Below, in pieces: positions 1-36,238 of a stretch of 36,238 nucleotides of DNA. The translations under genes were made by a program, and so were the position numbers. This DNA is from Myxococcales bacterium (GTDB lineage: Bacteria > Myxococcota_A > Polyangia > Polyangiales > Polyangiaceae), in assembly GCA_023248745.1 (NCBI GenBank), contig JAHFDZ010000026.1:1-36238 (forward strand), read 5' to 3'. Position 1 is the first letter of the stretch, and every line of letters begins with the position of its first letter. The notes beneath the pieces are model-generated. The model made no database searches, was not told the DNA's origin, and saw nothing but the letters and a program-made list of their open reading frames with translations.

Positions 1-1079
1 ATCCATCCAACGAAATTGCGGACCGGCGTCGACTTCGCAGGACTACGACCCACCATGCGCTCCGTCACGAGTACGAGCCCATGCATGAGGCCCCACGCGA
101 CAAATGTCCATCGAGGTCCGTGCCACAGACCGCAAAGCGTCATCGCGACCGCGAGGGATGCAAGCGACAGAACACGCGAGCGACGCGCGGCGAACGCAAG
201 GGGTGAAAATACGTAGTCGCGAATCCAACGCGAGAGCGACATATGCCAACGTTCCCAAAATTCTTGAATCGAACGTGCGAGGTACGGTCTGTCGAAGTTC
301 TCTGGAAATCGAAAGCCAAAGAGCGTGGCCGACCCAATCGCAAGGTCAGAGTACGCCGAGAAGTCGAAGTAGATCTGCAGAGCAAAACCGATCGTACCGG
401 CCCACCCATCGGTTATCCCAAGCTGAGCGTGCGGCGCAAATACGAGTTCGACATAGGGCCCAATCATGTCGGCGATGACGGTCTTCTTGAACAGGCCCCG
501 CGCGACGCGCGTCCAACCGTCAATCACGGTGACGGCATCAGGTGCTTTGCGATGCTCGAGGGCGTTAGCAATCTCGCCAGGCCTAATAATTGGCCCGTTT
601 ACAAGTTGGGGCCAGAAAGCCTTGAAGAGAAAAAAATCACCGAGCTTTCTGAACGGGGGCTCGCCGGTACTGACATCGACAAGGTAGGCGATCGCTTGAA
701 ACGTGAAGAACGAAATGCCCAGTGGCGCGCCCACCGTGAGCGTATCTGCAGGAGCGGCCTTACCAAGCGCGCTAAGAACGATTCCGTACAGGAACACGCG
801 ATACTTGAAATAGAGCAGCGGCAGTAACAATAAGCTGATGCTCCATGGCAACCAGCGTTCGGGCTCCTTGGCCTTCGCCAGCGCGAGGCCGAGCGCGTAT
901 GTCACGCACGTGACGATGAGCAGCACCGGTACGGCAGCGAGTCCCCAAGTTGCATAGAAAATGTAACTTGTAACGATCAAAAATAAGTTTCGATACCGCA
1001 TTCCAAGCGAACCGAGGAGGGTGTGGATCACCCAAGCCAGCGCCAGAAACACGACGTAACTGTAACTCGAAAAGATCAT
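1..1079 (-). CDS. MBOAT-family O-acyltransferase (AlgI-like), C-terminus cut by window edge
   Basis: Reading leftward from an ATG at 1079 the frame stays open to base 1, so about 359 residues are seen and the C-terminus is missing. The protein starts with hydrophobic helices and carries the family signature DFSAYSDLAIG, then FGFRFPENFDRPY, FWERWHMSLSRWIRDYVF and LWHGPRWTFVAWG. The His of LWHG is the family's proposed catalytic residue. MBOAT proteins of the AlgI type move acyl (usually acetyl) groups across the inner membrane onto a polysaccharide. The start overlaps the stop of the upstream SGNH-like gene by four bases (ATGA), so the two are probably translated together. They would form an acetylation pair like AlgI with AlgX/AlgJ. 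The family is clear; the glycan substrate is inferred from the neighbouring polysaccharide genes. Confidence 0.92.
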   Translation of the reverse strand, partial: MIFSSYSYVVFLALAWVIHTLLGSLGMRYRNLFLIVTSYIFYATWGLAAVPVLLIVTCVTYALGLALAKAKEPERWLPWSISLLLLPLLYFKYRVFLYGIVLSALGKAAPADTLTVGAPLGISFFTFQAIAYLVDVSTGEPPFRKLGDFFLFKAFWPQLVNGPIIRPGEIANALEHRKAPDAVTVIDGWTRVARGLFKKTVIADMIGPYVELVFAPHAQLGITDGWAGTIGFALQIYFDFSAYSDLAIGSATLFGFRFPENFDRPYLARSIQEFWERWHMSLSRWIRDYVFSPLAFAARRSRVLSLASLAVAMTLCGLWHGPRWTFVAWGLMHGLVLVTERMVGRSPAKSTPVRNFVGW

Positions 1080-2230
1080 AATCCAGAATCTCGACGTACC
1101 GGAGAGAGCACCGTCCATTCGGTGTCGAACGCGCGCATCAAGGCATCGGTAAGGCGTGCATGACCCGCTTCGCGGAAGTGCTTGAAGTCGGGCTGCCCGT
1201 AGAGGAGCCCCCATTCGCCCTCCGGTACGGCGTCTTCTAAATTGGCGAACGCAATCTGCTCGGCTTGCGCGAGAGTCGAAACCTCTTGCTTGAACGCTGC
1301 ATACTCTTCGGGTCGGTACGGAGCTTTTGCCTCTGGGTTTATCGGAATGACATAGAAAATAGGGCGCACACCGTTACGTTTTGCGAGCTTCACCGAAAGG
1401 CGCAAGAACTCCATATTGAGTTGGTAGCGCGCGGGCAGGATCGGTCGTTCGGTCGTCGTGCGAATACGAAAGAGCCAATTGCGAAATTCGTACACTTTGA
1501 ATTGGCCAGCAGCGCTGAGCGACGTTCGCTGGCGTGAAAGGGGCAAGGCGCGATCGGCTGCGCTCCGCGTCTTCTCTTCGAGTACGCCGATCGCGGTGCT
1601 CGATGCAGGTTGATCATCGAGCGCGCGTTTGCTCGTGCTCTTGATACGTTCGCAGGCAATCGGAAACGCGCCGGCCTCTTCGTCGCACACATGATTCCAG
1701 AGCGCTTGGACTTCTGGGTTGTCGACCAAAAAGCGCAACATCGCCGGCCGCACGTCAACGTTGCGCAACTTGTCAAAGCACAACCCATAGAGCCACGCAT
1801 TGGGCTTCGTCTCTGGGCGAGCCAGTGTGGCGACAAGCATGAGGAGGGCCTCCTCGTTGTGGAGGTTTGGCGCTACGAGCCCGAACGCCCGAACTCCGCG
1901 CGCAGTCAGCGCCGCGTCGAGTCGGTCCGGGATAGGAAGAGCCCCTTCGCGGGCATCGTTGATTGCGTACGTTTGCGACATCCCCGTCACGAGCACGAGG
2001 GGCGCCTTACGTGAGTCAGGAATCGCATGCCGAGCACTGCCCAAGTCTTCCCCGCAAGACCAGTCGTAGTGAGGTGTTGCGCCAGCTCGATGGCGAAGCA
2101 ACATGAGGTCGCTCTCACGATTGGCGTCAAGCGTTGTGGCCATCTGATTGGCGGCGAAATTGATTGCCGCGAACGCCATCACAAAGGCCGCAATAAAGGC
2201 AATTGCCGGCTTAGAAGGAGATTTGGCCAT
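1076..2230 (-). CDS. SGNH/AlgX-like membrane-anchored O-acetylation protein
   Basis: This 384-residue protein has one N-terminal membrane segment (about 9-28) and then a periplasmic domain. SGNH-hydrolase-like marks are visible: a block-I motif GMSQT at 83-87, with Ser85 as candidate nucleophile, and a C-terminal D348-x-x-H351 pair followed by Gly/His (EAGH). This layout resembles AlgX, AlgJ and DltD-like partners of MBOAT acyltransferases, which pass the acyl group to the glycan outside the membrane. The stop overlaps the MBOAT start by four bases, which strongly supports joint function. No strong ribosome site is seen before the chosen ATG. The exact family is uncertain because similarity outside the motifs is low. 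Confidence 0.75.
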   Translation of the reverse strand: MAKSPSKPAIAFIAAFVMAFAAINFAANQMATTLDANRESDLMLLRHRAGATPHYDWSCGEDLGSARHAIPDSRKAPLVLVTGMSQTYAINDAREGALPIPDRLDAALTARGVRAFGLVAPNLHNEEALLMLVATLARPETKPNAWLYGLCFDKLRNVDVRPAMLRFLVDNPEVQALWNHVCDEEAGAFPIACERIKSTSKRALDDQPASSTAIGVLEEKTRSAADRALPLSRQRTSLSAAGQFKVYEFRNWLFRIRTTTERPILPARYQLNMEFLRLSVKLAKRNGVRPIFYVIPINPEAKAPYRPEEYAAFKQEVSTLAQAEQIAFANLEDAVPEGEWGLLYGQPDFKHFREAGHARLTDALMRAFDTEWTVLSPVRRDSGL

Positions 2231-2303
2231 GCGTCGTTGGGTTGGTTACTCGCCACGGCATCCGCATTCAACGCAGGAATTAGGGATCCGCGCCGTGCGG
2301 CGA

Positions 2304-3134
2304 TCAGCGACGTTGGCGTATGCGCCCGACCGCAACGCGCAACTGCTCCGCACGGGCCGGCCTGGCCGAGATGCCGTAAACGCTCGCCGCACTGTCGACC
2401 GGAAAACCCTCTTGTGTGCGGCCATCGTCAAGCAGCCTGATAAATTCGGTGTAGCCCGCGTCGGCAAGAACACGCTGCGCTGCATTGAGCGGAATGCCCC
2501 GAAGCTTCAGCCGCTCCGGGTTGATGTCGAACGCGACGATTGGCGCATCGGTACGCGCAAGGAGGTTGGGTGCGCCAGTGAGTACATCGGCCGCGAAACA
2601 CGCCGCATCGATCTTGATGAGGTCTACCCGATCGATGTCGGCTTCCTTTAGGTATTCGTCAAGACGTTGAACTTTGCAAGTGGACGCGATCGCATCAGCG
2701 CACACCGTAGCGGTCTCGCCCGCGTCCCTTCCGAGGCCCGATTCAACCAACGTCGCAACGCTTTCGACGCTGTTAAGTCGCATCGACTCGCGCACGCATT
2801 CTGCTAGCGAAGGCGTTGGCTCGAACGTGATGAGACGCCCTGACGAACCAACGAGCTTCGCGAAGAGAACGGTGTACCAACCGAAATTTGCACCGACTTC
2901 GACCACGGTATCGCCCGGCGCAACGAGCGCCGTATAGAGCCTGGTGTGAGGCGGTTCGCACTCACCAAAGAGATCGATGCCGCGCGACATCGGGTCATCG
3001 AGGATGCGAAACCACGCACCATCGCGCGTCTGAACAATTGCTCCCACCCGACTGTATTGTGAAAGCAGCTGAGTGAGGCGAGTGCGTCCACGAATGAAGG
3101 GGTATCGATGCAACAAAAATTCGAACACGTTCAT
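2304..3134 (-). CDS. FkbM-family methyltransferase
   Basis: This is a 276-residue SAM-dependent methyltransferase of the FkbM type, whose members O-methylate sugars or secondary metabolites. Motif I is VVEVGANFGWYT (about 77-88), followed by the adenosine-binding FEP at 104-106 and a KID stretch at 174-176. The usual FkbM sequence after this KID is VEG plus an acidic residue; here it reads KIDAACF, so the conserved Glu and Gly are replaced. That may mean changed chemistry or loss of activity. The start overlaps the stop of the upstream glycosyltransferase (ATGA), so it belongs to the same transcription unit. About 70 bases separate it from the SGNH gene downstream. Confidence 0.85.
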   Translation of the reverse strand: MNVFEFLLHRYPFIRGRTRLTQLLSQYSRVGAIVQTRDGAWFRILDDPMSRGIDLFGECEPPHTRLYTALVAPGDTVVEVGANFGWYTVLFAKLVGSSGRLITFEPTPSLAECVRESMRLNSVESVATLVESGLGRDAGETATVCADAIASTCKVQRLDEYLKEADIDRVDLIKIDAACFAADVLTGAPNLLARTDAPIVAFDINPERLKLRGIPLNAAQRVLADAGYTEFIRLLDDGRTQEGFPVDSAASVYGISARPARAEQLRVAVGRIRQRR

Positions 3135-4009
3135 GCGCCCGACCTATGGGTGGGCGGAAACACGTGGTCGATATGCTTGCCTCGATGTCGAAGCGTTTCG
3201 ACGTACCCACCTGCATGATTGAGTGACGCTACTTGGAGGACCCGGTACGTCGTCTCGCCAATGAATGTTTGCTTGTCCGAATGAAACTCCGGATAGCGTT
3301 GCGCGAGCAGTCGGCCTTCGTCCTTATAGCGCTTAGAAAGCGTCATCCACTTTTGGTCGCCGTGTCTTCGGAAGGCGGCGAGATATTGGCGCAGCTCACC
3401 AAAGCGCACGTTCGCGCGCACAAGGCGGTACCAGAGATCGGCATCCATCATGCAAGAGAGCGATGGATCCAAACCTCCCACCGCTTCGTATGCGCTACGC
3501 CGAAAGAACATCGCGGGCTGATTGAGGTACGTCACGCCAAGGCGCATCAGCCAGGGCATCGCTCGAATGTTGCGATGCATCCGCACGACGCGGGTTCCAG
3601 CGTCGACGAAGGCGAGCCATCCCATCACAACGTCAAGCCGAGGATCCGCAGCGAATGCTTGTCGTACGGCTGCAATGGCTCCGGGAAGAAGAAGATCGTC
3701 AGAATTAATCCATCCAAAAACGTCTCCGCTTGCATGGGCGAACGCGCGTTGAAGTGCCGCTGACTGACCGCCATCGGGTCCCGAATGAAAGTGATCGATC
3801 GCGTGCGCATGACGCTCGATCAGTTCTTTTGATCCATCGGTACTCCCACCGTCGCACACGAAGTACTCGAAGATTTGCTCCCTTTGCGCCATCACTGATC
3901 GCAACGTATCGCGGAGATAGACCACTTGATTGAAACTCGGCGTAACCAACGTGACTGTCGGCGCGGCGATCGCTTGTTGTTTTCCAGGCCCAACGTTAGG
4001 CATTCGCAT
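3131..4009 (-). CDS. Family 2 glycosyltransferase
   Basis: This 292-residue protein has the GT-A fold signature of inverting GT2 enzymes. It begins with TLVTPSFNQ (about 20-28), then the nucleotide-binding CDGGSTDGS at 52-60 and the metal-binding acidic motif WINSDD at 100-105. A later DADLWYRL fits the acceptor-side acidic region. It would transfer a sugar from a nucleotide-sugar donor to a growing lipid-linked glycan at the inner face of the cytoplasmic membrane. No membrane segment is obvious. The ATG is chosen by frame; a second in-frame Met two codons on is equally possible. The stop overlaps the FkbM gene. Donor and acceptor cannot be read from the sequence. Confidence 0.92.
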   Translation of the reverse strand: MRMPNVGPGKQQAIAAPTVTLVTPSFNQVVYLRDTLRSVMAQREQIFEYFVCDGGSTDGSKELIERHAHAIDHFHSGPDGGQSAALQRAFAHASGDVFGWINSDDLLLPGAIAAVRQAFAADPRLDVVMGWLAFVDAGTRVVRMHRNIRAMPWLMRLGVTYLNQPAMFFRRSAYEAVGGLDPSLSCMMDADLWYRLVRANVRFGELRQYLAAFRRHGDQKWMTLSKRYKDEGRLLAQRYPEFHSDKQTFIGETTYRVLQVASLNHAGGYVETLRHRGKHIDHVFPPTHRSGA

Positions 4010-4079
4010 CAGGCATTCTCATCGCAGTAAAGTTTGGGTCTCGCACGCAGCAAACATCCGCCAACATTGAAGCAGGGGC

Positions 4080-5372
4080 TCATGACGCTCGTGGGTGAGC
4101 TTCAATCGAATCGGCGCCCACCGCACTTGTGGCCGTGATCGCGTCGAGCTTGAGCGCGACGCCGAGAATAATTCCCAACGCAACGGCTTCTCGCAGCGTG
4201 TTGAACGACTGGGTAACCATACCGTGCACGACGAAAAACAACGCGCTCGCGATCGCGAACACACCATACGCACGCACAAACGGAGCATGGGGTCGACGTG
4301 AGATAATCATCGCTCCGGAACGAAACAGAAGCGCGAACGCAACGAGATAGGCAACCACTCCGAAGATTCCAGACTCTGCGAGCGTGCTTGTCCAAACATT
4401 GTGCTTGCTTCCGTCTGCTGCAAAGTCGCGACGCTCCCAACCGAAGCCCGAGCCGAAAAAAATATTGCCGGCAAACCATTCGCGAATCTCGTTCTCTGCA
4501 CCTGGCAGGCGAGAGTCATAGGCGCGGTTCTGTCCGAGCTCGCCCGAGTAGCTCGGATCGAGCGTTACCAATCGATCAGACATGATGCGAAGCAGATCGA
4601 CGTCGAGCACGGCTGACGCGACAGCACCAAAAATAGCGAGGCCCAGCGCAAGCAAAGGAACGCCAACGCCAATGATGCGCAAGAGGCTTCGCCGCGATGA
4701 AGCCGGTACAAGAAAGAGAATCGGCAAAATGCCTGCCACGAGCGACACCCAATCGGATCGGCTCAGTGTTGCGATGGCGCCGACGAACGCAACCATCAAC
4801 GCGATCTCATCGAGCCCACGACCGAGTACGACGAGCCTCACGGAAATGGCGTAGGTGAGCAACATCGTTGCAAGCAGCGCGGCGAAGGTACCGTAGTCAA
4901 CCGTTCGAAGTTGGTTCACGTCGCTGAGAGGCACCGCCTGACCTCCGCGGCCGAGCACGAAGGCAATCACCAAACAACCACTGAGCGCACCCGCGAACGC
5001 AAACCACCGAAAGAAAATGCGATAATCAAACTCACGATCCACGATGGCAAAAGCCGCCCACCCACATAGAGGTGCCGCGACAAAATTTCGAAGCGTGAGC
5101 AGAAACTCATAGGTCGCGTTGCCGTTTCTAAGCGCGACGAACGTTCCGCCGAACGTCGCAAAGCCGAACGCCACAAGCAACACAGGCAGCGTTGACACGT
5201 ACGCCGCACCCGTACGAAATGCCGTGCGCCACACGCCAACGACGATGAGTATCAGCATCGCCGCATCCCAAGCGCCCAGGGGAAACCCTACGTTTACCCT
5301 GTACTCGAGCTGAAGCGTACCGCCCAAGCAGGATAGCACGATGAGAACGATGCCCAAAAACCGCGCTGACAT
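4080..5372 (-). CDS. O-antigen ligase/polymerase-like membrane protein (Wzy_C/WaaL type)
   Basis: This 430-residue, very hydrophobic protein has about ten to eleven predicted membrane helices. A large polar loop toward the C-terminus (roughly residues 265-330) contains SRLPGAENE, GSGFGWERR and then HNVWTSTLAESGIFG. The HN-x(9)-G-x-x-G pattern after a long periplasmic loop is typical of the O-antigen ligase/Wzy polymerase superfamily. Such proteins join lipid-linked polysaccharide units to each other or to lipid A core. Ligase and polymerase cannot be separated from sequence alone. It is the first gene of the minus-strand polysaccharide cluster and lies back to back with the flippase gene. Confidence 0.85.
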   Translation of the reverse strand: MSARFLGIVLIVLSCLGGTLQLEYRVNVGFPLGAWDAAMLILIVVGVWRTAFRTGAAYVSTLPVLLVAFGFATFGGTFVALRNGNATYEFLLTLRNFVAAPLCGWAAFAIVDREFDYRIFFRWFAFAGALSGCLVIAFVLGRGGQAVPLSDVNQLRTVDYGTFAALLATMLLTYAISVRLVVLGRGLDEIALMVAFVGAIATLSRSDWVSLVAGILPILFLVPASSRRSLLRIIGVGVPLLALGLAIFGAVASAVLDVDLLRIMSDRLVTLDPSYSGELGQNRAYDSRLPGAENEIREWFAGNIFFGSGFGWERRDFAADGSKHNVWTSTLAESGIFGVVAYLVAFALLFRSGAMIISRRPHAPFVRAYGVFAIASALFFVVHGMVTQSFNTLREAVALGIILGVALKLDAITATSAVGADSIEAHPRAS

Positions 5373-5645
5373 TGATTCGAAGGCTATCCTACCAAGACAT
5401 TCGGAAACGAGAGACCACCGCGGCCCATTTCATCCTCATTTGGTGCTGGAACCTTCAGTCGCATTTGCAAGAAAGCCCGAAAAATCGGATTCCCCAGCCA
5501 CCTTTAGGCGAAACGTCCGGGGAAGTGGGGCAAGTTGAATGGGCCGGTTGAATGTTGGGTTCGCGCGTTGTACCAAGCGCATCGTGCACATTGCCGCAAG
5601 AACGCCATTGCGGCGCTGTGCGAAGGTTGATCAGGAGCTCCCTAC
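5373..5645. other. Divergent intergenic region with hairpin and short direct repeat
   Basis: These 273 bases separate the minus-strand ligase gene from the plus-strand flippase gene, so promoters for both are expected here. I see two copies of TTGAATG 13 bases apart (5535-5541 and 5548-5554). I also see a perfect 7-base stem, GCCGCAA/TTGCGGC (5593-5599 with 5608-5614, loop of 8), about 20 bases before the flippase ribosome site. No convincing -35/-10 pair was found and no coding frame is supported. Confidence 0.4.
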
Positions 5646-7016
5646 GTGAGCGTCACCCAGGACGACCACCGGGCGCGGCGCACCACCCGCATTAAGTGGT
5701 CGATCGTCACCTCGTTGCTCACCAAGCCGTTGGCTTTCATCACGCCAATCATCACCGTTCCGTTATTCCTCAAGTACTTGGGGACCGATCGCTATGGGCT
5801 GTACGAATCGATCGGCGCGCTCACCGTTTGGCTCACGCTCACCAACGCCGGGCTCACGCTCGGACTCATTAACAGGCTGACGGATTGCCACGTTAGTGGC
5901 GATCGCGACAAGGCGAGGCGCTACGTTTCTTCGCTCATGTTCGCGCTGTTGGGCGTGACGATCGTTGTTTCGATGGTGATCACGCTGGCGGTGCCTGCGG
6001 TGGATTGGTCAACGGTCTTCCTAGCGCATTCTGCCGTGGGCGAGCGCGAGACGCCGTGGGCCGTGTGGGTATCGAGCCTCGTAATCGTGTGGGGAATGCT
6101 CGTCGGCGTGCCTCACGCGATTTACTCAGGCTACCAAGAGAATCACCGAAACAACCTTTGGGACGGCCTGGCCAAAGCGGTGACACTCATCGCATGCGTC
6201 GGGATCGTTCATACAGGTTGGGGCCTTGTCGGTGTGATCGTTGCTGCTGCGGGAAGTTCCCTCGCCGTGCGGACGGCGAACGTGTTCGCGTTATTCTTGT
6301 GGGAAAAACCGTGGCTCCGGCCGCATCCGCGCTACTTCGATCGCACGCTTCTTATGGGAACGTTGCGGCAGGGCTTCGGCCTGTTCATCATTGCCTCGTC
6401 GGCACTAGGCATCTTTCAAATCGACAAGCTCGTGATCGGTCACTTCGTGGGCACCGATGCCGTCGCACAGTATTCAGTGGTCAGTCGGCCCTTCCTGCTC
6501 GTGTTCGGTTTGTATTCGACGGTGCTCGCCCCATTATGGCCCGCGCATGGAGAGGCGTTGAAGCGCGGCGACATGGCCTGGGTGCGGCGCGCGTTGCGCT
6601 TGAGCATCGCAGCCGGGTGCGCAATCGTGATGGCGTGCGGCGTGGTGATGTTCTTCTTCGGCAATACCGTGCTGCGCTTGTGGCGCGTACCGGGCATCGA
6701 GGTGTCGCGCTCGCTCGTGCTGGCGATGACGGCACTGTTCGTCTTGTGGACATGGATGAGCAGCATTTCGATCCTGCTCAACTCGGCCAACGTCCTTCGC
6801 GCACAGATGTGGTTCATTTGCTCTCACGCAATCCTCAATGTCATCGTTGCCTGCCTGGTTGCGCGTCCGTACGGAGTTACAGGTGTGGCATGGTCAATCA
6901 GCTTGACCGGTGTCGTCACGAGCGCTTGGGGTTATCCGTGGATGCTAAGACGGTACGTTTGGCGTCCAGCGAATAGCGCAACGCCGCCTTCACCCATTGT
7001 TGGAGCTAGTGCGTGA
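5646..7016 (+). CDS. Wzx-like polysaccharide flippase (MOP superfamily)
   Basis: This is a 456-residue integral membrane protein with about twelve or more hydrophobic helices spread over its whole length. It opens with a short basic cytoplasmic tail followed by SLLTKPLAFITPIITVPLF. The pattern LKYLGTDRYGLYESIGALT, with later repeats of a similar half, is typical of oligosaccharide flippases. These move undecaprenyl-linked glycan units to the periplasmic face of the membrane. The GTG start is supported by AGGAG at 5633-5637, eight bases upstream. Its stop overlaps the next methyltransferase start (GTGA), so these are co-translated. It is the natural partner of the ligase/polymerase on the other strand. 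Confidence 0.88.
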   Translation: MSVTQDDHRARRTTRIKWSIVTSLLTKPLAFITPIITVPLFLKYLGTDRYGLYESIGALTVWLTLTNAGLTLGLINRLTDCHVSGDRDKARRYVSSLMFALLGVTIVVSMVITLAVPAVDWSTVFLAHSAVGERETPWAVWVSSLVIVWGMLVGVPHAIYSGYQENHRNNLWDGLAKAVTLIACVGIVHTGWGLVGVIVAAAGSSLAVRTANVFALFLWEKPWLRPHPRYFDRTLLMGTLRQGFGLFIIASSALGIFQIDKLVIGHFVGTDAVAQYSVVSRPFLLVFGLYSTVLAPLWPAHGEALKRGDMAWVRRALRLSIAAGCAIVMACGVVMFFFGNTVLRLWRVPGIEVSRSLVLAMTALFVLWTWMSSISILLNSANVLRAQMWFICSHAILNVIVACLVARPYGVTGVAWSISLTGVVTSAWGYPWMLRRYVWRPANSATPPSPIVGASA

Positions 7017-7942
7017 GCGATACCCTTCACGCTCGTTGTCCTGTCTGCGACGCCGCCCACACGATCGTGCTTGGCCGCCCGGTTTATCGTCAGCCGCCCA
7101 CAGTCGCGGGTGTTCCCATTCGGCTCGACGATCTTGATCTACTGTGGCGGCGCTGCGCCGCGTGCGGATATCAATTCGTCCACCCCGGCATACCGCAAAG
7201 TCGCTTGCGCGAGTGCTACAGCCAAGCGAGTGCAGGACATTGGGGCACCGACAACGATCACAGCTACGCTCGTTCCTACGCGCACAAGAAGCGCATGCTC
7301 GATCGCTTCTCGGCTGGCAAACGCATCCTCGATTTCGGCTGCTTTGACGGCGGTTTTCTTGCTTACGTGGGCGATGGATATCAGAAGCTCGGCATCGAGC
7401 CTGCAAGCGACGCCGCGAAGGTCGCCGAACAACGCGGCGTCACCATCATTGGTGCAACCATCGCGGACGCCACCGCGGCATCCATTCCTTTCGTCGACGC
7501 GGTCGTATCCTTCGACGTGTTCGAGCACCTGTCCGATCCCGTGAGCGCGCTGCGCGGGTTTTGCCGCTTGCTAAAACCGGGAGGCATCGTCCTGATCGAA
7601 ACGGGTAACAGCGACGAACCTCTTTGGCGGAGAGTAGGCATTCGCCATCCGTATCAATCGATTCCCGAGCACGTGGCCGTATTCAACGAATCCTCGTTGC
7701 GAGAAGCAGGACGGCATGCGGGGCTCGAACTTGTGCACTTCGAAGCGACCGCGCACCAAGAGCTCACACGCACAACCCAAGCGATCTATCGCTTGTACAA
7801 CCTCGCCTACTCTTGCGCGCGCGCGTGGGACAAGGCGGGCGCACCAATGCCAACTTCATTGAAGCGTGTTGCGCAAGGGCCTCTGCCGCGCAGTATGGGC
7901 AACGATCACTTCCTCGCCATCCTTCGCATGCGGACTGCATGA
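7013..7942 (+). CDS. Class I SAM methyltransferase with N-terminal zinc-type cysteine pairs
   Basis: This is a 309-residue protein. The N-terminus has two cysteine pairs, C9/C12 (CPVC) and C48/C51 (CAAC), suggesting a zinc-ribbon head as seen in sugar C-methyltransferases. The Rossmann core follows: motif I ILDFGCFDGGFL (105-116), the acidic GIEP, VVSFDVFEHL and then LLKPGGIVLIETGN. The GTG start overlaps the flippase stop. In a polysaccharide cluster it most likely methylates a nucleotide sugar or a glycan end. The substrate is not visible in the sequence. An ordinary malonyl/ubiquinone-type methyltransferase is less likely because of the cysteine head. Confidence 0.85.
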   Translation: MSDTLHARCPVCDAAHTIVLGRPVYRQPPTVAGVPIRLDDLDLLWRRCAACGYQFVHPGIPQSRLRECYSQASAGHWGTDNDHSYARSYAHKKRMLDRFSAGKRILDFGCFDGGFLAYVGDGYQKLGIEPASDAAKVAEQRGVTIIGATIADATAASIPFVDAVVSFDVFEHLSDPVSALRGFCRLLKPGGIVLIETGNSDEPLWRRVGIRHPYQSIPEHVAVFNESSLREAGRHAGLELVHFEATAHQELTRTTQAIYRLYNLAYSCARAWDKAGAPMPTSLKRVAQGPLPRSMGNDHFLAILRMRTA

Positions 7943-8118
7943 TCCGACGGCGCTTGCGGTCTCTCTCGTGCGAGCTCAATGCGAGCAACGTGGTGCGCAT
8001 CCTCGGTTGAACATGAACGAACTTCGCGCACCATAAGGAGCACTGGCACTTTTCTATCGGACGTCAAACACCACGCGCGACGAACGCCTCACCATTGATC
8101 ACGAAAATGACGTAGAAT

Positions 8119-8139
8119 CTGGGCAAATTCCCAGCTTTT
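8119..8139 (+). terminator. Small hairpin with T-run between two methyltransferase genes
   Basis: CTGGG (8119-8123) pairs with CCCAG (8130-8134) across a 6-base loop, followed by CTTTT. The stem is only 5 bases, so it is at best a weak terminator for the 5646-7942 unit. It may equally be a structure in the leader of the next gene. The surrounding 7943-8170 gap shows no other clear signal. Confidence 0.3.
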
Positions 8140-8170
8140 GTGGAAAAGCAGCCACCCAGCGAAAGACGCG

Positions 8171-8998
8171 ATGAACCTGTCAGCTTCTGAAATTCGTACC
8201 CTCTACAAGACCATTTCTGACGAGTACAACACCACCCCACTTGCGGTCGTAGAGGGTTGGTACCACCAGCCGACCGAGCCCGGATTTCTCGAACTCCAAG
8301 CGGTGATCAAAAGCTTGCCTGAAAATGGCGTGTTCATCGATATCGGGACCGGAAAAGGAATAGCACCCAGGTTGATCAAGCGACTTGGGGCGCGAACGAT
8401 CTCGGTCGACTCGTTGGCCGCAGCCGGTCGTTCCGCGATCGAGAACGTTAAGCTGGCAGGCGTCGAAGGGTATTTTTGTGACGTGAGTCGCGAACGCATT
8501 CCGGTTGAAGACGGTATTGCCGACTGCGTCTTGTTCGCAGATGTGATCGAGCATTTGCTCCATTCACCCAAACCAGTTCTGCAAGAGATATTCCGAGTTT
8601 TGAAGCCAGGCGGAGTGTGCGTCGCCACCACCCCAAATTCGATGCGGCTCACCGTGCGTGCACGGGTACTCGCGGGGTATTCGAACTGGCACGACCTGGA
8701 TGATTTTTTTGATCACGATTTCCACGCGGGTCACCATCACGAGTACACCATCGACGAATTCAAACGGGTGTTCGAGAAGACCAACTTCGAGATTGGCGAA
8801 TTTATCCTCTACGAAGACAGCTTGCGAACCGTCAGCATCGAAGGTGTTGGCGACATCAAGACACAAGACCGAAGCCGGACAACGAAGAAAGCAGAGCCTC
8901 TCGTGGCCCGCTTCGGAAAAAAGATGCTCTTGGCCGTTACGGAGCTATTCCCACGGTTTCGCAGCAACATGCTGCTGGTTGCTCATAAGCGTGCGTAA
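8171..8998 (+). CDS. Class I SAM-dependent methyltransferase
   Basis: The ATG at 8171 gives 275 residues. An upstream TTG at 8138 would add 11 residues but has no ribosome site and overlaps a small hairpin, so the ATG is preferred. The Rossmann fold shows motif I FIDIGTGKG (55-63), an acidic residue at the end of strand 2 (VD at 79-80), the IPVEDGIADCVLFADVIEHLL block and RVLKPGGVCVATTPNSM. This is the ubiE/Methyltransf_11 pattern. The His-rich DHDFHAGHHHEYT stretch after the core could sit at the active site. It follows the flippase-methyltransferase unit by about 230 bases and may act on the same glycan, but the substrate is unknown. Confidence 0.88.
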   Translation: MNLSASEIRTLYKTISDEYNTTPLAVVEGWYHQPTEPGFLELQAVIKSLPENGVFIDIGTGKGIAPRLIKRLGARTISVDSLAAAGRSAIENVKLAGVEGYFCDVSRERIPVEDGIADCVLFADVIEHLLHSPKPVLQEIFRVLKPGGVCVATTPNSMRLTVRARVLAGYSNWHDLDDFFDHDFHAGHHHEYTIDEFKRVFEKTNFEIGEFILYEDSLRTVSIEGVGDIKTQDRSRTTKKAEPLVARFGKKMLLAVTELFPRFRSNMLLVAHKRA

Positions 8999-9010
8999 AC
9001 CGAGCTTCGC

Positions 9011-9676
9011 TCAAAACACATCGTCGCCAACCGGCCCAGCATGCGTCCGCATGGCTCGCCATGGATGACTCACGAGGAACCACTTGCCGTCGACGTGGTA
9101 GAGGCCGTCGAATGCCATGCCGGACTTGGCACCAGGCTTGGCGAACTTCCACGCGAACACTTGGAGGCCTGGCTTCAAGTCCGCCGCGATCTTTCGGTAG
9201 CCGCCTGGAAAGCTGGTCGCGTTGCCAGTGTTGGCTCGGAGCTCATCGGTCGTCGAAGCGAAAACGAGGAGCTCGCTTTGCTCGCCACGTGGGCCGATGG
9301 ATTTGCTCTGCAAATCCTTCGCGTCGTGGGCGAGAAAGTTGGCGCAGACTTTCTTCGCGACGTCTTTGTTCGAAAAAATGCTTTCGCACTGATCGTTCGT
9401 TGGAATGAGCGAACGGGTCAATGCTTGGCGATCGGCTTCCGAAGCAAAGAAGCCCTTGAGGAACGCGCGCGCATCTTCGACCGTCACGGGCCCGCCCTTC
9501 GACGCGGCTGCGGGCGTTGGACTCGCGCCGGGCGCGGCACCTGAAGTGCTCATTGGCGTGGTGGTTGACGAGGCTGCATCCGCAACGCTGCTCTCTGATT
9601 TGCACGCAGCCACGACGCAAATAGCAAGGAGCGCAAACAACGGCTTCGAAACGCGCTTGAGTTGGCGATAGGACAT
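9011..9676 (-). CDS. Predicted lipoprotein of unknown function
   Basis: From the ATG at 9676 this is a 221-residue protein with a clear lipoprotein signal: basic SYRQLKR, a hydrophobic core, then the lipobox VAAC with Cys25. A longer frame opens at 9742, but its extra residues precede the signal peptide and look untranslated. After a Ser/Thr/Ala/Pro-rich linker (about 27-62) comes a folded domain beginning VEDARAFLKGFF and ending with a GLYHVDGKWFLVSHPW strand pattern. Two Cys (CESIF and VCANF) could form a disulfide. I do not recognise the family. It ends 12 bases from the convergent methyltransferase gene. Confidence 0.8.
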   Translation of the reverse strand: MSYRQLKRVSKPLFALLAICVVAACKSESSVADAASSTTTPMSTSGAAPGASPTPAAASKGGPVTVEDARAFLKGFFASEADRQALTRSLIPTNDQCESIFSNKDVAKKVCANFLAHDAKDLQSKSIGPRGEQSELLVFASTTDELRANTGNATSFPGGYRKIAADLKPGLQVFAWKFAKPGAKSGMAFDGLYHVDGKWFLVSHPWRAMRTHAGPVGDDVF

Positions 9677-9792
9677 GGCGAGCATCGTACGGACCTGCGC
9701 GAGGAGTCGCAAGATTCGGTGCGGCGGCTCAACCCTCTGCACCTTAGGGTAAGGTGCGCGGAAGGAACCACGACCTGTTACCGTTACGGGTC

Positions 9793-10011
9793 GTGAACCT
9801 CGACGCGCCTTCGCTCATCGCTTCGCTCATCGTCAGCAGCGTTGGCTTTGTCGCGTTTAGCTACGGGAAGAGCCAGCAGCGTTTTCCTCAGATGATCATT
9901 GGGCTTGTGTTGATGATCTTTCCGTATTTTGTGCCAATGGCGTGGCTTATGATCGCGATTGCGGCGGTGCTCTGCGGGGTTCTTTGGCTGAGCGTGCGGA
10001 TGGGGCTTTAG
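9793..10011 (+). CDS. Small hydrophobic membrane protein
   Basis: The GTG at 9793 gives 72 residues beginning MNLDAPSLIASL. An in-frame GTG at 9754 would add 13 polar residues. Three hydrophobic stretches are visible (about 7-23, 33-47 and 50-67), separated by the basic YGKSQQRFPQ loop. This compact pattern resembles small bacterial membrane proteins often labelled amino acid transport protein on weak evidence; I do not accept that function. The hydrophobicity pattern and clean frame support a real gene. It stands alone between a divergent lipoprotein gene and non-coding DNA. Confidence 0.65.
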   Translation: MNLDAPSLIASLIVSSVGFVAFSYGKSQQRFPQMIIGLVLMIFPYFVPMAWLMIAIAAVLCGVLWLSVRMGL

Positions 10012-10342
10012 GGGCTGGCGCTGGCTCTCTCGCGTAGCCGCGCGCGGTTCGCTTTATATGAGCGCTGCGCTTCGCGGATATGTGCTGCGCACGGCTATTT
10101 GGGGGCCGAAACCGCATGGTTTCGCCCCCAAGCCCCCAGCTTCCTTTCACTACGTTGAGATGATTCGTGCATCTGGGCGCTTGACTACCCTGGTGTCCAC
10201 CTGGATCGCTTCCCTACGCACGCTAAAGAGCGTGCTCGGTCGCTGGGTTGGGGGTCGGCTGGTGCTGGCTTGAGGGTTCAGATGGGACTAACAATCCCCC
10301 GACGGGGTTCGCAGCGGGAGCCGCTAAAGCGCCTTAGTGTGT
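10012..10342. other. Non-coding, hairpin-rich stretch
   Basis: I find no supportable gene here. A strong stem-loop lies at 10101-10129: GGGGG and CGAAACC pair with GGTTTCG and CCCCC around a GCAT loop, with one bulged C. A perfect 7-base stem GCACGCT/AGCGTGC with an AAAG loop lies at 10218-10235. AGCGG/CCGCT pair at 10313-10325. There is also a 10-base self-complementary CCGCGCGCGG near 10037-10048. The first hairpin could end transcription of the preceding small gene, but it is not followed by a T-run. The stretch may be REP-like or debris beside the IS200 remnant. Confidence 0.45.
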
Positions 10343-10381
10343 GCCGCTCATGAGCGGCGGTTGAGTACCACCTGAAGGTGG
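10343..10381 (-). repeat. Paired hairpins at the tnpA 3' side of an IS200/IS605 remnant
   Basis: Two palindromes follow the transposase remnant: CCACC/GGTGG with a 4-base loop (10368-10381) and the perfect 16-base GCCGCTCATGAGCGGC (10343-10358). IS200/IS605 elements carry such sub-terminal hairpins instead of inverted repeats; TnpA recognises them as single-stranded DNA. Their position just after the tnpA stop fits the right end of such an element. Confidence 0.5.
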
Positions 10382-10393
10382 CGAGCCCGTTGC

Positions 10394-10669
10394 CTAAAGC
10401 AAGCGTAATTGGTCAATTCGCTTGTCTTCTGCCTCTTGGTTGCGAATGTACCCGCGGATGATCGCTTCATCGCGTCCAACGGTGGAGACGAGAGCTTCGT
10501 GCCCAGAAGTGATGACCCACGAAATCGCGTCGACGCTCTCCAAACGTTCGCGCGATATGAATCACGCTCTTCCCTTTCACCAATCCGATCACTTGCGATA
10601 CCGCGGACTTGGAACGGAATCGCGATCAGCATGGTCAGCGTGATCAACCATCACGTGGCCTTCCTCAAT
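10394..10669 (-). pseudogene. tnpA: IS200/IS605-family transposase TnpA, truncated and frameshifted
   Basis: Translating the minus strand in shifting frames recovers a Y1 HUH transposase. The segments in order are IEEGHVMVDH, MLIAIP, VSQVIGLVKGKSVIHIAR continuing to FVGHHFWAR, then VSTVGRDEAIIRGYIRNQ to the stop at 10394. At least three frame changes are needed. The conserved DHVHM metal motif is damaged, and roughly the first third of the protein is missing. The Tyr of the YIRNQ helix, the expected DNA nucleophile, is still present. The gene is dead. No TnpB gene is nearby. It marks old insertion activity in this patchwork region. Confidence 0.8.
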
Positions 10670-10778
10670 TCGGCACGCTAGTATTAATCATGTGGCGCAA
10701 TACGTTCACCTGTGACTCACCCACTCAACGACGCAAGAACGTCGAACTGCAAGGCGTGTCGTGACTGCATACCGAACA

Positions 10779-11510
10779 ATGTCGACGCGTTCGCCGACGA
10801 CGACCCAGCGGAAGCGCACGTGGTTCGGTATGGCGGCCACACTATGGTTCGCGATCTTCGCCGTGGGCCCGGCAACGTTCTTCAGTCAAGCCGATCTTAC
10901 TTGCACGCGTAGTGCGAGCACGTGTGAGCTCGTGACAAAGCGCCTCTTCAACCCGAGCGTGATGAAATTTCCGCTCGCGTCATTCAAGCGCGCACAGATA
11001 GAGACCGATGAAGATGGGCTCACGGGTGTTGCGATCGAAGTGGACGGTAAGAACACCCTGATTGCTGGCGAACTCACTACTTGGGGCGCAGCCGACAAAT
11101 TGGCCTGGGTGAGAGACGTCAACGACTACTTGGCAACGCCAAGCATCGATCAACTGAGTGTCGCTCGAGGTCGAGTGTGGCCGGCGTATCTTTTCGTCGG
11201 CGTCGCGATCCTCATCATCGTCGGGTACATCCGCTCGCGGAGCCGTTTGGCGATCGATCCAACTGCTCGAACGCTAAAATTTGAGCGCCGCCTCTTTGTT
11301 ACGGAGCAAGAGGCGTTCAACCTCGACGAGATCGCATCCGCCGGAATCGATGAGAAACCCGACAGCGGAACGAACATTCGCGCAGTCGCACTCCACATGC
11401 AGGATGGCTCGACGCACATTCTCGACGGGCACTCGAACGCCCGTGACACCGATAACGAAGAAATTGTTGCAGCGATCAACGAGGCGCTGAGGCCCGACGA
11501 ACACGCCTAA
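10779..11510 (+). CDS. Membrane protein of unknown function with two helices
   Basis: The ATG at 10779 gives 243 residues; an in-frame GTG at 10761 would add six. A basic N-terminus precedes a first membrane segment (about 17-36). An external part of about 90 residues follows, with two close Cys (TCTRSASTC) that could form a disulfide. A second helix (VWPAYLFVGVAILIIVGYI) leads to a cytoplasmic domain with ordinary PH-like strand content: LAIDPTARTLKFERRLF and later VALHMQDGSTHILDG. This layout recalls bacterial membrane-anchored PH-like proteins, but I do not recognise the family. It lies between two decayed genes. Confidence 0.75.
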   Translation: MSTRSPTTTQRKRTWFGMAATLWFAIFAVGPATFFSQADLTCTRSASTCELVTKRLFNPSVMKFPLASFKRAQIETDEDGLTGVAIEVDGKNTLIAGELTTWGAADKLAWVRDVNDYLATPSIDQLSVARGRVWPAYLFVGVAILIIVGYIRSRSRLAIDPTARTLKFERRLFVTEQEAFNLDEIASAGIDEKPDSGTNIRAVALHMQDGSTHILDGHSNARDTDNEEIVAAINEALRPDEHA

Positions 11511-11763
11511 ACGTGTGGCCGGACGCGCTTTGCGTGAGATCAAGGAGAGGGTCGCGCGAGGCGACTTCCCCCACGCATCGATCGCGTTCGATTCCACGCA
11601 AGGGGCCAGGGAACATCGATTGGACGCGCGACGAGTATCGCAGCAGGCCACGCGCAACCGAGATTCCGGCGCACATGCGCATCCTCACGACTGCCATGGG
11701 GATCGAGCCGCTGAGAATTCGTTGACGGGGACACGTTGCCCCGGAAGCGACTCAGCTCGTTGC
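11511..11763. other. Non-coding or decayed stretch
   Basis: Several short frames open here on both strands, but none has a recognisable product, good ribosome site or sensible composition. It directly precedes the GNAT remnant and may hold the unrecognisable 5' part of that decayed gene. I see no promoter or RNA gene in it. Confidence 0.35.
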
Positions 11764-11922
11764 CGCTACCTCGTCGACGAACGCAAACACCATCGGATTG
11801 TGATCGATCCGTCGCTTCGAACACCGCCGCCATCCGCGCTTACGAGAAAGCGGCTTTCAGCGCGCGGGACCATGCGTGCGCACGCGCACGGTCAAGACGG
11901 CACGTTCCATGATGGGGCGTAG
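11764..11922 (+). pseudogene. Remnant of a GNAT (RimJ/RimL- or AAC(6')-like) acetyltransferase
   Basis: The C-terminal part of a GNAT protein can be read with two compensating frame shifts. Frame 1 gives RYLVDERKHHRIVIDPS (11764-11814). The second frame gives NTAAIRAYEKAAF (11820-11858). The first frame then resumes with GTMRAHAHGQDGTFHDG and stops at 11922. The order IDP, N-x-AAIRAYEKxGF and GTMR...HDG matches the end of GNAT enzymes related to RimJ/RimL and aminoglycoside 6'-acetyltransferases. The acetyl-CoA loop expected upstream is not recognisable, so the gene is broken. It is convergent with the btpA-like gene. Confidence 0.6.
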
Positions 11923-11951
11923 CGCGCAATAATTGTCAACGAATTGAACTG

Positions 11952-12752
11952 TCATCTTTTTGTACTATTTGAAAAATGCCTTGCGAAGGCAGTGGCGAAG
12001 GCACTTGCTTGTGCGTTGACGATGGGCGCTCCTGCTTTGCCGCCTTCGCGGATTGCGCTGCCCACGATGATGCCATCAGCGCCGGCTTTGGCGAGTGCGG
12101 CGAGTGAATCGATCGTTGCGCCGCTTCCGATGTAGACCGGAGCTGCACCTGCTGCGTTTTTGACGGCCTGAAGTTTACCAAAGTCGACGCTGCGGCCCGT
12201 ACCACTTCCGCTAACGATGACCGCGCTTGCACCACCGCGTTCGATTGCGTCGTGTGTCTCTTGTGCGAGATCGACCGGCGCGAGCGGTGCCGAGTGCTTC
12301 ACGTCGACGTCTGCGAGAATCGCGACACGTTCAGCACCAAGTTCGCGACGACGGCGTAGGAGTACAGCTGCTTGACCTTCGATGATGCCTTGATCGGTGA
12401 GGCGCGCGCCGCTCAATATGTTGACGCGAATGGCTGCCGCCCCCACCACCGAAGCGATGGCGAGCGCCGAGCATGCATCGTTGCGCAGCACGTTGATGAT
12501 CAACGCAAGCGACGGATGCTCTCTTCGCACGCAATCTGCCAGGCGCGTCATTGATGCGATCGTCACAGCGGGGACGCTGTCTTTGAAGAATGGTGCGTCG
12601 CCAAAATTTTCGATGATTGCGGCGCGAAAGCCGGCGTCGACGAGACGCGTGGCATCAGCGCATAGGAGATCGCAACACTCATCGATCGATTTTGCGCGCG
12701 GGCTTCCGGGGAGAGGCGGCAGATGGAGCACGCCGATGAGGTGCTCGTTCAC
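11952..12752 (-). CDS. BtpA/SgcQ-family TIM-barrel protein
   Basis: This 266-residue protein starts GVLHLPPLPGSP, the typical N-terminus of the BtpA family. It shows an alternating strand/helix pattern and a phosphate-binding-like C-terminal half (VIVSGSGTGRSVDFGKL, PVYIGSGATIDSL and GADGIIVGSAIREGG). The family includes cyanobacterial BtpA, linked to photosystem I stability, and SgcQ of enteric sugar operons. Its chemistry is not established and it resembles phosphate-binding TIM barrels. Here the start overlaps the gspN stop (ATGA), making it the last gene of the T2SS operon. A role in secretion is not known; co-translation may be accidental. Confidence 0.9.
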   Translation of the reverse strand: MNEHLIGVLHLPPLPGSPRAKSIDECCDLLCADATRLVDAGFRAAIIENFGDAPFFKDSVPAVTIASMTRLADCVRREHPSLALIINVLRNDACSALAIASVVGAAAIRVNILSGARLTDQGIIEGQAAVLLRRRRELGAERVAILADVDVKHSAPLAPVDLAQETHDAIERGGASAVIVSGSGTGRSVDFGKLQAVKNAAGAAPVYIGSGATIDSLAALAKAGADGIIVGSAIREGGKAGAPIVNAQASAFATAFARHFSNSTKR

Positions 12753-13714
12753 TTTTTTCCTTTGCCAAGTATCGCATCGAGCTGATTGTTCGGCACAAAC
12801 TTAGGGTCGGCGAGTGCACCGCTCATCGATTGACCGAAGTAGCCTTCGGGAGTCTTGGCTGGGCTTTGCGTCATCTCGAGGAGACTGCGCGGGCCTTGAA
12901 GCAGCGACTTTGTCTGCTCGTTCTTGCCTTTGTAACTCTCGCTAAATCGAAAGCGGAACGACATGTCGCTCTTCGCGTCGTTGAGTGAGTTGTCGGCGAG
13001 CGTGAGCTTGCCTTCGCCCTGAAGGTCGAGGTCTTTTCCCGACACGGAAAAGCGGGCGATCTTGACGACACCGTCTGTTACGGCTGCCTCGATTGGCAAC
13101 GTTCCGATGGTGAATTTTGGAAGACCAAGCCCAGTCTTTCCATCGCCGAGTGCCATGTCTGCGAGTTCGAACTTGAGGGTGCCATTCGCCTTGGATGCCT
13201 TTCCCTCAGGCATTTGAAGATGCACGACGCCGCCAAGCGTGCCCTCGGCTGGAAGACCGATGGCTCGCGTGAGAGGCGTAACGTCGCCAAGCGCCAACCC
13301 CTTTGCGACGATGTCTGCAACGCGTTCCTTTGACCCAAGCTCGAGCGAGCCTGTGACTGTGCCGCCCATGACCGCTGCGTCGAACTTGACGATCCTCTTC
13401 CCGATGAACAGATGCAAAATCTGAAGTCGCGCCGTCACTTCATCGATCTGAAGCTCGGTGGGCGGCTTGCTCGAGTCTACGGAAGGCGTGCTGAGCTTTA
13501 GCTTTTGAACACGAAGGCCAGTAACCCAGTAGCTATCGAGCCGCTCGATGCTGAGCCGCTGCCCAGTGCGCTGCTGCACGTTGAATAGATCGACTTGTCG
13601 CTGCTTCACTGCGTCGAACGGGAAGAAGACGCTCAAGCCGATGGCAAACGTGACCAAGTAGACAAATGGATATGCAATCCAACGAAGGATGCGCAGGACC
13701 TTGGCGCGGTTCAT
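12749..13714 (-). CDS. gspN: Type II secretion system protein GspN
   Basis: This 321-residue protein has one N-terminal membrane helix (about 13-32) and a long periplasmic part rich in beta strands. The repeated pattern of short strands (LDLQGEGKLTLADN and the closing SGALADPKF) resembles GspN and AsmA-like domains. GspN is an accessory inner-membrane component found in some T2SS. The position directly after gspM, with four-base overlaps on both sides, supports the call. C-terminal residues are Lys-rich (GKGKK). Confidence 0.88.
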   Translation of the reverse strand: MNRAKVLRILRWIAYPFVYLVTFAIGLSVFFPFDAVKQRQVDLFNVQQRTGQRLSIERLDSYWVTGLRVQKLKLSTPSVDSSKPPTELQIDEVTARLQILHLFIGKRIVKFDAAVMGGTVTGSLELGSKERVADIVAKGLALGDVTPLTRAIGLPAEGTLGGVVHLQMPEGKASKANGTLKFELADMALGDGKTGLGLPKFTIGTLPIEAAVTDGVVKIARFSVSGKDLDLQGEGKLTLADNSLNDAKSDMSFRFRFSESYKGKNEQTKSLLQGPRSLLEMTQSPAKTPEGYFGQSMSGALADPKFVPNNQLDAILGKGKK

Positions 13715-14256
13715 GGCTTGTCCTTCTTGTCGGCAATGTCGTTCCGATCGTACGCCGATACCCCGAACTCGACGTCGTATGCATCGGGCTCACTGCCGCG
13801 CTTTCGAACGAGCAAGCGTGAGACGCTCAGCGGATACGAACTCTTGGCGATCCGCTCGAGGAAGAGCGCGACGCCACGCATGCCTGCCTTGCGCACATGC
13901 ATCACGTGATGCCGCTCTGAAAAGCGCTTGCCAACTTTTGCTTCGGCACGATCGGCGTGATCGGCAACATCGAGTTTTTCGGCGCGCGCTTCTTGATCGA
14001 GATAGCTGCTCAAGCTTGGAGCCCTGCTCCCATAGCGGTGAGTGAGCTGTTGCTTGCGTGACTTCGCTTCGGCAACTTTCGGCCGGGCTTCGTCGACGGT
14101 GGCAATCACGTCGACCAGAGCATCAACTTCTGCGCGGCGCTTGGTCACAATGATCTGTGACACAACAAGCCCGACGATGAGCAACACACCCGGCAGCGCG
14201 AAGAGCAAGATGCGGAGCGTTCGCTTTTCGCGATCGGAGATTGTAACGGCCATCAC
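13711..14256 (-). CDS. gspM: Type II secretion system protein GspM
   Basis: This is a 181-residue bitopic protein. A short cytoplasmic tail (SDREKRTLRIL) leads to one helix (about 15-35) and a coiled-coil-prone periplasmic stretch (38-75), then a small ferredoxin-like domain ending YDVEFGVSAYD. GspM partners GspL in the inner-membrane platform. Sequence similarity in this family is always weak, so the call rests on size, topology and position between gspL and gspN. Starts and stops overlap both neighbours by four bases. Confidence 0.85.
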   Translation of the reverse strand: MMAVTISDREKRTLRILLFALPGVLLIVGLVVSQIIVTKRRAEVDALVDVIATVDEARPKVAEAKSRKQQLTHRYGSRAPSLSSYLDQEARAEKLDVADHADRAEAKVGKRFSERHHVMHVRKAGMRGVALFLERIAKSSYPLSVSRLLVRKRGSEPDAYDVEFGVSAYDRNDIADKKDKP

Positions 14257-15752
14257 TTCCCTCCAGCGCTGCTGCTCGGCACAGCTTGTGTGGGTTTTGC
14301 TTTGACAACGTCTTCGGGGCAGCGAATTTCCCAGTCCATGTCGTACTTCTGGCGATTCGTTCCTGGCTGCGCGCTGATGCTGCCCATCTTGACTTCAGCA
14401 AAGCAGCGTTGCTTCTTGAGTGCCTCGCGCACCTTGTCAGCGTCGGCCGGCGTGTCGACAATCCCGCGCATGGTGACGCGATTTTTCTGTACGTTGAGCT
14501 CTTCGACGTCGTGCTTCAGGTCGCTCGGGATTGCTTCTGACAGGCGCACCATCACGTCGAAGCCGTCGGCGTGAGGCATCGGATCCTCTTCGTTGGTGCC
14601 CGTCTGATCATCGACGAGCTCTTTGGCGCGACTCGGGCTGTCGGTTCGTTCGCCGAATACCTGTTCCGTTGAGTCGCCCAGGTGCCTTTGTAGACTCTCT
14701 TGCTGCACCGAGAGCACGTGAAGACGGGCAACCGAGGAAAGACAGAGACTCAACGTGAGCGCGACGCCAAAACCGATCAGCGCCGGTGCCTTTTCGCGTA
14801 CCCACGCAAAGCCGCGCTCATAACTCAGCTCGCCACGACGCAAGTCGAACGAGTGCGTCTTTCCGGAAAGCGACATGGCGATACCAATCGCCTTCGCAAA
14901 CTTCGCGAGTTCGCCCATTTGTGGCGCAGCCGCAGCATTCACGTCCATTGAGAGCTGCGTGATCGCCTCGACGGGTAGCCCCAACTCGCGGCCAAGAAAC
15001 GCGGCTGCACTTGGAACGAACGCGCCACCACCACACAGGTAGCCAATGGTTGGCATTCCACCGCTCTGAGCCTTGTACGCCGCAAGGCTGGTTCGCACTT
15101 CACGCGCCAACTTTGGTGCGCTCCCCGGAAGACCCGATGTACCGACCGAAAGTGTGCGCGCAAATAGCGCCGTGCCTCGTTCGACGACGAGGACGTCTGT
15201 CGTCTTTGTGCCGATGTCGATCACAACCACACACGAGTGCTCAGTCGACACGGGGAGAAGGCCGATCGCACCTGCGAGTGGAAATGCACCTGCGCCAATT
15301 CGTTCAGGTTCTTGACCCGTTGCGGCTTTGACGAGTTCGACACTTGCGCGCACGTCGTCTGTCTTGGAGACCGTAACCATCACGCGCATCTCGTTCGCGT
15401 TTGTGGATTCGAGTTTGCGATGGTCGAACACGGCATCTGCGATGTCGAAAGGGAGCTGGGAATCGAGCTCAAACGTGAGAATTTCTTGAAGCTGCTTGTT
15501 CGCACTCGCAGGAAGCGTGAGCACTTTGGTCGACACAAGCGACCCCGCAAGCGCTACCGCCAAGGCATCCGAATTTGCGAGCGTCGCTGTGCCCAGCGCG
15601 CCTCTCACCGCCTCGGTGATCGCGAACTGCACGGGTTGATCTTGCGCGACATCGACCGCGCATAGGCCAAGCAGCTCGAGTCGACGCGACTGAGCACGCA
15701 GCACGGCAACTTTGACCGCAGCTTTTCCGATGTCGATACCAATCCAGGCCAT
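14253..15752 (-). CDS. gspL: Type II secretion system protein GspL (PilM-like actin fold)
   Basis: This 499-residue protein opens with an actin/PilM-like cytoplasmic domain: IGIDIGKAAVKVAVL at the start, FELDSQLPFDIADA near 94-107 and a second phosphate loop VVVIDIGTKTTDVLVVERG near 174-192. A membrane helix follows at about 330-352, then a charged linker and a periplasmic ferredoxin-like domain (residues about 395-480). GspL recruits the GspE ATPase to the membrane and binds GspM. The length is somewhat above the usual 380-450. An eight-base gap separates it from gspK; its stop overlaps gspM. Confidence 0.92.
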   Translation of the reverse strand: MAWIGIDIGKAAVKVAVLRAQSRRLELLGLCAVDVAQDQPVQFAITEAVRGALGTATLANSDALAVALAGSLVSTKVLTLPASANKQLQEILTFELDSQLPFDIADAVFDHRKLESTNANEMRVMVTVSKTDDVRASVELVKAATGQEPERIGAGAFPLAGAIGLLPVSTEHSCVVVIDIGTKTTDVLVVERGTALFARTLSVGTSGLPGSAPKLAREVRTSLAAYKAQSGGMPTIGYLCGGGAFVPSAAAFLGRELGLPVEAITQLSMDVNAAAAPQMGELAKFAKAIGIAMSLSGKTHSFDLRRGELSYERGFAWVREKAPALIGFGVALTLSLCLSSVARLHVLSVQQESLQRHLGDSTEQVFGERTDSPSRAKELVDDQTGTNEEDPMPHADGFDVMVRLSEAIPSDLKHDVEELNVQKNRVTMRGIVDTPADADKVREALKKQRCFAEVKMGSISAQPGTNRQKYDMDWEIRCPEDVVKAKPTQAVPSSSAGGK

Positions 15753-15760
15753 GCGTTCTC

Positions 15761-17212
15761 CTACTCGATTCGAAAATAAAGAAGTCTTCCGCCATTGGCG
15801 AGTTGCTGTGGAACGGCACTTGGCGCGGGCGTTCCGGTTGGTGCGGGCGTTGTTGATTGAAGCCCTGTTTGCTGCGCAGGTCGAAAGTCGAGCACGGTGT
15901 GAATCTTGACGCGGATGTCGCGCGAACCAGGAGGTGGTGCTGCCCGCACTTCACCTTCGCCCGCATCTCTTTCCGATGGCGCCTCTTTGGGGGTCTCTGT
16001 CGCCTTGGTCTTGCGCTCCTTCACGACACCAACCGCGTAGATCGAAAAAACCTTGCTCTCCGTGGCGATCATTTTCGTAAAATCACCTTCGGAAAGAAAC
16101 TTGACGGGCTTAATCCCTAGGCCCGCGAGCATGGGCCCGATCATCCCGCCGCCTTTTGCGGTCGTCACAAACTCCCTTGGTGATCCAAAGATTGGAGCAC
16201 CCATGCTGAACGCCTTTGCCATTGAGATTCCGCTCACGAAAGCGGCCATTTGAGTCGGGTCAGTACAAACCTCTGTGCCTTGCACAGCACCGGCGCACAC
16301 AAGTGAGAGCAACGTTGCGGCGTTCGCGGAGTTTACGTTCACGGTGCCTTGGCCCCACACGGTGACGTTCCTCTTTTTCGGATTCGTCGCATCGGGATCA
16401 ATGAGCGTAAACCAAAGGTCGTCGCTTAGTCCGCGCACCATGTGCAGTTCTTCGAGCGAGTCGTATGGCGCGTTCTTTCGCTTATAGGGCTTCTTGAGCG
16501 ACGAATAGAACGTGTCTTCGATCGCATTGCTCGCGGCGCCGTTTGCGCGAACATCGCAGTTGTACGCTTGCTCGTCGAAGTCGGCCCAGTCGACCATCGC
16601 CGAGCACAGTTGTAAGCGATCGGTTGTCGCGCCTTGATCGTCTCGCGTCTCAAACAACGGATTCAAATTCAGCGGAGCGAAATGCGACATCAATTGTTGC
16701 GCAAGCCTAAGCTGCGTCGCCGGGCTTGAACCACCCGAGTTCACGTTGATCTTGGCGTCTTCGTCGACAATCTGAAGCTCGAACTTTCCGCCTTTGAGGC
16801 CCACATTCTTGGCACCTGTAAGGTCGAGCCCTGCTGTTCCGGCAAACTCACCGGATGCTTCGTCATCATTGAACGCACCGAGCAACAAGTCGGCGTACTC
16901 CCAAATGGGAAGCTGCGGCGGCGTGCGCTTCATCATCATAAAGAGAGGCGCCAACGCTTGACGCATGGATGGCTCAGCCGAAAGTAGCAATCGCGATAGA
17001 TAGATCGCACTGCGCGCGTGGTACTCAGCCTTCATGCTGTCGCGGTGCGCCATCGCCGCGCCAATTTCCGCACTTGTTTCTTCTTGAAACTCAGCGAGCA
17101 TCGACGCGAGAACAGCAATGGCGCCGATCACCATGACAAGCGCTACGCCACGCTCACGCTTGCGCGCACGCCGAAGGCGAGTGACCTGAGCAGACAAGGC
17201 GGCCTCGGTCAT
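15761..17212 (-). CDS. gspK: Type II secretion minor pseudopilin GspK
   Basis: This 483-residue protein has a basic leader ending KRERG, then the processed-like segment VALVMVIGAIAVLASML. As expected for GspK, the pilin-type Glu at position +5 is missing. The large globular part follows, including the SAM-like helical region with NVNSANAATLLSLVC near 305-320. GspK caps the pseudopilus tip with GspI and GspJ. It is longer than many GspK (300-350), with an acidic, Pro-rich tail (about 405-470, including PAPTGTPAPSAVP). The start overlaps gspJ. Confidence 0.93.
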   Translation of the reverse strand: MTEAALSAQVTRLRRARKRERGVALVMVIGAIAVLASMLAEFQEETSAEIGAAMAHRDSMKAEYHARSAIYLSRLLLSAEPSMRQALAPLFMMMKRTPPQLPIWEYADLLLGAFNDDEASGEFAGTAGLDLTGAKNVGLKGGKFELQIVDEDAKINVNSGGSSPATQLRLAQQLMSHFAPLNLNPLFETRDDQGATTDRLQLCSAMVDWADFDEQAYNCDVRANGAASNAIEDTFYSSLKKPYKRKNAPYDSLEELHMVRGLSDDLWFTLIDPDATNPKKRNVTVWGQGTVNVNSANAATLLSLVCAGAVQGTEVCTDPTQMAAFVSGISMAKAFSMGAPIFGSPREFVTTAKGGGMIGPMLAGLGIKPVKFLSEGDFTKMIATESKVFSIYAVGVVKERKTKATETPKEAPSERDAGEGEVRAAPPPGSRDIRVKIHTVLDFRPAQQTGLQSTTPAPTGTPAPSAVPQQLANGGRLLYFRIE

Positions 17213-17925
17213 TGGGTGATCCCGAAGGCAAGCGGCAACTGCAACGGCAGCATGAACTTCGTCGTCAACCGAATGTCAGCCGCGGGCGGTTCACTCTTGA
17301 GCACCAGAGTAATGCGCACTTCGACCGGGATACGACCCAGCTGCATGTTGGACTGTGTGGAGTCCCATCGATCAACCCATTGCAACGTCGATGGTTCGAA
17401 GTACTTCACCTGGAACTCTTTCACGTCTTCGGCAAGAACCTGAACGATTCCTCCTTTTCTGAAATCGACATCGATCGGACTCTGCTCGCGGCGCACAAGA
17501 TCGAGCTTGTCTGCTTGCGATTTATCTTTGGGTCGCGGCCTCTCGTCTCGCGCTGTAAAGAAACTGATCTCGGCCTGATCGGATTCTTTCGCATCACGCA
17601 ACAAGCGCCGGTGGGCAAACGCTGTAAAATCGACCCGCGCAAAGTCGCCGCTCATCGAACTGACAAAGCCCGTGTTGCGCACAACGAGCGCAGTGTTCGC
17701 AGGTTGGTGCACCGAAAGATATGCACTCTGCATTTCGCGCGCGATGCGGTCGAGCGCTTGCCGACCTTCGCGCGTGCGTTCGGCGCGACGCTGTTCGGAT
17801 CGCCTGCCGCGACCAAGCGTATCGAACGTGCCATAGATCAAAACGGACACCATCGCGATGAGTCCGATAGTGAGCATGATCTCGACGAGCGTCATGCCGC
17901 GCTGCAAACGTTGACCGGTGTTCAT
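17209..17925 (-). CDS. gspJ: Type II secretion minor pseudopilin GspJ
   Basis: This 238-residue protein has a clear prepilin signature: leader MNTGQRLQRG, then MTLVEIMLTIGLIAMVSVLIY with Glu at +5 of the mature form. The GspJ core is recognisable in the EGRQALDRIAREMQSAYLS helix and in the later VEVRITLVLK strand. GspJ is part of the pseudopilus tip complex with GspI and GspK, consistent with its position between them. Both ends overlap neighbours by four bases. Confidence 0.93.
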   Translation of the reverse strand: MNTGQRLQRGMTLVEIMLTIGLIAMVSVLIYGTFDTLGRGRRSEQRRAERTREGRQALDRIAREMQSAYLSVHQPANTALVVRNTGFVSSMSGDFARVDFTAFAHRRLLRDAKESDQAEISFFTARDERPRPKDKSQADKLDLVRREQSPIDVDFRKGGIVQVLAEDVKEFQVKYFEPSTLQWVDRWDSTQSNMQLGRIPVEVRITLVLKSEPPAADIRLTTKFMLPLQLPLAFGITQ

Positions 17926-18614
17926 TTGAAGGCACCGTCCGTCAGCACGCCACCATCACCATCGGGGTTCATGGTCGCCGCCAAGCCTGTTCGCGCAGGA
18001 TCGGTAATGAACTGGACGAACGAAAATGTCTTCTCAGTGATGCCTTCGCGCCACTTCACCGTCACGGTGACTCGACGAATGCCAATCTCAAGAACGGGCT
18101 TGAGCGAGGGATAGAGAAGGGTGAACGCCATCGACACAAGACCGCCCGCGCCTTGCTGGCCGTACTGTCCTGCAGCACTCTGACCGATGGCCTGAAGACC
18201 GCCGTCCATGTTTACCGCAGGCATGCCACCATCGAGCGCGCCTGCAGCAGCGGCGAGCGAGGCCATACCCGTTGAGCCGCCGTCGACAGAGCTGGACGTG
18301 TTCGGCATTGGTAACACGACGCGTTCTATTTTCCACTCGCACGAATAGCCGCGGTGCTCGTCCTCTTCGCAACAGTGGTCCGCAGAGTCGATCTCGTCAA
18401 TGAGCGGATAGCCCTTGATGATGAGGCGCTCTTCAAGCTCGGTCATGCGACAACGACCAAGAGCCGTCGCCTTTGCCATGCGCGTCGCATTCGAATTAGA
18501 AGCCACCAGGCCAGTTTGCGAGGCCATGACCAAACTGATCGCAAGGCTGAGGATACCAACGGCGATCATGACTTCGAGGAGCGAGAACCCTCTAGATGCG
18601 TTTGCTCGCCTCAT
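17922..18614 (-). CDS. gspI: Type II secretion minor pseudopilin GspI with Gly/Ala-rich insert
   Basis: This 230-residue protein has a prepilin cleavage site after Gly9 (ASRG, then FSLLEVMIAVGILSLAISLV, Glu at +5). GspI usually has about 120-130 residues. Here an insert of roughly 57 residues (about 104-160), rich in Gly, Ala, Ser, Met and Gln, breaks the core before the ITVTVKW-like C-terminal strands (RRVTVTVKWREG). Cys81, Cys82 and Cys92 could pair. Four-base overlaps link it to gspH and gspJ. Confidence 0.9.
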   Translation of the reverse strand: MRRANASRGFSLLEVMIAVGILSLAISLVMASQTGLVASNSNATRMAKATALGRCRMTELEERLIIKGYPLIDEIDSADHCCEEDEHRGYSCEWKIERVVLPMPNTSSSVDGGSTGMASLAAAAGALDGGMPAVNMDGGLQAIGQSAAGQYGQQGAGGLVSMAFTLLYPSLKPVLEIGIRRVTVTVKWREGITEKTFSFVQFITDPARTGLAATMNPDGDGGVLTDGAFK

Positions 18615-19339
18615 CGCCCTTCGTCCTTGCGCTCGGACAATTCGGTCTCGTCGGTGATCGCTTTGAGTTCACGCGCTTCGCTGTAAACCGTCGCTTTGCC
18701 AGTGAGCGGACTTGTTTCGACGCTGACGATTGTCTCGTCCATACTTGGAGCGCGTCCCTTATCGCCGATGCTCAGCTGAACCACTGCGCGTTCGGTTTGA
18801 CCGCCTGGCCAGAAGTAAAGATAGGCGCGACCGTTCGCGCGCGGTTCATCGTCGTGCGTTGACTGCACGTGGCGAAATCGAATACCGGGCTGCAACTTGA
18901 GTTTGCCCTTTTCATCGGCCTCTGCAGTGCCCGACGCAAGATCGAACGGCACCATACGGTAGGTAGCGCGACCAATTTGCGGCGGCTGATTGTAGGTCTT
19001 GCCCTCTGTAATCGCGGCCTTCTCGGCGAGCGTTGCGGGGTCAGCACCCGCCGACGCCGCGACGCTGTGCGTCTGCACGAGCATCGGTGCGTCGCTCTCT
19101 TCCATCCATACGAGGTTCTTCTCGATGTCGAAAACGAGGCGCGTTGTGCGCGAGCGCGCTGCTGCGTGAAAGTAAGCGACTCGAATCGCCGAAGTCACTG
19201 AAGTTGACGACCGCCTAAGGCGAGCAGCCGGGAGCTTGGCGGATGCCCCACCAATCGCGACCGTGAGCAAAGCGACGAGAACGATCACGACCATGATCTC
19301 GACAAGCGTCATGCCGCGCTGTGATCGTGCCGACTTCAT
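18611..19339 (-). CDS. gspH: Type II secretion minor pseudopilin GspH
   Basis: This 242-residue protein has the leader MKSARSQRG and a mature N-terminus MTLVEIMVVIVLVALLTVAI with Glu at +5. The region after the helix (LRRSSTSVTSAIRVAYFHAAARSRTTRLVFD) is typical of GspH/FimT proteins. It is a minor pseudopilin that helps join tip and shaft. It is longer than usual, with an extended loop around residues 75-160. About 60 bases separate it from gspG; it overlaps gspI. Confidence 0.92.
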   Translation of the reverse strand: MKSARSQRGMTLVEIMVVIVLVALLTVAIGGASAKLPAARLRRSSTSVTSAIRVAYFHAAARSRTTRLVFDIEKNLVWMEESDAPMLVQTHSVAASAGADPATLAEKAAITEGKTYNQPPQIGRATYRMVPFDLASGTAEADEKGKLKLQPGIRFRHVQSTHDDEPRANGRAYLYFWPGGQTERAVVQLSIGDKGRAPSMDETIVSVETSPLTGKATVYSEARELKAITDETELSERKDEGR

Positions 19340-19401
19340 CGCAAACTTCTCTCACTTTCACGTTGTTCGCTCTGTGCTCGCTTCCTCGATCGCGTCCTTG
19401 A

Positions 19402-19818
19402 TCACTTCGCAGGCACCCGAATGTCGTCTTCGGTGTTCTCTTTCTTGTCCTTGCCAAATGAGATGACAACCGGCTCGGCGTCGTTGCAGACAATCTTCCA
19501 CTTGTTACCCCACGGATCGGTCGGTTCGACCTTTTCGATCAGGCTCGCCTTGCGGAGCGCATCGATCGTCGGGCACTCGTCGTTCTCGGTGTTTTGCTGC
19601 TTCCAGATTTTTGCTGACGACTGCAGGCTCTTGCCGGACGTATTGGCCAGTTGAATTCTTGCGTTCTCAGCTCTGGCAAACACCGCGTAGCCAATCGCGG
19701 CCGTTAGAGCACCGATAATCGTGATCACGATCATGATCTCGGTCAGCGTCATACCGCGCTGGCGGCGGCGGCGGCGCTGTGCGGATGTGAGTTGGTTGGG
19801 TAACTTGATGATGTTCAT
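19402..19818 (-). CDS. gspG: Type II secretion major pseudopilin GspG
   Basis: This 138-residue protein has a long, very basic leader (QRRRRRQRG) cleaved after Gly22, then MTLTEIMIVITIIGALTAAI with Glu27 at mature position +5. The GspG hallmark DPWGNKW is at 101-107 and a Gly-Lys-Asp acidic loop (FGKDKKENTEDDI) follows, the usual calcium-binding end. Cys82 and Cys111 are placed to form a disulfide. It builds the pseudopilus shaft in the periplasm. A diverged paralogue lies directly upstream. Confidence 0.95.
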   Translation of the reverse strand: MNIIKLPNQLTSAQRRRRRQRGMTLTEIMIVITIIGALTAAIGYAVFARAENARIQLANTSGKSLQSSAKIWKQQNTENDECPTIDALRKASLIEKVEPTDPWGNKWKIVCNDAEPVVISFGKDKKENTEDDIRVPAK

Positions 19819-19858
19819 TTCTCGCCTCGTGTCGTCAGTAAGTCAGTTACGAATCGCC

Positions 19859-20275
19859 TTATTCCACGCGGTCAAGACCGTATGGTAAACCATCTGGACC
19901 ATCGCTCAAAACGTCAACACCGTGCTCATCGCGTCTGCCTGGGCAGACCATGCGAAGAGGTCTTCCCCACGCATCCGTCGGCGCCCTTCGGGCGTAACCC
20001 TGAGCGACAAGGTCGTTCCATTGCTTCGGACATTCGCCTGGATGATCGCTTCGAAACGCAGTGAGTTGGCGGTACGCGCTGATGATCGAAGCGCGCGTCG
20101 CCCGGATCGACGCCAGGTGTTCCTCCCGACGTCGAAGTGAAAACACGCTCACAATCACGAGGGCGACCAAAAGAACTTGGCGCAGTCGCGTTCGCGCGAG
20201 GCGTCCGACAAGGCCACGCTTGCGTTCCCATGGGAGGTATACGTTCGACTCGGTTGTTCGACGGCGAAAGATCAT
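19859..20275 (-). CDS. GspG-like paralogue lacking the prepilin motif
   Basis: This protein has 138 residues, exactly the length of its neighbour GspG. It shares EC at 81-82, T-D-x-W-G at 100-104, Cys111 and an acidic loop with Gly (LSDGPDG) near the end. It lacks the Gly, hydrophobic residue and +5 Glu prepilin signature. Instead a basic N-terminus (RTRLRQ) leads to an ordinary membrane helix at about 32-48. It therefore probably stays anchored in the inner membrane and is not processed into the pseudopilus. The start overlaps the gspF 3' part stop (ATGA). The GspG-fold origin is convincing; the role is unknown. Confidence 0.82.
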   Translation of the reverse strand: MIFRRRTTESNVYLPWERKRGLVGRLARTRLRQVLLVALVIVSVFSLRRREEHLASIRATRASIISAYRQLTAFRSDHPGECPKQWNDLVAQGYARRAPTDAWGRPLRMVCPGRRDEHGVDVLSDGPDGLPYGLDRVE

Positions 20276-20700
20276 GGTCCGCCTCCTGCCGACACGTCGT
20301 TCATGTTGACCATGGGCATCAGAATAGCCACGGCGATAAAGCCGACAATGCCACCCATGAGCACCATCATGACTGGCTCGAGCAGAGCCGTCAGACCTTG
20401 CACGCGATTCTCGACCTGAACGTCGTAGGCTCGCGCGGCGTTTTCGAGCATGCCCTCGAGCTCACCGCTCTTCTCACCCACGGCAATCATATGGGTGACC
20501 ATTGGCGGGAATTCTTTGCTGCGCTTGAGCGGCCCCGCAATGGATTCACCTTCGCGAATCTGGCTGCTTGCTTCATCGATAATTTGCTGAAGGCGCAAGT
20601 TACCAAGCACCGTCTTGACGATGCCCATTGCGTTGAGCAAAGGGACGCCGCTCTTAAGAAGCGTCGATAACGTTCGCGCAAAACGGGAAATCGCCAACAT
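20272..20700 (-). CDS. gspF: GspF, C-terminal part (after an in-frame amber codon)
   Basis: These 142 residues are the second cytoplasmic domain and last membrane helix of the T2SS platform protein GspF. ARTLSTLLKSGVPLLNAM is the repeated GspF motif, followed by MIAVGEKSGELEGML and the C-terminal helix PVMMVLMGGIVGFIAVAI. The frame is continuous with the upstream gspF part; only a TAG at 20710-20712 separates them. The ATG at 20700 comes nine bases after the TAG triplet and has no Shine-Dalgarno sequence. It could be a restart, a broken gene, readthrough or a sequencing error. The stop overlaps the GspG-like gene. Confidence 0.8.
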   Translation of the reverse strand: MLAISRFARTLSTLLKSGVPLLNAMGIVKTVLGNLRLQQIIDEASSQIREGESIAGPLKRSKEFPPMVTHMIAVGEKSGELEGMLENAARAYDVQVENRVQGLTALLEPVMMVLMGGIVGFIAVAILMPMVNMNDVSAGGGP

Positions 20701-20709
20701 TCGAATGAG

Positions 20710-21693
20710 CTAGCCAAAAATGGGAAGCTTGAGCACCAGCGTGTCGCGCCACAGGAGACCTCTCGGCGACTCGAGGTACTTGAAGCCGCGCGATAGGAGG
20801 AACCCGATCAACAGACCGCCGCCACAACCCATTACGTACGCAACCATGTCCTCGACTTGCGTGAGTGCGACGACCCACATTGCGCTCGCAAAGCCAGCCG
20901 CAAGCAGCCACTCAGCACCGAAGACTTCCCCTGCCTTCTTTACCTTGGGAGCCGACTGACGGACGACGATTGCACGGCGAACGAGATTGAACGCAAGGAT
21001 CGTCATGACGCCACCGAAGGTCTCGGTCGATGAAACGACCCTCGACACGAAGATGAGCGCTTGCGTGTACCAGGGCAACTCTTGCCCGAGGTTGTCGTAG
21101 ATTTTGCTCACTTGTGGAACGACGGTCGTCATCATCAGACTCACGAGCCCAAATCCGATGATCGACATCAGCGCTGGATAGGCGAGTGCGGCACTCACCT
21201 TCCCTTTCAGCTTTGCTTGGCTCTCGAGAAAATCGCTCAAACGTTCGAGCACGACTTCGAGCGTTCCTGACGCTTCACCAGCCGCCGCCATGCTTACGTA
21301 GAGGCCTTCGAACATTTTCGGATGCGCTTCGAGTGCTTTCGCGAAACTGCTGCCCTCGTTGAGAGCGTCGCGAACCTGCGTGAGCGCGCGTTGCAGATCT
21401 GGTTTTTCGACCTGTTCGACCATCGCCGAGACAGCCTCGACGAGCGGGATCCCTGCGCGGACTAGCGTCGCCAGTTGACGCGTCATCATCGCGATGTCGG
21501 CTTGATCAACACTCTGAAATAATTTGCTTCCGCCGCTTGACGATGCAGAAACTTTACCTTCTGACGCCACCGTCAGCATGACGCCATCACGCTTGAGCGC
21601 CGCGCGGAGGACCTTCACGTTGTCAGCGTCACGAACGCCTTTGACTTCCTTGCCAGACGCGACAACCAGCCCGCGGTACTCAAAAACTGCCAT
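20710..21693 (-). CDS. gspF: GspF, N-terminal part (ends at an in-frame amber codon)
   Basis: These 327 residues hold the first cytoplasmic domain (ARQL-type motif MMTRQLATLVRAGIPLVEAV at about 69-88, then AAAGEASGTLEVVLERL) and several helices. The frame stops at TAG just after LKLPIFG. The corresponding position in an intact GspF is followed by the second cytoplasmic domain, which here continues in the same frame. Compared with typical GspF (about 400 residues) the joined protein would have 473, because of an insert of about 69 residues (218-286) with an extra hydrophobic helix. It starts three bases after the gspE stop. Confidence 0.88.
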   Translation of the reverse strand: MAVFEYRGLVVASGKEVKGVRDADNVKVLRAALKRDGVMLTVASEGKVSASSSGGSKLFQSVDQADIAMMTRQLATLVRAGIPLVEAVSAMVEQVEKPDLQRALTQVRDALNEGSSFAKALEAHPKMFEGLYVSMAAAGEASGTLEVVLERLSDFLESQAKLKGKVSAALAYPALMSIIGFGLVSLMMTTVVPQVSKIYDNLGQELPWYTQALIFVSRVVSSTETFGGVMTILAFNLVRRAIVVRQSAPKVKKAGEVFGAEWLLAAGFASAMWVVALTQVEDMVAYVMGCGGGLLIGFLLSRGFKYLESPRGLLWRDTLVLKLPIFG

Positions 21694-21696
21694 CGC

Positions 21697-23547
21697 TCAC
21701 ACCCTCCCGGTTGGAGGCGCCGATGGCATCGAGCCAGAGATGGGCAACGCAGTCGAAGCGGGCGCGACCTCGAGCTCGGCATCTTCTTGAGTCGCAGCAA
21801 GAACCTCCTCGACCGTTGTCATGCCAGAGAGAACCTTGCGTGCTCCGTCGTCGCGCAACGAATCCATGCCCGCTTCAACAGCGGCGCGCTTGATCGTCTT
21901 TGCGTCCGCGTTCTTGAGGACGAGTGGGCCAACCGCGTCGTCCATCAGGAGAAGTTCGTAAATGCCGCGACGACCGGTAAATCCGGTGTCGGAGCAGTGA
22001 TCGCAGCCCTTTGGGCGATAGAAAGTCGGGCGCTCGATGAGGTCGGTTTCGAGCGGATCGAGCTCGCTCAAATGCCTTGGGTAGTACCGGGATTCGCGAT
22101 CGCGACGCTTACGCCGTGTTCGCATGCGCTCGCGCGTAAGCCCAAGCTCCTCGAGCTCGAACGGCTCGGCTGGGTAAGCTTCTTTACAATGTGGGCAGAG
22201 CACACGAACGAGTCGTTGCGCGAGAACGCCGATGACACTTGAGCGGATGAGAAACGGCTCGACGCCCATATCGATGACGCGCGTGAAAGCGCCTGCGGCA
22301 TCGTTAGTATGGATCGTTGACAATACGAGGTGACCGGTGAGCGACGCGTTGATCGCGATGTCGACGGTCTCTTTGTCGCGGATTTCACCAACCATGACCA
22401 CATCTGGATCTTGGCGAAGAAACGCACGAAGAGCGCTCGCGAAGGTGAGCCCAATCTTCGTTTGAACGTGAACTTGGTGAATACCGGGAATCTCGTACTC
22501 GACCGGGTCTTCTGCCGTCAGGATATTGATGTCGGGCTTGTTGATTCGGTTGACGCACGCGTAGAGCGTCGTCGTCTTTCCGGAACCCGTCGGTCCCGTC
22601 ACCAAAATGATGCCGTCGGGACGACGAATGAGCCCGTCCATCAGCAAATAGTCGCGATGGGCAAACCCAAGTTGCGGCAGATCGAGCATGACGCTCGACT
22701 TGTTAAGAAGACGCATGACGATGCGTTCGTAACCGCGACTGGTCGGAATTGTGCTGACGCGGATGTCAAAGCTTTTGCCCGCGATGCGCTTTGCGATGCG
22801 ACCGTCTTGTGGCAATCGCTTTTCGGCGATGTTCAAGGACGATTCAATTTTGATGCGTGAGATAATGCTGTTCATGAACGCGCGTGGAGCCCTTCGTGCG
22901 ACGTGAAGTTCACCGTCGACGCGGTAGCGCACGATCAGCTCTTTCTCTTCCGGCTCGATATGAATATCGCTCGCGCGTTCTTTCATCGCTTGAAGAAAAA
23001 GCGAATTCACCCAACGAATCACGGGCGCTTCGTCGTCTGAATCGAGGATGTCGCTCGCGCCGTCTTCTTCAACGACCGCTTCTCCATCTGTTTCGAGTTC
23101 GCCACCGCCAGCTTGCCGTTCGTAAACACGGTTGATCGCTTCTTCGATGCGCTCAACACCGCCAACGAGAAGCTCGACGGGCTTTCCGAACACGATACGC
23201 AGATCATCCGAAGCCGCTGTGTCGAACGGATTGGCCACGATGGCGTGGACCGCATCGGCATCTTCGGCAAATGCGAGAACGCAGTGCGACTTCGCAAACG
23301 TGATTGGCACACGCACCGCGAGTGCGGTCGGAATGTTCACGTGGTCAATTTGCTCGACGATTCCGACGCCCGCTTCTTCTGAAAGGGCACGCGCCATGAC
23401 GAGTTCGTCAGCCGCAGACGTACGCACAGCGGCTTCGAGAATGTCGCAGCCACGCTCGGATACGGTCGCGAGCAACGCCTCAAACTTCGCGGGATCAAGA
23501 ATCCCGCGCCGAACGAGGATGTCGCCGATGAAGCGTGCTTCGCTCAT
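21697..23547 (-). CDS. gspE: Type II secretion ATPase GspE
   Basis: This 616-residue ATPase powers pseudopilus assembly at the cytoplasmic face. An N-terminal GspE/PilB domain (1-145, IGDILVRRGILDPAKFEALL) is followed by an acidic linker (150-173). The NTD2/ATPase core has SDIHIEPEE at 193-201, Walker A GPTGSGKTT at 318-326, Asp box, VMVGEIRDKET at 385-394 and GHLVLSTIHTNDA at 405-417. Four cysteines (C451/C454 and C515/C518) form the zinc subdomain. The stretch between the pairs is unusually long (about 60 residues) and rich in Arg. It overlaps gspD by four bases. Confidence 0.96.
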   Translation of the reverse strand: MSEARFIGDILVRRGILDPAKFEALLATVSERGCDILEAAVRTSAADELVMARALSEEAGVGIVEQIDHVNIPTALAVRVPITFAKSHCVLAFAEDADAVHAIVANPFDTAASDDLRIVFGKPVELLVGGVERIEEAINRVYERQAGGGELETDGEAVVEEDGASDILDSDDEAPVIRWVNSLFLQAMKERASDIHIEPEEKELIVRYRVDGELHVARRAPRAFMNSIISRIKIESSLNIAEKRLPQDGRIAKRIAGKSFDIRVSTIPTSRGYERIVMRLLNKSSVMLDLPQLGFAHRDYLLMDGLIRRPDGIILVTGPTGSGKTTTLYACVNRINKPDINILTAEDPVEYEIPGIHQVHVQTKIGLTFASALRAFLRQDPDVVMVGEIRDKETVDIAINASLTGHLVLSTIHTNDAAGAFTRVIDMGVEPFLIRSSVIGVLAQRLVRVLCPHCKEAYPAEPFELEELGLTRERMRTRRKRRDRESRYYPRHLSELDPLETDLIERPTFYRPKGCDHCSDTGFTGRRGIYELLLMDDAVGPLVLKNADAKTIKRAAVEAGMDSLRDDGARKVLSGMTTVEEVLAATQEDAELEVAPASTALPISGSMPSAPPTGRV

Positions 23548-26102
23548 GGCTCCACTTTGAGGATGTTGCGAACAGGAGGCTTGCCATCTACGCGCGGTGC
23601 CGTCGGGGTAACGGCGCCAATATCAGTTGGCGGCGGGGCTGCAGCGCCGCCACCCAGCGTACGAATAGGTGCCGGCAGTTCGAGCGGCCTGCCGGGCACG
23701 TGCGTCTTGACCGCCTTGTGACCAAGGAGCGAATCGAGAGCACGACGCTCTTCGACTGCAACGTAGGACTGCCGAACCATCTCGAGCGCGCCATACGCTC
23801 GCCCGTAGTCCTTCGGCGGATCGTATTCGTTGTCACTAAACACGAAGTAGCGCTGAACGAACTCTTCCTTCTCTTGTATTTTTCGCTCGAAAACACGTCG
23901 TAAATCATCTTGACTACGCACAATGTACGGCGTCAGAACGAGAAGAAGGTTCGACTTTGCGAGTTCTTTCTTGTCGCTACGAAACAGCGCGCCAAGGAGC
24001 GGAATGTCGCCCAGAATTGGCACCTTCGTCTGACCACGAACAGACCTCGAACGCATGAGACCTGCAATCACGACGGTCTGCTGATCGCGAACCGTGAGCG
24101 TTGTCTCGGCAGTGCGCTTTCGTGCTCCGCGCACACCGAGCGTCCCTTCAGGTTCGGTCGGCTCGCTGTACTCTTCTTTGATCTGCAGCCGCACTTCGTC
24201 AGATTCGTTGATGAACGGCTTGATCGAAACCTTGATGCCAGTCTGCAGCGGGGCACTACCCCCTCCGTAGCCGCTTCCCATGCCGCCGAACGCGCTCAAT
24301 GCGCCCGCCGCCCCAGGAATTCCCGAAAGCGCACCGGTGAAACCCGAGTTGGTCTGCTGTGGAAGCATCTCACCGACCTCGATCTTCGCTTCAATGTTGT
24401 CGGTCGCGAGAATGTGCGGTGTCGCGAGCAAGTCAGAATCACCCGATGCGGCGATCATGTTAATCGCAAGACCGACCGATGGGATTGCAGTGCCGAAGAT
24501 CGCTTCGCTCCCCGGAATCGTTGGCCCGCGAAGGCCGAGCGCAAAGTTCTGAAGCGCGGTTGCGGCACCTGTACCGCTAAACGCAGTGGCCGAACCCAAT
24601 GGATCGAGACCACCCGCAATGAGCGATCCAGGCGCACCAACGTCGGGAATGCCGCCGTGAAATTTGATGCCAAACTCATCTTTGCGCGTGACGTTGAGAT
24701 CCATCAGCGCGGCTTCGATGAAGACCTGTCTGCGCGGCTTGTCGAGTTGGTCAATTACCTTACCAATTTGCGCATAGTCTCGCATCGACGACGTTATGAT
24801 CAGAGAGTTGGTCGCCTCGTCCGCGATGATCTTAACCCCCGCCTCGAAGACACCGCCCGGCTTCTGACCGCCCGCGGGTTGCCCGCCACCGCGGCCGCCC
24901 ATTTGGGCTGCGCTGTCGCTTACGCCGTTAAGAACCGTTGCGAGCTTTATCGCTTCGGCGTACTGCAGCGGGCGAACACGAACGTCACCCTCGCCCTTTT
25001 GTTGAACGTCAATTACCTTGATGAATTCGAGGGCACGCAAATAGGCACGTTCGGTTGCCACGATGATGACCGAATTGGTGCGTTCATCTGGGAACACTTT
25101 GCTGATCCGCGAATCGCCGCCACCCGTTGCCGCCCCGGCGGCTGGCTTAGCCCCGGCCGCGGGTGCAGCACCTCCCTTGATGTCGAAGAGTTCGTTGAGG
25201 CGCGCGGCGACGTCTGTCGCGGTGCCATAGTTCATCGTTTCGATCCAAACTTGCTCGCTCGCACCACCAACGTCGATCTCCTCGAGAATGTGGAGCATGC
25301 GACGAATGTTGGAACCCGTATCGGTAATGATGAGCATGTTCGTCGCCGCGTGAGGGGTCACGTCGGCGTTGGCGCTGCTCTTGAATTGCTTGAGCAAATC
25401 TGCCGCTTCTTGCGCGGAGATGTTTTGCAAGCGATGCATCCGCGTGATCAAACGTTCTTCGGCAGGCGCCGCGCGACCAGGTCCGTAGATCGTCGTGTTG
25501 AGACCGGTCGCGGTGCCTTTGACCTCAACAATTTTGTAGAAACGTCCCGACGGAATGACCGCAAGCCCTTGCGTGTCCAAGATCGAAAGAAACGCTTGAT
25601 ACGCTTCTCCGACCGTGACTTTTTGAGGAGAAAATACCGTGACCTTATTCGCGCGAACGTTACCGGTGATGATGAAGCGCTTTCCCGTGAGCTGGCCGAT
25701 GACTCGAATCAGTTCACCGAGATCGGCGTCTTCGAGTGAAAACGAAACGCGATAGCCATTCCCACGGGGTTCGTAGTCGACGCCTTGTTCGAATTGTTTC
25801 AGGCCGTTGGTATCGCCTTGTCGCTTCGCCAATGAAATGGGTGCGCCTGTTTGGGCTGGTGTCTGCGGCGTTGGCGGCGGAGTCGTTGGCGTCGCCGTAG
25901 GAACTGGAGGTGGAGTTCCATTCTTGTCAACCGGCTTGCCCATGAGGGGGCGACGAATTCGACCTCCGTCAACGCGATCTTTGCGACCCGAACCTTCAGG
26001 CGCAGCGGGAACGGGCACGGGACTGACTTCCTCCTGTGCGAACGCGATACCGCCGTTCGACAGAAACCAGAACGTCCCGAGACAAAAGGCACGCTTAATC
26101 AT
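23544..26102 (-). CDS. gspD: Type II secretion secretin GspD
   Basis: This 852-residue protein has a signal peptide (about 1-22, ending FAQ) and a Pro/Thr-rich stretch. N0 to N3 domains follow: VSFSLEDADLGELIRVIG for N0, then repeated KH-like units each with the TNMLIITD, TNSVIIVAT or TNSLIITSS strand. The secretin domain ends with the hallmark VPILGDIPLLGALFR and LLLVLTPYIV. It forms the outer-membrane channel. Gly/Ala/Gln-rich linkers break N2 and N3. The C-terminal tail (about 720-852) is Pro-rich and may bind a pilotin. A pilotin gene is not recognised here. Confidence 0.96.
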   Translation of the reverse strand: MIKRAFCLGTFWFLSNGGIAFAQEEVSPVPVPAAPEGSGRKDRVDGGRIRRPLMGKPVDKNGTPPPVPTATPTTPPPTPQTPAQTGAPISLAKRQGDTNGLKQFEQGVDYEPRGNGYRVSFSLEDADLGELIRVIGQLTGKRFIITGNVRANKVTVFSPQKVTVGEAYQAFLSILDTQGLAVIPSGRFYKIVEVKGTATGLNTTIYGPGRAAPAEERLITRMHRLQNISAQEAADLLKQFKSSANADVTPHAATNMLIITDTGSNIRRMLHILEEIDVGGASEQVWIETMNYGTATDVAARLNELFDIKGGAAPAAGAKPAAGAATGGGDSRISKVFPDERTNSVIIVATERAYLRALEFIKVIDVQQKGEGDVRVRPLQYAEAIKLATVLNGVSDSAAQMGGRGGGQPAGGQKPGGVFEAGVKIIADEATNSLIITSSMRDYAQIGKVIDQLDKPRRQVFIEAALMDLNVTRKDEFGIKFHGGIPDVGAPGSLIAGGLDPLGSATAFSGTGAATALQNFALGLRGPTIPGSEAIFGTAIPSVGLAINMIAASGDSDLLATPHILATDNIEAKIEVGEMLPQQTNSGFTGALSGIPGAAGALSAFGGMGSGYGGGSAPLQTGIKVSIKPFINESDEVRLQIKEEYSEPTEPEGTLGVRGARKRTAETTLTVRDQQTVVIAGLMRSRSVRGQTKVPILGDIPLLGALFRSDKKELAKSNLLLVLTPYIVRSQDDLRRVFERKIQEKEEFVQRYFVFSDNEYDPPKDYGRAYGALEMVRQSYVAVEERRALDSLLGHKAVKTHVPGRPLELPAPIRTLGGGAAAPPPTDIGAVTPTAPRVDGKPPVRNILKVEP

Positions 26103-26147
26103 TCGCTTTTCACCACGTTCGTTGTTCCCAAACTCGCGATCAGGCGC

Positions 26148-26390
26148 TCACGACTTTTGCTTTGCGGCTTCGGCCTTCGGATTCTGCGGAACCGTCGCCT
26201 TGTCTGATGCGTGCGCGCCTGATGTCGCATTGTCCCTGGCTGGAGGTGCAGATGTCACATTCGCGACAGCCAACGCTCCAGTCACAAGACCGATGAAAAG
26301 AAAGCTCGAGCCCGTGATCAGCGCAATCCATCGCAAGCTCAGGTTGAGCAAGCTAGCGTTTGGCAACTCAATTAACGATTCAGCTGACAT
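26148..26390 (-). CDS. Small one-helix membrane protein between gspC and gspD
   Basis: From the ATG at 26390, preceded by GAGG at five bases, the product has 80 residues. A start at 26408 would add six (MKFEVS). One strong hydrophobic segment (WIALITGSSFLFIGLVTGALAV is its run) is followed by a 35-residue Ala/Pro/Lys-rich tail, probably periplasmic. I do not recognise the family. It lies between gspC and gspD in the same orientation, 45 bases before gspD, where no gene is expected in standard T2SS operons. The tail composition and position suggest a real, lineage-specific part of the inner-membrane complex, but this is inference. Confidence 0.6.
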   Translation of the reverse strand: MSAESLIELPNASLLNLSLRWIALITGSSFLFIGLVTGALAVANVTSAPPARDNATSGAHASDKATVPQNPKAEAAKQKS

Positions 26391-26455
26391 CGAAACCTCA
26401 AACTTCATTTCTTGATTGAATAAGCATTCATCGAAGATGATCGCCTATTAGTAAC

Positions 26456-26469
26456 ATGAAAAGTTTCAT
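26456..26469. repeat. Palindrome just after the gspC stop
   Basis: ATGAAA and TTTCAT flank AG, a perfect 6-base inverted repeat directly following the gspC stop codon. The 26409-26469 gap is clearly AT-richer than its surroundings. It could be a regulator site or part of an internal promoter, but no clear -35/-10 pair was found. Confidence 0.35.
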
Positions 26470-27426
26470 TTACTTCATGTGATACTGAACGTTCACTGGC
26501 TTACCGCCTCGCTGAACGCTGACGCTCACGTCCGGCGCAGTCGTCAACCGCGTGTATGCCTCGAGCATCTTGGTCGGATCGTTCATATCGAACCCGTTAA
26601 TGCCGGTCAGAACGTCGCCATTTTCGATACCAAGCTGTGAAAGCACCGTGTCCGGACGAATGCCAAGAAGGCGTTGGCCTATTGTCTTGCCGTTCTCGTC
26701 CTTTACAGGCGTGCTCCGCGCGAACTTCATGAGCTCGGCCCAGTTGTCTTTGATCTTGTCGATGACGGAGCGATCCACATTGAACTCGTTCGCCGAGATC
26801 TTCTGAATGCCCTTTTTGATGTCCTCGGGTGTTGCTGAAGCACCACTCTTTGGAGGAGGCGGTGGGCCAGCGTCCACTACGCCGGGTCCGGTTGCTGGCA
26901 TCGATGATTGGAAAAGCACAACCTGGCAACGTTGGCCGGATTGAGTGAGCCAAGCGCGATCCCATCCGATGAAATGAACTGTGCGTCCGTTGAGGTCGTC
27001 ACCTTTTCTGCGCATGTACGATTTGTCCGCAACCCCAAACGAAGCGAACGAATACTCAGGATCGGTTGATGCCGCGATGATGGTGATCTTCATTCCTTCG
27101 CAGAGTGGATCGGCCATCGGGTCGCCAGCTTCGAGTTCAGTCGCACCGGCATCTTCGACGGCAGCCGGCGCGTTGAGTCGCCCCGTGACAGAATCGAAAG
27201 GGTTGCGCATCAAAATAGTGTCGGCGCTGGTGCTCTTCTGTGTGGTTGTGTTGATGGCGACAGGAACCGGAGCAGGAAGCGAAAGCGGCCCGCCATCCGT
27301 GCTATCGCGGAGCAACGTCGAACCAAACCATTGCGCCACAGCCTGAGACTGCATCGCTGCAAGCGTCACCGTGAGACCGCCGAAGACGACCCAAAAGTGC
27401 TTGCGTAAGAGTTGGTCAGCAGACAT
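26470..27426 (-). CDS. gspC: Type II secretion protein GspC with C-terminal PDZ domain
   Basis: The ATG at 27426 is chosen because AGAGAGGA precedes it and residue 1 falls just before the cytoplasmic tail (MSADQLLRKHFW); an upstream frame to 27564 adds 46 implausible residues. The 318-residue product has one membrane helix (about 11-30), a Ser/Pro linker and a homology region (about 95-170) that binds the secretin N0 domain. A Pro-rich stretch (PPPPPKSG) follows, then a PDZ domain (about 235-318) with RLLGIRPDTVLSQLGIENGD. GspC links inner-membrane platform and GspD. It is the first gene of the operon. Confidence 0.92.
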   Translation of the reverse strand: MSADQLLRKHFWVVFGGLTVTLAAMQSQAVAQWFGSTLLRDSTDGGPLSLPAPVPVAINTTTQKSTSADTILMRNPFDSVTGRLNAPAAVEDAGATELEAGDPMADPLCEGMKITIIAASTDPEYSFASFGVADKSYMRRKGDDLNGRTVHFIGWDRAWLTQSGQRCQVVLFQSSMPATGPGVVDAGPPPPPKSGASATPEDIKKGIQKISANEFNVDRSVIDKIKDNWAELMKFARSTPVKDENGKTIGQRLLGIRPDTVLSQLGIENGDVLTGINGFDMNDPTKMLEAYTRLTTAPDVSVSVQRGGKPVNVQYHMK

Positions 27427-27441
27427 TGCGTCCTCTCTTCT

Positions 27442-27457
27442 AGCGAGACCCGTGCCA
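27442..27457 (-). promoter_or_regulatory. Sigma-54-like -24/-12 element before gspC
   Basis: Read on the minus strand, TGGCACGGGTCTCGCT matches the sigma-54 consensus TGGCACG-N4-TTGCW at all but one fixed base. The GG and GC pairs have the right spacing. The expected start of transcription would be near 27431, only about five bases before the ATG, so the Shine-Dalgarno sequence would be lost or split. This makes chance a real possibility. Confidence 0.3.
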
Positions 27458-27576
27458 AGCGAACAAGCTTGAATTATGCGGGAATTTAGCGAAGAAGACG
27501 AACTTGCCGCAGACAGGTTGTCGAGCAAGAGGAGCAGCGAACGCCCGGTTTGACAATTTGGCAAGCGGCCGAGGGG

Positions 27577-27732
27577 GCAGCAGGATCAGGATCAGGCGAG
27601 AGGATCAGGAACCTCAAGCGGGCTTGGCGACTCCGGGGGACGACATCGATCCGAACCTTGACCATTCAGATTCTTGACCATACGAAGCCCCTGATCCTCT
27701 ATCCTGATCCTCTCGCGTGATCCCCGCTGCCC
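27577..27732. repeat. Imperfect inverted repeat built from GGATCAGG units
   Basis: GCGAGAGGATCAGGA (27596-27610) recurs as its exact reverse complement at 27702-27716, with about 91 bases between. Outside these arms the match continues imperfectly (GGGCAGC and GGATCA on one side, the complement on the other). Extra GGATCAGG copies give a tandem look. It lies between the diiron gene stop and gspC, and could be a large hairpin ending the diiron transcript, or a small non-autonomous repeat element. Confidence 0.7.
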
Positions 27733-27736
27733 TTCC

Positions 27737-28591
27737 CTAAACGAAAAACGCGTTCCTCTTCACCTGCTCCGGCAACTGCGCGTAGTCGAACCCTTCGACT
27801 CCAGCGATCGTCGCGTCGTCGAAACCGAGTGCGATTAGCTCTCGACTCATGATGCGATGACTCTCGCCCACGGCGCGCGCAACACGGGCTGCTACCTTGC
27901 GGCCTGTGGCTCCGACGAGGATCCGGTTGTACGCAATGTGCCCAACCTCGTCGGTTAGAATTTCCACGAGGCGCGCCTCCATCGATTCGCGTACGAGCGG
28001 GTCGTTGGGAAACAGGGTGCCAAGGCGACTCAGGAGCCAATTGAACGCGTAGACGCCCGCAATTTCGGCGCCAAGCAGCACGGGATGAAAGAGCGCCGAT
28101 GGAACTCGCACGAGCGCACCGATGAGCACTCGCAGTGGCCAACTCGGACGCCAGGCGTCGCCCACTTGCACGCCTTCAAAGTGTTTCACCGCACCCACAA
28201 GCAGGCGCGTGTGGAACTCCTCCTCGTGCATGAGGACTTTCTCCACCTGAAAGCACGGCTCCGGCCGGTTGTGCATCGCCGCGCGTGCGACGCTCGTCAC
28301 GCTCACGCCGTAAGCCTCACCCGCATTGATCTTGACGAACGCCAGCAACGCGGTTTCCTCCATCGAAACGTCGGTCTCGGCGAATTTCCCGTAGTTCCGG
28401 TTAAACCGCGCGCCGTCGATTTGGAGGCGCGCGCGCGCCGTCGGGTGGTCGAACACCTCTGTCATTCTTGCCTCGCGACGATCAAAGGTCGCGTCGCCAT
28501 TTCGCTCGCGCAAAACGGACAGATAGGCCGCAAACGCAGCGTCGGCGCGATCGAGTTCAGGGGCGGGGGCGTAGAAGCTAGGGCTGTTCAT
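27737..28591 (-). CDS. Ferritin-like diiron protein (predicted oxygenase)
   Basis: The ATG at 28591 gives 284 residues; a longer frame would run through the divergent promoter. The four iron-binding helices of a diiron bundle can be read: Glu92 (INAGEAY), E124-x-x-H127 (EEEFH), Glu176 (GAEIAG) and E215-x-x-H218 (DEVGH). Extra acidic residues E210 and D214 lie near. This is the Glu, ExxH, Glu, ExxH order of diiron oxidases and oxygenases. I cannot tell its substrate. It is divergent from a LysR gene, which probably regulates it. Confidence 0.75.
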   Translation of the reverse strand: MNSPSFYAPAPELDRADAAFAAYLSVLRERNGDATFDRREARMTEVFDHPTARARLQIDGARFNRNYGKFAETDVSMEETALLAFVKINAGEAYGVSVTSVARAAMHNRPEPCFQVEKVLMHEEEFHTRLLVGAVKHFEGVQVGDAWRPSWPLRVLIGALVRVPSALFHPVLLGAEIAGVYAFNWLLSRLGTLFPNDPLVRESMEARLVEILTDEVGHIAYNRILVGATGRKVAARVARAVGESHRIMSRELIALGFDDATIAGVEGFDYAQLPEQVKRNAFFV

Positions 28592-28613
28592 TGCGACCTG
28601 TAATGCCCGTTTT

Positions 28614-28640
28614 GTATTGACTCGTGTATGCTTCAAATAC
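28614..28640. promoter_or_regulatory. Possible LysR operator in the divergent intergenic region
   Basis: GTATT (28614-28618) and AATAC (28636-28640) form an inverted pair 17 bases apart, with partial extension (TGA and TCA). The 77-base gap between the divergent genes must hold both promoters. A T-N11-A type LysR site is plausible, but the dyad is short. Confidence 0.35.
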
Positions 28641-28668
28641 GCCCCACACTGGTGCGCACAGAGTACAA

Positions 28669-29574
28669 ATGGACGACCTGCTTTCGGAACTGCCAACCCT
28701 CGTCAGACTCTCACAAACCGCGTCGGTAAGCCGAACCGCCAAGGATCTAGGCGTGCCGCGAAGCACCGTTAGCCGGCGCTTGGCCCGTCTCGAAAGCGCC
28801 CTGGGGGTCGTGCTTGCCGAGCGCACAACGCGAAGCTTTCGCCTAACGCCAGCCGGCGAGATGCTCGTTGATGGTGCGGCAGGCTTGCTCGCCAAGTTCC
28901 AAACGTTGCGAGAGAGCGTCGAAGCGTCGGGTGGATCTGTGAGGGGTCGTTTGCGAATTGCTGCGCCTCCGGGCCTATCCGGACCGTTCCTCGGTGGCTT
29001 CCTTCGCACTTTCCAAGATCAATTTCCAGAAGTGGAAGTCGAGTTCGTCGTCATGGATCGAAGGCCTCACCTTCTCGACGAAGGTTTCGATCTTGTCCTT
29101 GCCACCGGCCCGCTCGAGGACATGCCTTGGGTGCGGCATCGGCTTGGTCAAAGCTGGTATCTCGCAGTCGCCAGCCCCTCATACCTGAGCGCGCGCGGCA
29201 CTCCGACGGAGGTTGCACATCTGCAGCAACATCGCCTTTTGGGGGCACGCCTTCATGGGCTTGCTGAACACGACTGGCCGCGTATCGACGGCCGCCCTCT
29301 TCCAATTTCGCGCCGCATGGTCACAAACGATCTTGCGAGCTTGCGAGGAGCCGCGATCGAAGGGCTGGGGATCGCACTTTTGCCCGTGCACTTGCTCATC
29401 GACGACTTGCACGTGGGCTCACTCGTACCCGTGCTTCCCGAGGTCATCGGTAAGCCGCTTGACATTTTCGGCCTCTACGCACACGAACGTCGCACAAGCC
29501 CTCTCATCCGCGCGCTGCTCGATAGCGTTGACGCATTCGCGAAGGCGCAAGCAGCACCCTCGTTTCCAAGATGA
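28669..29574 (+). CDS. LysR-family transcriptional regulator
   Basis: This is a 301-residue regulator from the ATG at 28669. Fifteen earlier in-frame codons exist, but the helix-turn-helix fits this start. The winged helix-turn-helix is at about 5-65 (SVSRTAKDLGVPRSTVSRRLARLESALG and then LAERTTRSFRLTPAG). The substrate-binding domain follows from about 90 with RLRIAAPPGLSG, FPEVEVEFVV and FDLVLATGP. Divergence from the diiron gene suggests classic control of that neighbour and of itself. The ligand is unknown. Confidence 0.93.
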   Translation: MDDLLSELPTLVRLSQTASVSRTAKDLGVPRSTVSRRLARLESALGVVLAERTTRSFRLTPAGEMLVDGAAGLLAKFQTLRESVEASGGSVRGRLRIAAPPGLSGPFLGGFLRTFQDQFPEVEVEFVVMDRRPHLLDEGFDLVLATGPLEDMPWVRHRLGQSWYLAVASPSYLSARGTPTEVAHLQQHRLLGARLHGLAEHDWPRIDGRPLPISRRMVTNDLASLRGAAIEGLGIALLPVHLLIDDLHVGSLVPVLPEVIGKPLDIFGLYAHERRTSPLIRALLDSVDAFAKAQAAPSFPR

Positions 29575-29714
29575 CCGACGTGCGTTTCGCCGTGCAACGC
29601 ATGGACGCACGCGTCAGATCACCGGTGAACTCTGGCGGCTTACGCCACGTTCTTCACGCTAAGGCCAGGCCGCGCTGATACCCTGACTCCAGGTTTCTGG
29701 CGACAGGGGGATTC

Positions 29715-32588
29715 ATGAGTACGAGTACGCGCTATCGCTCAGTCGGCGTTGCGCTCACCATTGCGCTTCTCTCGGTCAGCAGTCGCTCTTACGCTTGGAA
29801 ACCGATCACGCACGTTTACCTTGCGCAGCAAGCCGTGACCGATCTGCTCGACGACGAGTACGTCACCTTCGACGAAGTTGATCCCCACGTCGACGCACGC
29901 GATCTCAACAAGATGCCCACGCTCGGCCCCGTCAAGAATATTGACGGTGCGATCCGCTTTCGATCATCGCCAGCGATTCGCGAGGCGATCCGCAATTGTC
30001 CATCTCAGTACTACTTAGGCGTTGTCGGTCCCGACATGATGCCCGACGTGATCACCGGACAGACCATCATTCACCCGCCTGGTGGGCCCGATCCCAAAGA
30101 CGGCACTGACATCAACGTTGGAGGTCCTGGCACCGGGTATTTTTGGGATCACGCGTGGGAGCAGACAGGACCAGGAGGGAGCTTCGCCAAGGGCTGCAAC
30201 CGCGCTTACGTACTCGGCATGTACGGTCACGGCGCTGGTGATCTTTTCGCGCACACGTTCGTGAATGCACACACCGGCAATATCTTCCAGACCAACATCA
30301 ACGGCATCCGCCACATGTTAGTTGAAGGTTACATTTACGATCGCACCCCATCGCTTGCAACGCACGAAGGCAAGAGCGTTTACGATCTCGTCAACAAAGC
30401 GATGACCAGCGACATCGCGAAGCTCAATCGCTTCGTCCTCGATCCTTATGTGCTGGGCGAGCAGGCTGGCGACGCCAAAGCAACTTCGTTGCTCTACCAA
30501 TTTGGGCGTCTCAAGCAGTGGGTGAAAACCCATCGCAAGCAACTCAACGATCGTCAACGTCGGTGGTATTCCGAGTACCAAGCCGCGCACGCGAAGTACG
30601 CAAAGCTATGGAGCGAGTGCGACAAGAAGCATGCGAGCACCTGGGACGAATGCGCAGAAGCGATCGCCCTCAAGGTTACGAAGGTCGCCTACGCCTACAC
30701 GAAGCACAAAGTGGCTGGTGGCATCGTCAGGCACGTCATCCTTCCCTATCTCGATGACTGGATGGACGACATCGAAGAAGGCTTGCTCGAGTGGGTAAAG
30801 CTCAATCACCGCGTGGGTATGCGGCTCATGTTCACCGATCCGAGCAAGGAGCAACCCGACAGCACGATCTCGTACATCGTCGATCAGCTGAGGGATTACT
30901 TCCTCGCGCATGTCATTCGCATGGTGGGTGTGCCTGACTGGGTATCGGATGCGGCGCTTTATGTGCGCGACATGGTCGATGCACTCATGGCGATCGTCGA
31001 CAAAGTGCTCGCACCATTTAGAGAGGTCAAAGAAGCGATCAAGAATGACCTCAAAGCATTCGCGAAGTGGGTCATCAAGAAGTCCTACGGCATCGATATC
31101 GATGAGCTGAAAGCCTATTGGTTTAGCCCAGGCAAGTTCATCAATCCCGCGTTCGGAAAGTGGGAGACGCCGTTATCGCATATCAAAGGGAGCGCGCAGT
31201 TCGACCAGGATGGCAAGCCGGTCACTGTCGCTTCACTCAACAAGTGGATGGGGATCAAAGACAAAGATCACTTCGGCCCAGAAAAGTTCAACTGGAAGCG
31301 GTTTGGCCCCGCGTTCAACACCGTCCAGATGATCAAGCTCACCTTTCTCGGACCAGAATCGGTAAGCAGCTTACTCAAATCACTTGGCTCCAATCAAAGT
31401 GGTCCGCCAAAGAATGCCGACTACAACGTAATGCTCGGGCAATGGCAAGGCGCGATGGACTCTGGCAACCAGTGGGCCCACGGAAAGCGCCTCATTTTCG
31501 CGAGAGAGTGTCGGGTGTTTAACCGGCTCTTCATAAAGCACGCGGGCCCCAAGATTAACAAGCCGTACCAGCCTCTCAACGAGTGCGCCGAAAGCGACGC
31601 GTGGGTAAAGGGTGGTGTGCCAAAATCTGCTGACCCGTTTCGCATCGCGGGTCTCCGGTCCATCGAAATGGAAGCCGGCGACTCGCGACGTATCGAACTC
31701 GCCGGTGACTTCGACTCGTTCTTGGTGTCGCTCATGGGCGCCGAATCGAAACGAGGCAACGTTTCGAGCAAGGACAAGAGCAGCTTCCTCTATACGGCTC
31801 CCACCGAGGTCACTGGCTTCTCGGACGACGTCACCGTTACCGCGACCGACGACGACGGCGAAAAGGCCGTTGCAAAAATTCATGTGATTCCAAAACTTGC
31901 TATCACGCCTTCGATCGAGGTCTTGAAAGCTGGCGCGAGCGTGGCCTTCGACGTGGACGACACCAAGCGTAAGATCCACTGGAGAGTCGTAAAAGGTCGC
32001 GGCAAGTTTGGAGATGACAAGAAGATTGCCGATCTCCGATCACGCCTCAGCGCGCTGTTAACCGCACTCGACAATTTACCCGACGAAGCGCGAAAGCCGA
32101 TCCCAACGAGCTCCTTCGGAAATCTTGCGTCTATGCGCACCCACTTCGTAGCACTTAGCGCACGCATGAGAATTTTGAGTGAGGTGGCGCAGGTAAACGG
32201 CGACATCGCCGACGAAGAGGCGACCTACTATGCCCCGGCCGACGTCAAAGAAGGCGAAGAGCGCGTGTTCATTGCGGCTGAGCTTCCGGCGATCGGCAAA
32301 CTCGACGGCGCCCGGCAACTGAACGAAAGCTTCGAACTTGTTCCGTCACATGAAGCAGCGGACGTCGAACTGCAAAAGTCACTTGCCTCAAACGCAGAAC
32401 TGCAAGTCGCGATCTCTCATGCGACTGCGATAGAAAAAGCAAAGAGGTCGGGGCACCTCCTCGCGTGGGACTCGGCCGTCATGCCTCATCTCAAGTACGA
32501 GTTCAAGGAAGCCACGTTCGAGAAGCGTGCGGGATTCAAGTACTTTCCACAGCGCCCCGTCAAACGCTCAGGTCCATCAGCGCGCTGA
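29715..32588 (+). CDS. Large secreted protein with zinc-dependent phospholipase C-like domain
   Basis: This 957-residue protein follows a good ribosome site (AGGGGG). The signal peptide appears to end SYA, so the mature protein begins with Trp28, the zinc-binding N-terminal residue of this family. Zinc ligand candidates follow the known order: H33, D107, H120 or H146, H172-x3-D176 within GHGAGDLFAHTFVNAH, H186, and H200-x3-E204. This fits zinc-dependent phospholipase C and related S1/P1 nucleases. A helical middle part (about 220-480) follows, then at about 645-720 and 720-890 immunoglobulin-like strands (VTVTATDDDGEKAVAKIHVI). Secretion by the nearby T2SS is inferred. Confidence 0.78.
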   Translation: MSTSTRYRSVGVALTIALLSVSSRSYAWKPITHVYLAQQAVTDLLDDEYVTFDEVDPHVDARDLNKMPTLGPVKNIDGAIRFRSSPAIREAIRNCPSQYYLGVVGPDMMPDVITGQTIIHPPGGPDPKDGTDINVGGPGTGYFWDHAWEQTGPGGSFAKGCNRAYVLGMYGHGAGDLFAHTFVNAHTGNIFQTNINGIRHMLVEGYIYDRTPSLATHEGKSVYDLVNKAMTSDIAKLNRFVLDPYVLGEQAGDAKATSLLYQFGRLKQWVKTHRKQLNDRQRRWYSEYQAAHAKYAKLWSECDKKHASTWDECAEAIALKVTKVAYAYTKHKVAGGIVRHVILPYLDDWMDDIEEGLLEWVKLNHRVGMRLMFTDPSKEQPDSTISYIVDQLRDYFLAHVIRMVGVPDWVSDAALYVRDMVDALMAIVDKVLAPFREVKEAIKNDLKAFAKWVIKKSYGIDIDELKAYWFSPGKFINPAFGKWETPLSHIKGSAQFDQDGKPVTVASLNKWMGIKDKDHFGPEKFNWKRFGPAFNTVQMIKLTFLGPESVSSLLKSLGSNQSGPPKNADYNVMLGQWQGAMDSGNQWAHGKRLIFARECRVFNRLFIKHAGPKINKPYQPLNECAESDAWVKGGVPKSADPFRIAGLRSIEMEAGDSRRIELAGDFDSFLVSLMGAESKRGNVSSKDKSSFLYTAPTEVTGFSDDVTVTATDDDGEKAVAKIHVIPKLAITPSIEVLKAGASVAFDVDDTKRKIHWRVVKGRGKFGDDKKIADLRSRLSALLTALDNLPDEARKPIPTSSFGNLASMRTHFVALSARMRILSEVAQVNGDIADEEATYYAPADVKEGEERVFIAAELPAIGKLDGARQLNESFELVPSHEAADVELQKSLASNAELQVAISHATAIEKAKRSGHLLAWDSAVMPHLKYEFKEATFEKRAGFKYFPQRPVKRSGPSAR

Positions 32589-32594
32589 TGCGAA

Positions 32595-33974
32595 TCATCC
32601 CGCTTCGTCGGCGGAACGGCCGTCAAGCTTGCGATAAATTGTGCGCGCCGAAATGCCGAGCAACTGCGCCGCAAGCGATTTGTCACCCTTTGTGTGACGA
32701 ATTGTTTCGCGAATCACTCGCTGTTCAATTTCGTCAAGGGGCGTACCTATCGAGAACGCAAGCGCATCTGGAGCAGAAGGAAAAGCCAAACCGATGATGT
32801 CCGGCAAATCGGCTTCTGTGAGCGTTTCAGAGCGTGACAATACGACGGCGCGTTCGACCACGTTTTCGAGCTCGCGCACGTTGCCTGGCCACGGATACTC
32901 AAGCAATCTCTCGAGTGCGTTATGGGAGATCGTGATTCGTACTTTGCCGTTCTTCTGACAATAGATGCCGAGGAAGTGATCCACGAGCAACGGTATGTCT
33001 TCCCGCCGAGCGCGAAGCGGCGGCGCGGTTACGGCGATGACGTTAAGACGGTAGAAAAAGTCTTCGCGAAAGCGTCCCGCTTGCACCTCGGCGAGCAAGT
33101 CACGATTCGTTGCCGCAACGATGCGAACGTCCGCACGAACCGGGTTGCCGCCGACAGGTTCGTACTCGCCCTCTTGCAATACGCGGAGCAACTTCACCTG
33201 AACTTGAGGTGAGAGTTCACCGATCTCGTCGAGAAAGAGTGTGCCACCTTCTGCGCGGGCGAAGCGGCCCTCTTTTTTTCCGACTGCGCCGGTAAAGGAT
33301 CCTCGCTCGTGACCGAACAATTCGCTCTCGAGAATGGTCTCTGGAATGGCCGCGCAGTTGACGGCGACAAACTGACCGCGCCTGTTGCTTCGGTCGTGAA
33401 TGGCGCGCGCGATGAGCTCTTTGCCCGTGCCACTCTCGCCGAGGACAAGAACGGTGGCGGCACTAGGCGCGGCTTGCGTTGCGACGTCGATCACGCGACG
33501 CAATGCGGGTGAAGTGCCCACAATTTCGCGATGCGTGAGTCGTTTGAGTTCTTTTCTCAACGACTGGTTTTCGGCAACGAGGCGCTGCCTTTCTGCAGCC
33601 TTGCGAACGCTTTTGACAATGCTGATCCGCTTGAGCGGCTTTTCGACAAAGTCATACGCGCCATCGCGCATGGCCTGGACCGCCGTCTCAACGGTCCCGA
33701 ATGCGGTCATCAGCACCACTTCCACGTCTGGCGATATTTGTTTGATCGCTTTCAATAGATCGAGGCCTGTTGTGCCCGGCATCATGAGATCGCTAACGAC
33801 AACGTGTACGCGGTGGCTTCGTACTTGCTCGAGCGCAGTTTTGCCGTCGTAGGCGCAGAGCACGCGCATCCCCTCTCGAACGAAGATGCGCTCAAGGCTC
33901 TCGACATTCGAGCGCTCGTCGTCCACCACAAGGACGGTGACATCGGTCAGCGGTGAGGTCTCCACTTCGCTCAT
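32595..33974 (-). CDS. Sigma-54-dependent response regulator, NtrC family
   Basis: From the ATG at 33974, preceded by GAGGA, the protein has 459 residues. The receiver domain has D18/D19, phospho-acceptor D62, T90 and K112. The AAA+ domain has Walker A GESGTGKE at 179-186 and the sigma-54 contact loop GSFTGA at 225-230 (a common variant of GAFTGA). A Fis-type helix-turn-helix (LAAQLLGISARTIYRKL) ends the protein. No histidine kinase gene is adjacent. It ends six bases from the convergent phospholipase-like gene. Targets are unknown; a sigma-54-like site lies before gspC. Confidence 0.95.
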   Translation of the reverse strand: MSEVETSPLTDVTVLVVDDERSNVESLERIFVREGMRVLCAYDGKTALEQVRSHRVHVVVSDLMMPGTTGLDLLKAIKQISPDVEVVLMTAFGTVETAVQAMRDGAYDFVEKPLKRISIVKSVRKAAERQRLVAENQSLRKELKRLTHREIVGTSPALRRVIDVATQAAPSAATVLVLGESGTGKELIARAIHDRSNRRGQFVAVNCAAIPETILESELFGHERGSFTGAVGKKEGRFARAEGGTLFLDEIGELSPQVQVKLLRVLQEGEYEPVGGNPVRADVRIVAATNRDLLAEVQAGRFREDFFYRLNVIAVTAPPLRARREDIPLLVDHFLGIYCQKNGKVRITISHNALERLLEYPWPGNVRELENVVERAVVLSRSETLTEADLPDIIGLAFPSAPDALAFSIGTPLDEIEQRVIRETIRHTKGDKSLAAQLLGISARTIYRKLDGRSADEAG

Positions 33975-33990
33975 TCGTTTTCCTCGGGCG

Positions 33991-34539
33991 TCATCGCAGC
34001 AACTTCGAGATTGTCTTGAACGCATCGGAACCGGCGCGCTCAAGCCAATCGAACACTATCGTTTCTGTGGGCGCCACGATGACTCCCATATCAGTCGCTA
34101 GGCGCAAGCCCAGCGCTCGATTCTCATCGCTGCGCGAACACACTGCGTCGGCAGCCACAATCACGCGATAACCACGCCGCATAAGTTCGCGCGCCGTTTG
34201 GAACACGCAAACATGTGTCTCCATTCCTACGACGATGACGTCCCTTGCGGCTGATTGTGCCAGCGCGCGCGAAAAGCGCGGCTCACCACAAGCGTCGAAC
34301 GTTAACTTCTCGAACGGTGGCGCACCCAAATTTGCAGAGACTGCGGACAACGTCGGACCGAGCCCCTTTGGATATTGCTCGGTCGCTAGAACGCCAATCG
34401 AGAGGGCCTTTGCGGCTTCGAGCAGAATGTTCACATTCTTGACCATCTGCTCAAGCGCTGCACGTGGCATCGCTGCCGCGAGACGCTCTTGAATATCAAC
34501 CACCGCGATCAAAGACGAATGCGGAACGAGTCGCGTCAT
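33991..34539 (-). CDS. Isochorismatase-family cysteine hydrolase
   Basis: This 182-residue protein has the three family residues in place: Asp15 (VVDIQERL), Lys78 (FEKLTFDAC) and the nucleophile Cys111 (ETHVCVFQTA). The overall length and the YRVIVAADAVCSR strand fit. Members include isochorismatases, nicotinamidases and YcaC-like proteins. This one is most like the short YcaC type, whose substrates are poorly known. It lies 16 bases upstream of the response regulator start in the same unit. Confidence 0.9.
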   Translation of the reverse strand: MTRLVPHSSLIAVVDIQERLAAAMPRAALEQMVKNVNILLEAAKALSIGVLATEQYPKGLGPTLSAVSANLGAPPFEKLTFDACGEPRFSRALAQSAARDVIVVGMETHVCVFQTARELMRRGYRVIVAADAVCSRSDENRALGLRLATDMGVIVAPTETIVFDWLERAGSDAFKTISKLLR

Positions 34540-34551
34540 GCCTTCTACTCC

Positions 34552-35025
34552 CTAACCTTTGCGCCCAAGAAGTTCACCGAACGAAAGACCGGGTCGAAAC
34601 GACCGCACGAACCGCCCCAAGTCATTTCGCATGTCGAAATGTACCTTCACGCGTGCAATTTCAACGTTTGCGCCATCGTAGAGGTACGCCGGCAAGTCAC
34701 TCATCGTCTGAATCGGCGCGAGCGGCGAGAATTCTTTCTGACCGACAAAGGTATAGGGCTTGCCGTCATCACCGCTGAACGAGAATCGATAGGGCAGTCG
34801 TCGCTCGGTAATCAAAAGAAGCTTGAGCGTCCCAATCAAGGGCTGTTCGGTTGCGATGCCCTCGGCCGTAATGTGGCCGACAATTTCACACGTTCTATCA
34901 AGCGCGAATCGACGCAAGTGTTTGGCTTGCGCGACGACCGAAAAGCTCAACTTCTTCTCGACAAGCGGCGCGTCGAGAAGAAAAAAACGGCCCCGCATAG
35001 TTTCACGAAACGAAAAACCGATCAT
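34552..35025 (-). CDS. Conserved-looking protein of unknown function
   Basis: This 157-residue protein has a very good ribosome site (TAAAGGAGA, seven bases before the ATG), which overlaps the stop of the ferredoxin gene. It is mostly beta-strand-like: FSFRETMRGRFFLLDAPLVE, then GHITAEGIATEQPLIGTLKL and RLPYRFSFSGDDGKPYTFVGQKEFS. The pattern suggests a small beta domain like those seen attached to some GMC oxidoreductases, but here it is alone. No signal peptide or membrane segment is seen. Function is not known. Confidence 0.75.
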   Translation of the reverse strand: MIGFSFRETMRGRFFLLDAPLVEKKLSFSVVAQAKHLRRFALDRTCEIVGHITAEGIATEQPLIGTLKLLLITERRLPYRFSFSGDDGKPYTFVGQKEFSPLAPIQTMSDLPAYLYDGANVEIARVKVHFDMRNDLGRFVRSFRPGLSFGELLGRKG

Positions 35026-35037
35026 CTCTTGTCTCCT

Positions 35038-35361
35038 TTAGGAGCGCCGCCCCCGATAAACGACTAGACGCTCAACAATACGACCTTCGCTCACAGCAGC
35101 GGCAATCTCGTCTACATCTTCGAGCGTGACCGCACCGTAGGCAACGTGGTCCGGTTCCTGAACGATCGCGGCGCCGATTTCGCATAAATCGAGACATGCG
35201 CTCGCACATGCACGCACGCGCTTGGCCGTTCCTTGCTTGGCCAAGGCTGATTTAAGAGCCTCAACGAGCGGTTCAGACCCGCTTCCGGCACAAGACCCCT
35301 TCGGGTGCCCCAGCTCTCTCCGGTTCGTGCAGATAAAGAGGTAGCGATCGCGATGCGGCAT
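35038..35361 (-). CDS. Thioredoxin-like [2Fe-2S] ferredoxin
   Basis: This 107-residue protein has the small thioredoxin-like ferredoxin pattern: FICTNRRE with Cys11, then SCAGSGSEPL with Cys24, and the ACASACLDLCEIG cluster with Cys52, Cys56 and Cys60. Four of these five bind a [2Fe-2S] cluster. Such proteins (Aquifex Fd4 type, NuoE-like fold) carry electrons. Partner enzymes are not clear here. It is the first gene of the minus-strand unit that ends with the response regulator. Confidence 0.9.
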   Translation of the reverse strand: MPHRDRYLFICTNRRELGHPKGSCAGSGSEPLVEALKSALAKQGTAKRVRACASACLDLCEIGAAIVQEPDHVAYGAVTLEDVDEIAAAVSEGRIVERLVVYRGRRS

Positions 35362-35391
35362 CTCTCATCGATCCCGCGTTGTCGGGTCGAC

Positions 35392-35397
35392 TGTCAA
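35392..35397 (-). promoter_or_regulatory. Candidate -35 box of the ferredoxin unit
   Basis: A perfect TTGACA lies on the minus strand in the 53-base gap between the divergent ferredoxin and lipoprotein genes. The base run at the expected -10 position (GGATCG or GATCGA) is poor, so the promoter is uncertain. Confidence 0.25.
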
Positions 35398-35414
35398 CGC
35401 TTATGGTGGGGCCC

Positions 35415-36238
35415 ATGAACCAGAGGCTCACTTTCGTTTCCCAGGCCGTCGCACTTGCACTTTTTGCAACCGCATGCGGAGGCGGTAGCGACAACTTGCC
35501 CCCGCCTCCGCCACCTCCCCCGCCCCCGCCCGTGGTAGCGAGCGCTCCACCGGTTGAACCACCGCCTTCGGTTGAGGAGCACAAAAAGGAAGTCGGTCTC
35601 CCCGCAATCACACTGACTTTGGGCGAGGCGAGCCCAAACCCCAAAGTCGCTCCGACCGTTCGAATCGTCAGCCCAGCAAAAGGTGCCTCGATCGATCCGA
35701 AGAAGGCAGCTGACTTTGCCATCAAGCTCGATGTGAAAAACTGGAAAACCGCAAAGGACGACGCCCACGTTCATTTGATTCTCGACAACAAACCTTACAA
35801 GCCCATCTACGACACCAAGGCGCCGATCAAGCTCAGCGAGCTTGCGGGCGGCGAGATCAGCGAGGGTCACCACGTTCTCGTTGCATTCCCGAGCAGGGCC
35901 AATCACGAATCCGTGAAAGCGAAAGGCGCCGTTGCAATCGTCGACTTCTTTGTCGGTAAGAAAGAAAAGTTAACGCACGACGTTACAAAACAACCGACCC
36001 TCATCTACAGCAGGCCGAAAGGCGAATACAAAGGCGACCACGCCACGCGTGTTCTTGTCGACTTTCAACTCGCCAATGTAGCGCTCGCCGAGGGCAAAGA
36101 AACCGTCGCAATTCACGTAAGCGGCCCCGGCATCGAAGCCGACCTTACGAAGACAGCGACAAGCTTCGGCCCACCGTTCTACCTCGAGCATTTGCGCGCG
36201 GGCAGTTACAAATTGACCCTCGAACTCCTTGGACACGA
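35415..36238 (+). CDS. Pro-rich predicted lipoprotein, C-terminus cut by window edge
   Basis: The frame opens at ATG 35415 and stays open to the window end, giving 274 complete codons. A lipoprotein signal peptide ends in the lipobox ATAC, with Cys21 followed by GGGSDN. A run of eleven Pro codes forms a stiff spacer, then PVVASAPPVEPPPS. Two similar folded units follow: VRIVSPAKGASIDPKKAADFAIKLDVKNW with HVHLILDN, and LVDFQLANVALAEGKETVAIHVSG. The repeated IHV/LDN pattern recalls domains that bind or mimic small strands. Function is unknown. Confidence 0.85.
   Translation, partial: MNQRLTFVSQAVALALFATACGGGSDNLPPPPPPPPPPPVVASAPPVEPPPSVEEHKKEVGLPAITLTLGEASPNPKVAPTVRIVSPAKGASIDPKKAADFAIKLDVKNWKTAKDDAHVHLILDNKPYKPIYDTKAPIKLSELAGGEISEGHHVLVAFPSRANHESVKAKGAVAIVDFFVGKKEKLTHDVTKQPTLIYSRPKGEYKGDHATRVLVDFQLANVALAEGKETVAIHVSGPGIEADLTKTATSFGPPFYLEHLRAGSYKLTLELLGH

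What the first reader, a model, noticed from the sequence alone, without database searches (positions are those of the whole stretch)
19402..20275. Tandem GspG paralogues, one without a prepilin signal
Two adjacent 138-residue proteins share Cys82, Cys111 and T-D-x-W-G at the same residue numbers, which points to duplication. The upstream copy lost the Gly/Glu+5 motif and kept a plain membrane anchor. It could be a membrane-fixed GspG domain that guides or caps pseudopilus assembly. I know of no described T2SS component of this kind.
Basis: partly seen in the sequence, partly recalled or inferred. Interest (0 to 1): 0.6.

Follow-up and report, generated by a model that had tools for sequence, protein, structure and literature searches.

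The report
Membrane-fixed GspG twin in T2SS
Polyangium-type soil bacteria carry, beside the gene for the main building block of their type II secretion piston (GspG), a second GspG-shaped protein that lacks the processing site needed to enter the piston and is predicted to stay anchored in the inner membrane with a highly conserved cytoplasmic tail; it is present in nearly every genome of the order examined, and I found no description of it.

Summary
Observation confirmed. The gene at 19859-20275 (-), here called X, sits between gspF and gspG in a complete gspC-M cluster and encodes a GspG-related protein without a prepilin signal. It matches Pfam T2SSG above cut-off, and its AlphaFold2 model (pLDDT 89.7) is closest to solved GspG structures (Z 11.5, 1.6 Å over 85 residues). 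It is not a decaying local copy: X was found in 127 of 132 genomes of the order (Polyangiales), is under purifying selection (dN/dS about 0.12) and forms one clade apart from GspG. One further family keeps X with a different conserved tail, and at least two other Myxococcota lineages appear to have made a prepilin-less GspG copy independently (single origin rejected, p = 0.0002). Best reading: X is a non-polymerising, GspG-derived subunit of the assembly platform that links a cytoplasmic partner to incoming GspG. Fold, conservation and synteny are supported; partners are not. A fused X-GspG prediction was inconclusive (pTM 0.42). No description was found in the papers searched.

The parts
19859..20275 (-). 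gene X: GspG-related protein without prepilin signal, 138 aa; ATG overlaps the gspF stop (ATGA)
20192..20275 (-). X residues 1-28: basic tail, predicted cytoplasmic
   Evidence: side of the membrane is inferred
20225..20233 (-). X residues 15-17, Pro-Trp-Glu motif
   Evidence: Invariant in the 28 orthologues; in 85 of 91 distinct X
20126..20185 (-). X residues 31-50: membrane anchor, first part of the long helix 31-77
   Evidence: hydropathy and predicted structure
19862..20125 (-). X residues 51-138: GspG-like domain with Cys82 and Cys111
19402..19818 (-). gspG, canonical major pseudopilin
19738..19755 (-). prepilin cleavage motif of GspG, G22-MTLTE27 (Glu+5)
20272..21693 (-). gspF, interrupted by one in-frame TAG at 20710-20712
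14253..15752 (-). gspL with PilM-type cytoplasmic domain, candidate partner of the X tail
13711..27564 (-). whole gsp cluster, gene order C-D-E-F-X-G-H-I-J-K-L-M

Best explanation
X is a dedicated, non-polymerising subunit of the type II secretion inner-membrane platform in Polyangiales, derived from an ancient duplication of gspG. Supported by data here: GspG fold (predicted), no prepilin site, one hydrophobic anchor, conserved tail, fixed place between gspF and gspG, purifying selection. Inferred: having no cleavage site, no Glu5 and a charged tail of about 28 residues, it cannot be drawn into the pseudopilus and stays in the inner membrane. Inferred and less certain: the PWE tail docks on a cytoplasmic platform part (the PilM-type domain of GspL is the first candidate, GspE or GspF the next) while the GspG-like domain and long helix contact GspG, so that X holds or positions GspG subunits at the base of the growing pseudopilus, as a fixed docking subunit or template.
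For: GspG homology and fold. No prepilin motif in any orthologue. Found in 127 of 132 genomes of the order, between gspF and gspG. dN/dS about 0.12. Near-invariant PWE tail; f17 has another conserved tail at the same place. GspL has a PilM domain, nearest to PilM structures; the genome's PilN begins MVRVNLLPERK, X has NVYLPWERK. Prepilin-less GspG copies arose again in other lineages. Pilins need cleavage and normally Glu5 to assemble (PMC10191384).
Against: No interaction was shown. The fused X-GspG prediction has pTM 0.42. GspL keeps its own PilN-like segment with or without X, so the PilM groove may be taken. The tail motif lacks the Asn of PilN and is shifted by one residue. A few members of the order keep X without PWE. 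Basic residues lie on both sides of the anchor (median +6 and +4), so the topology is not settled by charge.
Confidence: 0.5

Rival explanations
1. X is a terminator, cap or buffer: it pairs with GspG in the membrane and limits or ends pseudopilus growth, or protects unassembled GspG, without needing a cytoplasmic partner.
For: GspG fold and position next to gspG; the downstream copies of L067, L138 and L140 have no PWE tail.
Against: The tail of X is more conserved than its anchor, which points to a cytoplasmic partner. X-GspG docking inconclusive.
Confidence: 0.25
2. X is a substrate- or secretin-side adaptor: its periplasmic GspG-like domain binds cargo, GspC, GspD or GspM rather than GspG.
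For: X has conserved residues of its own that GspG does not share (R58, T60; compare GspG rows).
Against: No partner data; close linkage is to gspF and gspG.
Confidence: 0.12
3. X is an unprocessed minor pseudopilin that still enters the filament.
For: Pilin-like long helix and lobe.
Against: No cleavage site and no Glu5 in any orthologue; a charged tail of about 28 residues precedes the anchor; the cluster already has gspH-K.
Confidence: 0.04
4. X is a decaying duplicate of gspG without function.
For: It lost the signature of its family.
Against: Order-wide conservation, dN/dS about 0.12, invariant residues of its own.
Confidence: 0.01

Closest known systems
GspG / PulG / EpsG / XcpT, major pseudopilin of type II secretion
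   Same: T2SSG domain, predicted fold, operon; homologous
   Different: No prepilin site or Glu5; conserved PWE tail; own clade
PilN of type IV pili (and the PilN part of GspL)
   Same: Short cytoplasmic tail with a hydrophobic-Pro motif before a single anchor; PilN tail binds PilM (5eou, 2ych)
   Different: Periplasmic domain is GspG-like, not PilN-like; motif only resembles; likeness of working at most, not kinship
Tip pilins lacking Glu5 (GspK type)
   Same: Pilin-fold subunit without Glu5 and with a special place in the machine
   Different: Tip pilins are processed by the prepilin peptidase (PMC10128026); X has no site, and the cluster has its own gspK
Second GspG of the mitochondrial T2SS-like system
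   Same: Two GspG paralogues in one system (PMC8134430)
   Different: Eukaryotic GspG homologues are reported to keep the maturation features; X does not

Membership tests
GspG major pseudopilin | T2SSG domain | tested here: met
   PF08334 29.8 bits, cut-off 21
GspG major pseudopilin | GspG fold | tested here: met
   Predicted model; top matches are GspG structures, Z 11.5
GspG major pseudopilin | Prepilin cleavage motif and Glu+5 | tested here: not met
   Absent in X and all aligned orthologues
GspG major pseudopilin | NCBIfam equivalog TIGR01710 cut-off (88.85 bits) | tested here: not met
   X 30.9 bits; the canonical GspG of the window also fails with 45.2, so this row separates little
GspG major pseudopilin | Calcium site of the C-terminal loop | tested here: inconclusive
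   S124 and D135 conserved; ligands not mapped on a structure
GspG major pseudopilin | Polymerises into the pseudopilus | not testable with these tools
   Needs experiment
Component of the type II secretion system | Encoded in the gsp operon and co-conserved with it | tested here: met
Component of the type II secretion system | Needed for secretion | not testable with these tools
   Needs deletion
PilN (type IV pilus) | PilN domain PF05137 | tested here: not met
   No match in the Pfam scan up to E 1
PilN (type IV pilus) | Cytoplasmic tail that binds PilM | tested here: inconclusive
   Similar motif and a PilM-type GspL; binding not tested

The most novel reading that the evidence does not exclude
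X is a permanent dummy pseudopilin: a GspG-shaped subunit locked in the membrane by a platform-binding tail, on which the pseudopilus is built or against which it is released at each stroke. This would be a core piece of the type II secretion motor of a whole bacterial order, and prepilin-less GspG copies would have arisen more than once.
Probability: 0.35. Interest if true: 0.78.

Novelty: new variant of a known kind. Interest (0 to 1): 0.6.

Why it matters
How pseudopilin subunits are handed from the membrane to the growing filament, and what holds the base of the pseudopilus, is to my knowledge not settled. A natural GspG that seems fixed in the membrane and carries a conserved cytoplasmic handle is a ready-made probe of that step: deleting it, or changing three residues of its tail, tests whether the platform grips the filament base through such a subunit. 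It also adds a likely component to the secretion machine of a large order of soil bacteria, one that current family models label simply as T2SSG.

Tried and rejected
Decaying local duplicate: contradicted by order-wide conservation and dN/dS. Single origin of all prepilin-less GspG copies in Myxococcota: rejected (AU p = 0.00018), though overwriting of an old copy by gene conversion from gspG could mimic this, and the groups were named after the first tree was seen. X-GspG docking by folding the natural fused frame of G021 (L014) with paired rows read through the stop: pTM 0.42, not informative. PilM groove vacated in GspL of X-bearing genomes: not seen, the PilN-like segment of GspL is kept with or without X. 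The single-protein scan of genome contigs found nothing and A1 gave no usable pattern; the seven-row alignment A2 found 55 loci, all but one of them from titles that are myxobacterial or unassigned delta/proteobacterial, and one Aminicenantes. Literature: no paper found on a prepilin-less GspG in a T2SS operon; MasABK of Myxococcus came up by word match but is unrelated. The library lacks most subscription journals, so an earlier description cannot be excluded.

Full report
Observation. The window carries a complete type II secretion cluster on the minus strand: gspC 26470-27564, D 23544-26102, E 21697-23547, F 20272-21693 (split by one TAG), X 19859-20275, G 19402-19818, H, I, J, K, L 14253-15752 and M 13711-14256 (family matches; GspM matches its family only weakly and is named partly by place). 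X and GspG are both 138 aa. They align over 76 columns at 24% identity with Cys82, Cys111 and T-D-x-W-G in register. Both score above the Pfam T2SSG cut-off and only GspG has the prepilin motif. The genome has no other T2SSG gene that was detected.

Distribution. X-related matches were found in 37 of 39 relatives. In an order-wide search with the 72-row alignment A3, 128 of 132 genomes at least 90% complete gave a match, and in 127 the match is X; in G110 only GspG was found. Named relatives are Sorangium, Polyangium, Minicystis and Labilithrix, so I take the order to be Polyangiales. In the larger loci that were read, X lies between gspF and gspG. GspG was detected beside X in all but three (L101, L103, L122) of about 119 loci, many of which overlap or repeat. 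The gspF-X junction is usually short or overlapping, ATGA in the window.

Beyond the order. In the class-wide search, the loci I read show these patterns: gspG alone (L064, L066, L142, L143, L145, L146, L148), gspF-X-gspG with another tail (family f17, nine loci L129-L137; also L065), a prepilin-less copy downstream of gspG (L138, L140), and one genome with a prepilin-less copy upstream of gspG (L141). A further downstream copy occurs in another class (G059, L067). L139 was read for gspG only.

Evolution. In a tree of 184 GspG-type domains, 89 X sequences form one clade (support 97/99) apart from GspG. With the class-wide loci added, the f17 copies fall inside the X clade (96/94), while the L140 and L067 copies sit beside their own GspG. 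Holding all prepilin-less copies together is rejected (p-AU 0.00018); without L140 and L067 it is not (p 0.63). So the X lineage is old, and a prepilin-less GspG has probably arisen at least twice more. With about 100 columns the deeper forks are not resolved, and gene conversion could make an older copy look recent. Between the window and its nearest relative dN is 0.17 and dS 1.37.

Anatomy. X has a basic tail of about 28 residues, a transmembrane stretch, and the continuation of the same long helix into a GspG-like lobe (helix 31-77, mean pLDDT 89.7). The closest solved structures are GspG of Vibrio, EHEC and Klebsiella (3gn9 Z 11.5, rmsd 1.6 over 85 residues), and a profile of X finds only GspG in the PDB (best E 1.4e-8). 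Invariant in the first 28 orthologues: P15 W16 E17, R58, T60, C82 P83, P99, D101, W103, C111, S124, G126, D135. The tail motif with PWE is found in 85 of 91 distinct X. In f17 the corresponding place carries roughly [IVM][VIL]LG[KDE]K. A tail conserved inside each clade but different between clades is what a binding site for a co-evolving partner would look like (inference).

Mechanism. Established knowledge: pilins need cleavage of the leader and normally Glu5 to enter the filament, Glu5 pairs with the N-terminus of the neighbouring subunit, and GspL is a PilM-PilN fusion (PMC10191384; overview in PMC10128026). X has neither cleavage site nor Glu5, and its charged tail cannot easily leave the cytoplasm, so it should stay in the membrane (inference). 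GspL in this cluster has a clear PilM domain (69.8 bits); its best PDB match is PilM of 3jc8, and 5eou is a PilM-PilN construct (that 3jc8 is from Myxococcus is my own knowledge). The genome's PilN begins MVRVNLLPERK, X has NVYLPWERK. I therefore propose that the tail of X docks on the platform, GspL first, and that its GspG-like face meets GspG. Against a simple PilM-groove model, GspL keeps its own PilN-like segment in genomes with and without X. The X-GspG contact could not be tested: the natural fused frame of G021 gave pTM 0.42.

Novelty. I found no description of a prepilin-less GspG in a T2SS operon in the open-access library. The mitochondrial system has two GspGs in some lineages, but eukaryotic GspGs are reported to keep the maturation features (PMC8134430). 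X is a homologue of GspG but, lacking the defining prepilin signal, should not be filed as a pseudopilin. I rate it a new variant of a known kind: an apparently undescribed, order-wide T2SS component built on the GspG fold.

Limits. Many of the genomes are metagenome-assembled. Topology is inferred, and basic residues lie on both sides of the anchor. Structures are predictions. No interaction was demonstrated.

Noticed in passing
window 20710-20712 (-): gspF is interrupted by a single in-frame TAG; the same gene is open in the two same-genus genomes checked, so this is either a private mutation or an assembly error.
   Followed up: partly
L014:1498-2364 and L091:2425-4041: X and GspG lie in one open frame without a stop between them; in L091 the frame also runs on into GspH. 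A simple polyprotein would be hard to fit to the membrane topology; internal starts or assembly errors are possible.
   Followed up: partly
L067:6019-6426 (-), L140 (about 3650-4100, +), L138 (about 1080-1470, +): Prepilin-less GspG copies downstream of gspG; at least the L067 and L140 copies look like independent duplications. Some of their N-termini resemble cleavable signal peptides.
   Followed up: partly
L125:3833-4273 (+): Candidatus Aminicenantes encodes a stand-alone GspG-like domain behind a plain hydrophobic anchor, with no other gsp gene recognised in the stretch read.
   Followed up: no
G015/L061, G172/L062, G025/L063, G167/L058: X is kept but its PWE tail is lost or altered in a few members of the order; these are natural test cases for the role of the tail.
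   Followed up: no
G212 contigs C35 and C36: This genome has several further GspG-type matches away from its X-gspG pair, perhaps a second T2SS-like cluster; not read.
   Followed up: no
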